The translations under genes were made by a program, and so were the position numbers. From positions 62,001-126,000 of the forward strand of contig NZ_JAOVZR010000003.1 in assembly GCF_026619415.1 (NCBI RefSeq): a DNA stretch of 64,000 bases, read 5' to 3'. The notes under the pieces are model-generated. The model saw nothing but the letters and a program-made list of their open reading frames with translations. It was not told the origin of the DNA and did no database searches. Source of the stretch: Hoeflea algicola (GTDB lineage: Bacteria; Pseudomonadota; Alphaproteobacteria; Rhizobiales; Rhizobiaceae). Shown here piece after piece: positions 1 through 64,000 of this stretch; position 1 is the stretch's first letter, and the number at the start of each line of letters is the position of its first letter.

Positions 1-526
1 AGGCGAGACCCTGACGGCGTACCTCGGCTTGCCCGGTAAAAAAAACGAGTACCTCGTTCAAACTCGCTCCTGCTGGCAAACGCGCAGGATCGTCAATGCT
101 GAGCGCCGCCGGCAATGCGGGCTCTGCGCGGCGTGCCTTCTGCGACGGATGAGCCTTTACGCAGCGGAAGTCGTTGAGCCCAATGACACCTATGTTATCG
201 CGGATCTCGCTGCCGTAGAGATTGAGGCAGCCCTTTCGAAGATCTCTGCAGAAGCCGATCGCGATATCATGATCGAATACGGGAGTGTTGGGGCTCGCCA
301 TCTACAACATCTTGCTGAGATGGCGGAACTGCCCGACATAGCATTGCGCCCGTTTGCCTCTCAGATTGCGGCGGCGACGGGAGAGGCTTATGAGCAGACC
401 CTTCGAAACTTGAGACTGATGTTAATGACGCATGCCAAAGAATGGCGGAGATTTTTGTCCGCGCAAGGTGATGGAAGCTTCCTAAGTAGTTGGCTGGACG
501 GAGGTCGCCATGACCGCTTTAAATGA
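1..526 (+). CDS. QueC-like (7-cyano-7-deazaguanine synthase fold) protein, 5' truncated by window edge
   Basis: The reading frame is open from base 2, so the N-terminal half lies outside the window. The visible part has the cysteine cluster CGLCAACLLRR, which matches the C-terminal zinc site (CxxCxxC) of QueC-family ATP-dependent ligases, preceded by a K-G-E-T-L segment also typical of that family. The C-terminal 100 residues are helical and differ from housekeeping QueC, as in QueC-like proteins of defence loci (for example QatC). It overlaps the next gene by 17 bp, so the two are probably translated together. Housekeeping QueC is less likely, because no queuosine gene is near and the flanks are defence genes. 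The ATP-binding motif cannot be checked here. Confidence 0.7.
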   Translation, partial: GETLTAYLGLPGKKNEYLVQTRSCWQTRRIVNAERRRQCGLCAACLLRRMSLYAAEVVEPNDTYVIADLAAVEIEAALSKISAEADRDIMIEYGSVGARHLQHLAEMAELPDIALRPFASQIAAATGEAYEQTLRNLRLMLMTHAKEWRRFLSAQGDGSFLSSWLDGGRHDRFK

Positions 527-1700
527 GCTAAGTGCGCAGGAAATCGGCCGACGGCTCCGGATCGCTCGCGAGAATGCCGACGTTCGCCAAGACGACGCCG
601 CACAATTCATTAGCGTCTCCCGCCCGACCCTTGTCTCGATCGAAAAGGGTGCACGACGGGTAAGGATTCAGGAGATCCAGACTTTGGCCCACCGATATGG
701 CGTATCGGTCAACGCTCTGTTGCGTCGCGAGGCTGTTCATACGGATCTGGTGCCACGATTTCGAAAGCTAAGGGAGACGGAAGACGAACATACGATCGAG
801 GCCGTCCGGCTCTTCAATGACCTGATCAAGGCCGATGTCGAACTGGAGAATATTCTCGGGATCCAACGCCGGTTTAACTATCCGCCTGAGCGAGGGCTTA
901 ACGAGGGCGACGCAGCAATGCTGGGCGAAGCTCATGCAAAGGAGCTTCGAGATTGGCTAGGGCTAGGGTCGGGTCCTATCGCCGATATTTTCTCCGTCAT
1001 TGAGCACGGGTTAGGAATTCGCCTCTACCAGCGGCGGCTGTCCTCGCGTTCACGGGTCGCGGGTCTCTTCACCTATGACGACAACGTTGGGGCGTGCATT
1101 CTGCTTAACGCGAACCATCCGCTCGCTCGACGAGTTCAGACCGCCGCGCACGAAACCGGCCACTTCTACGGGACGCGACGCATGCCGGAGGTCCTTGAGG
1201 AAGACGAGAAGTTTCTCTCGCGGGACGAGCGTTATGCAAATTCTTTCGGCCGCGCCCTCGTAACGCCGGCAGATAGTTTTGGCGAGAGCTACCGCCAGCT
1301 CAAGGAGATCACTGGCAAAACCACGCGTAGGCTCGTCATCCTCCTCGCCGACCAGTACGGCATCTCCCGCCAGGCCTGCGTTCTTCGCTTGGAAGAGCTG
1401 GGGCTTGTGAAAAAGGGAACTTGGTCGTGGTTCGAAAACAACGGCGGCATCTCGGATGACCACGCACGAGAAGTGCTTGGCAGCGCAGCCGATCGGCGCG
1501 ATGCCGGCAAGGCGGATGCAGATCGGCCGATCTCACACCGGATGAGCCTGATGGCCCACGCGGCATGGAAGCGCGAGCTGATGTCAGAGGGCCAGCTTTC
1601 GGAGCTGCTGAAGATCAGCAGGATTCAGCTGCGAGAGATCGTCGATCAGATTGAGCTTGAGGAAAAAGAGACGGATGACCTACTCAAGCATTCTGAGTGA
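510..1700 (+). CDS. XRE-family regulator fused to ImmA/IrrE metallopeptidase
   Basis: Residues ~10-65 form an XRE helix-turn-helix (QDDAAQFISVSRPTLVSIEKG). The middle carries an ImmA/IrrE zinc-peptidase domain with the HETGH metal motif near residue 215 and a downstream ER-YAN-FG segment that supplies the third ligand region. Such proteins (COG2856 type) bind DNA and cleave or sequester a partner repressor. A C-terminal ~100-residue extension with a second HTH-like stretch is longer than in minimal family members. ATG 510 has a GGAGG site just upstream. The gene overlaps the QueC-like gene and the PIN gene, giving a three-gene operon. I infer it is the regulator or antitoxin of this operon. 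Confidence 0.88.
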   Translation: MTALNELSAQEIGRRLRIARENADVRQDDAAQFISVSRPTLVSIEKGARRVRIQEIQTLAHRYGVSVNALLRREAVHTDLVPRFRKLRETEDEHTIEAVRLFNDLIKADVELENILGIQRRFNYPPERGLNEGDAAMLGEAHAKELRDWLGLGSGPIADIFSVIEHGLGIRLYQRRLSSRSRVAGLFTYDDNVGACILLNANHPLARRVQTAAHETGHFYGTRRMPEVLEEDEKFLSRDERYANSFGRALVTPADSFGESYRQLKEITGKTTRRLVILLADQYGISRQACVLRLEELGLVKKGTWSWFENNGGISDDHAREVLGSAADRRDAGKADADRPISHRMSLMAHAAWKRELMSEGQLSELLKISRIQLREIVDQIELEEKETDDLLKHSE

Positions 1701-2325
1701 GAACACCGCTGCATTGGCTCTTGATACGAGCGTGTTGATCAATCTGCACGCATGCCGGCGTGGCGTCGAGATTCTCGTCGCGATCCCCAATCGAATTCTC
1801 GTCCCGTACATCGTCGCCCGAGAACTCAATCACGAGACGAGCCGCCGAAACGGCGAGGAGGCATTTCTACAAGCACTGGCGGCGGCTGGAAACATCACCC
1901 TAGTCGATCTTTCGGAGGAGGAGTTCGAAATCTTCTTCAAGCTCACTTCCGCAGCGTCCTCTCTTGATGACGGTGAAGCCGCGGCGATCGCTATTTCCAG
2001 GGGACGAGGCCTTTTCCCGGTAATCGACGAGCGGCGAGGCCGCAGGCGAGCTAAGGAAATTATCGGGATCGAACCGGCATGGTCGCTCGACTTGCTGTCT
2101 CACCCGAATACGACGGCCAGCTTGGGGGCTAACTTTTCCGTGGACGCCCTCTTTTTGGCGCTGCGTGACGGGCGTATGCGTATTCCCCCTGAGAGTGCGT
2201 CCGAAGTCGTCGGGATTATTGGCGATGATCGTGCCAGACAATGCACTTGTCTACCGGGATACCGGCATCTATTCGGTGAAAAAAGCGAGCAGCACCGGGG
2301 ACGATTTGATCCGATGCTTTTCTAA
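1675..2325 (+). CDS. PIN-domain ribonuclease-like protein (DUF3368 type)
   Basis: It starts at ATG 1675, inside the end of the ImmA/IrrE gene (26-bp overlap); an upstream in-frame TTG at 1651 is less likely. LDTSVLINLH near the N terminus supplies the first PIN aspartate, ELNHE the acidic helix, and DDGEAAAIAISRG with VIDERRGRRRAKE the remaining acidic residues, as in PIN proteins of the DUF3368 group. XRE/ImmA plus PIN pairs are a known toxin-antitoxin-like arrangement. The C-terminal ~60 residues, including a cysteine pair, have no clear match. PIN nuclease activity is inferred from family motifs; the target RNA is unknown. Confidence 0.82.
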   Translation: MTYSSILSENTAALALDTSVLINLHACRRGVEILVAIPNRILVPYIVARELNHETSRRNGEEAFLQALAAAGNITLVDLSEEEFEIFFKLTSAASSLDDGEAAAIAISRGRGLFPVIDERRGRRRAKEIIGIEPAWSLDLLSHPNTTASLGANFSVDALFLALRDGRMRIPPESASEVVGIIGDDRARQCTCLPGYRHLFGEKSEQHRGRFDPMLF

Positions 2326-2400
2326 GTCGCACGACAAACAGATAGCCGCATAGCACTAACAACCTACTGGTTAAGGAGCTGCTGCGGCAGAAGTCTGGTG

Positions 2401-3831
2401 TTAAAGGCGAGCCATTTCGGTTTCGGCTGCCTCGCGGATAAACCTCTTCAGATCATCTGTATTTCGGACTTTCCGATCGTCATAATAGATCCGATGGATG
2501 TTGAAGGATGCGGCGCTTGCCACAACGGGAGAAATGGACGCGATGTCCAAGATCTGTCCGCCAACACTGACATTTATCTGCTGAGGATCGCCACCTACGA
2601 CACCCATCGGCTTATAAATGGGGCGATTGTAAGTGTCGTAGTAGCAGCCGTCGCTCCAAATTGACGTTTCCTTCTGGAGTCTTGCCGCAACAGCCTTGCA
2701 TACTGCTTCAATCCGCTCGACGCGAGTTTTCGCGGTGAGCTCGACGACCTCGGACCTCGAGGCGAGGATTTCATCGGCGACTTTCCAGATATCGATCATC
2801 GGTAGAATTCGGCGATCAGAGAGCCGCGTCGCGATATCCCTGACCGAGGCGTCACTTGCCTCTCGAAATTGATGGAGCGATCCCCAAAACAGTGTGTCGT
2901 CCAGCAGGCGCGCTTGATCGAGATTGCTTGGGTCGCGGAAAAATCGCACGAATGGGTGAGTATCCGAAAGGCCGGTGGCAGGCACATCACCTGCCGCAAT
3001 CAGCTCGAAAACCCTGCTTAGGAGCAGGGCGAACATGAACTCGAGCCCCCGGATCTTCTTGTGCAGGTATATTGTGGGATACAGCTGAAAGAGCGTCACT
3101 GTGAACTGTTCGAGCGAGATGTATGCCTTGCTATCGACGTATAGGAAACGCGCATCGCCGTTTTTTCCAACCTTGAGATTTCGCAGCAGCCAATCCAGAT
3201 CGATGCCGCCGGAAGACACGCCGGCGAAGTAGGCGTCGCGTTTGGCATAGTCAAGCCTGTCTGCATCCAGCTGACTTGAAACAACGGACGTGTAGATGCA
3301 GTTCTTGTCCGCTTTTTTGATAATGTCGCGGACCATGGCGGGGAATTCCGTGCCGCCAAAATTGACCAGTGCCTCGCCGATCGTAGAGTCAGTAATGATT
3401 TTTTGGGTGACCTTTTCGTGATCGACGGCGTCTTCGAGGCTTTCTCGTTTCCCTTCCTCGAGTTTATTGCGTGCAAGAAAGAATCCCATCGCTCTCTCAA
3501 AGGCGTGGCTGAACATACCATGACCCACGTCGTGCAGCAGCGCAGCGGCAAGGCATGCCTCCGCCTTTTGCGACCAATTCCCGCTTGATCCCTCGGGCTC
3601 GATGATCGTCAGCATTCGCTTAGCGATCTTGTAGACGCCGAGAGAATGGGCGAAGCGGGAATGGGCGGCGGAGGGGAAGACGTAGTCGGAAAAACCAAGT
3701 TGCTTGACACGGCGCAGGCGTTGAAAAAATGAGTCGGAAAGAAGGTTTTTGAGCTCGTTTTCGCGAGCCCCGTTGAAATCAATGAATCCGTGGATCGGAT
3801 CCTTAATAACCTTATTCAATATTTCCTGCAT
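2401..3831 (-). CDS. HD-domain phosphohydrolase (dNTPase/SAMHD1-like, COG1078)
   Basis: Start ATG 3831 has a strong GGGGGAAG site 4-5 bases upstream; a GTG at 3843 is possible. From ATG 3831 the protein is 476 residues. Family marks are the N-terminal KDPIHGFI, the R-FAHSLGVY histidine near residue 62, the HD pair in LLHDVGHGMFSHAFE (H100, D101), and SQLDADRLDYAKRDA further on. Relatives are dNTP triphosphohydrolases or nucleotide hydrolases. It is the last gene of a four-gene minus-strand run (radical SAM, exonuclease, kinase, HD), 54 bp after the kinase gene. HD dNTPases can limit phage replication by draining dNTPs; that role here is inference. Confidence 0.88.
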   Translation of the reverse strand: MQEILNKVIKDPIHGFIDFNGARENELKNLLSDSFFQRLRRVKQLGFSDYVFPSAAHSRFAHSLGVYKIAKRMLTIIEPEGSSGNWSQKAEACLAAALLHDVGHGMFSHAFERAMGFFLARNKLEEGKRESLEDAVDHEKVTQKIITDSTIGEALVNFGGTEFPAMVRDIIKKADKNCIYTSVVSSQLDADRLDYAKRDAYFAGVSSGGIDLDWLLRNLKVGKNGDARFLYVDSKAYISLEQFTVTLFQLYPTIYLHKKIRGLEFMFALLLSRVFELIAAGDVPATGLSDTHPFVRFFRDPSNLDQARLLDDTLFWGSLHQFREASDASVRDIATRLSDRRILPMIDIWKVADEILASRSEVVELTAKTRVERIEAVCKAVAARLQKETSIWSDGCYYDTYNRPIYKPMGVVGGDPQQINVSVGGQILDIASISPVVASAASFNIHRIYYDDRKVRNTDDLKRFIREAAETEMARL

Positions 3832-3885
3832 GTCTTCCCCCACTATGCTTCAATAATCGCGTAGATCGCGCGAGCGCTTCCCCGT

Positions 3886-4470
3886 CTATTTCGCCAAGTG
3901 TCTCCGGACCGTCTCCAAAACCTGACCCAGCACTTCGTCACCGTTGGAAGAAGTTAGGATTACAGGCTGCAGGGCAGCTTCCTCGGCGAGGGCGCGAATC
4001 TTCTCGCCGGCTGCAACCCGAAACTCATGGTTCTTGTCGCGCCCTTCGCCAAGACTGATTGCTGGGTCAAGCTTCGTCATCACGAGCACATCGTAATCTC
4101 CGGCATGGGCGACGGCGATCGAGCGAAGTTCGTCGAGCTGCCGGTCCGGCAACGATCGCCCTGAGATTTCAACAGCGGCATAGAGATAACCGAGTGCGTC
4201 AAGAACCGGCCGGTCGACAAGAATGACCTCGCTGGACAAAGCGGCCTCGGCCTCCTGCCTCATGCCTTCAGCCATGATCCAAAGGGTGCTTTCGAAATTA
4301 TGGTCAGTTAAAATCGGGAAGCCGCGGTCCCGAGCAGCTTTGGCAAGATCACCCACCCGACCAATCGCAACTCCTTCCGCGGAGAGAACGGAGTCTAATT
4401 GCTCAAGGAAGGTCGATTTCCCGGTTGAGTGCGTGCCGGCAATTCCGACTTTGACCTTCCTCATGCTCAT
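3886..4470 (-). CDS. P-loop nucleotide/nucleoside kinase-like ATPase (NadR-kinase/AAA_28 type)
   Basis: The gene starts at ATG 4470 after an AGGAGA site; the longer frame up to 4740 is only read-through over the exonuclease gene. It encodes 194 residues. The N terminus has a Walker A loop, GIAGTHSTGKSTF, followed by FESTLWIMAEG and VDRPVLDALGYLYAA. The latter has the D-R-P-x-x-D pattern of the ribosylnicotinamide-kinase/NadR-like P-loop group. A Lid-type arginine-rich stretch is not obvious. The start shares an ATGA overlap with the exonuclease stop, which implies translational coupling. The substrate cannot be told from sequence; a small nucleotide or nucleoside is most likely. Confidence 0.78.
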   Translation of the reverse strand: MSMRKVKVGIAGTHSTGKSTFLEQLDSVLSAEGVAIGRVGDLAKAARDRGFPILTDHNFESTLWIMAEGMRQEAEAALSSEVILVDRPVLDALGYLYAAVEISGRSLPDRQLDELRSIAVAHAGDYDVLVMTKLDPAISLGEGRDKNHEFRVAAGEKIRALAEEAALQPVILTSSNGDEVLGQVLETVRRHLAK

Positions 4471-5057
4471 AGAAAACTCTCCTGCGCCTTGAAAAGAATA
4501 TCTGCCTCGCGCGAGCGGAAATCGCGCCCTTCTCGATCCAGCGGAGCAAGCAAAGTCGTAAACAGAAGGGTGGTCAATGCGACATCGAACAGCGCCGAGT
4601 GGTGCTTCAGCCCTGTTTGGCGCTCCGCCTCGGCACTCAGGCCGAGAGTGGCACCGAGATTCTCCAAACTGTAGGAGTCGAGACCGGGGCGCATCGCTCG
4701 AGCGAGTTTGAGCGTGTCGATCGCTGCTGACGGTTTCCATTCTGGAATTTGTCTGCCGATGGCGTCGAGTTCGACGCGCACGTTGTGCCCGATGATTACA
4801 CTTCTATCGGTCCACCTCACGATGTCCTCGGCGATATCGTCGATGCTGGGGGCATCATCGACATCATCGTCTGTGATGCCGTGTATCCGTGTTACCGCCG
4901 CGCTGATCGGTCGCTCAGGCTTGACGAGCCAATGGAACGCGCGGCCACTCGGTTGCAAATCAACAACCTCCATTAAAGCGATCTCGACAATTTCAGGAGG
5001 TGTCGCACCGTTGCCTTCTACATCGACCACCCAAGCCTTTTCCCACATCATTCCCAT
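4467..5057 (-). CDS. DEDDh 3'-5' exonuclease (RNase T/DnaQ-like)
   Basis: Residues 10-15 give the ExoI motif VDVEG (D-x-E), followed by an HGITDDDV segment, ExoII in VIGHNVRVELDAI, and ExoIII in HHSALFDVALTTLL (H-x4-D). This is a complete DEDDh active site, so a 3'-5' exonuclease for single-stranded DNA or RNA ends is well supported. Start ATG 5057 has a GGAG 5 bases upstream; in-frame ATGs at 5051 and 5048 are alternatives. It overlaps the radical SAM gene upstream by about 10 bp and the kinase gene downstream by 4 bp. That tight packing makes joint function likely. Confidence 0.87.
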   Translation of the reverse strand: MGMMWEKAWVVDVEGNGATPPEIVEIALMEVVDLQPSGRAFHWLVKPERPISAAVTRIHGITDDDVDDAPSIDDIAEDIVRWTDRSVIIGHNVRVELDAIGRQIPEWKPSAAIDTLKLARAMRPGLDSYSLENLGATLGLSAEAERQTGLKHHSALFDVALTTLLFTTLLAPLDREGRDFRSREADILFKAQESFL

Positions 5058-6184
5058 CCGATCTCCGCTCGCCCGTGCCGATGCTTTCGATGAGGCTGTG
5101 CCCGATCATGCACTTGGAAGTTCAACGCGTGCTGCATGAAATAGCGCTGTGCCTCGGTGCTGCCATTGACTTCCACCCGGCGATCAGAAACCTCAATGCC
5201 ATCTAGGTCTACCAATGACACGACACGAGCGAGGCTCCGAACAGCTTCCAGATCAGGTTTACGGTGGCGCTTTTCGCAGATCTCACGCTGGGTCTTAGGA
5301 CAGATGTCGCAGATTTCGTTTATCCCGAAATGGCCGTTGAAATCTGCGATGCTGTGCGCGAAGGCGACCCCGCAAGACGTCTTGCGGAAAATCGGCCTCC
5401 CCTCGAAACACGCTAAAATCCGACCTTCGGCCTCTCGGGGCAGAATCTTCCGTCGCGCTATGTCCGCATAAAGGTCCGGCACCCCGGCTTCTCGAAAATA
5501 TGCCCGAATCTCCTCTCGATAGAAAAGTCCGGTGAAGACCGTGGCATCAGCGAATTCCGCAAGACGGCGCGCCGCCGCGAAGTGATCCGTCGTGTCGTTC
5601 AGGCCCGAGATAATTGGGCGCCAGTAGAGGATCTTCTTCACGCGCGAAGCCGAACTGGCCAGCACCTCCAAGCTCCTTGCGGCGATCCCAGACGAAACCG
5701 GCTCAATCCGCTCATCGTCAATTCCCGACCATGTTACCAAGATCGTCAGCTTCAGGTTCGTGAATTCCTCAAGTCGTTCGACGTCTGCCGGCTCAATTTT
5801 CCATCGGGTGATCACTAAGACGGGATTCCTGAAGCCGCGACTATCAAGAGCCTCGAGGGTTCTAAATAAATGCTTCTTAACGCCGGGAAGGAATGGGTCA
5901 GTCGCCCGGTTGAAGATCTGGATCGGAGTGGTGTGCGCGCGAAATGCCCAATGACTTATCAGTTCACCTACCGCAACCTCGTCGTTGACAATGAGATGAG
6001 GTCGTTTCATCGCGAAATTATCGAACAGGTGGCGCACGCAATAGCCACAATCAAGCGGACATCCGACGATGTGGTTTAGACTCAGGCCAGATTTTCGATA
6101 ATCGATGTAATTCCGCAGGCTTGAGGGCAGATCGTCTGGCGCACGGCGCACGGGCTTTGCATCCAAGATTTCAATTTTAACCAT
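5048..6184 (-). CDS. Radical SAM enzyme (spore-photoproduct-lyase-like)
   Basis: Cys42, Cys46 and Cys49 in GCPLDCGYC form the CxxxCxxC motif that binds the catalytic [4Fe-4S] cluster and S-adenosylmethionine. The next ~200 residues follow a partial TIM-barrel layout resembling SPL-like radical SAM proteins (TDPFLPG, VLVITRW). A C-terminal group of cysteines (CGVAF, CDICPKTQREIC) suggests a second cluster or zinc site. Start ATG 6184 follows GGGGAAC. It is the first gene of the four-gene operon and is divergent from the TIR-like gene. No viperin-type motif was seen. The substrate is unknown; nucleic acid or a nucleotide is plausible from the neighbours. Confidence 0.85.
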   Translation of the reverse strand: MVKIEILDAKPVRRAPDDLPSSLRNYIDYRKSGLSLNHIVGCPLDCGYCVRHLFDNFAMKRPHLIVNDEVAVGELISHWAFRAHTTPIQIFNRATDPFLPGVKKHLFRTLEALDSRGFRNPVLVITRWKIEPADVERLEEFTNLKLTILVTWSGIDDERIEPVSSGIAARSLEVLASSASRVKKILYWRPIISGLNDTTDHFAAARRLAEFADATVFTGLFYREEIRAYFREAGVPDLYADIARRKILPREAEGRILACFEGRPIFRKTSCGVAFAHSIADFNGHFGINEICDICPKTQREICEKRHRKPDLEAVRSLARVVSLVDLDGIEVSDRRVEVNGSTEAQRYFMQHALNFQVHDRAQPHRKHRHGRAEIGWE

Positions 6185-6367
6185 TTATAGTTCCCCGACC
6201 CACAACCTGACACTGAACGACCGCTGTGGAAAGTTCAAGAGTGCTGTTTGGGATTTGCCACTAGTGAACTTAACGCCGCGTCAAGCTTCTCTCGCACCAC
6301 CTTTTTATTGGGGATCACGGATCTGACACCTTCCGCAGGTTACGATTCTTGGTGATAGTGTCGAAAG
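6185..6367. promoter_or_regulatory. Divergent promoter region between radical SAM operon and TIR-like gene
   Basis: This 183-bp gap is the only space from which both the leftward four-gene operon and the rightward TIR-like/Shedu genes can be started. I see no convincing -10/-35 pair or long dyad by eye, so promoters are placed here only by gene layout. Confidence 0.4.
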
Positions 6368-7630
6368 ATGCAACCGATTCATCTTTTTTACTCTTGGCAA
6401 AGCGACCGCGGCAGCAAGGTGTGTCGGAATTTCATTCGCCACGCGCTTGAGGCAGCCATCGCGAACCTGAAAGGTGCCCACGGTATCGAGATTTATCTCG
6501 ACTCGGATACGTCCGGTGTGCCGGGTACTCCCCATGTCAGTGACACGATCCTGCGCAAAATTCGGGAATGCGATATCTTCCTCGGGGACGTCACATTCGT
6601 CGGTTCCACGCCGAACGGGAAAAAAATGGCGAATCCGAATGTAATGATCGAGTTCGGCTACGCACGGGGCGTCCTCACAGACAGGCAAATTCTGCTCTTG
6701 ATGAACACAGCTTTCGGCCCAGCCCAGGAACTTCCCTTCGACCTGGCGCATTTGCGCCATCCGACGCAATATTCTGTTCAAGAGGGTGCAAGTGATGGCG
6801 TCCGTCGCGGACAACGCACCAAGCTCGCGGAGATACTAACCCACCACCTCAAGGCAATCGTGGACGATGTCCTGGCAACAAGGGCGTCCCGCAAGCCGAG
6901 CGCAGATACTATTGCTCCCGCCCATGCCGTCGTCACTAGCCTTATCCAAATGAGTAACCGTGGAGAGACGCCGGCCATCGTCCCAGGCCCACGCCTGGTC
7001 GTGAAACTCGTGACAGCGGAAGCCGCGACTACGGCCTCGGTTACTCCCGGATCGATAAGTTCAATACGAGCGAAATTCATTCCCGCTCGCTACAGCGAGA
7101 GCACGGCTGAAACCAATTCGAGGGAATGGTCTGAGTTCGATCCGCCTCGCTTCGTTCAAGGGAAGCCAAATCCGGAATCGCGATGGTACCTTCGCGTTCT
7201 ACGCTCGGGAGCAATAGACGCGGCAATCACGGTTGGGGAGCGGATCGATGATGACAAGGACATCTTGGTCGACATCGAATCACTGGAGGCCCGAGTTGTG
7301 GAGATGGCCAAACGGATGGGAGAGATAGCCTCCGCAGTCGGCGACGGCGGACCCTTGGTTATCCACGCGGCTCTCGAAGGATTGGAGGATGTTCGGTTGG
7401 GTGCCCAGCACAAATCTAGCAAGCGGCTGGGCGCTCCTTTCGTCCATCTCGGAACCGTCGATATGCCTTCAGCATGTTCAATATCGATCGAAAGTTTGCG
7501 ACAGATGCTTGATGCCATATGGCTGGCGGCCGGTTTCCCTAATGGGTCACCACTCTACGGTGATGGCATTACTGACGATCTGCGAGAAAAAATGCTTGTT
7601 GCACCAGAAGTCATTTCCGGACGAGCTTGA
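6368..7630 (+). CDS. TIR-like domain protein, probable defence effector
   Basis: The first ~150 residues have the pattern of defence-associated TIR-like/nucleotide-binding domains. They show HLFYSWQSDRGSK at the first strand, DSDTSGVPGTPHVSDTI, a CDIFLGDVTFVG strand, then NPNVMIEFGYARG. The glutamate in the last motif (~E95) is where the NADase glutamate of TIR proteins sits. An LPFDL motif follows. The C-terminal ~250 residues are unrecognised and may sense the trigger. The protein has 420 residues and no membrane segment. The disrupted Shedu gene starts 12 bp downstream in the same direction, so the two were probably one operon. NAD-cleaving activity is inferred, not shown. Confidence 0.68.
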   Translation: MQPIHLFYSWQSDRGSKVCRNFIRHALEAAIANLKGAHGIEIYLDSDTSGVPGTPHVSDTILRKIRECDIFLGDVTFVGSTPNGKKMANPNVMIEFGYARGVLTDRQILLLMNTAFGPAQELPFDLAHLRHPTQYSVQEGASDGVRRGQRTKLAEILTHHLKAIVDDVLATRASRKPSADTIAPAHAVVTSLIQMSNRGETPAIVPGPRLVVKLVTAEAATTASVTPGSISSIRAKFIPARYSESTAETNSREWSEFDPPRFVQGKPNPESRWYLRVLRSGAIDAAITVGERIDDDKDILVDIESLEARVVEMAKRMGEIASAVGDGGPLVIHAALEGLEDVRLGAQHKSSKRLGAPFVHLGTVDMPSACSISIESLRQMLDAIWLAAGFPNGSPLYGDGITDDLREKMLVAPEVISGRA

Positions 7631-7642
7631 CGTTAAGGCCGC

Positions 7643-8264
7643 TTGATCAGTTCACGTCAATATCGTCACGCAACCATTTCAACAATGCGGCGGTCCGCTC
7701 TCAATGCGAACGCCTGGAGAAATAAAAGGGATGACGACGTGCTGACCACTGGGCGAACCTATAGACTGGAAAGCGGACCCAAAGCTCTGACTTGGGACCG
7801 CTATAGCGAGCTGGTGCAGCGCGATTGGCGTGAGCTGCTCAACGCGGCGGATGATCACGACGAGGCAGTTTTTCAGAGGTTTCTTGAAACCCATCCTTGC
7901 ATGGTTCCCGGTGGCCAAAGTATGTCAGGGCCATCAGGCCACAGCGCGTTTCCCGCGGCACTGATCACGCAACCATCCTTGCCGGGCTTTAACGAGCACA
8001 TCCCAGACTTTCTATGGATCGCCACCGACAGTCTGCACATCTATGCGGTTCTGATTGAAATCGAGGCCCCGAAGAAGAGGATGTTTACCAAAGGCGGCCA
8101 GCCTACCGCGCAGTTCACGCAAGCACAGACTCAAATCGCCCGCTGGAAAAGCTGGCTCGGCGAACCTGCAAACCAGACATTGTTCTGCAACCACTATCTG
8201 ATGGATGCGTTGCCGCGCTGGCGTACATTCATCCCGCAATATGTCCTCATCTACGGTCGCCGGT
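7643..8264 (+). pseudogene. sduA: Shedu nuclease SduA (DUF4263), 5' part, cut by IS21
   Basis: The fragment encodes FLETHPCMVPGG, then PDFLWIATDSLHIYAVLIEIEAPKKRMF, the PD-(D/E)xK core of DUF4263 (IPDF, then the E-x-E and KK pair), and a QIARWKSWL helix. The frame is cut after YGRR by the left end of the IS21 element. Removing 8265-10741 (the IS plus one copy of the 7-bp duplication) rejoins it in frame to 10742-11091, giving one uninterrupted ORF of about 323 residues from TTG 7643. ATG 7685 and GTG 7739 (with AAAAGGGA upstream) are other possible starts. In the present state the reading frame gains only one residue before a stop. Confidence 0.85.
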
Positions 8265-8376
8265 TGTGAACAGGCATGCAATTTTGACCCCGTAGCGGGG
8301 TGATCGGCGTCCAAAAATGACCCCTTTACACTGGTGTGGATAATGCCCCCGAGGCTATCGGGGAGCACAGTGCGGG

Positions 8377-9945
8377 ATGTTGGTTGTGGAGACGATTGCG
8401 AAGATCCGGCGGGCGTATTTTCAGGACAAGAAGCCGATCAAGCAGATCTGCCGGGAGATCCGAGTTTCGCGGAACACGGTGCGCAAGGTGATTCGGTCAG
8501 GTGCGACCGAGCACACCTACGAGCGGACGGTTCAACCGCAGCCCAAGATCGGCCGCTGGAAAGACAAGCTCGACGAGATGCTGGCAGTGAACGCGCGCAA
8601 GCCCAATCGCGAGAGGCTGACCCGGGTCAGGATCTTCGAGGAACTCAGAGCCCTCGGATATGACGGCGGCTACGATGCTGTCCGTCGCTACGCGGCCTCA
8701 TGGTCCAAGGAGGAACAGGAGGCATCGGCCACTGCCTATGTGCCGCTGACCTTCGATCCCGGTGAGGCCTATCAGTTTGACTGGAGTCATGAGATCGTGG
8801 TGATCGATGGCGCGACGACGACAGTGAAGGTGGCGCACGTCCGCCTTTGCCACAGCCGGATGCTGTTCGTGCGAGCCTACCCGCGCGAGACACAGGAGAT
8901 GGTCTTCGATGCCCACGACAAGGCCTTTGTCTTCTTCGGCGGGGCCTGCACGCGGGGGATCTATGACAATATGAAGACGGCGGTAGATACGATCTTCGTG
9001 GGCCGCGACCGGGCCTACAATCGCCGGTTCCAGCAGATGTGCGGGCATTATCTTGTCGACCCCGTTGCCTGCACACCGGCGTCTGGCTGGGAGAAGGGGC
9101 AGGTCGAGAACCAGGTCGGCGTTGTCCGGCGACGCTTCTTCGTGCCCAGACCCAAGTTCAAGAGCTACGCCGAACTCAACGCCTGGCTCGAGGATCGCTG
9201 CGTTGCCTGGGCCAAGTCCCATCCGCACCAGGAGCTCCGGGATCGAACGATCTGGGAAGTATTCCAAGACGAGCGCTCGAGCCTGGTGCCTTACGTCGGC
9301 CCATTCGACGGCTTCCACGCCGTGCCTGCGTCGGTCTCGAAGACCTGCCTCGTCCGCTTCGACAAGAACCGCTACTCCGTGGATGGACGCGCCGTCGGTC
9401 GGCCCGTCGAGATCCGCGCCTATGCCGAGCGGGTCGAGTTCTGGCAGGACGGCAAGATCGTGGGGCAGCACGCCCGAGCCTTCGGGCGCGACAAGGCCAT
9501 CTACGACCCGCTGCATTATATCCCGGTGCTGGCCCGAAAGCCCGGGGCGCTCAGGAATGGCGCTCCCTTCAAGGATTGGGAACTGCCGCCAGCGATCAGG
9601 CGGATGCAGCGCAAGCTCGGCAAGGTGCCGAATGGCGACCGGCAAATGGTCCAGATCCTGAGCATGATCCCAACCGATGGGCTGGATGCAGTGGAGGCTG
9701 CCTGTGCCGAAGCGCTGAACGAAGGAGCTCCCGCCGCCTCGGTCGTCATCAATATCCTGGCCCGACATCGTGAGCCGCCGCCACCGCTGACCATAGATAC
9801 GCCCGAAGCGCTGCGGCTGACCTGCGAGCCCGTGGCCGACTGCAAACGCTATGACAGTCTAAGGAGACCCAACCATGGAAAGATCACAGGTGCTGGACGC
9901 GATGAGCCAGCTGAAGCTCTACGGGATGAAGGCCGCTTACGATGA
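8377..9945 (+). CDS. istA: IS21-family transposase IstA
   Basis: The protein has 522 residues. The N-terminal HTH ([24 protein letters not shown]) is typical of IstA. The rve-type DDE catalytic core shows the first Asp in YQFDWSHE, the second in YDNMKTAVD and the Glu in [14 protein letters not shown]-terminal Mu-like beta-barrel region follows ([25 protein letters not shown]). It overlaps istB by 71 bp, consistent with coupled expression in this family. It is the catalytic transposase of the element that disrupted sduA. Confidence 0.95.
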
Positions 9946-10603
9946 GATCATAACCACAGCGGTGAAGCGCCAGCACGAACCGCAACAGATCGTCGGCGAC
10001 CTGCTGAACGCCGAGATCAGCGAGAAGCAGGCGCGCTCGATCAAATACCAGATGACGATTGCCAAGCTGCCACTGGCCAAAGAGGTCGATGAGTTCAGCT
10101 TCGAGAACACGCCGATCAACGAGATGCTGGTGCGCGATCTGGCCTCCGGGGAGTTCCTTGAGCATCAACGCAACGTCGTGCTGATCGGCGGCACCGGGAC
10201 CGGCAAATCCCATCTTGCCGTGAGCATCGCCAGGGCCTGCATCCGCCGTGGCAAGCGCGGCCGCTTCTTCAACGTCGTCGACCTCGTGAACAAACTCGAC
10301 GCCGAAGCCCGCGCTGATCGCCAGGGGCGCACTGCGGATCTCTTGTGCCGCCTCGACTTCCTGATCCTCGACGAGCTCGGCTATCTCCCCTTCGCCCAGA
10401 CCGGCGGCCAGCTGCTGTTCCACCTCGTCAGTCGCCTCTACGAGCGTACGTCCATCATTGTGACGACCAACCTCGACTTCGGTGAATGGCCATCGGTCTT
10501 CGGAGACGCCAAAATGACCGCAGCGCTACTCGATCGCCTTACCCACCACTGCGACATCGTCGAAACCGGCAACGAGAGCTGGCGCTTCAAGACCAGGGAG
10601 TAA
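9875..10603 (+). CDS. istB: IS21-family helper ATPase IstB
   Basis: ATG 9875 follows AAGGAGA. The 242-residue AAA+ protein has Walker [12 protein letters not shown], Walker [13 protein letters not shown] and the sensor motif [12 protein letters not shown], all standard for IstB, which loads and activates IstA at target DNA. An N-terminal helical domain ([12 protein letters not shown]) precedes the ATPase core. It appears full length and intact. Its start lies within the 3' end of istA. Confidence 0.95.
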
Positions 10604-10741
10604 CCCAGGCCCCGCTGGCCCGACGCGGCTGCGCTGTGTGATGGCTACGCCGCATCGGGCCAGCTACCCCTGCGCAAAATAAGGGGGTCATTTTTGGGGG
10701 CCGATAGGGGGTCAGAATTGCATGCCGATTGACACGCCGGT

Positions 10742-11091
10742 CTGAAATCGAAGGGAACGCTCAACTTAATCGGCTTCGAGCGAAGCTCAGCCGGGATGGC
10801 GAGCACTACATGACGTTCGATCGGCTGCACCCGATAAAGGACCATGATCAATACATGACCGCGAAGTTTCGGTCCGGTCGCTACGAAGCCGTGGCCATGC
10901 CCGCAACACTGGAGATGGGTCCGCTCTGGGCGCAAAATCGGTCGAAGATTGAAGGCAAAGATCTCGTCGTGGATAGGACGCCCTATATGGTGGATGACCG
11001 GAAGGAATTCGTCAAAGCGCGTTTGGGCTACTGGGACAAATGGGCGGCCGACGGTCGGACCGGGTTGATGGGTATCGGCGACGCTGAGTAA
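10742..11091 (+). pseudogene. sduA: Shedu nuclease SduA (DUF4263), 3' part
   Basis: This is the remainder of the Shedu protein, in the frame SEIEGNAQLNRLRAKLSRDG, running to a TAA at 11091. It directly continues YGRR at 8264 once the IS21 element and one duplication copy are removed. The region includes the C-terminal helices and beta strands of DUF4263 (MTFDRLHPIKDHDQYMT). No ribosome-binding site precedes it, so it is not expected to be translated alone. Its unbroken frame suggests the disruption is recent. Confidence 0.85.
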
Positions 11092-11109
11092 CGTGAGTTC
11101 GCGAAAATA

Positions 11110-11145
11110 GGGCCGCTAGATGTGAGCGGCCCCATCTTCATTTTC
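11110..11145 (+). terminator. Rho-independent-type terminator after the TIR/Shedu genes
   Basis: GGGCCGCT (11110-11117) pairs perfectly with AGCGGCCC (11125-11132), with a 7-base loop, followed by a T-rich stretch (CATCTTCATTTT). It lies 19 bp after the sduA stop. From here to the HEPN/Toprim stop at 11387 I see no gene. Confidence 0.65.
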
Positions 11146-11386
11146 GACGAAAGTTAATATCTATCGGATTCCCGATATTAGTCATGCATCGTGACCGGCC
11201 GCACCCGAAGCCATATCCCCCTCTGGCTTTCCGAAGGCTGTCGCCAGGCTCGCGCCTTTGGCGCGACGGCGTTAAGAACGGGCAAGATGATAACGCTGCT
11301 ACGAATCATCTTCAGGCGTTCAGCGCTCCAACCCAACTCTAGGAGCGACAAAATTCACCCGAGCTACAGCTGCAATATCGTTGCAA

Positions 11387-12706
11387 TCAGCGCAGGCGCC
11401 TTGCTTGCGTTGATGCGGCCGCTTCCGACGCTATTGCGACGCATGCGCCAACCAAGACATCGAGTACCTTCTCCAACTTTATAAAGTCGTAAGCGCCGCG
11501 TCGATCTTGCGTACCTCGGTGTCTGAGGAAGTCGTTCATGAACTGTGTTTTCCCTTTTAGACTTCCCTGGTACGACCCGACTATGTCGTTAAAGCCGCCC
11601 CATTGGACAACCACATCTGGAAGTCCTCGTCGGGACAGATCCAGGTAGCATTCGAGTGACGCTGCTCGTCGATTAATATCGCCCATCGCTGGACCGGTCG
11701 GCCCCGTGGTAGGAAATCTTGAGAATTCATCGAGATCGGGGAGGATGCATACGCGATAGCTTGCGGGCAGCTTGAGCGCATTTGTTTTGCCGTAAGCTGC
11801 GAAACCTTCTGCATCATTATCGTAGATGGCCACCACATTTAACGGTACCCTCATGGCCGCTAAACCCTGCATGAACTTAAGGAGCTGGCCTGTACCGGAA
11901 AACGGATAGCCTTCTTCCATGTCTATGTAGCGGAAAAAGTCGGCGATCTGCGGACGAAGCAGGCTGATTGCATGCCGAAGCATCGCCGCATCAGACCCGC
12001 CTTCAGTCACAATCAAGAAGCAATCCTGATCGCGGCGTGAGCAGGTGAACTCCTCCTCCCTTGCATAACCGTTGGACACGAGGGGGCCATAGTCCCAAGT
12101 CACGAGAGAGCTCAGGTTTCGTGGATTTTCAGCGAGCAAGCGCATCACAGTATAGGGGTGGAATCCGCCTAGAGCATACTCGGCACTGGTGCTCTGCGAA
12201 AAAACGGTATCCGGCTCATATGACCGCCTGGCATAGTCCCAGGCATCGTACCAGGGCAGGCGCTCCATAAGTTCTTGGGGCAGTATCCTGATTGGCTTTT
12301 CGTCGTCCTCCTCTATCGAGGTCGACAAGGCGCTCGGATCGAGTCTAGCCGCTATCTCGAGTATCTCATCGAAAGAAAAGAAGTTGAAGCTGGGCTCCGG
12401 CTCGTCGGCATCTTTGGCATCTTTGGCATCTTTGGCATATTCTACCTTGCGCCGCATGTTGATGTCGACAGCACTCTCGTACTCTTGTCGAGCCACGCTC
12501 AGCGTATGGCCGAGCATCTCAAGCCGAGGCAGCACGTCCGATAGCGTTGTTTGAAAGCCGTTCGGGCACTCGTATGCATAATCCTGGTCGCGTTGGATCG
12601 CCTTTCGATCCTTTTCGTGAAACAGGCGACCGTGATCGATGCCGGGATCGTTCTTCGAACCAATCAGCTCCATTTTTCCGATATCGAGGGTGATGTAAGT
12701 TCCCAT
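11387..12706 (-). CDS. HEPN/Toprim-associated protein
   Basis: The N terminus (MGTYITLDIGKMELIGSKN) matches the HEPN/Toprim N-terminal domain. Residues ~225-330 form a Toprim-like fold with LIVTEGGSDAAMLRHAI (the acidic E motif) and VVAIYDNDAEGFAAYG (the D-x-D motif). Such proteins occur in defence islands and are thought to act on nucleic acid. An acidic lysine-rich linker (KDAKDAKDADE) is encoded by a three-fold 9-bp repeat. Start ATG 12706 follows AGGAGTAA. It is the last gene of the minus-strand ABC-3C run, 54 bp after the DUF2326 stop, so it may be a fourth component or an add-on effector. Confidence 0.82.
   Translation of the reverse strand: MGTYITLDIGKMELIGSKNDPGIDHGRLFHEKDRKAIQRDQDYAYECPNGFQTTLSDVLPRLEMLGHTLSVARQEYESAVDINMRRKVEYAKDAKDAKDADEPEPSFNFFSFDEILEIAARLDPSALSTSIEEDDEKPIRILPQELMERLPWYDAWDYARRSYEPDTVFSQSTSAEYALGGFHPYTVMRLLAENPRNLSSLVTWDYGPLVSNGYAREEEFTCSRRDQDCFLIVTEGGSDAAMLRHAISLLRPQIADFFRYIDMEEGYPFSGTGQLLKFMQGLAAMRVPLNVVAIYDNDAEGFAAYGKTNALKLPASYRVCILPDLDEFSRFPTTGPTGPAMGDINRRAASLECYLDLSRRGLPDVVVQWGGFNDIVGSYQGSLKGKTQFMNDFLRHRGTQDRRGAYDFIKLEKVLDVLVGACVAIASEAAASTQARRLR
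12409..12435. repeat. Three tandem copies of CATCTTTGG within the HEPN/Toprim gene
   Basis: Three identical 9-bp units lie head to tail and encode repeated Ala-Lys-Asp on the minus strand. Copy-number change would keep the frame, so this is a simple in-frame slippage site in a linker. Confidence 0.9.
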
Positions 12707-12760
12707 TGGAGATTACTCCTCGCCACTTCGGCTCCGCTGCGATCGTCAGTGATATCGAAG

Positions 12761-14569
12761 TCAGAATTCGGCCATCTTGAACAGCCGGCCAGCTTGTCCG
12801 CTATCGTCCAGTCGGAGGATTGTCTCGTCATCTCCGAAGGCAACGAGCTTACCCTTGGAATCGCGCGGTAGATCAGACGCGATGACTGTCATGATATACT
12901 GAAGCTTTCGGTGGCTGACCTGCTCGCGGACAACATCGAGGAAGGCAAGCTTCTTTCGATCGTCGAGAGCTTCGAACATTCCGTCGTGATACACGAAATG
13001 AAAGAACGGAATGTCCTCATAGACGCGCAATAGTGCCAAGTCGAACAGAGCGCAAATCAGCTTCTTGTAGCTGGTTCCCTCGCCCTGGCTCGATGCAACA
13101 CCCTTCTGACCGGCGAGACCCAGGCTGATCTTGTAGTCTAGATTGTTGTTCGAATTAACCTGAAAGAAGAAAAGTCCCTCGTGGTTGAGGACTTTTTGGC
13201 AATAGTCGTTGAAGATACGCGTGAAGCGTTCATATATGATGGTTGGCTTGGCAAGCATAGTCTTTATTTCGTCAACCACACGCCCGCGGTCACGTTCTGC
13301 TTCACGAACCTGCCGAGCGGTTTCCACGACCGCCTCAAGTTTCTTGCGCTGTTCGCCGAGGTAAACAAGCTGCGCCCGTTGCTCGGTGACATCCTTCTGC
13401 AAGGCTTTGAACTTGTCGAAAGTATCGGTCGAGCGGAGCACTTTCAGACGTTGGGCGCGTTGAGCGTCAAGTGAAGCCTTGCGACCTTCAGCGGCCGAGA
13501 GCTCATCCTCCAGTTCCTTGCGACGCTTGCGCAGGGCCGCATTGCGCTCCTGCGTGACCTTCTTCTTGAACTCGACCAGTTCGCTATATTGCTTTTTCAG
13601 CTGCGTCGGGAAATGGAGCTTTGCATCGTCGAAGATCGATTGCACATCTTCCAGATCGAACTTGTCCTTGTGGCTGAGAGAACTGTCGATCTGGCCAATG
13701 TCGTATCGAGCATCATAGATCTGCTGGTTCAGGCTCGCGATCTCGGTCTCAATGGTCTCCACCAAATCGCGTATGAGGCGGCGCTCTTCGTCATCGAAGC
13801 GGAAAGCATCGAGTTGTTCCTCAAGATCCTCGACGTGTTGTTGGAGCACACCGAGTTCGGCCGTCAACTTGGGCAGATCCTCTTCCCTGAACTGGACCTC
13901 CGCCTGTTGTTCCCCCTGCTTCTCCTGAAGCTTCTGGATGAGTTCGTCGAGCTCGTACTTCCTGACGATAGGTTTTTGGTTGAAGCCAAACAGATGGGCG
14001 ACAAACGGCTTCCAGTGAAGGTCGCGCCCGGCCTGAAACTTTTGCAGTTGCAGTTCATCACTCCAATCGCCTTGCGATCGCAAGAAATACGTGATTGCCT
14101 TCCTATAATCGTATGGTTTTAACGCTCTGAGATCGAGCCAAGCGTCAAGAAGCTTGATGGCCTCATCAATCGGCAGATCGGGGTGATCCCATACGTCGTC
14201 GGCTGTCGCGCTGAAATCTGCATCGGGGTCTTCGTGACGGGACAGGGCGATCCGGGTCGGAGCGACGACGCTACGCCGTATTGTGGCGTAGCCGCCACTG
14301 TTCAAGGCGATCTCAAGAAAGAAAACGAAATCGGAAAAGCGGTCACGATGCCTATGGAGAAAGCTCTCCTGCGACCATCCCTTAAGCATCATGAAGTCGA
14401 TGACGTGCAGGAGTGTCGTCTTGCCGAGATTATGCGAGTCTTTTCTGCGATCTTTAGGATGCTTGACCTCACCGAGCACCACATTCAGGCGATTGGCATC
14501 GGCTCCGTGATTGAAAACGACCGGCGAAAGGATATCTGGAAGGTTGGAGTATAGGCGGCTGAGCTGCAT
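12761..14569 (-). CDS. DUF2326 SMC-like ATPase of ABC-three-component (ABC-3C) system
   Basis: The protein has 602 residues. The N-terminal half-ATPase has a Walker A-like SHNLGKTTLLHVIDFM. A long coiled coil spans ~residues 205-420, rich in E/K/Q heptads (EKQGEQQAEVQFREEDLPKL). The C-terminal half has a GLAGQKGVASSQGEGTSYKKL signature-type loop and FHFVYHDGMFE in place of Walker B, the form seen in DUF2326 proteins. DUF2326 ATPases partner with a small middle component and an effector in ABC-3C conflict systems. Both partners are encoded just upstream on the same strand. It probably acts as sensor or motor for the nuclease effector. Confidence 0.88.
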   Translation of the reverse strand: MQLSRLYSNLPDILSPVVFNHGADANRLNVVLGEVKHPKDRRKDSHNLGKTTLLHVIDFMMLKGWSQESFLHRHRDRFSDFVFFLEIALNSGGYATIRRSVVAPTRIALSRHEDPDADFSATADDVWDHPDLPIDEAIKLLDAWLDLRALKPYDYRKAITYFLRSQGDWSDELQLQKFQAGRDLHWKPFVAHLFGFNQKPIVRKYELDELIQKLQEKQGEQQAEVQFREEDLPKLTAELGVLQQHVEDLEEQLDAFRFDDEERRLIRDLVETIETEIASLNQQIYDARYDIGQIDSSLSHKDKFDLEDVQSIFDDAKLHFPTQLKKQYSELVEFKKKVTQERNAALRKRRKELEDELSAAEGRKASLDAQRAQRLKVLRSTDTFDKFKALQKDVTEQRAQLVYLGEQRKKLEAVVETARQVREAERDRGRVVDEIKTMLAKPTIIYERFTRIFNDYCQKVLNHEGLFFFQVNSNNNLDYKISLGLAGQKGVASSQGEGTSYKKLICALFDLALLRVYEDIPFFHFVYHDGMFEALDDRKKLAFLDVVREQVSHRKLQYIMTVIASDLPRDSKGKLVAFGDDETILRLDDSGQAGRLFKMAEF

Positions 14570-14571
14570 GG

Positions 14572-14823
14572 TCAGTCAGTCCCCTTATATTCGAGCGTAT
14601 CGTTCTTGAGGTGATACTCGGCCTTGCCCAGGAGGAACAGGAGGTCGAGGGCGGGCAGGAAGGAAAGCTCGCCATCGGCGCCCACCCGTCGGATCACGAC
14701 GCCGCGCAACTTCTCAAATTCACAGACGCCTCGCTTCTGAAGCTCTTTGAGGACGAGCGAAAATACGCGCAGCAATGAAGTGTCCAGGTTGAGATGTTTC
14801 TTAGGCGTCAGCGTGGACGACAT
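14572..14823 (-). CDS. ABC-3C system middle component (small)
   Basis: An 83-residue protein lies between the DUF2326 ATPase gene (2 bp away) and the effector gene (23-bp overlap). It has two winged-helix-like segments (LLRVFSLVLKELQKRG, and EKLRGVVIRRVG) and the LPALDLLFLLGKAEYH motif typical of ABC-3C middle components. Middle components are thought to link the ATPase to the effector, as kleisin/kite-like adaptors do in SMC complexes. The assignment rests on position and this motif; it is too short for stronger claims. Confidence 0.8.
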   Translation of the reverse strand: MSSTLTPKKHLNLDTSLLRVFSLVLKELQKRGVCEFEKLRGVVIRRVGADGELSFLPALDLLFLLGKAEYHLKNDTLEYKGTD

Positions 14824-15772
14824 CTTCGTTCTCCTCCAGCTGTTTTATGCCAATATCGCAATTGAAATACATATAGTGCAGCAGGATGGAAATCAGGCGG
14901 CGCTTACCCCGCAGGGCTTCACGCTTCTCCTGGATCTGTTCGTACATGAACACGAAGATGTCATCGAACGCTCCGAACTGCGCGCGCTTGGCGATGATCT
15001 TTTGCTTAAGCTCATCGGCAGCATCATGATAGAGCGCCGCGAATTCTTCGTTTCTCGGATTCTGGAGGAACTGGGCGACGCGATCAAAATGCGGCATAGA
15101 TTGAGCGACGATCACCTGCTTGTAGTATTCGTCAGAGACGCCGTTGAGCTTGTTTTTCAGCGGCATCTTGAGCTTTTCGAAATCGAGCGCGCTGTCAAAC
15201 GCGCTGGCAGGGTCGTCCTTGGTATAGGCGTGGAGCGCTCCGATCACTTCCACCAGTTCGTCCGGGTTGAAGCGGAAAGGCGATGAGTCGAGCCAATTGG
15301 GCAAGGTTTCTCGGATGTTCGCGTAATCGTCGAGCGCAATGTGGAGACGTTCAACGCCGATAATGTGCGCGGAGTTGATCCCGAGTCCCAAGAGGTCCTT
15401 CATGAACTTTTCGTCAGCACCGCCCGTATATTTCCGGTTGGCGAAAACGAGATAGTGGTCGCAAATCCCATCGCCGTTCAGCCGCTTGATCTTGCCGTGC
15501 TCTTTCCCGAGCAGACCGGCGAAATCGGGGTCGGAACACGATCTGTTTGGCGCGCTGATGTGCTTTGCCTGAAGGACAAAATGTCCGGACAACGGCGATG
15601 CTGCGCTCGGAAACGCGTTCGCAGTGCCGTGGAACTTTCCATCGCGGCCACCGTCCCGTCCGCGAGCGAATGGGGTCACACCCTCGCCTAACCAGCGCAC
15701 ACAAATGCGAACGACGAGCTTTTCAAACTCATCTTCATTTAGCTCGTGCAGTCTGTAATCGCGAGGCAGCAT
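14801..15772 (-). CDS. ABC-3C system effector: Mrr/PD-(D/E)xK nuclease domain plus ABC-3C C-terminal domain
   Basis: I chose ATG 15772 because the family N terminus (LHELNEDEFEKLVVRIC) begins right after it; the frame is open to 15883. The nuclease core shows FEKLV (Glu), GRDGGRDGKF (catalytic Asp) and FVLQAKH (Q-x-K), the Mrr-like restriction fold. The C-terminal ~200 residues are helical (the ABC-3C CTD) and are expected to dock on the middle component. The gene heads the run effector, middle component, DUF2326, HEPN/Toprim. It begins only ~135 bp inside the junction with the broken DUF1612 gene, so its promoter must be in that short space. Confidence 0.86.
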   Translation of the reverse strand: MLPRDYRLHELNEDEFEKLVVRICVRWLGEGVTPFARGRDGGRDGKFHGTANAFPSAASPLSGHFVLQAKHISAPNRSCSDPDFAGLLGKEHGKIKRLNGDGICDHYLVFANRKYTGGADEKFMKDLLGLGINSAHIIGVERLHIALDDYANIRETLPNWLDSSPFRFNPDELVEVIGALHAYTKDDPASAFDSALDFEKLKMPLKNKLNGVSDEYYKQVIVAQSMPHFDRVAQFLQNPRNEEFAALYHDAADELKQKIIAKRAQFGAFDDIFVFMYEQIQEKREALRGKRRLISILLHYMYFNCDIGIKQLEENEDVVHADA

Positions 15773-15906
15773 GAGATCAGCATTGCAAACAAAAGTTGAA
15801 CATAACTCTAATGGATTTGGAGTATCTGAGGCCAATTGCGTTTGCAACGCCTGGAGACATCGATCGGCAAAATCGCTGGCCATCCAGTTTGCAGCGGGAA
15901 CTGTAG

Positions 15907-16960
15907 GCCGCCTGCGGCGTCACCTCGAGCGTCTTGGCCACCATTCCGGCCGACACCATTGGCTTCGCCATCACCAGCTCGACCAGCTCCGGCAATTTCG
16001 AAGACGTTCGTCGTCCCGCCAATTTGCGCTCCATCATCGTTTTTGCCAGTGACAGCCGGTCATGCTCTTTCATCCCGATCTCCGCTGCCGCCAAAAATCC
16101 GTGGGCGATGGCCAGCAACCGGGTCTCACGGTCGCGATGCCGGCGCCGATCGACGGGGATGGTTTTGAGGCCGAGATTGATCGCCGCGAGATGACCGCCG
16201 GTGGCGATGCCGGCTTGGCGCAGGATGGAGGCAACCAGCAGCCGGCCGAGCCAGGGCGCGTGCTGCAGCACCGACAACTCGTTCCAGGCGTCGAGGGCAA
16301 CAATCGCCTGTAGCACTGCCGGCAGGTCTTGCACCTTTCGCAACACGCTGCGCCATTCGTCCAACCTCGAATCCTCGTCCCAGTCGAGATCGTAGATCAC
16401 AGGAACTTTTTCTGCCGCGCCGGCACGGCCTGGCCGGGTGGCCCTCTCGATTGCCGCTTCCGATCGGGCCAGAACCGCATCGATGGCGGCATAGTCAACG
16501 CCGGGGATATGTTCGACGTCGTCACCTTCCTCCCCTTCCCCTTCCGGATCGATCGCGCGCGCCCACCGGATGGCATCGGCGGTCGCCGCCTCGTCAGCGT
16601 TGGCCGAAGTGATCTCCGACGTCTGCCGCAATTTGCTGACGCCATCCGCGGACAGAGCCCACCCATGTGGTTGGGCGGCAATGCGCCGGCGGGTGCGCAG
16701 CACGTCGCGGGCGATTTTCAGTTCATGGGTGGGGTGCGAATATCCCGCGTGGCGTCATGGAGGACGACGTCTTCGAGATGGATGAGTTCGCCGTCGATCC
16801 AGAGCGAAGCGCACGCATCGGTGAATTGGGATCGTTCGATCCAGCCTGCGCCGACAGGTGAGCAGGCCACACGCTCGTCAAGGCGCGTGAGCGCGATACC
16901 GGCGTCGAAAGCCGGCCGCATCAAGGCTGTCATGCTGATTTTCGTGAGATCATAAGCCAC
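15907..16960 (-). pseudogene. DUF1612/RHE_PE00001-type plasmid HTH protein, frameshifted and 3'-truncated
   Basis: Two frames make up one protein. 16960-16718 encodes the N terminus (AYDLTKISMTALMRPAFDAG through [10 protein letters not shown]), and 16703-15907 continues as [17 protein letters not shown] to the C-terminal HTH ([15 protein letters not shown]). Adding one base to the G run at 16731-16734 (C run on the coding strand) joins them through [15 protein letters not shown]. After TPQAA at ~15907 the family C terminus is lost and the sequence becomes the leader of the ABC-3C operon. This family is common on rhizobial plasmids. The junction marks one edge of the defence island. Confidence 0.8.
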
Positions 16961-17295
16961 TGAAATTATGGTAAATGAGTTCTTACACGAACTCTATCGG
17001 AATATTACGGTTCCTCACATGGTATGATAGAAAGTTTGAGCGATAACCATCGATAAGTAACCCTTATCGGGGGTTATTGTTATTCGATCTTGCTAACACC
17101 GCTGACCTTGTCGAGCATTCGGCTAACATCAGGGCATGGCATTTCCGCTTCATCGGTCAAAAAACCCTCAAGCGAAATGCATGGCATCAAGAGCTTCGCA
17201 TCGGTGTGCCCACCCACCCGATCGGATACATCCTTTGTTAAATCACAAATCCTATTCCCGCTCGCCGTCGGCATTGGTGCCGATTGCAACGGAAT
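16961..17295. other. Intergenic region, no recognised gene
   Basis: This is an AT-richer gap between divergent genes. It contains an imperfect dyad around 17053-17080 (CGATAAGTAACCCTTATCG followed by GGGGTTATT) that could be an operator or terminator. A 77-codon minus-strand frame at 17080-17313 has no recognisable domain. Confidence 0.4.
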
Positions 17296-19650
17296 ATGAG
17301 CATGCCAAAACAAGATCTTTCATCACGTCATTTTCAACGAAAAATCTCACAGTTCTGCGAGTTGCGCATAGCGCCGATCGCATCGAAGCGGGCGCTGGAG
17401 CAAATCCAGACCTATCTCAACAATCTCATCGTCCATCGTCAGTTGCCTCCACTGCTGAACGGTCGCATTGATTGGTTGGAAATCACCCACGCTTGCCGGA
17501 CAGACGGCGAATTGGCGGGTGATCTCAAGAAGCAGATCCGCATCGCCCTGGACGCGATCATCCGTTGGCTCGGCGCGCCACCTGTAGTGGAGCACATCCC
17601 CTCAACCAGGCAAACCCATCGATCAGACGAACCAATTCGGTCGGCAGCCACTGCACCCTCCACTCGAAACCCGAGACGGATCGACGACAACGATCACCAT
17701 GCTCAATCCGCATCGTCGCCGCGAGGACCACAACTCAAGCCGATCCATCCGTTTCCGGAACCATTATTTGAAGCGAGTGAAGATCCTGACGGATTTCAGG
17801 ATGCGCTCGTCTATCATATGCGACGGTTCGGCGAGAGTTACTGGCACCTTTACCGCGCCATCGTTCGGCTGGACGAGACGTTCCACCATGCGACCCTGCT
17901 GTCCTGGATCCAGGGCGAACGCGTGCCGCGATCCGTCGCGAGCTTCGAAATCCTCTCCCGCATCGAGCGGCGATACCAACTGCCGGAAGGATATTTCAAG
18001 GCGAAGCTGCCCCATCAAGCCCGATCTCTCCACGGTCACAATCTTGGCGACATCAGCGCGGCCGAACGGCGAAGACTGGCATGGCACCTTCCCGACGATT
18101 TCGGCAGCCTGCCATTTGCCAAGCGGGAGGAAATCCTCGACTGGGTCCGCCGGGTCATCGTCTCGGGTTCAACCGATTATCGGCGCTACCAGGCCGCAGC
18201 GAGCAAGCAGCGTTACGCCATCCGGTTTCCGGGCGTCACCTATGGCGGAGGATCGTTGTCTCCTCGCGCGTCCACGCTGCCATCGAGCGCCGACAATGCT
18301 GCAGAGACCTTTGAAGACCCTGATCTCCTGTCCGGCGTCGTCGATGCGCCACCGCGGCTGGCGATGGAGATGGCTGACCTGATCCGGTTCAAGACGTCGA
18401 CGCTGACTGCGATCGGGTTTCAGCGCAACGGCGTTTGGGGCGAGGAAACCACATCGCAAAAAATCGAACATCTCGGCCTGATGTTCGGAGCGCTGGCCGC
18501 CTCACCCAACGGCATCGTCAAGGGCCGCGGCGTGCGCCTGAGCCAACTGACATTTGGACTGCTGATCTTTCCCGGCGTCTGGGACTGGTATCTGCAATGG
18601 CGAGAGCAGCGCCGCGGATTCTACACCAGGTGGGAAGAGGATATGCTGATGATCGCACAAGCCCTCACGCGCTCCGAAGTCGGCTGGATCCGTCAGCATC
18701 CCGAACTTCTGAAACATGTAAGACCGATCGAAGGCCTGATCGCGCCGCAAGAAATCGAATTCGCCTCTCGCGACTGGCATAGTGCCTGCGACGCGTTTCA
18801 TCGACACGCAGCCAACCGTTCAGGGGAGATCCAGCGGGTGATGCGCGTCCATCGTGACCCTTTCGAGCCGATCATGTGCGTGCTGGAAGCAGACAGCCCA
18901 CTGGCGGAATATCGCAAGATCACCGACGAGATTTTGAAACGCATGCCGGATGAAGACCGCTACCCCCGAGCAGCCGCGGAAGCGACCCGGTCCTTCCTGC
19001 TGCTTCGCCTGGGGCTGCACCTTGGACTTCGGCAGAAGAACCTTCGTCAACTTCGCGTCTGCCCCCGTGGCCATTTCCCGACCCCCGAGCGACGGCTGGA
19101 GGACATGAAATGCGGCGAGTTGCACTGGAGCGACCGAGAAGGAGGATGGGAGGTGCTGATCCCGTCGGTCGCCTTCAAGAACTCAACCTCGTCTTTCTTC
19201 GGGCAGAAACCATTCCGCCTCATCCTCCCGGACCTGCTTGATCTCTACAAATACCTCGAGGCCTATATCGACCGCCATCGCGGTGTGCTTCTCGGTCGGG
19301 CAAAAGATCCTGGCACGCTCTTCGTCAAGACGGTGAAGACGATCAGCCTGGATGCGGCGTACGACTCGACCAAGTTCTACGAAGCCTGGCGGACCGTGAT
19401 CCAACGCTATGGGATCTACAATCCCTATACGGGCCGAGGCGCCATCAAAGGCTTGCTCCCCCACGGTCCTCACAATCTTCGGGATGTCTTGGCAACCCAC
19501 ATTCTCAAGCAAACAGGGTCCTACGAGCAGGCAAGCTACGCTATCCAGGATACGCCGGACGTGGTGCGGCAGCACTATGGTCGGTTCCTGCCTCAGGATA
19601 AGGCCGCCCTTGCGGCCCGAATTCTGAATCAGGTATGGGAGGCAGCGTGA
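17296..19650 (+). CDS. Large tyrosine-recombinase-like protein
   Basis: The protein has about 784 residues from ATG 17296 (a TTG at 17284 and ATG 17302 are alternatives). The last ~250 residues have tyrosine-recombinase marks: LGLHLGLRQKNLRQLRV (first Arg), a lysine-bearing beta turn (SVAFKNSTSSFFGQK), HNLRDVLATHIL (H-x-x-R) and a terminal QHYGRFLP with the candidate nucleophile Tyr. The ~500-residue N-terminal part is unrecognised, apart from an HTH-like LLSWIQGERVPRSVASFEIL. Usual integrases are 300-450 residues, so this is a much enlarged form. It stands alone upstream of a toxin-antitoxin pair and may be tied to island mobility, which is inference. Confidence 0.66.
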   Translation: MSMPKQDLSSRHFQRKISQFCELRIAPIASKRALEQIQTYLNNLIVHRQLPPLLNGRIDWLEITHACRTDGELAGDLKKQIRIALDAIIRWLGAPPVVEHIPSTRQTHRSDEPIRSAATAPSTRNPRRIDDNDHHAQSASSPRGPQLKPIHPFPEPLFEASEDPDGFQDALVYHMRRFGESYWHLYRAIVRLDETFHHATLLSWIQGERVPRSVASFEILSRIERRYQLPEGYFKAKLPHQARSLHGHNLGDISAAERRRLAWHLPDDFGSLPFAKREEILDWVRRVIVSGSTDYRRYQAAASKQRYAIRFPGVTYGGGSLSPRASTLPSSADNAAETFEDPDLLSGVVDAPPRLAMEMADLIRFKTSTLTAIGFQRNGVWGEETTSQKIEHLGLMFGALAASPNGIVKGRGVRLSQLTFGLLIFPGVWDWYLQWREQRRGFYTRWEEDMLMIAQALTRSEVGWIRQHPELLKHVRPIEGLIAPQEIEFASRDWHSACDAFHRHAANRSGEIQRVMRVHRDPFEPIMCVLEADSPLAEYRKITDEILKRMPDEDRYPRAAAEATRSFLLLRLGLHLGLRQKNLRQLRVCPRGHFPTPERRLEDMKCGELHWSDREGGWEVLIPSVAFKNSTSSFFGQKPFRLILPDLLDLYKYLEAYIDRHRGVLLGRAKDPGTLFVKTVKTISLDAAYDSTKFYEAWRTVIQRYGIYNPYTGRGAIKGLLPHGPHNLRDVLATHILKQTGSYEQASYAIQDTPDVVRQHYGRFLPQDKAALAARILNQVWEAA

Positions 19651-19673
19651 CTTTCTCTTTCAAACCTTGATGG

Positions 19674-19694
19674 ATATAGCACTAAGTGCTATAT
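19674..19694. promoter_or_regulatory. Perfect palindromic operator of the RelE/XRE toxin-antitoxin pair
   Basis: ATATAGCACT, one central A, then AGTGCTATAT: 10-bp perfect arms ending 6 bp before the toxin start ATG 19701. Toxin-antitoxin operons are usually repressed by their own XRE antitoxin binding such a site. Its location between the recombinase stop and the toxin start supports autoregulation. Confidence 0.75.
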
Positions 19695-19700
19695 AAGCCA

Positions 19701-20060
19701 ATGACAGAACGAGTGTTCAAGACAGCTTGGTTCGCCAAGGCGGCGAAGAAGGCGCGAATCTCCGACAAGGCCCTATTGAAGGCAATCCATCAGGTTGCTC
19801 TCGGTCAGGCCGACGATCTCGGCGGTGGCGTCTTCAAAAAACGGCTCAATGACAACATGCATCGTTCAATCGTTCTGGCAAAGGCCGGAGAGTTCTGGGT
19901 GTTCGCCTATCTCTTTGCCAAGAAGGATCGGGCGAACATCGATGACGATGAGCTTCTGGCATTCCGGAAGCTCACCGATCTCTACCGCCGAAAGACGAAA
20001 GCCGACCTCGAAGCGGAAATCGAGACCGGCGCACTGTTGGAGATAGACCATGGCGACTAA
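19701..20060 (+). CDS. RelE/HigB-type toxin (PF06296-like)
   Basis: A 119-residue protein starting MTERVFKTAWFAKAAKKA. It has the family pattern of the RelE group paired with XRE antitoxins: a basic N-terminal helix, GQADDLGGGVFKKRLN, HRSIVLAKAGEFWVFAYLFAKKDRANI, then a helix and acidic tail. These are ribosome-dependent mRNA interferases. ATG 19701 is used because it follows the palindrome directly; the upstream frame would run through it. It overlaps the antitoxin gene by 11 bp. The toxin-first order is typical for this group. Confidence 0.85.
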   Translation: MTERVFKTAWFAKAAKKARISDKALLKAIHQVALGQADDLGGGVFKKRLNDNMHRSIVLAKAGEFWVFAYLFAKKDRANIDDDELLAFRKLTDLYRRKTKADLEAEIETGALLEIDHGD

Positions 20061-20373
20061 ACGCAAGTTCAAGAGCGATGCCTTCGAGGCAATCCATAGT
20101 GCGGTCGAGGGAATGTTTTCGGCTGGGACCATCGACAAGGAAACGATGCGGACCTTCGATGAAGATTGCCTTGTTTTTCCGCAGGAACTGACGCCCGGCG
20201 AAATCAAAGCGCTGCGCGAGAACAACCATGTCAGCCAGCCGGTCTTTGCCCGTTATCTGAACACTAGCCAGTCGACGGTCCAGAAGTGGGAAACGGGGGC
20301 TAAACGGCCGAGCGGACCGGCGCTCAAGCTCCTGTCGCTCGTGCAGAAGCACGGGCTGCAGATGCTTGCATAG
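20050..20373 (+). CDS. XRE-family antitoxin (HigA/NadS-like)
   Basis: A 107-residue protein with a C-terminal helix-turn-helix (LTPGEIKALRENNHVSQPVFARYLNTSQSTVQKWETG) and an N-terminal toxin-binding region (FEAIHSAVEGMFSAGTID). The first part has the usual IHSAVEGM motif of antitoxins in this group. It overlaps the toxin gene and is expected both to neutralise the toxin and to repress the operon through the palindrome at 19674-19694. Confidence 0.88.
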   Translation: MATKRKFKSDAFEAIHSAVEGMFSAGTIDKETMRTFDEDCLVFPQELTPGEIKALRENNHVSQPVFARYLNTSQSTVQKWETGAKRPSGPALKLLSLVQKHGLQMLA

Positions 20374-20501
20374 CGGGATCTCAGCTCCATGCGTAAAAAC
20401 CGAACTCTTGAGCAGGTTTGAACAGACGTGTACGTGCCTACGCATTCGAATTACCGGGTATTCATGATGACAAAGCACCTTCGCCGACATAACCTGGCGG
20501 C

Positions 20502-21317
20502 ATGAACGCTGAAAGCTGGTCCGATCAGGAAAACGACGCGATTGTCGCCGTCTACTTCCAAATGCTGAAGGATGATCTGGCTGGTCTGACCTACAACAAG
20601 GCAATGAACAACAGGAGCCTTCACCAGTCCCTCGGCCGATCCAAGGGCTCGATCGAGTTCAAGAACTGCAATGTTTCGGCCGCCTTGGTCGGCTTTGGGC
20701 TACCGCATATCACCGGCTATCAACCTCGATTCAATTTACAGATGTCATTGGCGGATGCCGTTTCGCGGTGGCTCGCGAAGAACCCGTCATTTGAGGCGTC
20801 AAATGCAACCGCGATCGCCCAGGGCTTTGCTGATGCGCCACCCCTGTTCTTTGGCGTGCCGCCAACCATGCAGAATGCTCCTCCTCCGGCCGAACTGTCA
20901 CAACTTGAGGCAATCGCTCGCAGGTTTGATGTGGCAGGAAGGGATGAGAGAAACCGTTCCCTTGGAAAAGCCGGCGAAGAGCGTGTTTTCCATCACGAAC
21001 GCGCACATCTTCAAGCCTCAGATCGAAGGGATCTGGCAGACAAGGTCCGTTGGGTATCTCAGGAAGACGGAGATGGCGCCGGTTATGATATTGCCAGTTT
21101 CGCGCCAAACGGGTCGCCACGTCTCATCGAAGTGAAGACGACCAACGGGTGGGAGCGCACGCCTTTCTACATCTCGAGAAACGAGCTGGAAGTCTCAGAC
21201 GCCCGGCGACATGAATGGAGCCTGGTTCGACTGTTCGACTTCTCCCGGGAGGTTCGCGCTTTCGAACTCCGGCCGCCACTCGAAGCACATGTTTCGCTGA
21301 TGGCAACGCAGTTGTAG
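20502..21317 (+). CDS. DUF3883 protein with PD-(D/E)xK-like nuclease fold
   Basis: The protein has 271 residues. The N-terminal ~100 residues resemble a DNA- or specificity-binding region (ALVGFGLPHITGYQPRFNLQ), of a kind often seen with HNH or restriction-like proteins. The C-terminal DUF3883 domain has GKAGEERVFHHERAHL, DGDGAGYDIASF and RLIEVKTTNGWERTPFYIS, where the Asp and the E-x-K pair form a restriction-endonuclease-like site. DUF3883 domains occur in restriction and defence loci. It stands alone after the toxin-antitoxin pair, and no methylase is near. Confidence 0.82.
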   Translation: MNAESWSDQENDAIVAVYFQMLKDDLAGLTYNKAMNNRSLHQSLGRSKGSIEFKNCNVSAALVGFGLPHITGYQPRFNLQMSLADAVSRWLAKNPSFEASNATAIAQGFADAPPLFFGVPPTMQNAPPPAELSQLEAIARRFDVAGRDERNRSLGKAGEERVFHHERAHLQASDRRDLADKVRWVSQEDGDGAGYDIASFAPNGSPRLIEVKTTNGWERTPFYISRNELEVSDARRHEWSLVRLFDFSREVRAFELRPPLEAHVSLMATQL

Positions 21318-21363
21318 CTTAGCATTTAATGATGAGACTATCACCCCAACGATCTCATATGTT

Positions 21364-22810
21364 GGGAGTGGGAAAAAGGTGGGGGTAAGAAATATGGCGT
21401 AACTGGAGCCCTTTTCAGAAGGGTACTCGTGGATGTCACAATTGAAGATGAATGTCGTGGTCGAGTTAGTCGGAACCGATGGCGTTCGACAGCGTCGAGA
21501 GATCGCAGTTGTCGAACGCATGGTCGAGGGAGCGCGATTCGATGACTTCGGCCTGTCCCTTGAGGACGGCAAGGTTATACAACGCCGCCTGCAAGAAGAG
21601 CTTACGCAGTTTCAAGTGGATCAAGCCAGCCAGCACGATCGGAAATGTCACGACTGTGGCTGTCTTCGCGGGGTTCATGACTATCGATCTCGTACGGTCC
21701 ATTCGCTCTTCGGTATTTGTCGCCTGCGCGTGCCTCGGTTCCGCGGTTGTGTCAGCGGAAAGCCGGCAAAGGCGAAAATCGGATACATCGAGACCTTGTT
21801 GAAGGGCAGAGCGACGCCGGAATTGGAGCGCGTACAGGCTGAGCTCGGTTCGCGCCTGTCGTTTCGTGAAGCAGCTCGTGTACTCGATCTTTTTGTACCG
21901 GCCGCGCGGCCACACAATCATCGAACCATCGTCAACCGGCTCGCCAAGGTTGCCGATCAGATTGAAAAGTGGGACGCAGCGAGCCCCTATCGCATGAGTC
22001 GGGCCGGCGGATCCTCCATTTCTGTCTTCATTGATGGCGCCTATATCCGTGCAGTTCCCGGATATCAGAGCCGGCATTTCGAAATCGCCATGGGACGCGT
22101 TGTTTCACCGGGGCGGCTACCGCGTCAGTTCGCGGCCGCACCGCATGTGGCTACCGGCAAGCACGATGCGGTTCGTGCCGCAATGCGGGCGCAAGGATGG
22201 TTGCCTGGCCGCGACGTCACTGTTTTCAGCGACGGAGACGTCGGGCTGCAAAGCATCGTGCTCAGTGCAACAAGGGAGCCCGTGACGCATATTCTTGACT
22301 GGTTCCATCTGTCGATGCGGCTCCGGCACATCGAACAGACGTGGCAAGGCCTCAGGCATATCGGCGATCTGAACATCTACCTTCGAGATGTTGCGGTTGA
22401 TGTGCCGCGGCTTCGCCATCTGCTTTGGAGCGGCTACGTCAGGGAGGCGACGAGAGCCGTGAAGAATATGCTCTACCAGTTGGAGCAGCACACCACGCTT
22501 CGAGAAGCAAACCAGAAGCTCAAGCGATTGTCCGTATTGATCAGCAATCTCCGGTCCTACCTGGTCCAGAACACAACATCGATTGTCGACTACTGCCATC
22601 GATATTGGTCGGGTCAGCCGATATCGAGTTCTCCGGCCGAAAGCGCCGCCAACAATCTCGTAAACGCTCGGATGAACAAGAAGCGGCAGATGCGTTGGTC
22701 TCCTGCCGGCGCCCATCGGGTATTGCAGGTCCGGGCAGCGGTTGCCGATGGTCGGCTCAAGCAAGCTAAGTTTGCCCTTGCGGCTTGACTCCCAGCTTTT
22801 TCCCACTCCC
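21364..22810 (+). mobile_element. ISKra4-family insertion sequence
   Basis: The left end reads GGGAGTGGGAAAAAGGTGGG and the right end, read inward, GGGAGTGGGAAAAAGCTGGG: a ~25-bp near-perfect inverted repeat. It encloses one intact transposase. No direct duplication flanks it. On the right it abuts, within a codon, the broken IS1182 transposase, whose remainder is not on the left, so a deletion accompanied or followed insertion. Confidence 0.85.
21433..22788 (+). CDS. ISKra4-family transposase
   Basis: A 451-residue protein with an N-terminal zinc-finger-like CHDCGCLRGVHDYRSRTV, the FIDGAYIRAVPGYQSRHFEIAMG segment (first catalytic Asp) and THILDWFHLSMRLRHI (second Asp). The C-terminal SSPAESAANNLVNARMNKKRQMRWS includes the catalytic Glu region. 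These are the standard marks of ISKra4/IS1202-related DDE transposases. The frame is intact and fills the element between the inverted repeats. Confidence 0.92.
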   Translation: MSQLKMNVVVELVGTDGVRQRREIAVVERMVEGARFDDFGLSLEDGKVIQRRLQEELTQFQVDQASQHDRKCHDCGCLRGVHDYRSRTVHSLFGICRLRVPRFRGCVSGKPAKAKIGYIETLLKGRATPELERVQAELGSRLSFREAARVLDLFVPAARPHNHRTIVNRLAKVADQIEKWDAASPYRMSRAGGSSISVFIDGAYIRAVPGYQSRHFEIAMGRVVSPGRLPRQFAAAPHVATGKHDAVRAAMRAQGWLPGRDVTVFSDGDVGLQSIVLSATREPVTHILDWFHLSMRLRHIEQTWQGLRHIGDLNIYLRDVAVDVPRLRHLLWSGYVREATRAVKNMLYQLEQHTTLREANQKLKRLSVLISNLRSYLVQNTTSIVDYCHRYWSGQPISSSPAESAANNLVNARMNKKRQMRWSPAGAHRVLQVRAAVADGRLKQAKFALAA

Positions 22811-23532
22811 CTCGTGGCTTCGACATCCATGATCACCGAACTCTTGGTGTCGATCAGGTAGTTGGTGGCATAGGCAAAATACGGGCGGCTTTCCTCGGCG
22901 CGGGTCCATTGCGCAGCCGGATCGGACTTCGCCACGAACTTCGGCTGGACCGGCGACGCGGCCCCGAAGGCGGCATCGTCGAGTGTCTCCAGGTATTCCC
23001 GCGCCGCCCGGGTCCCGGCCTCACGCGCGACCTCCGGGCTCCAGTCTTCGGCAGCGATTGACCGAACCTTGTTGGCATCGGCGGAGATCAGGCTTGCATC
23101 GACAGCGAAACCTTCGCCCGCTACAAGATCCTCCCTCAGGCACCGCTCGACTGTGGCCTCGAAGACCTGCCGCAGCAGATTGCTGTCGCGAAACTTGCCA
23201 TGGCGATAGCGTGAGAAGGTCGAGTGATCTGGGACCTTTCCCTCCAGGCCCAGCCGACAGAACCAGCGATAGGCGAGGTTCAGATGGACCTCGTCGCAGA
23301 GGCGACGTTCCGACCGGATGCCCATGACGTAACCGATGACCAGCATCCGGATGATCAGCTCTGGATCAATCGAGGGACGCCCCATGTGGCTATAGAATGG
23401 GCGCACGGCCTCCCGCATCCCATCCACGTCGAGGAAACGGTCGATCTCGCGAAGCATATGACCGGAAGGAACATGACGCTCCAGATCGAAGTCATAGAAC
23501 AACTGTGCCGGTGCCGTTTGGGTGCCCATCAT
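22811..23532 (-). pseudogene. IS1182-family transposase, 3'-truncated by ISKra4
   Basis: ATG 23532 has GGAGG 8 bases upstream. The remaining ~240 residues include FYDFDLERHVPSGHMLREI, MGRPSIDPELIIRMLVIGYVMGIRSERRL, DHSTFSRYRHGKF and AVDASLISADANK (catalytic Asp), typical of IS1182. The protein is cut after DVEATR exactly at the ISKra4 right end, and its C-terminal half, with the last catalytic residues, is missing from the window. The outer end of this element probably lies near 23580-23620. Confidence 0.88.
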
Positions 23533-23702
23533 GACGAAATCCTCCAATCCCCTCATAATCAAGTGAATCAAAGGACTTGCCGCGCTGCAACAAAGACTTT
23601 TTCAACAGCATCGGCGGAAAGCATGCGTAATTGGGCTGACCCTACTCTGAGGTCGAGCTCCCGATAAGATCACGGCATCGCTGTGAACAAGGGAGACAGA
23701 CT

Positions 23703-24737
23703 ATGGAATACTTCGTTGGATTAGACGTATCGCTGCGCTCGTGTGCCCTTTGCATCGTCGATGGCAAAGGGAAAGTTCATTTAGAACGGGAATTGCCTTG
23801 TGAAGTTGAGGACATTGCCGCTTGTCTGAGGGCTTTCCCGCACGCCATCGAGCGTGTTGGCTTCGAAGCTGGTGCCTTGAGCCAGCACCTGTACTTTGGC
23901 TTGCAGTCCGAAGGTTTTGACATCGTTTGCATGGAGGCGCGGCAGGTGAGCGCCGCCTTGTCCGCAATGCGGAATAAAACCGACAAGACCGATGCGAAAG
24001 GCATAGCTCAGATCCTGAGGACTGGTTGGTTCAGCCCAGTTCACATGAAGAGCCGAGAGGCACATGGTCTGCGGGCGCTCCTGAGCACCCGAAAGGCATT
24101 GCTCAAGAAGACGATGGATCTGGCCAACGAGGTACGCGGTCTGTTGAAGATCTTCGGCGTCCGGCTGCCCAAGACCCTCAAGCATGGCAGCTTCGATGGC
24201 CTGGTGCGTCCTATGATTGAAATGGATGATGTTCTTGCGCATGCGATCATCCCGCTGCTCGATGCCCGAACGGTCCTCTTCCAGCACTACTTGGAACTGG
24301 ACCGACGCGTGAAACGCGCGGCTTCGGACGATGAGGTGTGCATGCGTATGATGACCGTACCGGGCGTTGGGCCGATCGCTGCTCTTACATTCAAGGCGGC
24401 GGTTGATGATCCCGCCCGATTCACACGATCACGCACCGTGGCAGCACATTTTGGCCTGACGCCACGAAGGTTCCAATCCGGTGAACATGACAACCCAGGT
24501 CGCATCTCGAAGGCGGGAGATCGCGATGTGCGGGCTACTCTATATGCCGCCGCAAACGCACTCCTCATGCGAACGATGGCGGGGTCACAGATCAAGTCGT
24601 GGGGCATGCGGTTGATACGCACCAAAGGTCGTCGACGCGCCGTCGTGGCCGTCGCCCGTAAACTTGCCGTTCTTTTGCATCGCATGTGGATCGACGGCAC
24701 CGTATTCCGCCAGAACCAAGTGGGAGGCACGGCATGA
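23703..24737 (+). CDS. IS110-family transposase
   Basis: A 344-residue protein with the RuvC-like DEDD domain at the N terminus (GLDVSLRS, GFEAGALSQ, NKTDKTDAKGIAQ) and the transposase_20 domain at the C terminus (PGVGPIAALTFKAAVDDPARF, and GRISKAGDRDVRATLYAAA with the catalytic serine). It appears full length. IS110 elements encode a bridge RNA in flanking non-coding DNA, so 23600-23702 or the 3' gap are candidate locations. No inverted repeats are expected for this family. Confidence 0.93.
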   Translation: MEYFVGLDVSLRSCALCIVDGKGKVHLERELPCEVEDIAACLRAFPHAIERVGFEAGALSQHLYFGLQSEGFDIVCMEARQVSAALSAMRNKTDKTDAKGIAQILRTGWFSPVHMKSREAHGLRALLSTRKALLKKTMDLANEVRGLLKIFGVRLPKTLKHGSFDGLVRPMIEMDDVLAHAIIPLLDARTVLFQHYLELDRRVKRAASDDEVCMRMMTVPGVGPIAALTFKAAVDDPARFTRSRTVAAHFGLTPRRFQSGEHDNPGRISKAGDRDVRATLYAAANALLMRTMAGSQIKSWGMRLIRTKGRRRAVVAVARKLAVLLHRMWIDGTVFRQNQVGGTA

Positions 24738-25134
24738 ATTAGACAGCCAACCACCAAACCTGACGGGATCGTCCAATCCGGACGAGGTTTGTGGATGAAG
24801 CCGAAAATGTCTGCTGCGCAACTTGAAGCGCGCCGGAAAGCGGGGCTCTCCACATCCAATCCGACACATGCATGCAGCGGCGCCCTTCGAACGCCAAATC
24901 AGACTGCGAAGAGAAGCGTGACCCGGATAAGCGATCTCAACCAACATGGAAGAAGGAAAACGAGCTTGACCCAGACACCCAATTAGAGAAGCGGACATTC
25001 ACTGCGAGTGCGAAAGCATACTGTCTGAGACATGATTGCGACAATTATTGTCTCAGCGTCAGCGCCACGAAAGCATCGTTTGAGCCCTAATTGCAGAATG
25101 ATACACGATGCGCCCGGGTCGATAACCGGCGTCG
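24738..25134. other. 397-bp non-coding gap with a nested dyad
   Basis: No gene is recognised. At 25025-25056, CTGAGACA and TGTCTCAG form perfect 8-bp arms around an inner ATTG/CAAT pair. This could be an operator, recombination site or mobile-element end. The first part is probably the 3' flank of the IS110 element. Confidence 0.45.
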
Positions 25135-26007
25135 TTATGCTGGCGTGCGCATAATCTCACGGATCAGATCATTTGTTTCTGATCTCGTCGTTTGGTGCCG
25201 ATATCGAACGGCCAAAACAGTTCGTGTTATTTCAAGGCCATCGATGGGTTTCGACACCAGGCCCATGTCTGATGGAATAGCGGTGGCTGGTAGGATCACC
25301 GCACCCGAACCCTGCCGGGCAAGTTCGATTAACCAATCCACGCGATTTGACCGATAGGCCGCGTAGAGGTCGTAACCTTGATCTGCGCAGGTTCCATGTA
25401 AAGTATCCCGCATTTCGCAATTCAGTCTGTCAAGCATGTCAGTTTGAGCAAGCGTCGAAAGAGAAATTGTATTTAGTTCAGACAATGGATGCGACTTTGA
25501 CACCACGACCTTGTAGTCCTCTTCATAGAGAATGTCTATACGATAGAGGTCTTCACTGACCTTGTCCGCGGTGACGACAACGTCAAAGTCACCATCTCGC
25601 AACGCGGAAAGAAGCTCGTGGGATGACGCAACGATCAATTCGATTTCGGCTTGCGGCACGCGCTTGCGCATACGCTCCATAGCTGCCGCAATTCTGCTGT
25701 GGCCAATCGTTTCGCCGACACCGACAGTGATAGGAACTCGCTCCAACCGCATATGACGGACTGCCTCGGCCTTCGCCTGTCGCGTCTCGTCGTATATTTT
25801 CTGCAATCTTGGCTGCACGAGTTTTCCCAGCGCGGTCAGCCTGCAGCCTGCACGGTCTCTGACAAACAGGTCACCTCCAAGTTCGTCTTCAAGTTTCTTG
25901 ACCGCAGTCGTCAAGGAAGGTTGGGAGACATTGGAGGCACTGGCCGCGTGGGTGAAGTTTCGGTGCTCGCAGACAGCGAGAAAGTATCTGATCTGGTTCA
26001 TTTCCAT
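25135..26007 (-). CDS. LysR-family transcriptional regulator
   Basis: I start it at ATG 26007 (MEMNQIRYFLAVCEHRNFTH); ATG 26001 is equally usual, and the longer frame to 26169 adds unrelated residues. The N-terminal winged HTH (ASNVSQPSLTTAVKKLEDELGGDLFVRD) and the PBP2-like effector domain (ITVGVGETIGHSRI, DFDVVVTADK) are full length at about 290 residues. It is divergent from the ABM-domain gene with a 160-bp shared gap, the normal layout for a LysR regulator and its target. The inducer is unknown. Confidence 0.92.
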   Translation of the reverse strand: MEMNQIRYFLAVCEHRNFTHAASASNVSQPSLTTAVKKLEDELGGDLFVRDRAGCRLTALGKLVQPRLQKIYDETRQAKAEAVRHMRLERVPITVGVGETIGHSRIAAAMERMRKRVPQAEIELIVASSHELLSALRDGDFDVVVTADKVSEDLYRIDILYEEDYKVVVSKSHPLSELNTISLSTLAQTDMLDRLNCEMRDTLHGTCADQGYDLYAAYRSNRVDWLIELARQGSGAVILPATAIPSDMGLVSKPIDGLEITRTVLAVRYRHQTTRSETNDLIREIMRTPA

Positions 26008-26167
26008 CGCCGCATTCTCCGTCACATCTCCGGCCGCGCCATCAAAACAAGTTCGATAGTCCATGTCTATCAAAGAATAGCATTTCGGAATTGGAGTCCA
26101 CCGCATCCGGCATGGGACAAGAGTGCATCGAAACCAAACACGATGCACTTCAAAGCAGGGGCCGACC

Positions 26168-26887
26168 ATGAAATCGCAAATTCTTCAGACACTCGCCGCA
26201 CTGGCTCTGATCGCAACTTCTGCAACTGCACAGGACAATCCAATGGAAAATCATACCGCCAGCTACATCGCCATGCCCGCCGCCGAAGGCCAGTCCGAAG
26301 CTTTCGCGGAGTTTCTGGCGGGTGCCGCACCTATCGTGCGGGACACAGAGCCGGGCACCGTCCTTTGGTTTGCTCTGCAAGCCAACGATACGCTCGCAAT
26401 CTTTGACATCTTTGCAGATGAAGAGGCACGGAACGCTCACTTCTCAGGAGCGGTTGCTGCGGCTTTGAACCAAAACGCCGACACACTGGTCGACGGAGGA
26501 TGGGACGAAGGTGTTGTCGCGAATATCAACAACTCCGATGTCCTGTCGGTCAAGGCGCCGGTTGATCTCACCACGGCAACGACCGCAACTTACATCAAGC
26601 TTGAAGCTGCGCCGGGGAAAGGCCGCGAATTGGCAGCCTTGCTGACCGCCGCCGGCCCCATCGTCGCAGATACCGAACCCATGACATTGTTCTGGGCGGC
26701 GCTGCAAATTGACGAGAACAACTTTGCCATCTTCGACATCTTTGCCGACGATGCTGGCCGCGAAGCGCATTTTGCCGGACAGGTCGCCGGGCTACTGAAT
26801 GAAAGGGCTTCGGAATTGGTCTCGGGCGGATGGGACGATGGTGTGGTGGCAAACGTCCGCAATTTCGACATCCTTGCTGCCAAGTAA
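26168..26887 (+). CDS. Secreted protein with two tandem antibiotic-biosynthesis-monooxygenase (ABM)-like domains
   Basis: ATG 26168 begins a clear signal peptide (MKSQILQTLAALALIATSATA, cleavage before QDNP); the in-frame codons upstream lack it. The mature part has two similar ~100-residue halves. Each runs through a TEP segment, FWAALQ or WFALQA, then IFDIFAD, HF and a final DGGWDEGVVAN or SGGWDDGVVAN motif. ABM domains are small ferredoxin-like folds that often act as dimers, so a fused dimer is likely. The export signal is unusual for ABM enzymes. It is divergent from the LysR gene, which probably controls it. Function is not known. Confidence 0.8.
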   Translation: MKSQILQTLAALALIATSATAQDNPMENHTASYIAMPAAEGQSEAFAEFLAGAAPIVRDTEPGTVLWFALQANDTLAIFDIFADEEARNAHFSGAVAAALNQNADTLVDGGWDEGVVANINNSDVLSVKAPVDLTTATTATYIKLEAAPGKGRELAALLTAAGPIVADTEPMTLFWAALQIDENNFAIFDIFADDAGREAHFAGQVAGLLNERASELVSGGWDDGVVANVRNFDILAAK

Positions 26888-26908
26888 TCTCGAGCTGCGT
26901 TAACAAAG

Positions 26909-26945
26909 AAGTGCCCGGTGCAACCCATCGGGCACTTTGCTATTT
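26909..26945 (+). terminator. Terminator after the ABM-domain gene
   Basis: AAGTGCCCG (26909-26917) pairs perfectly with CGGGCACTT (26929-26937), followed by TGCTATTT. It is 22 bp after the stop of the ABM gene. Confidence 0.75.
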
Positions 26946-27012
26946 GAGTTGAGAGTAAAGCCAAGTCGGTCGATTAACCGCAGCGAAATGGCATTTTATC
27001 CCAGTCTGCTGA

Positions 27013-27838
27013 GGTTCTGTTGCAAACTCTTCGCTAACCGGCGACCGATAATCAGCTCCCGATGTTTTGGGAGATGACAATGTTCAAAGGCCGCCATTTC
27101 GACCAGTCGATCATCTTGCTCTGCGTTCGCTGGTATCTGGCCTACGGCTTGAGCCTTCGGGACCTGAAGGAAATGATGTCCGAACGAGGCATCAGCGTGG
27201 ATCATTCGACGATTCATAGATGGGTCGTACACTTCTCGCCGTTGATTTTGGATCGCTTCAATCGCAGGAAACGTTCTGTGACCGACAAATGGCATGCAGA
27301 CGAGACCTACATCAAGGTGCGGGGTCAATGGATGTATCTTTATCGGGCCATCGACAGCGTCGGAGACACTGTTGATTTCTGGTTTAGCCAGCATCGGGAC
27401 CTGGCCGCAGCTAAGCGGTTCTTCACAAAGGCTATTGAACGGCATGGGCGTCCACAGCGCATTGTGATTGACGGTAGCCAGACGAACAGGGAAGCCATCA
27501 TTTCCTGCGATATGATCAGCCGGCTGCGGGAAAGGCGACATCTTCAAACGAAGCCGATCCTGATCCGACAAAGCCAGTACCTGAATAATCGTATTGAGCA
27601 AGACCACCGTCGGATCAAGCGGCGCATCAGGCCGATGCTCGGCTTCAAGTCATTCTCGAGCGCGACAATAACGCTTGCCGGTATCGAGATGGTTCAAATG
27701 ATGCGCAAGCGACAAGGCAGATATTCCTACAACCCCAGCCCGTCGCTTGCTGAGCAATTCCAAGCTCTGGCCGATGCCTTCTGACCGCATATCCGAAACG
27801 GCTCTTTCTCCGCCATATCAAAAATTTGCAACAGAGCC
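27013..27838 (+). mobile_element. IS6-family insertion sequence
   Basis: The left end is GGTTCTGTTGCAAA (27013 on) and the right end, read inward, GGCTCTGTTGCAAA (27838 back), which are IS6-family termini. About 826 bp encloses one transposase. The 8 bases on either side differ, so there is no target duplication. The right side cuts an MFS transporter gene, so replicative transposition or recombination has removed DNA here. Confidence 0.9.
27080..27784 (+). CDS. IS6-family transposase
   Basis: The protein starts MFKGRHFDQSIILLCVRWYL; upstream ATGs at 27062 and 27074 are in frame. The HTH region is followed by the DDE core: WHADETYIKV (Asp), VIDGSQTNREA (Asp) and LNNRIEQDHRRIKRR (Glu). The protein length (~235) and order match the family. 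IS6 elements move by copy-in and form cointegrates, which fits the loss of flanking duplication here. Confidence 0.93.
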   Translation: MFKGRHFDQSIILLCVRWYLAYGLSLRDLKEMMSERGISVDHSTIHRWVVHFSPLILDRFNRRKRSVTDKWHADETYIKVRGQWMYLYRAIDSVGDTVDFWFSQHRDLAAAKRFFTKAIERHGRPQRIVIDGSQTNREAIISCDMISRLRERRHLQTKPILIRQSQYLNNRIEQDHRRIKRRIRPMLGFKSFSSATITLAGIEMVQMMRKRQGRYSYNPSPSLAEQFQALADAF

Positions 27839-28188
27839 CGGGCGCATCCAACTTCATCCGGCAACTTGGTGGCGCTTTCGGGGTGAACCTTCTGGCCGTA
27901 TTCATCGAAAGGCGCACGATCATGCACGCAGATGCCTTTGCCGCGACCCAGACCAGCGACAATACTACGACGATGGAACTCTTGCGAGAGGTTGCCGGCC
28001 TCCTGCAAACCTCGGGGCTGCCAGAAACTCAACTCATGCCTGCCGCGGCATCGTTCCTGGGCCAAACCGTGATGATCCAATCCTCGAACGCGGCCTTTCA
28101 GGACGCTTTCCTTGTCGTATGCGGTATATTCTTGATCGCACTTGTCCCGACATGGTTCATGTGGCGTGCTCCTTCCTCGGGTACCTAG
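27839..28188 (+). pseudogene. MFS multidrug transporter (DHA2/EmrB type), C-terminal remnant
   Basis: The frame entering from the IS6 end reads ASNFIRQLGGAFGVNLLAVFIERR, a conserved segment near the last helices of 14-TM DHA2 exporters. It ends with a hydrophobic helix (DAFLVVCGIFLIALVPTWFMW). Only ~115 of ~500 residues remain. The 5' part was removed together with the IS6 event. It has no start signals of its own. Confidence 0.8.
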
Positions 28189-28644
28189 ACCCCCCATGGT
28201 CGCTTTGTGAGCTGACCGGGTCTGTGACCTCTCCAGGGGCATCCAGAGGTCGAGGGTTGCGCCAGAGTGGTCGCGCCGAGCTCCAAGATTTTGTGGTGCG
28301 TTGCCCTTATACTTGGTTCCGCCTCAATTTGTGGCAGAGCAGCAGCATTCGAACTCGAAACGGCTATTGAGCAAGTGGCCAGTACCGGGGCGTTCAGACG
28401 CGTGATCTGGCCGTCGACCAGCCGTTGCTCCGCGGCAGTTCGGTAGCGTTGTTTACAGGGCGCCGATCTGTCTATTCAAGACCGAGGTCAACGGCGCGAA
28501 CCTTTGCTTGATGAATGCGATTATGAGAGCGGCAGTGCAAAACTCGGCCACGGTAGCGCCAGGATAGTCCCGGCGCGGGCGGCGTAAAAGCCGACCACCT
28601 ATTTTCCTTCTGCAACGATAGCAGGAGGGTTGGGGATCTACACC
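28189..28644. other. Gap before second IS21 element; contains its left end
   Basis: No gene is recognised in 28189-28570. GGCGGCGTAAAAGCCGACCA at about 28579-28598, followed by CCTATTTTC, looks like the left terminal repeat of the IS21 element that follows, since CTATTTTC recurs inverted at its other end. An AGGAGG at 28622-28627 serves istA. Confidence 0.5.
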
Positions 28645-30141
28645 GTGGAATTATATCTGAAGGTTCGTCTGGCTTGTTCTGAAGGGATGAGCCGGCGTCA
28701 GGCTGCAAGGCATTTCAACATATCGCGCGATAGCGTGGCCAAGATGATGGCGTATTCGACGCCGCCGGGCTACCAGCGTCAGTCACCGATCCGGCGGCCC
28801 AAGCTGGACGCGTTTGTTTCGGCGATCGACCACTGGCTCGATGAGGACGCAAAGGTGCCGCGCAAGCAGCGCCATACGGCCAAGCGGGTGTTTGACCGAC
28901 TTCTGGATGAGCGCGGTTTCACCGGCGGCTATACGATCATCAAGGATTACATGCGCGAGCGTGAGCAACGTCGCCAAGAGGTGTTCGTGCCTCTGTCGCA
29001 TGCTCCGGGGCATGGGCAGGCCGATTTCGGCGAGGCGATGGTGGTGATCGGCGGCGTGGAGCGGAAGGCGCACTTCTTCGTGCTTGATCTCCCTCACAGC
29101 GACGGCTGCTATGTGCGGGCCTATCCGGCGGCGGTGTCGGAGGCCTGGGTCGATGGCCACGTCCATGCGTTCGCTTTCTTCGGGGCCGTGCCGCAATCGA
29201 TCGTCTACGACAATAATCGCTGCCTGGTGGCGAAGATCCTGCCCGATGGCACACGCAAGCGCGCCACGCTATTCAGCGGCTTTCTATCCCATTACCTGAT
29301 CCGGGACCGCTACGGCCGTCCTGGCAAGGGGAACGACAAGGGAAGCGTCGAGGGGCTTGTCGGCTATGCCCGGCGCAACTTCATGGTGCCGATCCCAGAG
29401 TTTGTGACGTGGGAAGCGTTCAACACCTGGCTGGAGGAGCGATGCCGCAAGCGCCAGCGAGACAGGCTGCGCGGCGAGAGCGAGGCGATCGGGGAACGGC
29501 TGCTGCGCGATCTGGCCGCCATGCGCCCCTTGCCGGCATCGCCCTTCGATGCCTGCGACCAGTCTAGCGCCAAGGTGACTGCCCAATCGCTGGTGCGCTA
29601 CAAGACCAACGATTATTCGGTCCCGGTTGCCTATGGCCATCAGGACGTCTGGGTGCGTGGCTATGTCGATGAGGTCGTGATCGGCTGCCGTGGCGAGATC
29701 ATCGCCCGCCATTTCCGGAGTTGGGAGCGGGAAGACGTCGTCTTCGATCCTGTGCATTGCCTGCCGCTGATCGAGCAGAAGATCAATTCGCTGGATCAGG
29801 CGGCCCCTCTCCAGGGCTGGGATTTGCCGGAAGAGTTCGCCACGCTGCGCCGGTTGATGGAGGCGCGGATGAACAAGCATGGCCGGCGTGAGTACGTGCA
29901 GGTGTTGCGTCTCATGGAAAGCTTCGAGCTTGCTGACCTGCATGCTGCGGTGAAGCAGGCTCTCCAGCTCGGCGCGATCAGCTTCGACGCCGTCAAGCAT
30001 CTGATCCTGTGCCGTGTGGAACGCCGGCCGCCGCGATTGGACCTGTCCATCTATCCCTACCTGCCGAGAGCGACGGTCGAGACGACCTCGGCGAAGGCGT
30101 ATATGCGCCTTCTCTCGACGAACGCAGGAGAGGCGGCATGA
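28645..30141 (+). CDS. istA: IS21-family transposase IstA (second, distinct element)
   Basis: I take GTG 28645 (MELYLKVRLACSEGMSRRQ) as start, after AGGAGG; a TTG at 28630 is also in frame. It has about 498 residues. The HTH is SRRQAARHFNISRDSVAKM. The rve core has HGQADFGEAMVVIGG (Asp), IVYDNNRCLVAK (Asp) and GNDKGSVEGLVGYARRNF (Glu). The C-terminal barrel (LVRYKTNDYSVPVAYGHQDVWV) is present. It is clearly different in sequence from the IstA at 8377, so the two elements arrived independently. Confidence 0.93.
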   Translation: MELYLKVRLACSEGMSRRQAARHFNISRDSVAKMMAYSTPPGYQRQSPIRRPKLDAFVSAIDHWLDEDAKVPRKQRHTAKRVFDRLLDERGFTGGYTIIKDYMREREQRRQEVFVPLSHAPGHGQADFGEAMVVIGGVERKAHFFVLDLPHSDGCYVRAYPAAVSEAWVDGHVHAFAFFGAVPQSIVYDNNRCLVAKILPDGTRKRATLFSGFLSHYLIRDRYGRPGKGNDKGSVEGLVGYARRNFMVPIPEFVTWEAFNTWLEERCRKRQRDRLRGESEAIGERLLRDLAAMRPLPASPFDACDQSSAKVTAQSLVRYKTNDYSVPVAYGHQDVWVRGYVDEVVIGCRGEIIARHFRSWEREDVVFDPVHCLPLIEQKINSLDQAAPLQGWDLPEEFATLRRLMEARMNKHGRREYVQVLRLMESFELADLHAAVKQALQLGAISFDAVKHLILCRVERRPPRLDLSIYPYLPRATVETTSAKAYMRLLSTNAGEAA

Positions 30142-30896
30142 GCACCGAAGCGCCCGAGATCCTGCTTTCCCACTATCTCAAAGCCCTCAAGCTGCCGAGT
30201 TTCCACCGCGAGTACCAGAAGCTGGCTCGGCTATGCGCCACCGAGGGCGTCGATCATGTCGGATACCTCACCCGGCTTGCCGAGCGGGAGATGATCGAAC
30301 GTGATCGGCGCAAGGTCGAGCGCCGCATCAAGGCCGCGAAGTTCCCGGTTGTCAAAAGCCTCGACAGCTTTGACTTCGCCGCCATCCCCAAGCTCAACAA
30401 GATGCAGGTACTGGAACTCGCGCGTTGCGAATGGATCGAGCGCCGCGAGAATGTCATTGCGCTTGGCCCCAGCGGCACGGGCAAGACCCATGTAGCGCTC
30501 GGTCTCGGCCTGGCCGCCTGCCAGAAGGGCCTGTCCGTCGGCTTCACCACGGCCGCCGCACTCGTCAGCGAGATGATGGAGGCGCGCGACGAGCGGCGTC
30601 TCATTCGGCTCCAGAAACAGATGGCCGCCTACCAGCTTCTCATCATCGATGAGCTGGGCTTCGTGCCGCTCTCCAAAACCGGCGCGGAATTGCTGTTCGA
30701 GTTGATCTCGCAACGATATGAGCGAGGCGCGACCCTGATCACGAGCAACCTTCCCTTTGACGAATGGACGGAGACGCTCGGATCTGAGCGTCTGACCGGC
30801 GCACTGCTGGATCGTATCACCCACCATGTCAGCATCCTCGAAATGAACGGCGACAGCTATCGTCTCGCCCAAAGCCGAGCCCGAAAGGCCGGCTGA
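30138..30896 (+). CDS. istB: IS21-family helper ATPase IstB (second element)
   Basis: ATG 30138 overlaps the istA stop (ATGA). The 252-residue AAA+ protein has Walker A LGPSGTGKTHVALGLG, Walker B LLIIDELGFVPLSK and TLITSNLPFDEW. Just after the stop the sequence GAAAATA matches, inverted, part of the left repeat, and then changes abruptly to an IS110 fragment. The right terminal repeat is therefore cut and the element is probably not mobile as a unit. Confidence 0.93.
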   Translation: MSTEAPEILLSHYLKALKLPSFHREYQKLARLCATEGVDHVGYLTRLAEREMIERDRRKVERRIKAAKFPVVKSLDSFDFAAIPKLNKMQVLELARCEWIERRENVIALGPSGTGKTHVALGLGLAACQKGLSVGFTTAAALVSEMMEARDERRLIRLQKQMAAYQLLIIDELGFVPLSKTGAELLFELISQRYERGATLITSNLPFDEWTETLGSERLTGALLDRITHHVSILEMNGDSYRLAQSRARKAG

Positions 30897-30905
30897 AACC
30901 CTCTC

Positions 30906-31391
30906 AGAAAATAGCCGCGCCACCAATCTGCGCATCCGCTCCGTCGCCGGATCCGGGGTCCATATCTCCGGAAGGTAGCCGGCGGCATACAAGCTCGCCA
31001 ACGTCGCCGCATCGACCTTGTCGGTCTTCACATGGGCATGGGCGATTGCCTTTACCTGAAGCGGATTGGCGATTACCACCCGCTTCACATGGGGCGATAG
31101 AACTCGGGAAACCGCCATGCAGTTTCCGGTCGCCTCGATCACCACCTCGTCTGTTCTTAGAAGTTGCCTGCCGAACCCCTCCAGCGCCGTTCGGGTCATC
31201 TCGACCCGTCCCTCGTGCCTGGTCAAGCCATTCTCCCAGATCACCACCTCCCCGAAGGTCCGGTGAATGTCGATTCCGATTACGAGTCGCAGAGGCGGCC
31301 AGCTACTAACACGAGTTCGCAGCTCATCGTGTGCATCGGCCTGCCCGCACTTTCGTGCTCCCGGTGCCTCTGTCCCGGATGCTCGCAGCAT
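30906..31391 (-). pseudogene. IS110-family transposase, N-terminal fragment
   Basis: Reading leftward, the frame gives VIGIDIHRTFGEVVIWENG, TDEVVIEATGNCMAVSRVL and HVKTDKVDAATLASLYAAGYLPE, the D, E and DKVDA parts of the DEDD domain, then MRRLVARL. It stops matching at ~30906, where the IS21 sequence begins. The C-terminal catalytic-serine domain is absent. It belongs to a different IS110 lineage from the intact one at 23703. The exact start is uncertain (within 31280-31391). Confidence 0.8.
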
Positions 31392-31880
31392 ACACCCTGA
31401 TCCGAGAATCAGAGCCGAACATCAGCACCAAGATCCTCATACCGGTTACCAATCCCATCGAGCGCCTCAACGGCGAAATCAAGAGACGCACCGAGTGTTC
31501 GATAGCCAGATCAGAGTTACGCGGCTGGCCGTCTCTTGTCTTGCGCCGTGGTGCAGCCCCAGCCTGCAATCCGCCTGCGGCCTCACCCACAGGGTCAAAC
31601 TGCCACAGCGACGAAGCCCCGCCTCGTACTCCTGCCAGTTCGTCACTTTGAATTACATCTTGCTGATACGATGCCGACGGGAGGCATTGTGTCCGAATGG
31701 TATTCTGGGCCAATCAAGTTATTTTCGATCGCAGTCGCATAGATGCAATGCATAACGTTGAGTTTGATCCCTGCACCAATTCCCTCCGGCACGCCAGATT
31801 ACTATGAAAAATCCAGCTCAGATCGACCCGTTTCGAGGCATCAGGTCAGGCTTGGATGAACCAGTGTACCATTGAGTTGA
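31392..31880. other. Non-coding mosaic with an IS256 scrap
   Basis: At about 31448-31495 (+) the frame reads TNPIERLNGEIKRRTE, a highly conserved IS256/mutator-transposase segment, with unrelated sequence on both sides. The rest, including 31500-31880, holds no recognised gene. It is mobile-element debris. Confidence 0.65.
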
Positions 31881-32234
31881 TTATTCCGCCGCCACAACTC
31901 CCGTTTCAAACGCACCTACGGCCTGCCAACGCTGCGCGATTTCGCCTAAGGAATCGAGCACTTGTCGCAGATCGTCACCGCGCTCTGTCAAACCGTAGGT
32001 GACCGCAGGCGGAATCGTTTGCGTCTGTTCACGCCAGATCACCCCGGCCGCCTGCAACATCCGCAAGCGCTCGGTCAGTACCCGGGTTGAAATTCCCGGT
32101 ACCGTCCGCTTTAGCGTACCGAACCGCTGCGGACCCTGCTCACTCAGAACCCAGAGAATATAGGTAGTCCACGGTCCCATCAGCAAGCGCAGAATGGCGT
32201 CCATGGGACAAACAGGGGGCGCTCTATGTTTCAT
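31881..32234 (-). CDS. HxlR-family winged-helix transcriptional regulator
   Basis: The protein has 117 residues. CPMDAILRLLMGPWTTYILWVLSEQGPQRFGTL, then GISTRVLTERLRMLQAAGVI, then VTYGLTERGDDLRQVL is the HxlR winged helix. Cys9 near the N terminus is at the position of the redox/quinone-sensing cysteine of some family members (YodB/HypR type). It is divergent from doxX, dioxygenase and reductase genes, which are common targets of quinone- or thiol-sensing HxlR proteins. I infer it represses that cluster until an electrophile reacts with it. Confidence 0.9.
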   Translation of the reverse strand: MKHRAPPVCPMDAILRLLMGPWTTYILWVLSEQGPQRFGTLKRTVPGISTRVLTERLRMLQAAGVIWREQTQTIPPAVTYGLTERGDDLRQVLDSLGEIAQRWQAVGAFETGVVAAE

Positions 32235-32424
32235 TTAGTGGCTCACAAACTGTGGTTACTTTTTAGTGCCTACTTCCCTTACAAAACTTAGCGGGTTTAT
32301 AAAACCTATAGTGAAAAAAGAAACCGGGCAAGAGACCCGGAAAATGCACGAGCCCTTTTGACAGGGGTAAGGAAATCGCTTGGAAAAAGCCCGGACATTT
32401 TGGTCAAAAGGAGGACATTAGAAA
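32235..32424. promoter_or_regulatory. Divergent promoter/operator region, HxlR and detoxification cluster
   Basis: This is a 190-bp AT-rich gap with AGTGCCTACTT and GGTTTATAAAACC-like sequence, and a strong AAAAGGAGG ribosome site at its right edge for the decayed doxX gene. HxlR operators are usually dyads in such gaps, but I cannot fix one by eye. Confidence 0.45.
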
Positions 32425-32657
32425 ATGAGCAATAAAACTGTAAATCTTATCTACTGGGCTGCAACCGGATTGGTTGCGCTGGTCTATCTCGGCGGAGCGA
32501 CCTTTTGCTGGCCGCTTCGGCACATATGGCTGTGGACGATCCGGGCTGGCCACCGGCAATCGTCGCCTAGGCTGCGCTGATCATATCATTTCTGACGCCA
32601 AATAGGGTGCGCGAAAAGAAATCACCCTACGGTAATTTACTGAATAGCGCAGCGTAA
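32425..32657 (+). pseudogene. DoxX-family membrane protein, internally deleted
   Basis: The N terminus (MSNKTVNLIYWAATGLVALV) is that of a DoxX-like protein and follows a strong RBS. After GGATF at ~32505 the sequence jumps, in another frame from 32508, to LAASAHMAVDDPGWPPAIVA, an in-frame TAG, then ALIISFLTPNRVREKKSPYG, which is the family C terminus. A central deletion of roughly 50 residues plus a stop codon make it non-functional. The remaining ORF, 32425-32580, would encode only 51 residues. DoxX-like proteins often accompany quinone or thiol stress genes. Confidence 0.72.
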
Positions 32658-32732
32658 TCGGATTCCCGGACAACCATATATCGGGCGGGGGCCATCACAC
32701 TCTGCCCGTAAACATGAGAAAGGACGACGTAC

Positions 32733-33544
32733 ATGACCCGCATGCCGACGATGTTCGTTCCACACGGCGGAGGCCCCTGTTTCTTCATGGACTGGGACCC
32801 GCCTGAAACCTGGAACCGGCAGCGCCAATTCCTAGCGGATATCCCGGCATCATTGCCGGAACCCCCAAGGCGTTGCTGGTGATCTCGGGCCATTGGGAAG
32901 AGCCGCAGTTCACGGTGCAGAAAAATCCGGCCCCGCCGCTGTTGTTCGATTATAACGGGTTTCCGCCCCACACCTATGAGCTGACCTGGCCATCGCCCGG
33001 AGATCCGGCACTGTCCGACAGGGTGCAGGCGCTGGTCGAGGCGGCCGGGTTCCCCTGCCCCGTTGATGAGGCGCGCGGTTACGATCACGGCGTGTTCATT
33101 CCGCTAAAGGTGGCCTTTCCGCAGGCAGACATTCCCTGTGTGCAGCTTAGCTTGCGAAGTGATCTTGACCCGGCTGCGCATATTGCGGTCGGGCGGGCAT
33201 TGGTACCGTTGCGCGATGAAGGTGTTCTGATCATCGGTTCGGGCAACACCTATCACAACATGCAAAAAATGATGCGTGCGATGCGGGGTGGCGCCACCAA
33301 TGCCGTGAACGGGCAGGAATTTGATCGCTGGCTAAGCGATGCGGCCACCCGCCCCGATCCGGCAGAGCGTGATCAAATGCTGGCAAAATGGGACGCCGCC
33401 CCCGGTGCCCGCGATGCAAACCCGCGCGAGGAACATCTGATTCCGCTGCATGTGGTCGCGGGGGCGGCCCTTGCCGACAAAGGCGTGAAAACGCTGGAGG
33501 ATCACGTGCTCGGAGCAGTCGAAAGCGCGTTTACCTTCGGCTGA
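32733..33544 (+). pseudogene. Class III extradiol dioxygenase (DODA/LigB-type), frameshifted
   Basis: 32733 on encodes MTRMPTMFVPHGGGPCFFMD with the metal-binding His of the PHGGGP motif, then stops early. From 32873 another frame gives LLVISGHWEEPQFTVQ (second His), YDHGVFIPLKVAFP and GSGNTYHNM, reaching the normal C terminus. One extra C in the run at 32862-32866 would join them as LPEPPKALLVISGHW. So the gene is either a recent frameshift or intact with a sequencing error. Relatives open catechol-type rings. Confidence 0.85.
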
Positions 33545-33599
33545 ATCCATTCAGACGTTTGAACATCCAAATCCAACCCGGAAAATCTAGGAAAATCCA

Positions 33600-34499
33600 A
33601 TGACAAACATTCAAAACGGCCCTTTCATCGTCACCGGTGCATCCGGCCAGCTTGGCCGACAGGTCATCGACAACCTGATTGCGGCCGGTGCCGGTCCGAT
33701 CATCGCCGTTTCCCGCTCGCCGGAAAAGCTGGCCGATCTGGCCGACAAGGGCGTCGAGGCCCGCAAGGGCGATTTCAACGACCCCGCATCGCTGAGCGCG
33801 GCTTTTGCCGGGGGCAAGCGACTGCTGATTATCTCGATCGACGATCTGGAACCAGGCAAGCGACTGGCAGCGCATAAAAACGCCATCGCAGCCGCAACGA
33901 AGGAAGGGATCACACATATCGTCTATACCTCGCTGACGAACCCGGTCGAGGAAAGTCCGATCACGTTCTCCAAAGATCACAGCGACACGGAAGCGCTGAT
34001 CAAGGACACCGGTGCTAGCTATACGATTCTGCGCAACAACCTTTACACCGATCTGGTCCTGATGGGTGGCGGGCAAAGCATTGGGTTGGGTCAGCATTTC
34101 GCTGCAGCTGCCGAGGGAAAAACCGGCTATGTCACCCGCGCCGATTGCGCCCGCGCCGCCGCAACGGCCCTGATGCAGGAAACCGGTTCAAGCGTTCTGG
34201 ACATCACCGGACCCGCAGCGGTTTCCCAAGGTGACATCGCGGCCATCCTGTCGGAAATCTCGGGCAAGGATATCCCCTATATCTCGATCGCAACCGACGA
34301 TCTGGTTAAGGCCATGGTCGACGCTGGCTTGCCAGAGTTCATGGCAAAGGTCTTTGCATCGTTCGACGAGGCGATGGCCAAGGACTATCTGAGCGTTGCG
34401 ACGGGCGATCTGGAAAAACTGACGGGACAGGCCGGACAGTCAGTGCGTGATTTCCTGATTGCCAACAAGACAACTCTGCTGACCCTGCCACAGCATTAA
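33600..34499 (+). CDS. NmrA/QorB-like NAD(P)-binding reductase (SDR atypical)
   Basis: A 299-residue protein with an N-terminal Rossmann motif VTGASGQLGRQVIDNL, AVSRSPEKLADL for NADP selection, LIISIDDLEPGKRLAAHKN and YTSLTNP. This resembles NAD(P)H:quinone oxidoreductase type 2 (QorB/YtfG) and NmrA-like proteins. It sits between the dioxygenase and the glutathione transferase in one direction (55-bp and 10-bp gaps), so it is probably part of the HxlR-controlled set. Quinone reduction is inferred from family and neighbours. Confidence 0.88.
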   Translation: MTNIQNGPFIVTGASGQLGRQVIDNLIAAGAGPIIAVSRSPEKLADLADKGVEARKGDFNDPASLSAAFAGGKRLLIISIDDLEPGKRLAAHKNAIAAATKEGITHIVYTSLTNPVEESPITFSKDHSDTEALIKDTGASYTILRNNLYTDLVLMGGGQSIGLGQHFAAAAEGKTGYVTRADCARAAATALMQETGSSVLDITGPAAVSQGDIAAILSEISGKDIPYISIATDDLVKAMVDAGLPEFMAKVFASFDEAMAKDYLSVATGDLEKLTGQAGQSVRDFLIANKTTLLTLPQH

Positions 34500-34509
34500 G
34501 GAAACCACG

Positions 34510-35145
34510 ATGAAACTTTACAACGCCAATTTCTCGCCAAACGCCCTTCGGGTGCGTGCGGTTGCCTTGGAACTGGGGATCGACCTTGAGATCATCGAAG
34601 TCGACATACGCGGCGGAGACAACCGTAGCGATGAATTCTTGGCAATGAACCCCAACGCCAAGGTGCCGGTGCTGGTGGACGGGGATTTCGTGATATGGGA
34701 ATCGCGCGCCATCAATTCTTATCTGGCCAGCAACAAACCGGAGCGAGGTCTTTATCCCGACGACCCAAAGGCCCGCGCAACGGTAGATCAGTGGCTTTAC
34801 TGGCAAACAATCCACCTTGGACCGGCGATGCAGAAACTTTCGTTCGAACGGTTCCTGAAGGCGAAATTCGGCATGGGAGACGCAGATCAAAGCGTTATCG
34901 ACGCCGAGGTAAAGAACGTCGATCAGTTTCTGGCCGTACTGGAAATCGGCCTTGCGGGCAAGGACTGGATCGCAGGCAATCTCAGCGTGGCAGATTTTGC
35001 GCTGGCCTCGACATTCATGTATCGCGCGCAGTCTGACATCTCACTTGACGATCTTCCGAATGTCGCGGCCTGGATCGAACGGCTTGAGGCGCGCGCCTCG
35101 TGGAAGGCCGCGTTTGCTCCCGTTCTGGCCCTGTTTGGCGATTAG
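34510..35145 (+). CDS. Glutathione S-transferase
   Basis: The protein has 211 residues. The N-terminal thioredoxin-like domain has LYNANFSPNALRVRAVALELG with a serine or asparagine at the active position, NPNAKVPVLVDGDFVIWESRAINSYLA (cis-Pro and the ES glutathione-binding pair). The C-terminal helical domain includes the N-capping LSVADFALAS motif. This is a normal theta/phi-like bacterial GST. It starts 10 bp after the reductase stop, so it is co-transcribed. It conjugates glutathione to electrophiles, in line with the cluster. Confidence 0.93.
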   Translation: MKLYNANFSPNALRVRAVALELGIDLEIIEVDIRGGDNRSDEFLAMNPNAKVPVLVDGDFVIWESRAINSYLASNKPERGLYPDDPKARATVDQWLYWQTIHLGPAMQKLSFERFLKAKFGMGDADQSVIDAEVKNVDQFLAVLEIGLAGKDWIAGNLSVADFALASTFMYRAQSDISLDDLPNVAAWIERLEARASWKAAFAPVLALFGD

Positions 35146-35208
35146 GATTATTCACGGAAACATTTGCGGGGGCGAGCCATTCGCCCCCGCCCTAAAGAAG
35201 GCCATATC

Positions 35209-36240
35209 GTGCAAATAGGAATATACACATTCGCAGAGTCGGGCACTGGCCGGGACGGCAGCATCAGCCTGTCCCAAAGGTTGCGAAATCTGGTCGAGGA
35301 AATCGTGCTTGCCGACCAGGTCGGGCTGGATTGGTTCGGCGTCGGCGAACATCACCGCCCCGACTATGCGGTCTCAAACCCTGCTGTGGCGCTGGCGGCT
35401 GCAGCGACACAAACCGAAAATATCCGCCTTTCCAGCGCCGTCACAGTGCTAAGTTCCGATGATCCAATCCGGGTCTTTCAGCAATTCTCGACACTAGACA
35501 ACCTGACCCAGGGACGCGCGGAAATTATGGTCGGGCGCGGTGCCTTTGTTGAGTCCTTTCCGCTTTTTGGCCATGCGCTGGATGACTACGACACGCTTTT
35601 TGCCGAGAAACTTCAGCTCTTAATGGCTGTGAATGAGACCGAACACGTAAGTTGGCCCGGCACAAGGCATTTACCCGCCATTGATCATCAGGGCGTCCAC
35701 CCACGGCCCTATCAGGACAAGCTGCCGATCTGGCTGGGCATCGGGGGAACCCCACAATCGGCGGTGCGCGGCGGGACACTTGGCCTGCCCCTTGCCCTTG
35801 GCATTATCGGCGGAGACCCTGCGCGTTTTGCGCCTTTGTTCGATCTCTATCGCGCCGCCGCCAGCAAGGCCGGGCACGACCCGGCCAGCCTGGAAACCTC
35901 ACTGAATGTGCATGGGTTTGTGGCCGAAACCAGCCAGACTGCCCGTGACATTTATAGTGGCCCGCATAACGAGGTCATGACACGCCTTGGCGCAGAACGT
36001 GGATGGCCCACGGCAACCCGTGCACAGTTTGACACCATGTGCGGCCCAAGCGGGGCGTTGTTCGTCGGTGGGCCAGCAGAACTGACCGACAAGATCCTCG
36101 CCCATCACGAGATCTTCGGCTTTACCAGAATAACTATTCAGATGGCGATCGGGCTGCTCGACCACAAGTCCCTGATGAACGCGATCGAGATCTTGGGAAC
36201 CAGCGTCGCTCCGGATGTCCGCAAGGCTTTGGGGGCCTAA
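35209..36240 (+). CDS. LLM-class flavin-dependent oxidoreductase
   Basis: GTG 35209 (VQIGIYTFAES) follows AAAGAAGG; upstream codons in frame are not conserved-looking. About 343 residues form the bacterial luciferase-like TIM barrel: LADQVGLDWFGVGEHHRPDYAVSNP, LSSAVTVLSSDDPIRVFQQFSTLD, GRAEIMVGRGAFVESFPLFG and LPIWLGIGGTPQS. The HH pair and ExF pattern are usual for the subgroup lacking aldehyde luciferase activity. It is the fourth gene of the cluster. The substrate is unknown; flavin-dependent mono-oxygenation or reduction is expected. Confidence 0.92.
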   Translation: MQIGIYTFAESGTGRDGSISLSQRLRNLVEEIVLADQVGLDWFGVGEHHRPDYAVSNPAVALAAAATQTENIRLSSAVTVLSSDDPIRVFQQFSTLDNLTQGRAEIMVGRGAFVESFPLFGHALDDYDTLFAEKLQLLMAVNETEHVSWPGTRHLPAIDHQGVHPRPYQDKLPIWLGIGGTPQSAVRGGTLGLPLALGIIGGDPARFAPLFDLYRAAASKAGHDPASLETSLNVHGFVAETSQTARDIYSGPHNEVMTRLGAERGWPTATRAQFDTMCGPSGALFVGGPAELTDKILAHHEIFGFTRITIQMAIGLLDHKSLMNAIEILGTSVAPDVRKALGA

Positions 36241-36264
36241 CCATACAAAACAGAAAGGCCGGAT

Positions 36265-36753
36265 ATGTTTGAACTGACACCCCGCAAGGGCCCCCGGCCT
36301 GAGACCACCGACTGCGCGCCTCACGAGCAGGTCAGCCAAAACCCCGACGTTGAAACTTACCAAAAGCTCAAAGGGCGCGCCTTTGACTTTCCGTTTGTCG
36401 AACGTCGCGCTTCGATCATCTCGGTCCCCGGTGCCGAGGCTCTTTGGCTGCAACACGATCACGCCCATGGGTGTCAGGAATCCTTTATGCTGGGCAATGA
36501 GTTTGCCCATGTACATCCGCATTTCGATGGTTCGATGCACCTGATGCTGCCAATCGAATGTACGCTTGAACTGTTCGCCAAAGGCTGGGGCGAGCCGCAC
36601 CCGATGACGGCCACAGGCATGATACCGGCGACCGCCGTCATGGTGTTTGCGCCGCGCGATGAGCCAGAGATCGAAACAGCCTTGAAAATTCTTGCCACGT
36701 CTTATGATTTCGCGCGTGGAAAACTTGCAAACCCCACGTCGATCCGGTTGTGA
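36265..36753 (+). CDS. DUF5519 (luciferase-domain) family protein
   Basis: The protein has 162 residues. The core HVHPHFDGSMHLMLP followed by GWGEPHPMT and VMVFAPRDEPE matches the small luciferase-named DUF5519 domain, often seen alone in bacteria. The histidine-rich HVHPHFD could bind a metal. It is 24 bp after the LLM gene and is the last gene of the cluster. No biochemical role is established for single-domain members. Confidence 0.78.
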   Translation: MFELTPRKGPRPETTDCAPHEQVSQNPDVETYQKLKGRAFDFPFVERRASIISVPGAEALWLQHDHAHGCQESFMLGNEFAHVHPHFDGSMHLMLPIECTLELFAKGWGEPHPMTATGMIPATAVMVFAPRDEPEIETALKILATSYDFARGKLANPTSIRL

Positions 36754-36882
36754 AAATGGCTGATCACTATTGCTGCACACACTGAATGGATCGTGTCACA
36801 AGGAGTTCTCTAATCGCCGTGGGACACGATCCGACCGAACTCTACGAGGCGCGACGACATCCTACTCCCTGCCGCCGCTTTC

Positions 36883-38196
36883 TTATCCGGCGCGGTGGAG
36901 GAGTTCGCCGAGGTCCCGGGCACTCATAGTGGCGAGCCGCGACAGCGTATTCCAGATCGTCTGGCCGGTCTCACCGATTGCCGCCACGGACTTCTCCCGG
37001 AGCTTTTCTGCCAAAATGTCGTCGGGCAGCGGCTCGGTAAGATCGTGCGAGACCACGATCTCCGTCCCGCCTTTCAGTGTAACGATCCCGATAGCTTGCA
37101 AATCGGTGACGACATCGTCGCCGGTGACTCTAATCCTGTCGGCGAAAACCGCGAGCTCGGCGTCATTGGCGAGGGCGTCGGTATAGGTACGGTCGTCCAC
37201 GGTCCTGTCGCCACGCATGGCCATTCCGGCAAGCCAGTTGTAGCTGAACTTCACTTCTAGGCCAGTGCGGGGCCGTTTGATGTCGCAGACCCGCAGCCAG
37301 CGCGGATTTGTCCGAAGCGTAAAACTGGCGACATCGTTCAAATCGCGCCCTTCCAGCTCTTTTGCGCCGAGGAGCGCTCCGATCATCGCATGAGTGCCGT
37401 GGCAGCACGCATGCAGCTTGTATTTGTTGTCCTCGAAAAGAAACGTTTGCGGCTTTGCAAGGCCTGCCCCTGGATCCGCAAGCGATGTATGTGTTTCGAC
37501 AAAACTTTGCTGCCCCAGCAGGCCATCGTCGGCCGAGGTCATTCCAAGTTTGGCGAGTTTGGCGCATTCGATCCCGTTCGAGGCTGCACTGCCCGCATTG
37601 TACGGCTTGCCCATCGTTCCGAACTGCGATTTCAGTCCCGAGGCCCGCGTGGCGCACAGGCCAATGGCATACCGCATCTCCTGAGCGTTCAATCCGTAAA
37701 GGCGGCCGGCAGCCAAGGTCGCGCCAAACGCGCCTGCCGTCGCCGTCTGGTGAAAGCCGATGTCGTAATGCGCTCGTCCGAGAACGAGGCCGATCCGTAT
37801 GGCGGCCTCTGCCCCGACGAGGAACGCGTTCACTACCTCTGTGGCAGACGCATCGACCTCTTCGCCAGCGGCCAGGGCGGCTGAATAGATTCCCACGGAC
37901 AGATGGCCGACGTGGCCGAAATGTGTGTCGTCATAATCGAGCGCATGGCTGGTTGCGCCGTTGACAAGGGCCGCCATGCGGGCAGGCGCGGCGTCGCCTC
38001 CGAAGACGGAAGCAGCGCCCCGGCCGACTTCTTGTTCGGCCAACATGCGCAGTTTTTCGGCTACCGGCTCGTTGACGCCCGCTATACCGCAGGTCATCCA
38101 GTCAAGGAGCGAGAAGCGAGCTAGGATAAGTGCGCGGACGGAGAGTTTTTCTGCAGGCAAGGCAGCCAGTTCGATGAGGTGGTCGATGAGTACCAT
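36883..38196 (-). CDS. MmgE/PrpD family protein
   Basis: ATG 38196 is 5 bases after AAAGGA; a longer frame to 38235 is less likely. About 437 residues cover the all-helical N-terminal domain (ALDYDDTHFGHVGHLSVGIYSAALA, a conserved family motif) and the C-terminal lid. Members include 2-methylcitrate dehydratase, immune-responsive cis-aconitate decarboxylase and others, so the substrate cannot be set. Its neighbours on the same strand are an acyl-CoA dehydrogenase and a biotin-carrier scrap, which suggests a short-chain acyl-CoA or organic-acid route. Confidence 0.9.
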   Translation of the reverse strand: MVLIDHLIELAALPAEKLSVRALILARFSLLDWMTCGIAGVNEPVAEKLRMLAEQEVGRGAASVFGGDAAPARMAALVNGATSHALDYDDTHFGHVGHLSVGIYSAALAAGEEVDASATEVVNAFLVGAEAAIRIGLVLGRAHYDIGFHQTATAGAFGATLAAGRLYGLNAQEMRYAIGLCATRASGLKSQFGTMGKPYNAGSAASNGIECAKLAKLGMTSADDGLLGQQSFVETHTSLADPGAGLAKPQTFLFEDNKYKLHACCHGTHAMIGALLGAKELEGRDLNDVASFTLRTNPRWLRVCDIKRPRTGLEVKFSYNWLAGMAMRGDRTVDDRTYTDALANDAELAVFADRIRVTGDDVVTDLQAIGIVTLKGGTEIVVSHDLTEPLPDDILAEKLREKSVAAIGETGQTIWNTLSRLATMSARDLGELLHRAG

Positions 38197-38370
38197 ATCA
38201 TTCCTTTCTTCTGGACCTTCGTTGTTATCTAACATTCTATTTACGAGCTTGGAGCCAAGTCTCGGTCGGCTGGAGGAAAAATGTCACATCGTAGGACGTG
38301 GCGGCAGAAAGGAATTCTTCGCCCATCGCTACAACAAGTTTGCCGCCCATAAATCGGCCTGAGACGGGGG

Positions 38371-39513
38371 TCACAACCGCTTGGCAATTTCTTCCAGCAT
38401 CACCTCGGTCGCGCCACCGCCGATGGCGTGGATCCGTGCGTCGCGAGACATGCGTTCAACCGGAGTTTCGCGCATGTATCCCATGCCGCCATGGAACTGA
38501 ACGCAATCATACAGCACTTTGTTGACCAGATCGCCGCAATAGGCCTTAACCATCGAAACCTCTTTGACGCACTCCATCCCCCGCGCATCCTTCCAGGCCG
38601 CGCTGTAGACCAGTTGGCGTCCGGCCTCGACCTGGGCGGCGCGTTCGGCAAGACGTTGGCGGATCACCTGTTTATCCCACAGAACACCGCCAAAGGCGGG
38701 GCGATCTCTCACATAATCCAACGTCAGTTCTATGGCTTTCTGCGCCTCGCCCATGGCCATCGCCCCCAGAACCGTTCTTTCGTTCTGGAAGTTCTTCATG
38801 ATGGCGTAGAACCCCTGGTCAACCTCTCCCAGGATCTGGTCGCCGGTGACACGGACGTTGTCAAAGACCAACTCTGCGGTGTCCGAGCACAGCCACCCGG
38901 TCTTGTTCAGCTTCTTGCCGACCGAAAAGCCCGATGTGCCTTGTTCAACAGCAAAGATCGTCACTCCGCGCGAACCTTTTGCCTCGGTATTGGTCTTGGC
39001 GGCGACGAAAAACAGATCGCCATGCACCCCATTGGTGATGAACATCTTGGTGCCGTTAATCAGCCAGCCATTGCCGTCACGGATCGCGCGTGTACGCATT
39101 CCCGCCACGTCAGACCCGGCGCCGGGTTCGGTTACGGCAACGGCACAAATGCTTTTGCCTGACGTGATGCCCGGCATCCAGCGTGCCATCTGTTCGGGTG
39201 TGCCTACATTGGCCAGATGCGGACTGGCCATATCCGTGTGCACCAGCAGGTCAGCCGAGAAGCCACCGAATGTGCAGCGGCCCAGCTCTTCAGCCAGCAC
39301 GACGCTGGCCATCGTATCCAGATCGGCTCCGCCATATTGCTCGGGGTAGCGCATACCAAGAAAGCCCAGTTCGCCCATTTTGGCGAAGACCTCGCGCGGA
39401 ACTTTGCCTGCTTCTTCCCAGGCGTCGCCGTGCGGCACGATCTCGGCCTCGACAAAGCGGCGGATCTGGTCACGCAGCATGGTCAGTTCGTCGGAAAAGT
39501 ATGGGTTGATCAT
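38371..39513 (-). CDS. Acyl-CoA dehydrogenase
   Basis: I chose ATG 39513 (MINPYFSDELTMLRDQIRRFVEAEI), which has GAGGA at normal spacing; ATG 39519 is too close to it. The 380-residue protein has AVTEPGAGSDVAGMRTRA and ITNGVHGDLFFVAAKT (FAD-binding middle domain), and C-terminal QFHGGMGYMRETPVERMSRDARIHAIGGGATEVM. The catalytic-base region is at the usual place in this last segment. It overlaps the end of the biotin-carrier remnant, so the two were one operon before the transposon entered. It resembles short or branched-chain dehydrogenases. Confidence 0.93.
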   Translation of the reverse strand: MINPYFSDELTMLRDQIRRFVEAEIVPHGDAWEEAGKVPREVFAKMGELGFLGMRYPEQYGGADLDTMASVVLAEELGRCTFGGFSADLLVHTDMASPHLANVGTPEQMARWMPGITSGKSICAVAVTEPGAGSDVAGMRTRAIRDGNGWLINGTKMFITNGVHGDLFFVAAKTNTEAKGSRGVTIFAVEQGTSGFSVGKKLNKTGWLCSDTAELVFDNVRVTGDQILGEVDQGFYAIMKNFQNERTVLGAMAMGEAQKAIELTLDYVRDRPAFGGVLWDKQVIRQRLAERAAQVEAGRQLVYSAAWKDARGMECVKEVSMVKAYCGDLVNKVLYDCVQFHGGMGYMRETPVERMSRDARIHAIGGGATEVMLEEIAKRL

Positions 39514-39515
39514 GG

Positions 39516-39673
39516 TCATTCCTCGGGATCGATGGTGATCAGAACGGCGTCCATATCGACGCTTTCTCCGGCTGCATAATTGATCTGGACGATGACGCCC
39601 GCACAGGGCGCGGTCAGGGTTTGCAAAAGTTTCATTGCATCGATTACGAGAACCGGCTGTCCGGCGGTGACGG
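39516..39673 (-). pseudogene. Biotin carboxyl carrier domain, 5' part lost to transposon
   Basis: Read leftward from the transposon edge, the frame gives VTAGQPVLVIDAMKLLQTLT and then PCAGVIVQINYAAGESVDMD. The AMKL motif carries the biotinylated lysine. It ends ITIDPEE-stop at 39516, overlapping the acyl-CoA dehydrogenase start. The N-terminal part of the carrier and any carboxylase genes are missing on the far side of the transposon, so the acyl-CoA operon has lost its first genes and promoter. Confidence 0.78.
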
Positions 39674-39731
39674 TGTCGATTTATGTTTGAAACCGAGACT
39701 CGCGCATTGAGTGTTTTCAATGATTTGCGTG

Positions 39732-39800
39732 AGACTAAAGTGTAACGCATTACACTTCAAATGAGACATCAATGGGATCTTATTACACTCCAAATGGGAT
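39732..39800. repeat. Left-end transposase-binding-type repeats
   Basis: Copies of a TTACACTTCAAnTGAGAC-like unit lie here: inverted at 39731-39747 (GAGACTAAAGTGTAACG), direct at 39748-39767, and a weaker one from 39782 (TTACACTCCAAATGGGA). Multiple end repeats are typical of Tn7/Tn5053-type transposons. Confidence 0.7.
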
Positions 39801-39834
39801 TGATCGACCGGTCGATCGACCATAATGTCGCCGT

Positions 39835-41433
39835 ATGATTTCATCCCCAGAAGCCCCCGATGATGTAGGTCCGGAAGAGTTTCTTCGATATCTGCTCCGC
39901 GGCAGTGATGGGAAAGTGACAGCTGAGGTAGTCGCAGCTGCGCGTGAGGAATATGGGATCCCGCGTTCGACGCTATTTCGACTCGTTGCGAGGTTTAGAA
40001 AGACACAACGCACTTCAAGCCTCAAACCTAGAAAACGCGGCACGCAAGAAGGAATGGTTAGGCTGGATCCCAGAACCGAGCGCATTATCGCCGAACAAGT
40101 GGAGGGCTTCTGGCTCAAAAAGGAAAAGCCGAGCTTTGCCGCACTGATGCGGCGCATTGGTGAAGTCTGCCTCACAGAGGGGCTATCACTTCCACATCGC
40201 AGCACTGTGCAGCGTAGAGTGTCAGAATTGATCCCGATTGCCGCGGCCCGCAAGCGCGGGGAGCGCGAGATCGAAGCTGCCTCGACACCGAGCCCTGGCC
40301 AGCTTTCTGTCGCGAAGCCGAATGCCCTTTGGCAGATCGATCATACTATTGTCGATGTCGTCGTTGTCGATGAACAATATCGCCAACCCATCGGACGGCC
40401 AGTGCTGACGATTGCCATCGATGTTTGCACCAGAATGGTCGCGGGTTTCCATTTGTCATTGGCAGCCCCATCGAGAACGTCGGTTGGCCTTTGCCTCCTG
40501 CACGCGGTTTACGACAAAACAGCATGGCTAGACGAACGGGGGATTGATATTCCTTGGCCTGTCGCCGGACTGCCAGCTGTTCTTCATTGCGACAATGGCG
40601 CCGAATTCAGATCGCGAGCGCTCGCCGGCGCTTGCAAGGAATATGGCATCAAGCTCCTGTTCAGACCGCCAGCAACGCCCCGCTTCGGCGGACACGTCGA
40701 GCGGCTGATCGGAACCATGATGGGAGCTGTTCATCTGCTGCCTGGCACAACGTTCAGCAATGTGAAGATCAGGGGTGACTACGATTCCGAGGGCCGTGCG
40801 ACCTTTACATTACGCGAACTAGAAAAGTGGATCGCACTGGAAATCGTCGGCAAATACCATCAGCGTATCCACGCCTCACTATTGCGCCCTCCCCTGGCCG
40901 TGTGGCGCGAACGGCAAGGTGAAGTCGATTTCGACCTACCGCCAGACCGGATGGCGTTCTGGACCAGCTTTTTGCCTGGTGACCGGCGCCGCTTGCTGAA
41001 GGACGGCATTCATCTGGAAAAGATTCGCTACTGGTCGGACGCCCTATCACGTGATGTCGGCCGGGGTGCTGAGCTTGAGATCAAATATGATCCACGAGAC
41101 CTTTCTCGAATATTCGTTCGCCAGTCCGACGGCCGGTTTGTAGAAGCGCGGTACCGAAATCTCGCATATCCGCCCGTCTCATGGTGGGAATGGAAACATG
41201 CCAAGAAAAGGCTTCGAGACCAAGGACGGCGTGAGTTGCAAGAAGATGTTATCTTTGCAGCGATCGCAAAACAAAGGCAGATTGAAGACATTGCCGCATC
41301 CTCAAGCGCAAAAGCGCGCCGGAGTGCTGCTCGAAGGCCTACTAAACAGGACCAAAAGGAAAGCGGCCACGTTACGGCTATAGATTTGGCGAAATCGGTT
41401 CATTCAGATGACGACACGGAATTTTGGGATTGA
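39835..41433 (+). CDS. TniA-like DDE transposase
   Basis: A 532-residue protein with an N-terminal HTH (RSTLFRLVARFRKTQRTSSL) and the DDE core: LWQIDHTIVDVVVVDEQ (Asp), LHCDNGAEFRSRAL (Asp) and GGHVERLIGTMMGAVHLLPG (Glu). The C-terminal Mu-type barrel has KIRYWSDALSRDVGRGAELEIKYDP, followed by a charged tail that would contact the ATPase. It shares the TGATG overlap with tniB. It is closest to the TniA/TnsB-type Mu transposase C-terminal family rather than to simple IS481 enzymes. Confidence 0.9.
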   Translation: MISSPEAPDDVGPEEFLRYLLRGSDGKVTAEVVAAAREEYGIPRSTLFRLVARFRKTQRTSSLKPRKRGTQEGMVRLDPRTERIIAEQVEGFWLKKEKPSFAALMRRIGEVCLTEGLSLPHRSTVQRRVSELIPIAAARKRGEREIEAASTPSPGQLSVAKPNALWQIDHTIVDVVVVDEQYRQPIGRPVLTIAIDVCTRMVAGFHLSLAAPSRTSVGLCLLHAVYDKTAWLDERGIDIPWPVAGLPAVLHCDNGAEFRSRALAGACKEYGIKLLFRPPATPRFGGHVERLIGTMMGAVHLLPGTTFSNVKIRGDYDSEGRATFTLRELEKWIALEIVGKYHQRIHASLLRPPLAVWRERQGEVDFDLPPDRMAFWTSFLPGDRRRLLKDGIHLEKIRYWSDALSRDVGRGAELEIKYDPRDLSRIFVRQSDGRFVEARYRNLAYPPVSWWEWKHAKKRLRDQGRRELQEDVIFAAIAKQRQIEDIAASSSAKARRSAARRPTKQDQKESGHVTAIDLAKSVHSDDDTEFWD

Positions 41434-42311
41434 TGATTGAACTCCCGCATTTGGCGTCTGGCGCCGCGGCACTTGCCAACTCGCCAAACGAAACACGGAT
41501 TCGTGCCATTCGATCCGATCGTTGGGTCGGCTTTGATCGCGCTCGTCGGGTTCTTCGGCATCTCGATGGGCTTTGCGACCATCCGCCATCAACGCGTCCG
41601 CCGGGCCTCGCGATTTATGGCCACAGCGGCATGGGCAAGACGATGCTCGTGGAAAAGTTCAAGCGTAATCATCCGCCAATTATCGATCACAGTACCGGTG
41701 TGGAAAGCATGCCGGTCCTGGCAATTACGCTGACATCACGCCCGACAGAACGCAGGATATACGGTCAATTGCTGATGGCCATGGGAGCCAGCATCAATGA
41801 ACGCCTGACACTCATGGAACTTGAGATCAGGACCGTCCTCCTCCTGAAAAGCAACAATGTTCGTGTTCTGGTATTTGACGAGGTCCACAATCTTCTTGCT
41901 GGAACCCCGAGAGAGCAGCGCGTGATCCTGCAGCTGCTGCGATATCTTAGCAATGAGATCAAAGCTTCGCTCGTCTGTCTTGGCGTTTCCGAAGCCCGCG
42001 ACGCGATTGCCGGCGACACTCAACTGGCACGACGCCTGGATCAGTTTGTACTGCCAAGATGGAAGGCGGATGAGGAATTCCAGGAACTGGTGACGGCGAT
42101 CCTCCGAAGTCTACCGCTCAAACTTCCGTCCGCATTGTCCAGCCAGAGTTTGCGACACCTTTCCCGCCTCGGCGACGGCATAACCGCTCGCGTATTCGGG
42201 ATACTGAACGAACTTGCAATCGAGGCGATCCAAGACGGCACAGAGCGGATCACCGATGAAAACATCGAATCCTGGAAGCCCGCTTTGGAAAAAGAGGCAG
42301 CATTCGCATAG
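41433..42311 (+). CDS. TniB-like AAA+ ATPase
   Basis: It starts at ATG 41433, overlapping the transposase stop by one base. It has ~292 residues: Walker A AIYGHSGMGKTMLVEKF, Walker B VLVFDEVHNLLAGTPRE, then an LLRYLSNEIKASLVCLGV sensor strand and an ARRLDQFVLPRW arginine-finger region. TniB/TnsC-type ATPases pick the target and activate the transposase. No targeting factor (TniQ/TnsD) is encoded in this element. Confidence 0.9.
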   Translation: MIELPHLASGAAALANSPNETRIRAIRSDRWVGFDRARRVLRHLDGLCDHPPSTRPPGLAIYGHSGMGKTMLVEKFKRNHPPIIDHSTGVESMPVLAITLTSRPTERRIYGQLLMAMGASINERLTLMELEIRTVLLLKSNNVRVLVFDEVHNLLAGTPREQRVILQLLRYLSNEIKASLVCLGVSEARDAIAGDTQLARRLDQFVLPRWKADEEFQELVTAILRSLPLKLPSALSSQSLRHLSRLGDGITARVFGILNELAIEAIQDGTERITDENIESWKPALEKEAAFA

Positions 42312-42320
42312 CCAACGAAA

Positions 42321-42373
42321 CGTTACACCTCAATTGAGACTCAGGCCGCAAAAGTCTCAATTGAAGTGTAACG
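42321..42373. repeat. Right-end 20-bp inverted repeat of the TniA/B transposon
   Basis: CGTTACACCTCAATTGAGAC (42321-42340) and its inverse (42354-42373) match at 19 of 20 positions around a 13-base loop. Half of this unit recurs at the terminal TTTGAAGTGTAAATCGACA. These are likely transposase-binding sites; a terminator role for the stem is also possible. Confidence 0.75.
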
Positions 42374-42622
42374 TTTTTCCAGAAATTGTCCGAGTCCCAG
42401 TTTGAAGTGTAAATCGACACCTGTCGCAAATCTCTTTCACATTCCACGCGACAATATTCCATCCGATCATCACCGCGAACTGAGAGCCGCAGCCATGCAG
42501 GTGTGGAATAAGATCGCACGCCTGCAGGCAGCATAAGCGAGAGCGGCAGGCGAGGCTTTTGTTGACCGGGGTTCTTTAACTTTACGATGCCAGATCCAGC
42601 CCTTCAACAGTGAATGCTTCAG

Positions 42623-43336
42623 TTACAACACACCCTCGCTGTTATCCTCCTGACCCACCGGGAACGGTTCGGAATGCTCCGCATCGCGGCTGAGCAATCC
42701 CGCATCTTCCAGCGCCTCAATATCGGGCAGATCGCGCAACGTCTCCATGCCGAAGGCCGAGAGGAAATGTTTTGTCGTCACATAGCTATAGGGCGCGCCC
42801 GGCGTCGGGCTGCGCGGCCCCGACGCAATAAATCCCGTGCCGCGCAGCGACCCGATCACGTCACGGCTGACTTCCTTGCCGAAAATCTTCGACAGCTCGC
42901 TTCGCGTCAGCGGCTGGAAATAGGCAATCGACATCAGCACCGTGGCTTCAAATTCAGACAGCGCCGCCGCCCCGCCCCGCGTCGGTGCCTGCGATGCCCG
43001 GATCGCGTCCGCGTAACGGACACGGCTTCGGTGCTGCCAGCCGCCCGCAACGCTCACCAGCTCGTAAGGCCTGTCGCGCAATTCCTCAACCAGGTCGTCG
43101 ATCAGCAGATCAATGCTGCAATCCTTGCCCACGACACGCGCCAGAACCTCGCGGCCGACCGGCACGGCGGAGGCAAAGATCACCGCCTCGACCCGCATCA
43201 TCCATTCCCGCCAGCGCAACTCGGCAGGCAGATCCACCAACTCCCGATCAAGCAAGCCTTCGCTTGCCCCATTCGATTGCGGTTTTCGGGCTTTTCCGCC
43301 GGATGATTTTGCAGAACTTGCTTCTCTCATCGTCAC
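42623..43336 (-). CDS. scpB: Plasmid ScpB-like segregation/condensation protein
   Basis: The start is GTG 43336 (GTGA overlap with the upstream DUF1403 stop), with ATG 43330 as alternative. The ~237 residues hold two winged-helix domains of ScpB ([27 protein letters not shown], and [36 protein letters not shown]). [18 protein letters not shown] matches the end of the second domain. No ScpA or SMC gene is nearby, so this is the stand-alone plasmid form found with DUF1403 in rhizobia. Chromosome-type condensin function cannot be assumed. Confidence 0.88.
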
Positions 43337-44286
43337 AACCCGTAAATCCGGAACGAGGAGCGGCCGGAGAGTTCGCGCACGGCGCCAAAATTCTCAAGCC
43401 GTTCAAACAGCCGCGCGCTGGCCCAGCGCGACAGGTGGCTTCCCGGCGCGGATGCCGGGATAGCATCTTCATCGAGCAGCTTGGCGATGACAGCATCGGC
43501 CCCCTTGGTCCGAACTTTTGGAGCAACAGCCAGAAGCTGGTCGGCGCGCCGGGCAATCTCCCCCGCCGACCGCAAGGCAGCCTCGGTCGCGTCAACCATT
43601 GCAAGGCAGATGGCCCGGGCAAAACCCGCCTCGCCGGGGCGCACCCGCCCCCGGCCCCCGATCGTGCGGAAGGCCGGGCCGTAACGTTCCGACACCAAGA
43701 GCGGCACGGGCGACGGCCACTTGAGCTTTTGCGCCAGAACACAGTCGGCCAGCACAAATGCCAGAGCTTCCGCATCCGGGCGCAACGCAGTGATCGAGGC
43801 GACAAGATCCGTCACCGCAAACGGGACCGCCCGTGCAGACTGGCAAGCAGCATCGGCCATATCGGCAGCGGTCGTGAGGTCGTCATCCCAGCGCAGAGCC
43901 ATCAACTCCGCAAGCTCCCTGATGAAAGCCGTGCTGACTGTTGCGGATCTCCCCGCCACCTTTTGCATGGCCAGAAGCAGCTTTCCCGCCGGCCCGGAAT
44001 CGTCTCCTGATGAGGTCAGCAAAACCGCGTCACGCAACGCGTGTTCGTCCTCGTTCCGGCCTGTCATACGGACCGCGACACCGGCACATTTCAGCGCCTG
44101 CCGGGACCGCCAGCATCCCGCCCATGCGGGGTCGGACTGAACCAGATCATCAAGCGATTTCAAGGCAATACCCGCCATGAACGCCACATCGGCTTCGGCC
44201 AGATCACGACCACGCGTCCGCGCCCACCCAGGCAGGCCGGACAACCGGATCGGAGTTGATGGCGGAACAGACGGTGGCGATTCCAT
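43333..44286 (-). CDS. DUF1403 family protein
   Basis: A 317-residue helical protein matching the DUF1403 pattern: [76 protein letters not shown], and a C-terminal [31 protein letters not shown] that looks like a winged helix. The family is almost confined to rhizobial plasmids and is regularly found next to scpB, with which it overlaps by 4 bp. It has no known function; a plasmid maintenance role is inferred from this pairing. Confidence 0.88.
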
Positions 44287-44363
44287 GCCGGCGACACTAC
44301 AACGCCCGTGCGGTTTAGGCCATTAAATTCAGCACAAACCGCACTGCCTGTCCTCAAGTTAGT

Positions 44364-45557
44364 ATGATTGATAAGATTGCATTATCGTTCATTATGCTCT
44401 TTATAGAGGGAATGGCCCAAATCATCGACCAGAACCCGGAAAATGCCCCTCAGGAGCACTCAGCGCCGCCTCACAGCACGGCGGTTTCCGGTGATGTTTC
44501 CGCAGCCGGGATGTCGGCCGGGCTCCCCTCCCCTCTTGCGGAGACCACCACTGGCCTGCCGGCGCACCTGAAAGACCTTACCGATCGTGCCCGCGTCTAT
44601 GTCGAGGCAGCCAGCTCCGCCAACACCCGCAAAGCCTATGCTTCCGACTGGAAGCATTTTTCCGCCTGGTGCCGCCGTCAGAATCTGTCTCCCCTCCCCC
44701 CGGATCCGCAGGTCGTTGGCCTTTACATCACCGCCTGCGCCTCTGGCAGTGCCATTGGCACGGCGACGCGCGGCGGCAAGCCAAACTCCGTTTCGACGAT
44801 CGAGCGGCGCCTGGCTGCCATCGGCTGGAACTGTACCCAGCGCGGCATGACGCTCGACCGCAAGGATCGCGCCATTGCCACCGTGATGGCTGGCATCCGC
44901 AACACCCACGCCGCACCGCCACGTCAGAAAGAAGCGCTTTTGCCCGAAGATCTGATCGCAATGCTGGAAACGCTTGATCGTGGTTCACTGCGTGGCTTGC
45001 GCGACCGGGCGATGCTGTTGATAGGATTTGCTGGTGGCCTCCGCCGTTCAGAAATCACTGGCCTTGACCTTGGCCGCGACGAAACGGAGGACGGGCGTGG
45101 CTGGATCGAGATACTCGACAAAGGCCTGCTGATCACCCTACGCGGCAAGACCGGCTGGCGCGAGGTGGAGATCGGCCGCGGTTCATCTGATTCCACCTGC
45201 CCGGTCGTTGCCACCGAGACCTGGATCAAATTCGCAAAACTCGCCAAAGGCTCCCTCTTCCGCCGCGTGAGGGGTAAGGGCAAGGATGTCGGGCCGGAGC
45301 GCCTGAACGACCAGGAAGTGGCGCGCCTGGTTAAGCGCGCAGCGCTTGCCGCAGGCGTTCGCGGCGATCTTTCGGAAGTTGAACGCGGGCAAAAATTCGC
45401 CGGACACTCGTTGCGCGCGGGACTTGCCTCATCGGCCGAAGTCGATGAGCGTTACGTCCAAAAACAACTCGGCCACACATCTGCCGAAATGACCCGTCGG
45501 TATCAGAGACGGCGCGATCGGTTCCGGGTGAACCTGACGAAAGCGGCGGGGCTGTAG
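44364..45557 (+). CDS. Tyrosine-type site-specific integrase
   Basis: A 397-residue protein with an N-terminal SAM-like core-binding domain (SSANTRKAYASDWKHFSAWCRRQ). The catalytic domain includes GFAGGLRRSEITGLDL (Arg), GKTGWREVEIG (Lys turn), GHSLRAGLASSAEVDE (H-x-x-R), LGHTSAEMTRRYQRR (His and nucleophile Tyr). ATG 44412 after AGAGGG is a possible later start. It is divergent from DUF1403. Such integrases on rhizobial plasmids act in plasmid resolution or island integration; the att site was not identified. Confidence 0.92.
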   Translation: MIDKIALSFIMLFIEGMAQIIDQNPENAPQEHSAPPHSTAVSGDVSAAGMSAGLPSPLAETTTGLPAHLKDLTDRARVYVEAASSANTRKAYASDWKHFSAWCRRQNLSPLPPDPQVVGLYITACASGSAIGTATRGGKPNSVSTIERRLAAIGWNCTQRGMTLDRKDRAIATVMAGIRNTHAAPPRQKEALLPEDLIAMLETLDRGSLRGLRDRAMLLIGFAGGLRRSEITGLDLGRDETEDGRGWIEILDKGLLITLRGKTGWREVEIGRGSSDSTCPVVATETWIKFAKLAKGSLFRRVRGKGKDVGPERLNDQEVARLVKRAALAAGVRGDLSEVERGQKFAGHSLRAGLASSAEVDERYVQKQLGHTSAEMTRRYQRRRDRFRVNLTKAAGL

Positions 45558-45580
45558 CCCCTCCCCTGCCGGTGGCTCGC

Positions 45581-45907
45581 TCAGAGTTTGGGACTGTGCC
45601 GAGAGCGCTCCGCTATACCGGAAATATCGACTTTCTTGCCTGCGATATCCGCGACGATCTTCAACGTGCCGCCGAGGGATTCGACATAATCGCGAAGCGT
45701 CGATAGTTTCATGTCGGCGCGCTTCTCCAGTCTTGAGACATTGGTTTGCTTGAAACCAGTCCCGGCGGACACGTCTTCCTGCGTCCGTCCAGCGAGTGCC
45801 CGCAATTCCCGCAGATTATGCGCCGCAACAAGCTCGTCGGCACGCTTTGCAACAGCGCGCCGTTCATCCTCAGGAAGCGTCTGCATCAGCTTATCGAGAT
45901 CATCCAT
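45581..45907 (-). CDS. higA: XRE-family antitoxin (HigA-like)
   Basis: A 108-residue protein whose C-terminal half is an XRE helix-turn-helix (LRALAGRTQEDVSAGTGFKQTNVSRLEKRADMKLSTLRDYVESLGG), typical of antitoxins paired with Gp49-like HigB toxins. It overlaps the toxin gene by 8 bp and is downstream of it, the usual HigBA order. It would bind the toxin and the promoter. Confidence 0.9.
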   Translation of the reverse strand: MDDLDKLMQTLPEDERRAVAKRADELVAAHNLRELRALAGRTQEDVSAGTGFKQTNVSRLEKRADMKLSTLRDYVESLGGTLKIVADIAGKKVDISGIAERSRHSPKL

Positions 45908-46265
45908 GTTTCTTCTCCAACTCGCTCAAATGCTCGTCATACCGTTTGTCCGCCAGATCGATCAGCCGCTTGTAGAAGAGTTTCTGGCTGACGCCACTCT
46001 TCGCACCACCGCAGAGAACCACAGCCTTTCGTTCCGGATCGAAGGCAAAGGCGAACCGCCATTGCACCTTCAACACCTTGACGCGCAGTTCCTTCATGTT
46101 CGCATGTTTGGAGCCTTCGAGTGTGTCGACTTCAGGTCGTCCCAATCGAAAGCCCTTCTCGCGAAGCAGCACCAGATGCGCGAGCAATTCGACCCGAACA
46201 TCGGCTGGAAGGTCTGTAATCTCGCCTTTGAAGCGGTCATGAAACTCGACCTTCCATTCCGTCAT
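45900..46265 (-). CDS. higB: HigB-type toxin (phage Gp49-like, DUF891)
   Basis: ATG 46265 with AGGA upstream begins MTEWKVEFHDRFKGEITDLP; the frame to 46355 is read-through. About 121 residues show the Gp49-like pattern: GRPEVDTLEGSKHANMKELRVK, then WRFAFAFDPERKAVVLCGGAKSG, then KLFYKRLIDLADKRYDEHL. The family are RelE-fold mRNA interferases. Just upstream an ATATC/GATAT dyad (46269-46284) may be the operator. Confidence 0.9.
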   Translation of the reverse strand: MTEWKVEFHDRFKGEITDLPADVRVELLAHLVLLREKGFRLGRPEVDTLEGSKHANMKELRVKVLKVQWRFAFAFDPERKAVVLCGGAKSGVSQKLFYKRLIDLADKRYDEHLSELEKKHG

Positions 46266-46494
46266 TTCATATCCTGTAAGATATAGATGCTTCGGGATAT
46301 ATAGTCGACCACTCCACTCGAGGCAATGGGGGAATTCCTCCAGATATACGGACAAACGATCGGTTATCCGTTACCAGCGCCGCCGCGGCCCGTTCCATGT
46401 CAATCTCACCAGGGCCATCGGGCTGTTGAGGGGAAAAGTCCCCTCCTCGGTCCCACTTGAACCGGGAATCCAGCCAGTCTGACGGGGTGTTCGC

Positions 46495-46899
46495 TTAGGC
46501 GTCCGGCGAAATCAGCTTTAGCGAGGGAAAATATGTGCGGTACCGGCCAACGTCGCGGGTGAGCAGCGGAAGTACGTTGACAGCCGCATGGGCGCCGATG
46601 AAGAAGTCGGGCAGGACTCCGGTCCGGGATCCACCCGACCTGCGATATTGCGTGAACACTTTACCGGCCAGGAAGAGTGCCGCTCGTGGCATCGGAGCGA
46701 GTACGAGGCCTGCCTCATCGACAAACGCTTCAAGAAGCTCGATGCGGTCGTAACGAACCGCCAGCTCGGCGTAGACAACATCGTTGATCAATAGCGTCCC
46801 GGTGAGGCTTGCTACCTCAAGCTGGGCAATCGACCAGTCGGCCCAGTTCGGATCGTCGGTGACGAGGTCGAGCAGAACGTTGGTATCTATGAGTGTCAC
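46495..46899 (-). CDS. vapC: VapC-type PIN toxin
   Basis: A 134-residue PIN protein with LIDTNVLLDLVTDDPNW (first Asp), VVYAELAVRYDRIE (Glu), GVLPDFFIGAHAAV (Asp pair region) and LLTRDVGRYRTYFP (last Asp). The start is GTG 46899, with GTGA overlapping the antitoxin stop. VapC toxins cleave tRNA or rRNA. It is complete, with all four acidic residues visible. Confidence 0.92.
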   Translation of the reverse strand: MTLIDTNVLLDLVTDDPNWADWSIAQLEVASLTGTLLINDVVYAELAVRYDRIELLEAFVDEAGLVLAPMPRAALFLAGKVFTQYRRSGGSRTGVLPDFFIGAHAAVNVLPLLTRDVGRYRTYFPSLKLISPDA

Positions 46900-47129
46900 G
46901 CTTCGCCACGCGTCAGCGCCATGATCGCGTCAGTGTCTAGGCCCTTGCCGGCATGGCCGCGCAACTTTGCGAAACGGGTCGCCGGCTGATCTTTATCAGT
47001 GCGCGCAAGCACCACGCTGCCATCGGCGGCGCGGCGGAAATCAACCTTGCTGCCTGGAACTATCCCCAGCAGATCACGGACAGCTTTCGGTATGGTCACT
47101 TGTCCCTTTGCCGTAACGGTGGTGGTCAT
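46896..47129 (-). CDS. vapB: VapB/AbrB-type antitoxin
   Basis: A 77-residue swapped-hairpin AbrB/MazE protein (TVTAKGQVTIPKAVRDLLGIVPGSKVDFRRAADG) followed by a short C-terminal toxin-binding tail (KGLDTDAIMALTRGEA). It precedes and overlaps vapC. It is the likely repressor of its own promoter in 47130-47200. Confidence 0.92.
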   Translation of the reverse strand: MTTTVTAKGQVTIPKAVRDLLGIVPGSKVDFRRAADGSVVLARTDKDQPATRFAKLRGHAGKGLDTDAIMALTRGEA

Positions 47130-47279
47130 GTTCGCTCCACGGTAATACCTGATTTCAACAGAGTATTACTGAGTCGGTCGAATTTCAAGCCCTGGATCGT
47201 CGACTACCCGTCAAACGGCAGCAGACGGTCGATTACGACTAGCCTATGCTTCTGAACAACCGGCTTGTAGCACTTATTA

Positions 47280-47382
47280 TATGTCGATAGAATGCAATTC
47301 CATCGACACAAATTAGCCATATGTCGATAACGACGACATGTCCGCCCGACATGTCGTTCGAAGAAGGATTGATCGACATGTC
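47280..47382. promoter_or_regulatory. Cluster of repeated dyads upstream of fic
   Basis: There are two direct copies of TATGTCGATA (47280-47289 and 47320-47329, 40 bp apart) and three identical palindromes GACATGTC (47335-47342, 47348-47355, 47375-47382); the last touches the probable fic start. The density of shared GTCGA/GACATGTC elements suggests an operator array, possibly for autoregulation. Confidence 0.6.
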
Positions 47383-48481
47383 GTTTCGCCCGGATCGCCC
47401 CTACAATGACCTCCCTCCCCTTCCCCCGCACAAAGATGTTGAGACAAAGGCAGTCCTGAAAGCCTGTATCGAGGCTCGTGCAGCACTGGCCGAGCTTCGT
47501 ATATCTGGCCAGCTCATTCCGAACCAAGCAGTTCTGATCAACTCGATTCCACTGCTTGAGGCGCAGGCGAGCTCGGAGATCGAAAACATCGTCACTACCA
47601 CCGACAGGCTGTTCCGCTTCGCCAACGAAGCCGGCAATCACGCTGATCCTGCGACGAAGGAAGCATTACGCTATCGCACAGCCCTCAGCGAGGGCTTTCA
47701 GACGCTCAAGCAGCGACCTGTGTCGACGTCGACGGCGATCACTGTCTGTCAAACCATCAAGGGCTTTGAACTGGATATCCGGGCGACACCGGGAACGGCA
47801 TTAATGAACGAGGCAACGGGCTCAGTAATTTACACGCCACCCGAGGGCCAGGCACTTTTGCGCGACAAGCTCGCTAATTGGGAGCGCTATATTCACGAAT
47901 CCGAGGACATCGACCCGCTGATCCGACTCTCTGTGATGCACTACCAGTTTGAGGCGATCCACCCGTTTACCGACGGCAATGGCCGGACAGGCCGAGTGCT
48001 GAATCTGCTGTTCCTCGTCGACAAAGGCCTGCTGGACATCCCGATACTCTATCTGAGCCGCTACATCATCGGGAACAAACGCGCCTACTATGATCGGCTC
48101 CTGGCCGTCACAACTCAGGAGGCGTGGGAGGACTGGATCCTCTACATGCTGGAGGCTGTGCGCGAAACGGCAAACTGGTCGACAGCGCAAATTCGCGCCA
48201 TCCGCGACCTGCTGGATCAAACCGCGGAGCATATCCGACGCGATCTGCCCAAAATCTATTCGCGCGAGTTGGCAGAGGTAATCTTCGTGAACCCTTATTG
48301 CCGAATCGGCGACCTTGTGACGGCCGGCATCGCAAAGCGACAGGCAGCGTCGGTCTATCTCAAGGCCCTCACCGAAGTGGGCCTGCTGCAGGAAATGAAG
48401 GCGGGCCGGGAAAATCTTTACATCAATCCGGCGCTACTTGCGCTCCTGAGCGAGCAACGCCCGGCTCGGCACAACCAATGA
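47378..48481 (+). CDS. Fic-family protein (AMP transferase type, class II inhibitory helix)
   Basis: The start at ATG 47378 (MSFRPDRPYNDLPPLPPHKD) matches the family N terminus; the frame is open to ATG 47321, but that would place the palindromes inside the coding region. The Fic motif HPFTDGNGRTGR is near residue 195. An upstream SSEIENI fits the inhibitory (S/T)xxxE(G/N) helix, so activity should be self-restrained. The C-terminal winged-helix domain (GIAKRQAASVYLKALTEVGLL) is usual for stand-alone Fic proteins. No small antitoxin gene lies beside it. It probably transfers AMP to a host protein. Confidence 0.9.
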   Translation: MSFRPDRPYNDLPPLPPHKDVETKAVLKACIEARAALAELRISGQLIPNQAVLINSIPLLEAQASSEIENIVTTTDRLFRFANEAGNHADPATKEALRYRTALSEGFQTLKQRPVSTSTAITVCQTIKGFELDIRATPGTALMNEATGSVIYTPPEGQALLRDKLANWERYIHESEDIDPLIRLSVMHYQFEAIHPFTDGNGRTGRVLNLLFLVDKGLLDIPILYLSRYIIGNKRAYYDRLLAVTTQEAWEDWILYMLEAVRETANWSTAQIRAIRDLLDQTAEHIRRDLPKIYSRELAEVIFVNPYCRIGDLVTAGIAKRQAASVYLKALTEVGLLQEMKAGRENLYINPALLALLSEQRPARHNQ

Positions 48482-48721
48482 AACGCCCGAACGCCAGGCA
48501 GCACCTGAGATGACGCTGGACGCGGGGAATTTCATGCGTCCAATCCGGTTCTCACCTATCGCGAAATCGCCGGTCAGCTTGGGTGGTTTCGTGAGTGGAC
48601 ACAGCGGGTAATTCGGAATAGTCGCCCTCTTTTGTCAAGAACCTTATCGACCGAGCGCGCCGTTCCCGCCTGATCGATGCTGAAACCACAGCCAATCCAG
48701 CAATAGCCAAAGCGCTCACCA

Positions 48722-50037
48722 TCACGATCTGGGCTTGTTTAGGGATTTCAGAAGCGCTTCCGAGACCTCATACTGTCCTTCCCCGCCCTTGTCGCCGTTT
48801 GGCGGCTCCCTATCGGTCGTGGCTGCCGCCTTGTCTGCATCCAGCTTGGACCGCAGTAAGGCCATCACCATCGGCCAGGTCGAGAAACGGCCCTCTCTCG
48901 CCTTGTCGGTGAGGCTGCGCAGATATCCCCCAGCGCTGTTGATCTGATCGGACCGCTGCAGGATTGCGGCCAGCGTGATCGCCGCCTGAACCTCGCCCAT
49001 GGCGTCGCAAGCTTCTCGCCACGCACTCGGACTGACCCCCAGCATCGGCCGGGCCACCTCCACGGCCGCCAAAAAATCGCTCCAGTGGCGTATTCGACCA
49101 CCCTGAGCCAAGTCCATCAGGTCCGGGCAAGCGTCAAGCACGATCCCCAAGGGCAGCTCCCGCTTCGGCAAACTCCGCAGGTTGTCGTTTTCATCGGCGC
49201 TGCCGCCCGCTTCCTTCTTTTTCGAGAGCCGTTTTCAGATTCAAATATGGAGTCTGGATTTGAATTCTGTATGTGGCGTCCATATTGGGACTCATTGGCA
49301 TCCATATTCTGTGTTTTCGTGAATAGTTCCAGCATGTCATGCACCTCGGTCCACAACTCCTGGAGCTCGTCACAAAGGCTTTCGACGACCTGGCGCGGTG
49401 CCGTGCGCGGAAGGCGCCCGATAATCTCCTGGTAGATCTGGCTAATACGACCCCAGTTACCTGGAACGCCCTCCTCGACGCCGGCATCAATCATCTTCAC
49501 AACATCCCGACGAAGCAGTGTCAGGCGTTCCTTGGAGACCTTGAAGGATTTCTTCTCGGCCTGAACCGCTTCCGCGAGTTGCTCGAACTCCTCGGCGCGG
49601 GCCACGATCGGTGAGAGGTCGAAGCCATAGGCCTGTTCGACCTCTCCTCCCCGGCCCTTGCGCGCGAAGCGCTTTCCATTCGGACTGTCTCTACGAATGA
49701 TCAGTCCGCAATCGACCAGGACGGCTAGATGCCGGCGCAGCGTCGTGGGCGGCATGCCATTCGCGCGTGCCATGAGTTGTTCATTCGACGGCCAAACGAC
49801 CAGCGTCCCGTCGCCCGAAAGCTCGCTGTCCCGATGGAATGACAGGAGCGCGTTGAGAATGGCCAGGGACCGGTCTGTGGCGCCCAGAAGGTCCCGAGCT
49901 TCACGAATCGAGCGGAAGACCTTCCACTTCTCGACCGTTGTTCCCTCGGGTATGGATTTCGCGGTGACTTGGCTTGCCATTTGGCCAAGCGTCATCGGCC
50001 GCCGCCCAAAGGGCGTCGTGGAGATATGCGTCTGCAT
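48722..50037 (-). pseudogene. repC: RepC replication initiator, apparent frameshift
   Basis: 50037-49220 encodes RepC from MQTHISTTPFGRRPMTLGQM through the winged-helix domain (ANGMPPTTLRRHLAVLVDCGLI) to FESENGS; ATG 50037 follows AGGTG. The C-terminal domain (LPKRELPLGIVLDACPDLMD) is in another frame, ending at 48722. One extra base in the five-T run at 49218-49222 (A run on the coding strand) would join them through KKKEAGGSADENDNLRSL. RepC is the initiator that melts the origin within its own gene. The defect may be a sequencing artefact. Confidence 0.9.
49235..49325. other. Candidate replication origin (AT-rich tract inside repC)
   Basis: This is an AT-rich stretch in an otherwise GC-rich gene, with repeated CCATATT/AATATGG words (49244-49250, 49280-49286, 49302-49308). 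In repABC plasmids the origin lies in such a tract in the middle of repC. The placement is by analogy. Confidence 0.55.
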
Positions 50038-50140
50038 TTTCTTTCACCTATTGCTAGGCAATAGAAAACTGCTCGCCGAAACGGCGCTCATGACTCAAAA
50101 GAGCCTTGACTGTGATTCCGGGAAGTGCGATTCTCTAGCT

Positions 50141-50186
50141 ACCACACTAAGAGAGGGCTTCCGGAAGCGATTTCGGTGGCCTTTTT
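50141..50186 (+). ncRNA. Candidate counter-transcribed RNA (incA/ctRNA) between repB and repC
   Basis: On the strand opposite to repABC, TTGACT (50106-50111), a 17-base spacer and GATTCT (50129-50134) form a promoter-like pair. A terminator-like stem, GGCTTCCG (50156-50163) with CGGTGGCC (50174-50181), ends in TTTTT. This is where repABC plasmids encode the small antisense RNA that limits repC expression and sets incompatibility. Confidence 0.7.
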
Positions 50187-50229
50187 CTTTGCCAATTTCT
50201 GCCATGGCCGCCCGTTTACGGCCGTTGAT

Positions 50230-51225
50230 TCACTCACCGCCCTCCTCTTTGTTTTGCTGAAATTCTTCGTAAAGGCGCTTCAATTGTCCCGAGAGGAACG
50301 CGCCAAACTGAGATGCATCCTTGGATTTCAAGGCAAGAGTGAAGGTCCGGCCGCTATCCTTTGTCGTCACTTTGACGGCAGCTTCGGACAGACTCCACAC
50401 CTTTTCCGCCGCCTGCTTCGGTTTGGCCTTCTTTGTTCGAGAAGACTTGAGGCCATCGATAAGGACAGTGAATTGTTGGCTCCCCTCTGCCTCAACGAAT
50501 GCCTCACTCTGAACCAGCTCCAGCGCAGTTTCAGCATTTGCCGGCATTTGAACGAGTTTCTTCAGTTCTTCCCAACGGTCCCGGCCAACACCCTTCGCGG
50601 CGCCGAGCGCCTCGAGGACGGCTTCTGGCACGACATCAGCGACGGAGAGCATTCGAGAAAGCAAAGTGTCGTCAATCGTCAAAGCTGTCTTGATGGTAGC
50701 CTTGTCGATTCCGGACTCGAGCAAGCGCCGTGCATAAAGCGCCTTCTCAATGAAGCTCAGATCGTCCCTGGCTGAGTTCTCCTGACCCTGAGCGATGACG
50801 TGGGCAATATCTTCAAGCGGCTTGATGACTGCTCGAACTTCCTGCCCAAGCTTTCGGGCCACCCTAACTCGCCGGTGGCCGAATACTACAATGTAGCGGC
50901 CGCTTGTCTGGGGATGCGGCCGAACCAGAACAGGAGAATGCTGTCCGGCATTTTTGATGGCCTGTAGGAGTTCGCCGTCCTTTTCTTCGTCCTCGCCAAT
51001 TCTATCCGCATAAGGGGAGGGGTCGAGTTTATCTGGATCCAGCGATACCACAATGTCGCCTTCCAGAACGCGCATCGAGCTCTCAGCAAGGTCGTCGAGG
51101 GACTGCATCATAGATCGTGAAGCGCCGCGGCGCGCATATTCCACACGCGATTCCGCCACTCCGTCCTGCTCGACGGGTTTTGCCGGACGATCTCCAATAT
51201 TAGCAAGCAGGTGCTTTCTAGCCAT
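50230..51225 (-). CDS. repB: Plasmid partition protein RepB (ParB family)
   Basis: ATG 51225 (MARKHLLANIGDRP) follows TAGGTGA; GTG 51234 is in frame. About 331 residues: an N-terminal RepA-contact region, the ParB core (GQHSPVLVRPHPQTSGRYIVVFGHRRVRVARKLG), an HTH (ESGIDKATIKTALTIDDTLLSRML) that binds parS, and a C-terminal dimerisation part. The frame is intact. It is the middle gene of repABC. I did not find a clear GTTNNNNGCNNNNAAC-type parS by eye in the window. Confidence 0.95.
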   Translation of the reverse strand: MARKHLLANIGDRPAKPVEQDGVAESRVEYARRGASRSMMQSLDDLAESSMRVLEGDIVVSLDPDKLDPSPYADRIGEDEEKDGELLQAIKNAGQHSPVLVRPHPQTSGRYIVVFGHRRVRVARKLGQEVRAVIKPLEDIAHVIAQGQENSARDDLSFIEKALYARRLLESGIDKATIKTALTIDDTLLSRMLSVADVVPEAVLEALGAAKGVGRDRWEELKKLVQMPANAETALELVQSEAFVEAEGSQQFTVLIDGLKSSRTKKAKPKQAAEKVWSLSEAAVKVTTKDSGRTFTLALKSKDASQFGAFLSGQLKRLYEEFQQNKEEGGE

Positions 51226-51303
51226 GATATTCACCTAAAATGGGAGATATCGTATTGTTCTCTAACCTTTTTTCCGCAATCTGCACGGCTGTCAAAATGG
51301 CCT

Positions 51304-52550
51304 TCATTTGCGCCTCCATGCCGAGTGGATGAGAGAAGTTATTTCTCCGTTCACTGCATTGAGGGACTCAATGGCCCGGTCATAGGTCGAGCGAACGAAC
51401 AACGCTCGCTCGACCTCATAGACCGTCTGCTTGGTTATGCCCGCATCGGAGATTGCGGTTGACTTGACCATCTGGTTGTTCAGCATTCTCTTACCAAACA
51501 TTGCCTGCATGAAGCCCACCATCTGCGCTTGGGGCCCGTCTGTCGCTTCGTAGCGAGTCACGAGGTATCTAAACCAATCAAGTCGAACCTTGGCACCAAC
51601 TCCTTTAATCGATTGCAGAATGCCCCCGAGCATAAGCAGGAATTGGCTCATGCTCATGATGTCGAGCATTTGCGGATGCACAGTGATGAGAACGCCCGTC
51701 GAAGCCGTAAGTGCCGTCAGTGTGAGATATCCCAATTGAGGCGGACAATCGATAACGACGATATCATAGCGGTCATCAACCTCTTTTAGCGCATTGGAGA
51801 TGCGCGTGAAAAAAGCCGACCCTCAGGTGAGCTCCGATCAGATGCGGCAAGTGGCGTTTCGTATTCGTACTCTTGGAGCTCCAAGTTCGCCGGGACGATA
51901 TCCAATCCGGGAAAATTGGTAGTACGAATGACTTCTTTAATCGAACAGCGTTCGTTGTCGTATCGCAAAGCGTCGAAAAGGGAAGGATTCTTATCGAGCT
52001 CGGGTTGAACGCCATGAAGAGCAGTGAGCGATGCTTGCGGATCGAGATCAATAGCAAGAACACGGTGCCCCGTAAGAGCCAGGTACTGTGCCAGATGGGC
52101 TGTGGTGGTCGTCTTACCAGATCCACCCTTGAAATTGACCACAGAGATGACCTGCAAATGGTCACCCTCACGTCGACGTGGGACATAGTCCTTCACGCCG
52201 CTACGTCCGTGCTTATCGAGATACTCGCGCAACTCCAGCATTTGTTCTGCGGTGTAGGAGCGCCTCCCCGACGATGAGACCGTTGGAACAGGACCTTTCC
52301 CATCCAAGTGCAATTTTTTCACGTGGTTCTGGGTAACGCCAATGAAGTCTGCAACCTCGGCCAACGAGAACAAACGCAGACCCTTTTGCGCGTCAGGCGG
52401 GTACTGCTCGAGACGGAGCATATTCAGACGATCGGAGATCAATTCACCCTGCTGGATGATCTCCTCGTCGAAATCCATCGCATTTTGCTCATCGACTGTT
52501 GACACCAACATCTCACTTCCATCGAAATAACGCTTTTTCCCAAGCAACAT
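51304..52550 (-). pseudogene. repA: Plasmid partition ATPase RepA (ParA family), apparent frameshift
   Basis: 52550-51815 encodes the N-terminal HTH (LFSLAEVADFIGVTQNHVKKLHLDGKGPVPTV), deviant Walker A VNFKGGSGKTTTTAHLAQYL and DLDPQASLTAL. 51735-51304, in another frame, gives LGYLTLTALTASTGVLITVHPQ to the C terminus. One extra base in the six-A run at 51809-51814 restores RLFFTRISNALKEVDDRYDIVVIDCPPQLGYL. ATG 52511 is an alternative start. RepA with RepB positions the plasmid and represses the operon. The break may be an artefact. Confidence 0.92.
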
Positions 52551-52725
52551 GCGGGAAAGCGTTATTACTATGGGCGATTCCGGTTCCGGCGCAAGCGGTT
52601 TTTGGTTAACGGTTTCTTAACACGGGCCAAACCATCGGCCTCCAGATTCTCTGGAAAAGCAGAATTTATCCAGTGTTTTCCAATACTTATTTGACGCCAC
52701 GAATGCCTTTATGGATATTTGCTGT

Positions 52726-52743
52726 CCCGGCACATCTGCCGGG
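52726..52743. promoter_or_regulatory. tra-box-like dyad I
   Basis: CCCGGCACATCTGCCGGG is an 18-bp inverted repeat with one mismatched pair. The centre resembles the CAGATCTG core of LuxR/TraR boxes. It is 158 bp from the second site, centre to centre. Confidence 0.6.
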
Positions 52744-52880
52744 GCGACTTCGCACGCCGTCGTTCGAAAACTATGTAGAGCGCAAGTTCCAGCCCAATCC
52801 CACCGATTATCACCCCGACTCAGTGATCTGAGTCGAACTCAAGCCCCGCTCAGCGGATACCGCGCGAACACTCATCTAAC

Positions 52881-52904
52881 CACCCCGGCAGATCTGCCGG
52901 GGTG
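52881..52904. promoter_or_regulatory. tra-box-like dyad II, perfect 24-bp palindrome
   Basis: The half-site CACCCCGGCAGA is followed by its exact inverse, giving a central GGCAGATCTGCC. The core CAGATCTG is the one in Ti-plasmid tra boxes, with GC-rich outer arms instead of ATGTG/CACAT. It lies 119 bp before trbB. It is not followed by a T run, so a terminator is unlikely. It is the probable binding site of the TraR-like protein encoded at 62512. Confidence 0.7.
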
Positions 52905-53023
52905 ACCGGCTTCTCTCATTCGATCAAAACCGCAACTCACCCGCAAGTAGCAACGGTGGATGCGATGCATACAAGATTTGACCACGACCAGCGGCACCTA
53001 AATTCGCCAATTGGAGAGGATCC

Positions 53024-53995
53024 ATGAGCACGAGTTCCTCCCATTCCCGGTTGGTCCGCAAACTACGTGAAGCGCTCGGAGATGTGATCTGCGCGGCACT
53101 CGAAGACGACGATGTCGTTGAAATCATGCTCAACCCGGACGGACGGCTGTTTGTCGAGCGGCTGGGCGAAGGGATGGCAAGGATTGGCGCGCTGCAGGTG
53201 GGCGCGGCCGAGATCATCATTGGCAGCGTTGCACACGCCCTGCAGACCGAGGCAGACGACGAACAGCCTATTATTTCCGGTGAACTGCCGATAGGCGGGC
53301 ATCGGTTCGAGGGTCTGCTTCCCCCGGTGGTGAGGGCACCCAGCTTCACCATTCGCCGGCGCGTATCCCGTCTGATCCCGCTTGCGGACTATGTGAGCGG
53401 CGGCGTGATGACCAGGCTTCAGGCAAGCCTCATTCGACGCGCCATTCAGGAACGGCTGAATATAGTCGTCTCCGGCGGAACGGGATCGGGCAAGACGACA
53501 TTGGCCAACGCAGTCATCGCCGAAATCGCCCAGTCCGCTCCATCGCATCGGTTGCTCATTCTGGAAGACACGGCCGAGATCCAATGCGCGGCCGAGAACG
53601 CAGTTTGCCTGCACACAACCGACAGTACCGACATGGCGCGGCTTCTAAAAAGTACGATGCGTTTGCGCCCCGATCGCATCATAGTCGGCGAAGTTCGGGA
53701 CGGCGCCGCGTTGACCCTTCTCAAGGCGTGGAACACAGGCCACCCGGGCGGGATCACCACCATACACGCCAACACCGCGCATTCCGCGCTGCGGCGCCTC
53801 GAGCAGCTGACCGCCGAGGTGAGCCAGCAGCCGATGAGAGAAGTGATCGGCGAAGCTGTTGATCTCGTCGTCTCCATCGAACGAACGGCGACCGGCCGGC
53901 GTGTGCGCGACGTGATGCGCGTTACCGGTTTCGACGGCGCGACCTACGAAACAGACCACAATTCCCAGACCGACGAGGACAGCCATGCCGCATAA
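53024..53995 (+). CDS. trbB: Conjugative transfer ATPase TrbB (VirB11 family)
   Basis: A 323-residue hexameric secretion ATPase with Walker [18 protein letters not shown], the Asp box [14 protein letters not shown], Walker [19 protein letters not shown] and the His box [26 protein letters not shown] 53024 follows GGAGAGG. It is the first gene of the trb operon and overlaps trbC by 11 bp. It powers assembly of the mating-pair type IV secretion channel at the inner membrane. Confidence 0.97.
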
Positions 53996-54359
53996 TTTCC
54001 GCCGAAACGCCTCGATGGGAGCCATAGTTGCCTTGCTTTGCGTGGCAGTCGCGTCTCCAGCTCTCGCAAGTTCCGGTGGCGGCCTCCCATGGGAGGGGCC
54101 GCTCCAGCAGATCCAGGAATCGATCACCGGCCCGGTTGCCGGCTTTATCGCGCTCGCCGCCGTCGCTGTCGCCGGCGGCATGCTGATCTTCGGCGGCGAA
54201 CTCAACGACTTCGCGCGGCGGCTGATGTATGTCGTCCTTGTCGCAGGCATTCTGCTTGGTGCGACCCAGATCGTCGGACTGTTCGGCGCATCGGGCGCCT
54301 CGATCGGCCTCCCAGATCAGGTTGCACCAGGCGGGCGAGGGGAGGGGACTGATGGCTGA
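53985..54359 (+). CDS. trbC: Pilin precursor TrbC (VirB2 family)
   Basis: A 124-residue protein with an N-terminal signal ([19 protein letters not shown]) and two hydrophobic helices ([25 protein letters not shown] and [22 protein letters not shown]), the VirB2/TrbC pilin layout. Relatives are processed and cyclised into pilus subunits. It overlaps trbB and trbD. Confidence 0.92.
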
Positions 54360-54651
54360 AGCCGGCGCACCCCTTTCCCGCTCGCCCATCCATCGCGCAT
54401 TGTCGCGGTCAAACCATCTGATGGGCGCCGATCGTGAACTCGTGCTTCTGACCGGGCTTGCCACGGTCATTCTCATCTTCGTGGTGCTGACCTGGTTCTC
54501 GGTGTTGCTGGGCATTGCTATCTGGATCGCCGTTGTCGGGATCCTCCGGATTATGGCCAAGGCCGATCCGATGATGCGGCAGGTTTATCTGCGCCACATC
54601 GGCTATCGACCGACTTATCGGCCGACATCGTCGCCATGGCGGAGGTACTGA
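54352..54651 (+). CDS. trbD: Conjugative transfer protein TrbD (VirB3 family)
   Basis: ATG 54352 ([20 protein letters not shown]) is in the end of trbC; the frame upstream to 54229 is shadow. The 99-residue protein has two adjacent membrane segments ([38 protein letters not shown]) and a short basic tail, the VirB3/TrbD plan. It is an inner-membrane part of the channel that works with TrbE. Confidence 0.93.
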
Positions 54652-54657
54652 GCTCTC

Positions 54658-57102
54658 ATGGTGGCGCTCAAGCAATTCCGAAACTCAAAACCGTCCTTCT
54701 CCGACCTCTTGCCCTATGCGGGCCTGGTCGCTGACGGGATCATTCTGTTGAAGGACGGCTCGCTGATGGCTGGCTGGTATTTTGCGGGACCGGATTCGGA
54801 GAGCTCGACCAATGTCGAGCGAAACGAGGTGTCGCGCCAGATCAACGCCGTCCTTTCGCGGCTCGGGACCGGCTGGATGATCCAGGTCGAGGCCGTGCGC
54901 GTGCCGACGACGGCCTATCCGGCTCGTGACGCCTGCCATTTCCCCGATCCGGTCACACGGGCGATCGACGAAGAGCGTCGCGCACATTTCGAGGCGGAGC
55001 GCGGCCACTACGAGAGCCTGCACGCCCTTATCCTCACCTATCGGCCACCGGAACCTCGCCGGTCGGCCATGGCGCGATATGTCTATTCCGACGAGGCAAG
55101 CCGATCGGAGACCTATGCGAACCGCGTCCTCAATTCGTTCCAGACCTCGATCCGTGAGGTCGAACAGTATCTCGGCAACGTGCTGTCGATCCGGCGCATG
55201 GTAACACGCACGGTTATCGATCCGGAGACAGGAAGCGGGGCGCGCTATGACGAGCTCTTCCAGTTCATCCGCTTCTGTATCCTCGGTGAGAATTATCCAG
55301 TCCGCCTGCCGGCGATCCCGATGTATCTCGACTGGCTGGTCACGGCAGAATTCCATCATGGGCTCTCCCCCATGGTCGACGGCAGATATCTGGCCGTGGT
55401 CGGCATCGACGGCTTTCCAGCCGAGAGTTTTCCTGGAATCCTCAATTCGCTCGACCTGATGCCGCTCACCTATCGATGGTCGAGCCGCTTTCTCTTTCTC
55501 GACGATCAGGAGGCACGCCAGAAGCTCGAGCGCACCCGCAAAAAGTGGCAGCAGAAAGTCCGGCCGTTCTTCGATCAGCTCTTCCAGACCCAAACCAGCT
55601 CGGTCGATCAGGACGCCATGACGATGGTGGCCGAAACCGAGGACGCGATTGCCGCCGCCTCGTCGCAGCTGGTCGCCTATGGCTATTACACGCCGGTCAT
55701 AATCATGTTCGACACCGACGAAGCTCGTCTGCGCGATCAGGCAGAGGCGGTCCGACGGCTCATCCAGGCCGAAGGCTTCGGCGCCCGGATCGAGACGCTC
55801 AATGCGACTGAGGCCTATCTCGGCAGCCTGCCCGGCAATACCTACGCCAATATCCGCGAACCTCTCATAAACACAAGCAATCTCGCTGATCTCATTCCGG
55901 TCAATTCCGTATGGGCGGGCAGCGCCGTGGCACCTTGCCCCTTCTACCCGCCCAATGCCCCGCCGCTGATGCAGGTCGCCAGCGGCTCGTCTCCCTTCCG
56001 GTTGAACCTGCATGTCGACGATGTCGGCCATACGCTGATCTTCGGGCCGACGGGGTCGGGAAAGTCGACCTTGCTGGCGCTGATCGCGGCTCAGTTCCGC
56101 CGGTACGAAGCGGCGCAAATCTTCTCCTTTGATAAAGGCAAGTCGCTCTACCCGCTGACCAAGGCCGCCGGCGGCGATCACTACGAGATCGGGGCAGGGG
56201 AGGGTGCGCTCGCGTTCTGCCCGCTGGCCGAGCTTTCGACCGACGGGGACCGGGCATGGGCGGCCGAATGGGTCGAAACGCTTGTTTCCATGCAGGGAGT
56301 GACCATCACACCCGACCACCGCAACGCGATCGCCCGTCAGATCGCCCTGATGGCCGAGGCGCGCGGCCGATCGCTCTCGGACTTCGTGAGTGGCGTTCAA
56401 ATGCGCGAGATCAAGACCGCGCTTCACCATTACACGGTCGACGGTCCGATGGGACAGCTCCTCGATGCCGAGCAAGACGGGTTGACGCTTGGGATGTTCC
56501 AGACCTTCGAGGTCGAGGAACTCATGAATATGGGCGAGCGCAATCTCGTCCCCGTCCTTCTCTATCTCTTCCGCAGGATCGAGAAGCGCCTGACCGGAAA
56601 GCCAAGCCTGATAATCCTCGACGAGGCCTGGCTGATGCTTGGCCACGCAACGTTCCGTGACAAGATCAGGGAATGGCTCAAGGTCCTGCGAAAGGCCAAT
56701 TGCGCCGTCGTTCTCGCCACACAGTCGATCTCGGATGCCGAGAAGTCCGGGATTATCGACGTGCTCAAGGAAAGCTGCCCGACCAAGATATGCCTGCCGA
56801 ATGGCGCCGCGCGTGAATCCGGAACCCGCGAATTCTACGAACGGATCGGCTTCAACGAGCGGCAGATCGAGATCGTCACAACCGCCATTCCGAAGCGGGA
56901 ATACTACGTCGCGTCTCCAGAAGGGCGGCGTCTGTTCGATATGACACTTGGACCCGTCGCACTCGCCTTTGTCGGCGTGTCGGGCAGGCAAGATCTCAAG
57001 CACATCAATGAACTCAGCCAACAGCATGGACCTGAATGGCCCATGCACTGGTTGCGGACAAGGGGAGTGGACAATGCGAAACGCATTCTCTCGATCAACT
57101 AA
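54658..57102 (+). CDS. trbE: Conjugative transfer ATPase TrbE (VirB4 family)
   Basis: The protein has 814 residues. The N-terminal CagE/TrbE domain (YAGLVADGIILLKDGSLMAGWYFAGPDSES) is followed by a RecA-like ATPase domain with Walker A FGPTGSGKSTLLALIAAQF, Walker B SLIILDEAWLMLGH and ATQSISDAEKSG. TrbE/VirB4 is the largest ATPase of the type IV secretion apparatus. The length is normal and the frame intact. A 787-codon antisense frame over this gene is shadow. TrbJ starts within its last codons. Confidence 0.97.
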   Translation: MVALKQFRNSKPSFSDLLPYAGLVADGIILLKDGSLMAGWYFAGPDSESSTNVERNEVSRQINAVLSRLGTGWMIQVEAVRVPTTAYPARDACHFPDPVTRAIDEERRAHFEAERGHYESLHALILTYRPPEPRRSAMARYVYSDEASRSETYANRVLNSFQTSIREVEQYLGNVLSIRRMVTRTVIDPETGSGARYDELFQFIRFCILGENYPVRLPAIPMYLDWLVTAEFHHGLSPMVDGRYLAVVGIDGFPAESFPGILNSLDLMPLTYRWSSRFLFLDDQEARQKLERTRKKWQQKVRPFFDQLFQTQTSSVDQDAMTMVAETEDAIAAASSQLVAYGYYTPVIIMFDTDEARLRDQAEAVRRLIQAEGFGARIETLNATEAYLGSLPGNTYANIREPLINTSNLADLIPVNSVWAGSAVAPCPFYPPNAPPLMQVASGSSPFRLNLHVDDVGHTLIFGPTGSGKSTLLALIAAQFRRYEAAQIFSFDKGKSLYPLTKAAGGDHYEIGAGEGALAFCPLAELSTDGDRAWAAEWVETLVSMQGVTITPDHRNAIARQIALMAEARGRSLSDFVSGVQMREIKTALHHYTVDGPMGQLLDAEQDGLTLGMFQTFEVEELMNMGERNLVPVLLYLFRRIEKRLTGKPSLIILDEAWLMLGHATFRDKIREWLKVLRKANCAVVLATQSISDAEKSGIIDVLKESCPTKICLPNGAARESGTREFYERIGFNERQIEIVTTAIPKREYYVASPEGRRLFDMTLGPVALAFVGVSGRQDLKHINELSQQHGPEWPMHWLRTRGVDNAKRILSIN

Positions 57103-57874
57103 AATTGCCGTCGCAGCTCTGACGGTGGCCGCGTGGTTGCCGATCGTTCATGCCGATGCCGGCACCGTGACGGGCGGGGCGACCGAATGGACGCAGATCC
57201 TGAACAATACCGAGCTTGTCAGTCTCGTCGGGCAGTCGACCGAGCAGATCGGCAATCAGGTGACGCAGATCACGCAGTTGGCGGAGCAGATCCAGAACCA
57301 GCTGAAGATCTACGAAAACATGCTCCAGAACACGCTGACGCTTCCGAACCAGGTCTGGGGTCAGGTGGAAAGCGATCTCAACAGGCTACGCGGCCTCGTC
57401 AATCAGGGTCAGTCAATTGCTTTCTCGATGGGCAATGCTGACGATGTGCTTCGGCAGCGGTTCCAAAGTTTTGCCGATTTCAAGTCGGGGCTCACCAGCG
57501 GCGAGACGTTTTCCGCAAATTATCAGACCTGGTCGGACACCAATCGCGACACGATTGCCGCAACGCTTAAGGCGGCCGGACTGACTGCGGACCAGTTCAG
57601 CTCCGAGGAATCGACGATGAGCCAGTTGCGGTCGATGTCGCAAAGCGCGGTCGGTCAGATGCAGGCGCTTCAGCTCGGCCACCAGATTGCAGCCCAGCAG
57701 GTCGCCCAGGCCCAGAAGCTGCGGGGACTCGTCTCCCAGCAAGTGACAATGATGGGCACCTGGTATCAGTCCGAACAAGCGGCCAAAGACCTCGCCCAGA
57801 ACCGTCGCGAGGAATTCTTCAAGTCGACCACGCCCTCCACCTCGGGTGGGCAGGAAATGGAGCCGCGCTGGTGA
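57074..57874 (+). CDS. trbJ: P-type conjugative transfer protein TrbJ (VirB5-like)
   Basis: ATG 57074 begins a signal peptide (MRNAFSRSTKIAVAALTVAAWLPIVHA). The mature part is a long helical protein rich in Gln (TEQIGNQVTQITQLAEQIQNQLKIYENML), as in TrbJ/VirB5. It ends SGGQEMEPRW, a motif that recurs in the next gene product. It starts inside trbE and its stop overlaps the trbK GTG. It is expected in the periplasm, as a minor pilus component. Confidence 0.93.
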   Translation: MRNAFSRSTKIAVAALTVAAWLPIVHADAGTVTGGATEWTQILNNTELVSLVGQSTEQIGNQVTQITQLAEQIQNQLKIYENMLQNTLTLPNQVWGQVESDLNRLRGLVNQGQSIAFSMGNADDVLRQRFQSFADFKSGLTSGETFSANYQTWSDTNRDTIAATLKAAGLTADQFSSEESTMSQLRSMSQSAVGQMQALQLGHQIAAQQVAQAQKLRGLVSQQVTMMGTWYQSEQAAKDLAQNRREEFFKSTTPSTSGGQEMEPRW

Positions 57875-58080
57875 ACAGGTCCACTATTTTCATTGCGATC
57901 GTCCTCGCAGTCATCGGAATCGGCGGCATCGTCGTTTGGCAGATCGTGATGTCCTCTGATCCCACTTCGCATGTCAGCACATCAGCGCCGGCGCCACAGA
58001 AATTTGACACGACGGGTGGGCAGGAGATGCGTCCGCGCTGGAAGACAGGTGAAGGTGAGGGCGATGAGGCGGAAAACTAA
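57871..58080 (+). CDS. trbK: TrbK-like entry-exclusion protein
   Basis: A 69-residue protein from GTG 57871, with one N-terminal membrane helix (TIFIAIVLAVIGIGGIVVWQIVM) and a short periplasmic part containing TGGQEMRPRW. Position between trbJ and trbL, size and layout match the alternate TrbK class. Classic TrbK is a lipoprotein with a lipobox cysteine, and none is present here. It would block redundant mating into the same cell. Confidence 0.82.
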   Translation: MNRSTIFIAIVLAVIGIGGIVVWQIVMSSDPTSHVSTSAPAPQKFDTTGGQEMRPRWKTGEGEGDEAEN

Positions 58081-59227
58081 GGTCTTCTTTGCAGCTGCGC
58101 TCGCACTCGGTCTGTTCGCGGGGCCCGCGTTTGCCCAGGAAGGCACGCTGCTGACGACGCTGGAAAACGAGATTGCTAACGCTGCCCAAGGCTGGCAATC
58201 CACGATCTTGAATGCGGCGCGGTCGCTGTTCTGGATCCTCGCTGGAATCGAGGTCGGGATTGCAGCCGTCTGGTTGGCGATCGCCGCCGCCTCGCTCGAT
58301 ACATGGTTCGCAGAGCTTGTCCGCCGCATCATGTTCATCGGGCTCTTCGTTTTCATGCTTGAGCAAGGGCCCGACTTTGCAAAGGCCGTGGTTGACAGCC
58401 TCTACCAGATCGGCGCCGGCGGCGGCTCGGCATCGCCCGCCAATGTCTTCAATGCCGGTCTGCAGGTGGCAAGCGCCATGTCAGCCAAGGCCCAGTTCGG
58501 CCTGTTCGAGGATAACGCTCTGGCGATCGCCGCGGTTTTCGCGATGGTGGTCGTGGTGATCGCATTCAGCCTCGTCGCGGCAATCTTCGTTGCCGTCATG
58601 GCGGAAATGTATGTCGGCCTGCTCGCCGGCATGATCATGCTCGGGCTCGGCGGGTCGAGCTACACCAAGGATTTTTCGGTCCGCTATCTCGTCTACGCTT
58701 TCTCCGTTGGCATGAAACTGATGGCGCTCGTGATGATCGCGAGGATCGGCTCGGAAGTTCTGATCGGCCTCGCCAATACGCCGTCAAACAGCGACGAGTT
58801 CCTATCCACACTGGCGATCGCCGGCATCTCCGTCGTGGTGTTTGTCATCGCCATGTATGTGCCGAACATTGTGCAAGGGATGGTGCAGGGCGTTTCCGTA
58901 ACGGGCGGCATGGAAGCCATACGCCATGGCGGGCAAGCCGCGAGCTTTGCCGCCGGAGGTGCTGCGCTCGCCACGGGCGGGGCGAGGGCAGGGGCCGCGG
59001 CCTATTCCAATGCCCGCGCCGGCGGCAGCTCGTTCGGTGCGGCCGCACTCAAGGGCATGGCAAGCGGTGTCGGCGCGGCCGGTGGTGCCGTTGCATCCGC
59101 TTCGCGTGACAAGGCGATCGGGGTGCCCGGCACCTGGGGCGCGTCGACGCTTGGTCTTGCCAACGCCAAGCTTGATCAGGGTCAGGGTCGTCCAGGTCCA
59201 AGCCCGAACCGTGACGAGAAAGCGTGA
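58064..59227 (+). CDS. trbL: P-type conjugative transfer protein TrbL (VirB6-like)
   Basis: ATG 58064 ([24 protein letters not shown]) begins a signal sequence; upstream in-frame codons overlap trbK. The ~387 residues have five to six membrane helices ([65 protein letters not shown]). A glycine/alanine-rich C-terminal tail ([20 protein letters not shown]) is usual for TrbL. It forms part of the inner-membrane DNA path. Confidence 0.94.
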
Positions 59228-59235
59228 CAGAGACC

Positions 59236-59898
59236 ATGGCCAAAACACATCCCCCCGAAAACCCCTATCTCGCCGCACGTCAGGAATGGAACGAGCGTTA
59301 CGGCTCCTATGTCAAGGCGGCGGCTGCCTGGCGGATCGTTGGTGTCACCGGCATGCTTATGGCGGTGATCGGCTTCTCCTACGCGCTTTACCAGAGCACT
59401 CAGGTCAAGCTCGTTCCCTACATCGTGGAAGTCGACAAGCTCGGGACCGCCGCGACCATCGGGTTTCCGCAACAGATTGAATATGCCGACGCCAGAGTGG
59501 TGCGTGCGGCGCTTGGAAGTTTCTTATCGAACTTCCGCTCCGTCACACCCGATGCCGTGGTGCAAAAACAATATATCGACCGCACCTATGCGCTACTCAG
59601 ATCGTCGGACCCGGCGACCGAAAAGGTAAATGCCTGGTTTCGGAACAACTCGCCCTTTGACAGGGCAAGATCGAAGACGGTCGCCATCGAGGTCACCAAC
59701 ATCGTGCCGCTTTCCAACCAGAGCTATCAGATCGACTGGACGGAATATGAGCGCGACCGGCAAGGCAAAGAGATTTCAACGAGGCGGTTCCGTGGCGTCG
59801 CCACGGTGGCGTTGACCCCGCCACAGGACGAGGCGGTGATACGGCTCAACCCCATCGGCCTCTACCTCAAGGATTTTGACTGGACAGCGCAGTTGTGA
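59236..59898 (+). CDS. trbF: Conjugative transfer protein TrbF (VirB8-like)
   Basis: ATG 59236 ([23 protein letters not shown]) is the conserved start; a GTG at 59224 overlapping the trbL stop is also possible. One membrane helix ([19 protein letters not shown]) is followed by a periplasmic NTF2-like domain ([42 protein letters not shown]). VirB8-like proteins nucleate channel assembly. Length and frame are normal. Confidence 0.95.
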
Positions 59899-59918
59899 GC
59901 GCGCGCAAGGATAGAAAC

Positions 59919-60743
59919 ATGAAGAAAAGCATGCCCCCCGCCATCGCACTTTGCGCCGGCGTCATGGTCTCGGTGACAAGCCTGCCGGTCTCCGCACAGC
60001 AGTTGAGCAGCAATGAAACCCGCGGGACACAGCTTTCCGGACAGTGGCAGCACAGCCGGGGCGTTGTGACGCGCGGGCCGGACGGGAAGGTGATCTTCCT
60101 CTATGGCGAGGTCCAGCCCTCGGTCGTCTGCTCGCCGTTACAGGTCTGCGACATCGAACTTCAGGCCGGCGAGATCGTTCGGGACGTCCTTGTCGGCGAC
60201 ACGGTGCGGTGGAAGGTCGATCCGGCGACATCCGGCGCGCCGAACGGTCAGGCAGTGCATCTGATCGTCAAACCTGCCGAGGCAGGGCTCATGACGTCGA
60301 TGGTCGTGACCACCTCGCGGCGGACCTATCACATTCAGCTCAAGTCTCATCCGACCCAGTACATGGCCCGTGTCGGCTTCGACTACCCCGAGGACATCAA
60401 TGCACGCTTCGCCGAGATCAACGCACGGATTGAGGCGAGCGTCGTGCCCGGCGCCGGCGTTCCCGCCGACCAGCTCGACTTCTCCTTCCATGTCAGCGGC
60501 TCGGCCCGCTGGCGGCCGACCCGGATCTATAGCGACGGCATGAAGACCTTCATCCAGTTTCCGTCTTCGCTCTCCGGTCAGGATGCACCGGTGCTGTTCG
60601 TCGTCTCCGGTGGCGAAAACCGGATCGTCAACTACCGGATGAAGGGAACAATGATGGTGGTCGACTACAATATCGATCGAGCGATCCTCGTCTCGGGCGT
60701 CGGGCGCCAACAGCAGAAAATCACAATCCGGCGGGGAGGGTAG
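59919..60743 (+). CDS. trbG: Conjugative transfer protein TrbG (VirB9-like)
   Basis: ATG 59919 follows AAGGA and starts a signal peptide ([27 protein letters not shown]). The mature VirB9-like protein has [55 protein letters not shown] and [17 protein letters not shown], with two cysteines in the N-terminal part. It is an outer-core component of the channel, working with TrbH and TrbI. Confidence 0.95.
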
Positions 60744-60746
60744 GGG

Positions 60747-61214
60747 ATGTTGGGCCTATTCTCTTATGTGCGTATTCCCGCCGCCTTCCTTTGCCTCTTT
60801 CTGCTTGCGGCTTGCCAGACGATGGGCGGAGCCGGATTGATTCAAAGCGAAGTCACCGCCGAACTCTCAACCGAAGCCGCAATTTCGATTGCCGCAGACA
60901 TGGTGGCGCGGCTCGCGGAGCATGTCGGACCCGGAAATACGACAATTGCGCTACGTGGCAACGACGCGGTGTTCGGCCCAGTGCTCGAGACGAGCCTGCG
61001 GGAAAAAGGCTATGCCGTTGTGACCGACCAGGCGACAAATCAAACGGCTGTGGAACCGCTGGCCTATAGCGTCGATCCGTTCGAGGACGGTATGCTTGTG
61101 CGGATCTCGACCTTGAAGGTCGAGCTCACACGGATGTACACGCTCGGCACGACCGGAGCGGTGCCCGCAAGTCCCTTGTCCGTCATGCAGCGGAGATTGG
61201 CGGGCGGCTCATGA
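60747..61214 (+). CDS. trbH: Conjugative transfer lipoprotein TrbH (VirB7 role)
   Basis: A 155-residue protein with a lipoprotein signal and lipobox LLAAC (Cys23), so it is anchored to the outer membrane. The rest is a small alpha/beta domain (AEHVGPGNTTIALRGNDAVFGPVLETSLREKGYAVV). It sits 3 bp after trbG and overlaps trbI by 4 bp. Confidence 0.92.
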   Translation: MLGLFSYVRIPAAFLCLFLLAACQTMGGAGLIQSEVTAELSTEAAISIAADMVARLAEHVGPGNTTIALRGNDAVFGPVLETSLREKGYAVVTDQATNQTAVEPLAYSVDPFEDGMLVRISTLKVELTRMYTLGTTGAVPASPLSVMQRRLAGGS

Positions 61215-62515
61215 CACAATCGCTAAAGCTTGGTGGCGCCGGTGCCGAGAGTGGGCCAAGAATCCGAAGACTGAATCGTGTGCCGATCATCGTTGCGATC
61301 ATCCTCATCGTGGTCTTTCTGGCGGCGATTTTCTTTGGCCTCTCCTCGAGGGGATTGCATTTCGGGGACCGGCAGATCGACACGTCTTCGTCGCAACCAG
61401 CCTCCAATGATGCCGAAAGGCTCAAACAGGGCGTACCCGACGGGATCATCGGCGAGCCGAAGGTCATTTCGATGCAACCGACGCCAGCGGTCGAAAGTGA
61501 AGAACCCACTCGTAACCCGTTCACTCCACCCGACCAGAATTTTCAGAAGACAACACCGCCGCAAACCCCAGCTATCGAGCCCGAGGCTGTGTGGCGCGCC
61601 CGGTTGCAGCGCGAGCAGGAAGAACAGATGCTCCGCGAATATCATCGCCAGCAGATGGCAAGCATTCAGGCTGGGGAAGCCGCTGCCAACTCGCCGACAG
61701 CCGTCAATCTCAAGGGCCTCAATAACGAGAATGCTATGCCGGTCGCAGCATCACAACAGTCCGTTTCACCTGCGGGAAGGTCAGGCAGTGCAATGGATCT
61801 ATATGGCACTGCGTTGCAGGCCGGCATTGGTGGACAGGTTGCCGATCCGAACGGGCAGGTTGGGAAGGCACAGTTCTTCAACCAGGATATCGCCGATCTC
61901 GGATACCTGCCGAATTCGGTTGTTCCGCAAATGTCGCCCTTTGAACTTAAACGGGGATCGGTCATTCCGGCGACGCTCGTTACCGGTATCAACTCCGATC
62001 TTCCCGGTCGCATCACTGCCCAGGTATCGCAAAACGTCTATGACAGCGCGACCGGCCGGCGACTGCTCATCCCGCAAGGAACAAAACTGTTTGGTCGCTA
62101 CGATTCCAACGTCTCCTTCGGGCAAAACCGGGTGCTTGTCGTCTGGACCGATATCATCTTTCCGAACGGATCAGCTCTGCAGATCGGCGGTATGGCTGGC
62201 ACCGATGCCGCCGGCTATGGCGGGTTCAACGACAAGGTCAACAATCACTATCTCGAGACATTTGGCTCGGCGATCCTCGTCGCCCTGATTGGCGCAGGGA
62301 CGGACATGCTGCTCCCGAAAGACACCAGCACCGCGACAACGACAGACAGCGCGGCGGATGCGGCCAGGCGGTCCTTTGCCCAGACCTTCGGGCAGATCTC
62401 GCAGCAAACCGTGTCGAAAAGCCTCAATGTCCAGCCCACGCTCGAAATCAGGCCGGGTTATCGCTTCAACGTTCTGGTCGATCAGGACATCGTTTTCCCA
62501 AAAGCCTATCAATGA
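61211..62515 (+). CDS. trbI: Conjugative transfer protein TrbI (VirB10-like)
   Basis: A 434-residue protein with a cytoplasmic N terminus, one membrane helix (VPIIVAIILIVVFLAAIFFGLSS), a proline-rich periplasmic stretch (FTPPDQNFQKTTPPQTPAIEPE) and the C-terminal VirB10 barrel (ELKRGSVIPATLVTGINSDLPG, LLIPQGTKLFGRYDSNVSFGQNR, VLVDQDIVFP). It spans both membranes and gates the channel. It is the last trb gene, and its stop overlaps traR. Confidence 0.96.
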   Translation: MTQSLKLGGAGAESGPRIRRLNRVPIIVAIILIVVFLAAIFFGLSSRGLHFGDRQIDTSSSQPASNDAERLKQGVPDGIIGEPKVISMQPTPAVESEEPTRNPFTPPDQNFQKTTPPQTPAIEPEAVWRARLQREQEEQMLREYHRQQMASIQAGEAAANSPTAVNLKGLNNENAMPVAASQQSVSPAGRSGSAMDLYGTALQAGIGGQVADPNGQVGKAQFFNQDIADLGYLPNSVVPQMSPFELKRGSVIPATLVTGINSDLPGRITAQVSQNVYDSATGRRLLIPQGTKLFGRYDSNVSFGQNRVLVVWTDIIFPNGSALQIGGMAGTDAAGYGGFNDKVNNHYLETFGSAILVALIGAGTDMLLPKDTSTATTTDSAADAARRSFAQTFGQISQQTVSKSLNVQPTLEIRPGYRFNVLVDQDIVFPKAYQ

Positions 62516-63300
62516 ATCTGAGGTCGGAAATCCCGACACCTCAACGTGGCGGAGCTTGTTTCCGCAGCTCACCACCATGCCGGAATTTTATCATCTTGAA
62601 CGAGCTCCTCCTGCAATTGATCGATATGCTTTCATTGCCGCTTGAGGAGCGGGCAGCACGGCGCGCCTTGCGGGATTTCGCCGAGAGCGCCGGTTTCGAC
62701 TATTTCGCTTACCTGCATCTGCGTGGGCAAGAGAGCTTTGCTGTGTCGAACTATCCCAGGGAATGGCAGGAGCACTACGTCCAGAAGAACTACATTCGAG
62801 TTGATCCAGTCGTCACCAAGGCCAAACATGGGCCGCCGATATTTCAGTGGTCGGCGGACGAAGCCAGACGAATTGGAAGGCTCGATGTAAGGCAATTCTA
62901 CAAGGATGCGGATCGGTTCGGAATCCGCTCAGGCCTGTCGGTCTCGGTTCCTGTCGGCTTCAAGAACAGGATGGTGTTCACACTGGCCTCCGGTAAGTCC
63001 ATTGTGTGCATCGACGAGGACCCCGATCCAGTCACTGCAGCGATGGCGCTCGCATTTATCCATTCCCATCTCGCCTCGGCGACCCAGGATGCTGCCCTGG
63101 CTTCAGACATCCGACTTTCACCGCGCGAGGCCGAATGCCTGCGCTGGTTCGCAGACGGCATGTCGATGCCGGACATCGCAGAAACGATCGGGATAGGATA
63201 TCGGTCCGTGCGTTCCTATCTCGACGAGGCAACGCGAAAGCTTGGAGCGGCCAACAGCCGGCAAGCCGCCTCGATCGCGATCCGGCTGGGGCTGATCTAG
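62512..63300 (+). CDS. traR: TraR-like LuxR-family quorum-sensing activator
   Basis: ATG 62512 overlaps the trbI stop (ATGA); the conserved part begins at ~residue 30 (LLLQLIDMLSLPLEERAARR), so a later TTG/ATG (62596, 62626) may be the true start. The autoinducer-binding domain keeps the AHL-contact residues: W and Y in REWQEHYVQ, D in RVDPVV and W in FQWSADE. The C-terminal LuxR HTH is LSPREAECLRWFADGMSMPDIAETIGIGYRSV. It probably activates trb from the CAGATCTG palindromes at 52726-52904. No traM or traI is recognised nearby. Confidence 0.92.
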   Translation: MNLRSEIPTPQRGGACFRSSPPCRNFIILNELLLQLIDMLSLPLEERAARRALRDFAESAGFDYFAYLHLRGQESFAVSNYPREWQEHYVQKNYIRVDPVVTKAKHGPPIFQWSADEARRIGRLDVRQFYKDADRFGIRSGLSVSVPVGFKNRMVFTLASGKSIVCIDEDPDPVTAAMALAFIHSHLASATQDAALASDIRLSPREAECLRWFADGMSMPDIAETIGIGYRSVRSYLDEATRKLGAANSRQAASIAIRLGLI

Positions 63301-63660
63301 CGGTCTGGCTCCGACGCTTCGAACCCCCACGCGAGCAATGTTGGGATGGCCACAATGGAGACAAGCTGGCCTGTTTCATCGTGTCTCAAATCGGAAAGCT
63401 GGGCGGAGAGCAGACTTCGCTGCGGAATGCATGAACGGCGAGATTGGGGTCGGGAACCGACTATGCGGTATACCCCGGTGTCCTGAGTTTGCTGACGTCA
63501 GTCAGGACTTGATCGGCAATGGTCGCATAATCATTGCTCCCCCTGCCATCCGAGAGTTCCGAAACCGAATGCAAGTATCCGCCGTACGCAAACATAGAGC
63601 GAACGCAATTGGGGTGCGCCCCGCATTGATCTGGCGCCGACTCCGCACTAAGGTGCACTA
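63301..63660. other. Intergenic region, no recognised gene
   Basis: 360 bp follow traR. Short frames on both strands (for example minus 63461-63724) show no known domain, and there is no TraM-like sequence. CTGACGTCAG near 63490 is a 10-bp palindrome of unknown meaning. Confidence 0.4.
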
Positions 63661-64000
63661 ATGCAGTATACTCAGAGCCAGATTCGCGAATTGATTTCCA
63701 TTTCAGTGGATGCTTTTCGCACATGGCGGAATGCTATTCCGGCACTGAGCCTACACAAAGGGCATGCCCCTAGCTTCACGCCGGGGGACGTTGTCGCGAT
63801 AGCGATAGTCGCCGAACTTGTCAGACATTTCGGCGTACGCGTCGGAACGGTCGGGGATCGTTTCGATCTGCTGTTCAAGGAGTGCCGGGGAAAGTCTTGG
63901 CGCTCGCTTGAAAGCTGCGTCGCTTTGATCGAAATCGACAATTTCCGCCTTGTCGACGCAAGTGTAGCCCACCGCTGTTCGCCGGACGCCTCAAGCCTCT
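63661..64000 (+). CDS. MerR-like helix-turn-helix protein, cut by window end
   Basis: From ATG 63661 the frame is open to the end of the window (113 codons, no stop). The start, YTQSQIRELISISVDAFRTW followed by RNAIPAL, fits a MerR-type winged helix (I-R-x-L-x-x-I-S-x-x-x-F-R-x-W). The following SFTPGDVVAIAIVAELVRHFGV looks like the second helix pair. The rest is unassigned. It begins 360 bp after traR in the same direction. A DNA-binding role is likely but the family is not certain. Confidence 0.65.
   Translation, partial: MQYTQSQIRELISISVDAFRTWRNAIPALSLHKGHAPSFTPGDVVAIAIVAELVRHFGVRVGTVGDRFDLLFKECRGKSWRSLESCVALIEIDNFRLVDASVAHRCSPDASSL

What the first reader, a model, noticed from the sequence alone, without database searches (positions are those of the whole stretch)
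2401..6184. Compact operon of radical SAM enzyme, DEDDh exonuclease, P-loop kinase and HD dNTPase-like protein in a defence island
Seen: four minus-strand genes, three of them overlapping by 4-10 bp, with complete catalytic motifs (CxxxCxxC; D-x-E/D/H-x4-D; Walker A; HD). Known: these families act on nucleic acid ends, small nucleotides and dNTPs, and radical SAM enzymes (for example viperins) can make antiviral nucleotides. Inference: the set could make or alter a nucleotide and degrade nucleic acid or dNTPs on infection. I do not recognise this exact combination as a named defence system.
Basis: partly seen in the sequence, partly recalled or inferred. Interest (0 to 1): 0.78.

Follow-up and report, generated by a model that had tools for sequence, protein, structure and literature searches.

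The report
Radical-SAM nucleotide module in defence islands
A small gene set found in unrelated bacteria, often beside anti-virus genes, probably makes an altered nucleotide against viruses and carries its own clean-up enzymes, but this has not been tested in the laboratory here.

Summary
The four-gene minus-strand operon is real. Radical SAM (rSAM), kinase and HD motifs are intact; the exonuclease has Glu at motif II. In 35 loci found by the rSAM protein (Alpha- and Gammaproteobacteria, Actinomycetota, Cyanobacteria, unnamed viral-collection contigs) the exonuclease is present in 34 and the kinase in 33. The HD gene (SAMHD1-like) is an add-on of one clade. Other add-ons are an aldo/keto reductase, or a MilA-type CMP 5-hydroxymethylase plus nucleoside-diphosphate kinase, which points to (cytidine) nucleotide chemistry. 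The rSAM protein is not viperin. Flanks in seven plasmids hit many anti-phage models (Gabija, CBASS, Shedu, ThsB-type TIR); control stretches of the same plasmids hit one. One copy lies between SIR2-HerA and Mu-like phage genes. Best reading: the rSAM enzyme makes a modified nucleotide, the kinase charges it, and the DnaQ-like exonuclease and HD dNTPase remove it from host nucleic acid or pool. It works like viperin or the 4'-thiothymidine cluster; it is not the first, and kinship to the second could not be tested. Product, chemistry and phage protection are untested. I found no named system of this make-up in PADLOC or my paper searches.

The parts
5048..6184 (-). radical SAM protein, 378 aa; core gene 1
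   Evidence: C42xxxC46xxC49 and C271, C292, C295, C303 invariant in 34 of 34; no Pfam family at E 0.1, Radical_SAM at E 0.21 only, and 29 of 35 members of alignment A3 at E up to 0.5; no PADLOC model at E 0.1
4467..5057 (-). DEDDh-type (DnaQ-like) 3'-5' exonuclease, 196 aa; core gene 2
   Evidence: RNase_T 3.6e-20; PADLOC DEDDh 9.8e-30 and, over the shared domain, candidate PDC-S48 1.9e-19; dnaQ_proteo 1.7e-23, below its cut-off; phrog_192 1.2e-33; motif II Glu96
3886..4470 (-). P-loop nucleoside/nucleotide kinase, 194 aa; core gene 3
   Evidence: AAA_28 4.1e-9; phrog_2107 thymidylate kinase 7.5e-9 over residues 3-192; Walker A and DR invariant in 33 of 33
2401..3843 (-). HD-domain phosphohydrolase, SAMHD1-like, 480 aa; clade-specific add-on
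   Evidence: PDB 2o6i 1.5e-45 over residues 9-348 and SAMHD1 chains from 1.6e-19; H66, H104, D105, D195 invariant in 9 of 9; one origin on the rSAM tree, support 100/98
6368..7630 (+). divergent neighbour, weakly TIR-like, 420 aa; not part of the module
   Evidence: CAP12-PCTIR_TIR E 0.0073, below cut-off; no PADLOC model at 1e-8
7643..8269 (+). Shedu-like SduA gene cut short by an IS21-type element; neighbour
   Evidence: SduA_C 4.3e-14, PADLOC SduA 1.9e-77; alignment to L012 breaks at 8264 and resumes at 10735
510..1700 (+). XRE/IrrE-like regulator, convergent neighbour
   Evidence: Peptidase_M78 3.2e-12, HTH_31 3.8e-10
1675..2325 (+). PIN-domain protein, convergent neighbour
   Evidence: PIN 5.6e-5

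Best explanation
A mobile, intracellular anti-phage module built on a modified nucleotide. Steps: (1) the radical SAM enzyme changes a nucleotide, probably a pyrimidine (cytidine) nucleotide [inferred]; (2) the P-loop kinase phosphorylates substrate or product, with NDK or the host completing the triphosphate [inferred]; (3) the analogue stalls phage genome or transcript synthesis [inferred]; (4) the DnaQ-like exonuclease trims the analogue from host 3' ends, and in this clade the SAMHD1-like HD protein destroys the analogue triphosphate or thins the dNTP pool [inferred]. Shown: the conserved core whose three proteins diverge together; conserved catalytic residues apart from the Glu at exonuclease motif II; nucleotide-enzyme partner genes; known defence genes concentrated beside it in alphaproteobacterial plasmids; carriage by plasmids, by a contig with Mu-like phage genes, and by an island with a partial integrase and AlpA.
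For: Exonuclease in 34 and kinase in 33 of 35 loci; protein distances rise together, r 0.93, 0.90 and 0.94 for 32, 31 and 31 loci, 0 of 2000 permutations as high. Partner genes: MilA-type CMP hydroxymethylase and NDK in 14 of 35, aldo/keto reductase in 18 of 35, HD dNTPase-like in 9 of 35; kinase matches a thymidylate-kinase family. Defence setting: 91 flank proteins hit 164 PADLOC families at 1e-15, 99 control proteins hit 1; CBASS-like operon next door in L025; SIR2-HerA beside the core and Mu portal/F genes on the other side in L028. Precedents: kinase-linked viperins (PADLOC model names), ThmA-C with ThmC self-resistance (PMC12691670), nsp14 exonuclease excising ddhCMP (PMC9415739 abstract).
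Against: No phage test and no product. Defence enrichment was measured only in seven alphaproteobacterial plasmids against one control stretch each. MilA is absent from this window, so the cytidine guess is by transfer. HD distances follow rSAM less tightly (r 0.56, n 8, 28 of 2000 permutations as high) and HD is one-clade. Exonuclease motif II is Glu in 21 of 34. L016 lacks the exonuclease, L035 and L036 show no kinase. No match in the phage-record collection.
Confidence: 0.5

Rival explanations
1. A nucleoside-antibiotic cluster: the rSAM enzyme and kinase make a nucleoside that leaves the cell and poisons competing bacteria; the HD dNTPase and exonuclease are self-resistance. Plasmids carry it as a bacteriocin-like trait.
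For: thmA-C (radical SAM, nucleoside kinase, NTPase) makes 4'-thiothymidine in E. coli and ThmC alone gives resistance (PMC12691670 section 7); the MilA partner comes from a nucleoside-antibiotic enzyme family; actinobacterial loci carry genes annotated as 'natural product biosynthesis' proteins upstream.
Against: Flanks in alphaproteobacterial plasmids are defence genes, not biosynthetic genes; beside SIR2-HerA in a Mu-like setting; no exporter gene recurs in the module in the loci I tabulated (looked only for the listed families, so this is weak).
Confidence: 0.22
2. A nucleic-acid modification system: the products mark or hypermodify host DNA or RNA, as phage thymidine hypermodification does, with the HD dNTPase removing the ordinary precursor.
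For: Hydroxymethylase, kinase and NDK are the kind of set that phages use to make modified dNTPs (recalled); flanks include methyltransferase-like genes (L022 by annotation; L029).
Against: MilA residues Lys133 (14 of 14) and Ala176 (12 of 14) favour ribo-, not deoxyribonucleotides; the window clade has no hydroxymethylase; no restriction partner recurs in the module.
Confidence: 0.1
3. A DNA-repair cassette: the radical SAM enzyme reverses a base lesion, as spore photoproduct lyase does, helped by the exonuclease.
For: JGI names many relatives 'DNA repair photolyase'; the distant relative L037 matches several radical SAM families weakly (their kinship to photoproduct lyase is recalled).
Against: Does not explain kinase, NDK, CMP hydroxymethylase, reductase or dNTPase; the name is automatic.
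Confidence: 0.08

Closest known systems
Prokaryotic viperin (pVip) with nucleotide kinase
   Same: CxxxCxxC radical SAM enzyme, often beside a nucleotide kinase, in defence settings; PADLOC holds models for kinase-linked and kinase-fused viperins
   Different: rSAM protein hits no pVip model at E 0.1 where a real viperin-kinase pair scores 3.9e-128; profile comparison to three viperins gives probability 2.6% and of the kinases 4.7%; exonuclease and dNTPase added
4'-thiothymidine cluster thmA-C of Photorhabdus asymbiotica (PMC12691670)
   Same: radical SAM enzyme, nucleoside kinase and nucleoside triphosphatase in one small operon; the NTPase gives self-resistance
   Different: ThmB is a homologue of AbmG, called deoxycytidine-kinase-like, ours is AAA_28; no exonuclease is described in the cluster; sequences were not compared
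MilA / mildiomycin pathway
   Same: Actinobacterial relatives of the module carry a MilA-type CMP 5-hydroxymethylase
   Different: MilA-type gene absent from this window; the other mildiomycin genes were not searched for
SAMHD1 / EF1143-type dNTPases and the Clover dGTPase CloA
   Same: HD protein has the HD motif and a 340-residue match to 2o6i (the name EF1143 for that family is recalled)
   Different: No nucleotidyltransferase family among the eight genes at 510-8269 that were scanned; only weak matches to dGTPase models; fixed to the rSAM core in the 12 closest plasmid records

Membership tests
Prokaryotic viperin | Match to pVip profile models | tested here: not met
   0 PADLOC families for the rSAM protein at E 0.1; positive control L077 3.9e-128; profile comparison 2.6%
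Prokaryotic viperin | CxxxCxxC radical SAM motif | tested here: met
   invariant in 34 of 34; shared with other radical SAM families
Prokaryotic viperin | Makes ddh-nucleotides | not testable with these tools
   needs bench work
4'-thiothymidine thmA-C cluster | Sequence homology to ThmA, ThmB, ThmC | not tested
   Thm sequences not obtained; 20 regions fetched as candidates held none of our genes
4'-thiothymidine thmA-C cluster | dNK-type (AbmG-like) kinase | tested here: not met
   kinase hits AAA_28, no dNK family at E 0.1; the dNK label for ThmB rests on PMC12691670 and PMC9032320 passages
MilA-type CMP 5-hydroxymethylase (partner gene of relatives) | Catalytic Cys155, cytosine-type Asp186, ribose-type Lys133/Ala176 | tested here: met
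   Cys155, Asp186, Lys133 in 14 of 14, Ala176 in 12 of 14; Tyr218 replaced in 14 of 14
SAMHD1-type dNTPase | H..HD..D metal site and family-wide similarity | tested here: met
   residues invariant in 9 of 9
SAMHD1-type dNTPase | dNTP triphosphohydrolase activity | not testable with these tools
   needs bench work
Clover | Nucleotidyltransferase partner CloB beside the HD dGTPase | tested here: not met
   no nucleotidyltransferase family in the eight proteins scanned around the HD gene
Anti-phage defence system | Clusters with known defence genes | tested here: met
   164 against 1 PADLOC families, 91 against 99 proteins, seven plasmids
Anti-phage defence system | Lowers phage plating | not testable with these tools
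   needs bench work

The most novel reading that the evidence does not exclude
A second, non-viperin family of radical SAM enzymes that makes an antiviral nucleotide, packaged with its own antidotes: a DnaQ-like exonuclease that proofreads the analogue out of host 3' ends, and swappable partners (SAMHD1-like dNTPase, reductase, CMP hydroxymethylase plus NDK) that clean the pool or diversify the analogue, so that different clades may make different antiviral nucleotides.
Probability: 0.3. Interest if true: 0.88.

Novelty: new variant of a known kind. Interest (0 to 1): 0.7.

Why it matters
Viperin is the best-known case of immunity by a made-to-order chain terminator. A second radical SAM family doing this job, with a built-in proofreading exonuclease and exchangeable tailoring enzymes, would suggest that nucleotide-analogue immunity arose more than once, explain how a cell survives its own poison, and offer a source of new antiviral or antibacterial nucleosides. 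The MilA link gives a concrete first substrate to test (CMP or hydroxymethyl-CMP).

Tried and rejected
Viperin membership: rejected. Canonical thymidylate synthase for the actinobacterial partner gene: rejected in favour of the MilA type (1.2e-73 against 1.3e-12 for the best thymidylate synthase chain). HD as the universal effector: rejected (9 of 35 loci, one clade). A phage origin: no match in 50,697 phage records; in IMG/VR none with the single protein, ten loci with the alignment.

Led nowhere: E. coli genomes queried with the Pantoea core genes (no match). Even draws of 398 phylum and 297 family genomes gave only the window's own genome. The search for Photorhabdus-type Thm genes through PF01712 (126 of 394 genomes matched at E 0.001; 20 regions fetched) held none of our genes but showed viperin-kinase pairs. 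Ten paper searches ran: 53, 54, 61, 62, 64, 72, 113, 114, 117, 125. Searches returned nothing; no title listed by the other six names a system of this composition (one search listed 10 of 87 papers). Papers: PMC12691670 outline, abstract, sections 7 and 19 and passages; PMC5175136, PMC12265719, a preprint (116), PMC10853773, PMC10732462 and PMC9032320 passages; PMC9415739 outline and abstract only.

Rows dropped: L037 (27% identity, no exonuclease or kinase found) and the 12 low-identity or partial plasmid matches are outside the 35-locus count; L011 and L027 are the window's own locus. L017 rSAM (frame interrupted in that record) counts as present in the 35 but is left out of the tree, the rSAM distances and the rSAM residue counts. 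A reductase hit in L023 on the other strand was not counted.
Full report
What is there. The minus strand at 2401-6184 carries four ORFs in the order radical SAM (rSAM), exonuclease, P-loop kinase, HD protein. The first two overlap by 10 bp, the second and third by 4 bp, and HD follows after 42 bp. Pfam gives RNase_T for the exonuclease (3.6e-20), AAA_28 for the kinase (4.1e-9), HD for the last (1.1e-10) and nothing for the rSAM protein at E 0.1. At E 0.5 the rSAM protein shows Radical_SAM at 0.21, as do 29 of 35 alignment members at E up to 0.5; a phage family of unknown function matches at 2.5e-5. PADLOC gives the exonuclease a generic DEDDh model (9.8e-30) and, over the shared domain, the candidate PDC-S48 (1.9e-19), the HD protein a weak dGTPase model (1.9e-6), the kinase only Csx3 at 0.033, and the rSAM protein nothing.

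The conserved unit. I fetched loci by the rSAM protein alone: 10 from species genomes, 15 of the 36 plasmid records (of the other 21, eight are near-copies of fetched ones, one is a 90% match from Roseibium algicola, and twelve are partial or 22-25% identical), and 9 of 10 IMG/VR loci (L037, 27% identical, left out). With the window that makes 35. The exonuclease is present in 34 and the kinase in 33, same strand and order, by phmmer at E 1e-5. The Nostoc locus L016 lacks the exonuclease; L035 and L036 show no detectable kinase. Named hosts are Alphaproteobacteria, one Pantoea, Actinomycetota and one Nostoc. Pairwise distances of the three proteins rise together (r 0.93, 0.90, 0.94 for 32, 31 and 31 loci; 0 of 2000 permutations as high), those of HD and rSAM less (r 0.56, n 8, 28 of 2000). 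As a separate check, among the 120 listed homologues each of rSAM and kinase, 15 contig lengths above 5 kb are shared (of 89 distinct rSAM and 66 kinase entries; one is the window's own), against 0.09 expected by jitter.

It looks rare and patchy: only the window's own genome in even draws of 398 genomes of the phylum and 297 of the family (the first look scores few candidates per genome, so these are lower bounds). The protein database nevertheless holds at least 2304 relatives at E 0.001.

Add-on genes. HD occurs in 9 of 35 loci, all in one clade of the rSAM tree (support 100/98). Among plasmid records, all 12 with an HD homologue at 60% identity or more, covering at least 80% of it, carry it about 1.2 kb after the end of this rSAM gene (coordinates; annotation seen in four). 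The remaining 28 HD matches are at 35% or less, apart from two short ones (22-23% of the query) at 42-46%. Seven of the 12 are Labrenzia/Roseibium and three Rhizobium near-copies, so the lineages number four. An aldo/keto reductase occurs in 18 of 35 and a thymidylate-synthase-like gene with an NDK in 14 of 35; neither occurs with HD in these loci. The thymidylate-synthase-like protein of L018 is closest to MilA, the CMP 5-hydroxymethylase of mildiomycin (E 1.2e-73; best thymidylate synthase 1.3e-12). According to passages of PMC5175136, Asp186 goes with cytosine substrates and Lys133 and Ala176 with ribose. Asp186 and Lys133 are kept in 14 of 14 and Ala176 in 12 of 14; Tyr218, which binds the 2'-hydroxyl in MilA, is replaced in all 14. 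This points to cytidylate in the actinobacterial form; moving that to this window is inference.

Neighbourhood. In seven alphaproteobacterial plasmid loci I took 91 of the 109 annotated flank genes (core, HD and reductase excluded; cut genes and some at the edges left out) and, as control, 99 of 133 genes from one distant 20-kb stretch of each of the same plasmids. At E 1e-15 the flanks hit 164 PADLOC families; the 25 shown include GajA, GajB, CBASS cyclase, E1-E2 and phospholipase, SduA, dGTPase, IetA, LmuB, ThsB and RmrA. The control hit one family, mad3, in three proteins. Many PADLOC models describe the same protein, so 164 is not a count of systems; and the controls include catabolic and transfer stretches, which may flatter the contrast. 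The same test was not run for Actinomycetota. By annotation, a CBASS-like operon lies just upstream in L025 and an ATPase-helicase pair, probably the GajA/GajB hits, in L021. In L028 SIR2 and HerA genes (PADLOC 7.9e-94 and 5.2e-177) directly precede the core, and genes for Mu-type F and portal proteins lie on the other side, so the module looks like cargo of a Mu-like (pro)phage. In Pantoea (L009) a partial integrase gene and an AlpA regulator precede the core. Window positions 1-8264 are 94% and 10735-15851 are 86% identical to Sinorhizobium chiapasense plasmid pB, with an IS21-type element between them.

Catalysis. rSAM C42, C46, C49 and C271, C292, C295, C303 are invariant in 34 of 34; a possible second cluster or metal site is inference. 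Exonuclease motif II is Glu96 here (Glu in 21, Asp in 13 of 34), an exchange that could slow or alter activity. The kinase motifs are invariant in 33, and it matches a phage thymidylate-kinase family over its length (7.5e-9). HD is closest to 2o6i and to SAMHD1 chains.

Mechanism. The parts fit a system that makes a nucleotide analogue: a radical SAM enzyme to change a nucleotide, a kinase (and NDK) to charge it, an optional hydroxymethylase or reductase to tailor it, a dNTPase to remove its triphosphate, and a DnaQ-like exonuclease to take it off 3' ends. Each role has a published parallel: viperins with kinases (PADLOC model names); thmA-C, where the NTPase ThmC alone protects E. coli from 4'-thiothymidine (PMC12691670); and a viral proofreading exonuclease that removes viperin's ddhCMP (PMC9415739 abstract). 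None of these shows that this operon does so. It is not viperin. Homology to ThmA-C could not be tested, and no structure was obtained.

Verdict. A real, conserved, mobile three-gene core with swappable partners, strongly tied to defence genes in the alphaproteobacterial plasmids examined, and most likely a nucleotide-analogue defence module. The main rival is a nucleoside-antibiotic cluster. I found no named system of this make-up in PADLOC or by the ten paper searches listed under tried and rejected; subscription literature and most preprints were not searched.

Noticed in passing
window 7643-10735: An IS21-type element (istA/istB-like ORFs at 8377-10603) has split a Shedu-like gene; the Sinorhizobium chiapasense copy L012 has no insert there.
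   Followed up: partly
window 11387-15883: By synteny with L012 (86% identity), a HEPN/Toprim-associated protein and an ABC-three-component system as annotated there.
   Followed up: partly
window 510-2325: XRE/IrrE-like regulator and PIN protein, a toxin-antitoxin-like pair also next to the core in L001, L002 and L012.
   Followed up: partly
   Followed up: partly
L072:2812-4634: A 415-aa radical SAM-like protein (by eye, perhaps B12-type) overlapping a thymidylate-kinase-like gene, a possible further nucleotide pair.
   Followed up: no
L024:12078-12644 and relatives: A protein of about 188 aa without a family in Pfam, NCBIfam or PHROGs follows the reductase in 9 of 35 loci.
   Followed up: partly
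L012:17661-19043: A gene annotated 7-cyano-7-deazaguanine synthase overlaps the XRE gene beside the module.
   Followed up: no
L017:8521-10107: The rSAM frame is interrupted in this Nocardia plasmid record (two hypothetical proteins under the match); a sequencing error or a pseudogene.
   Followed up: no
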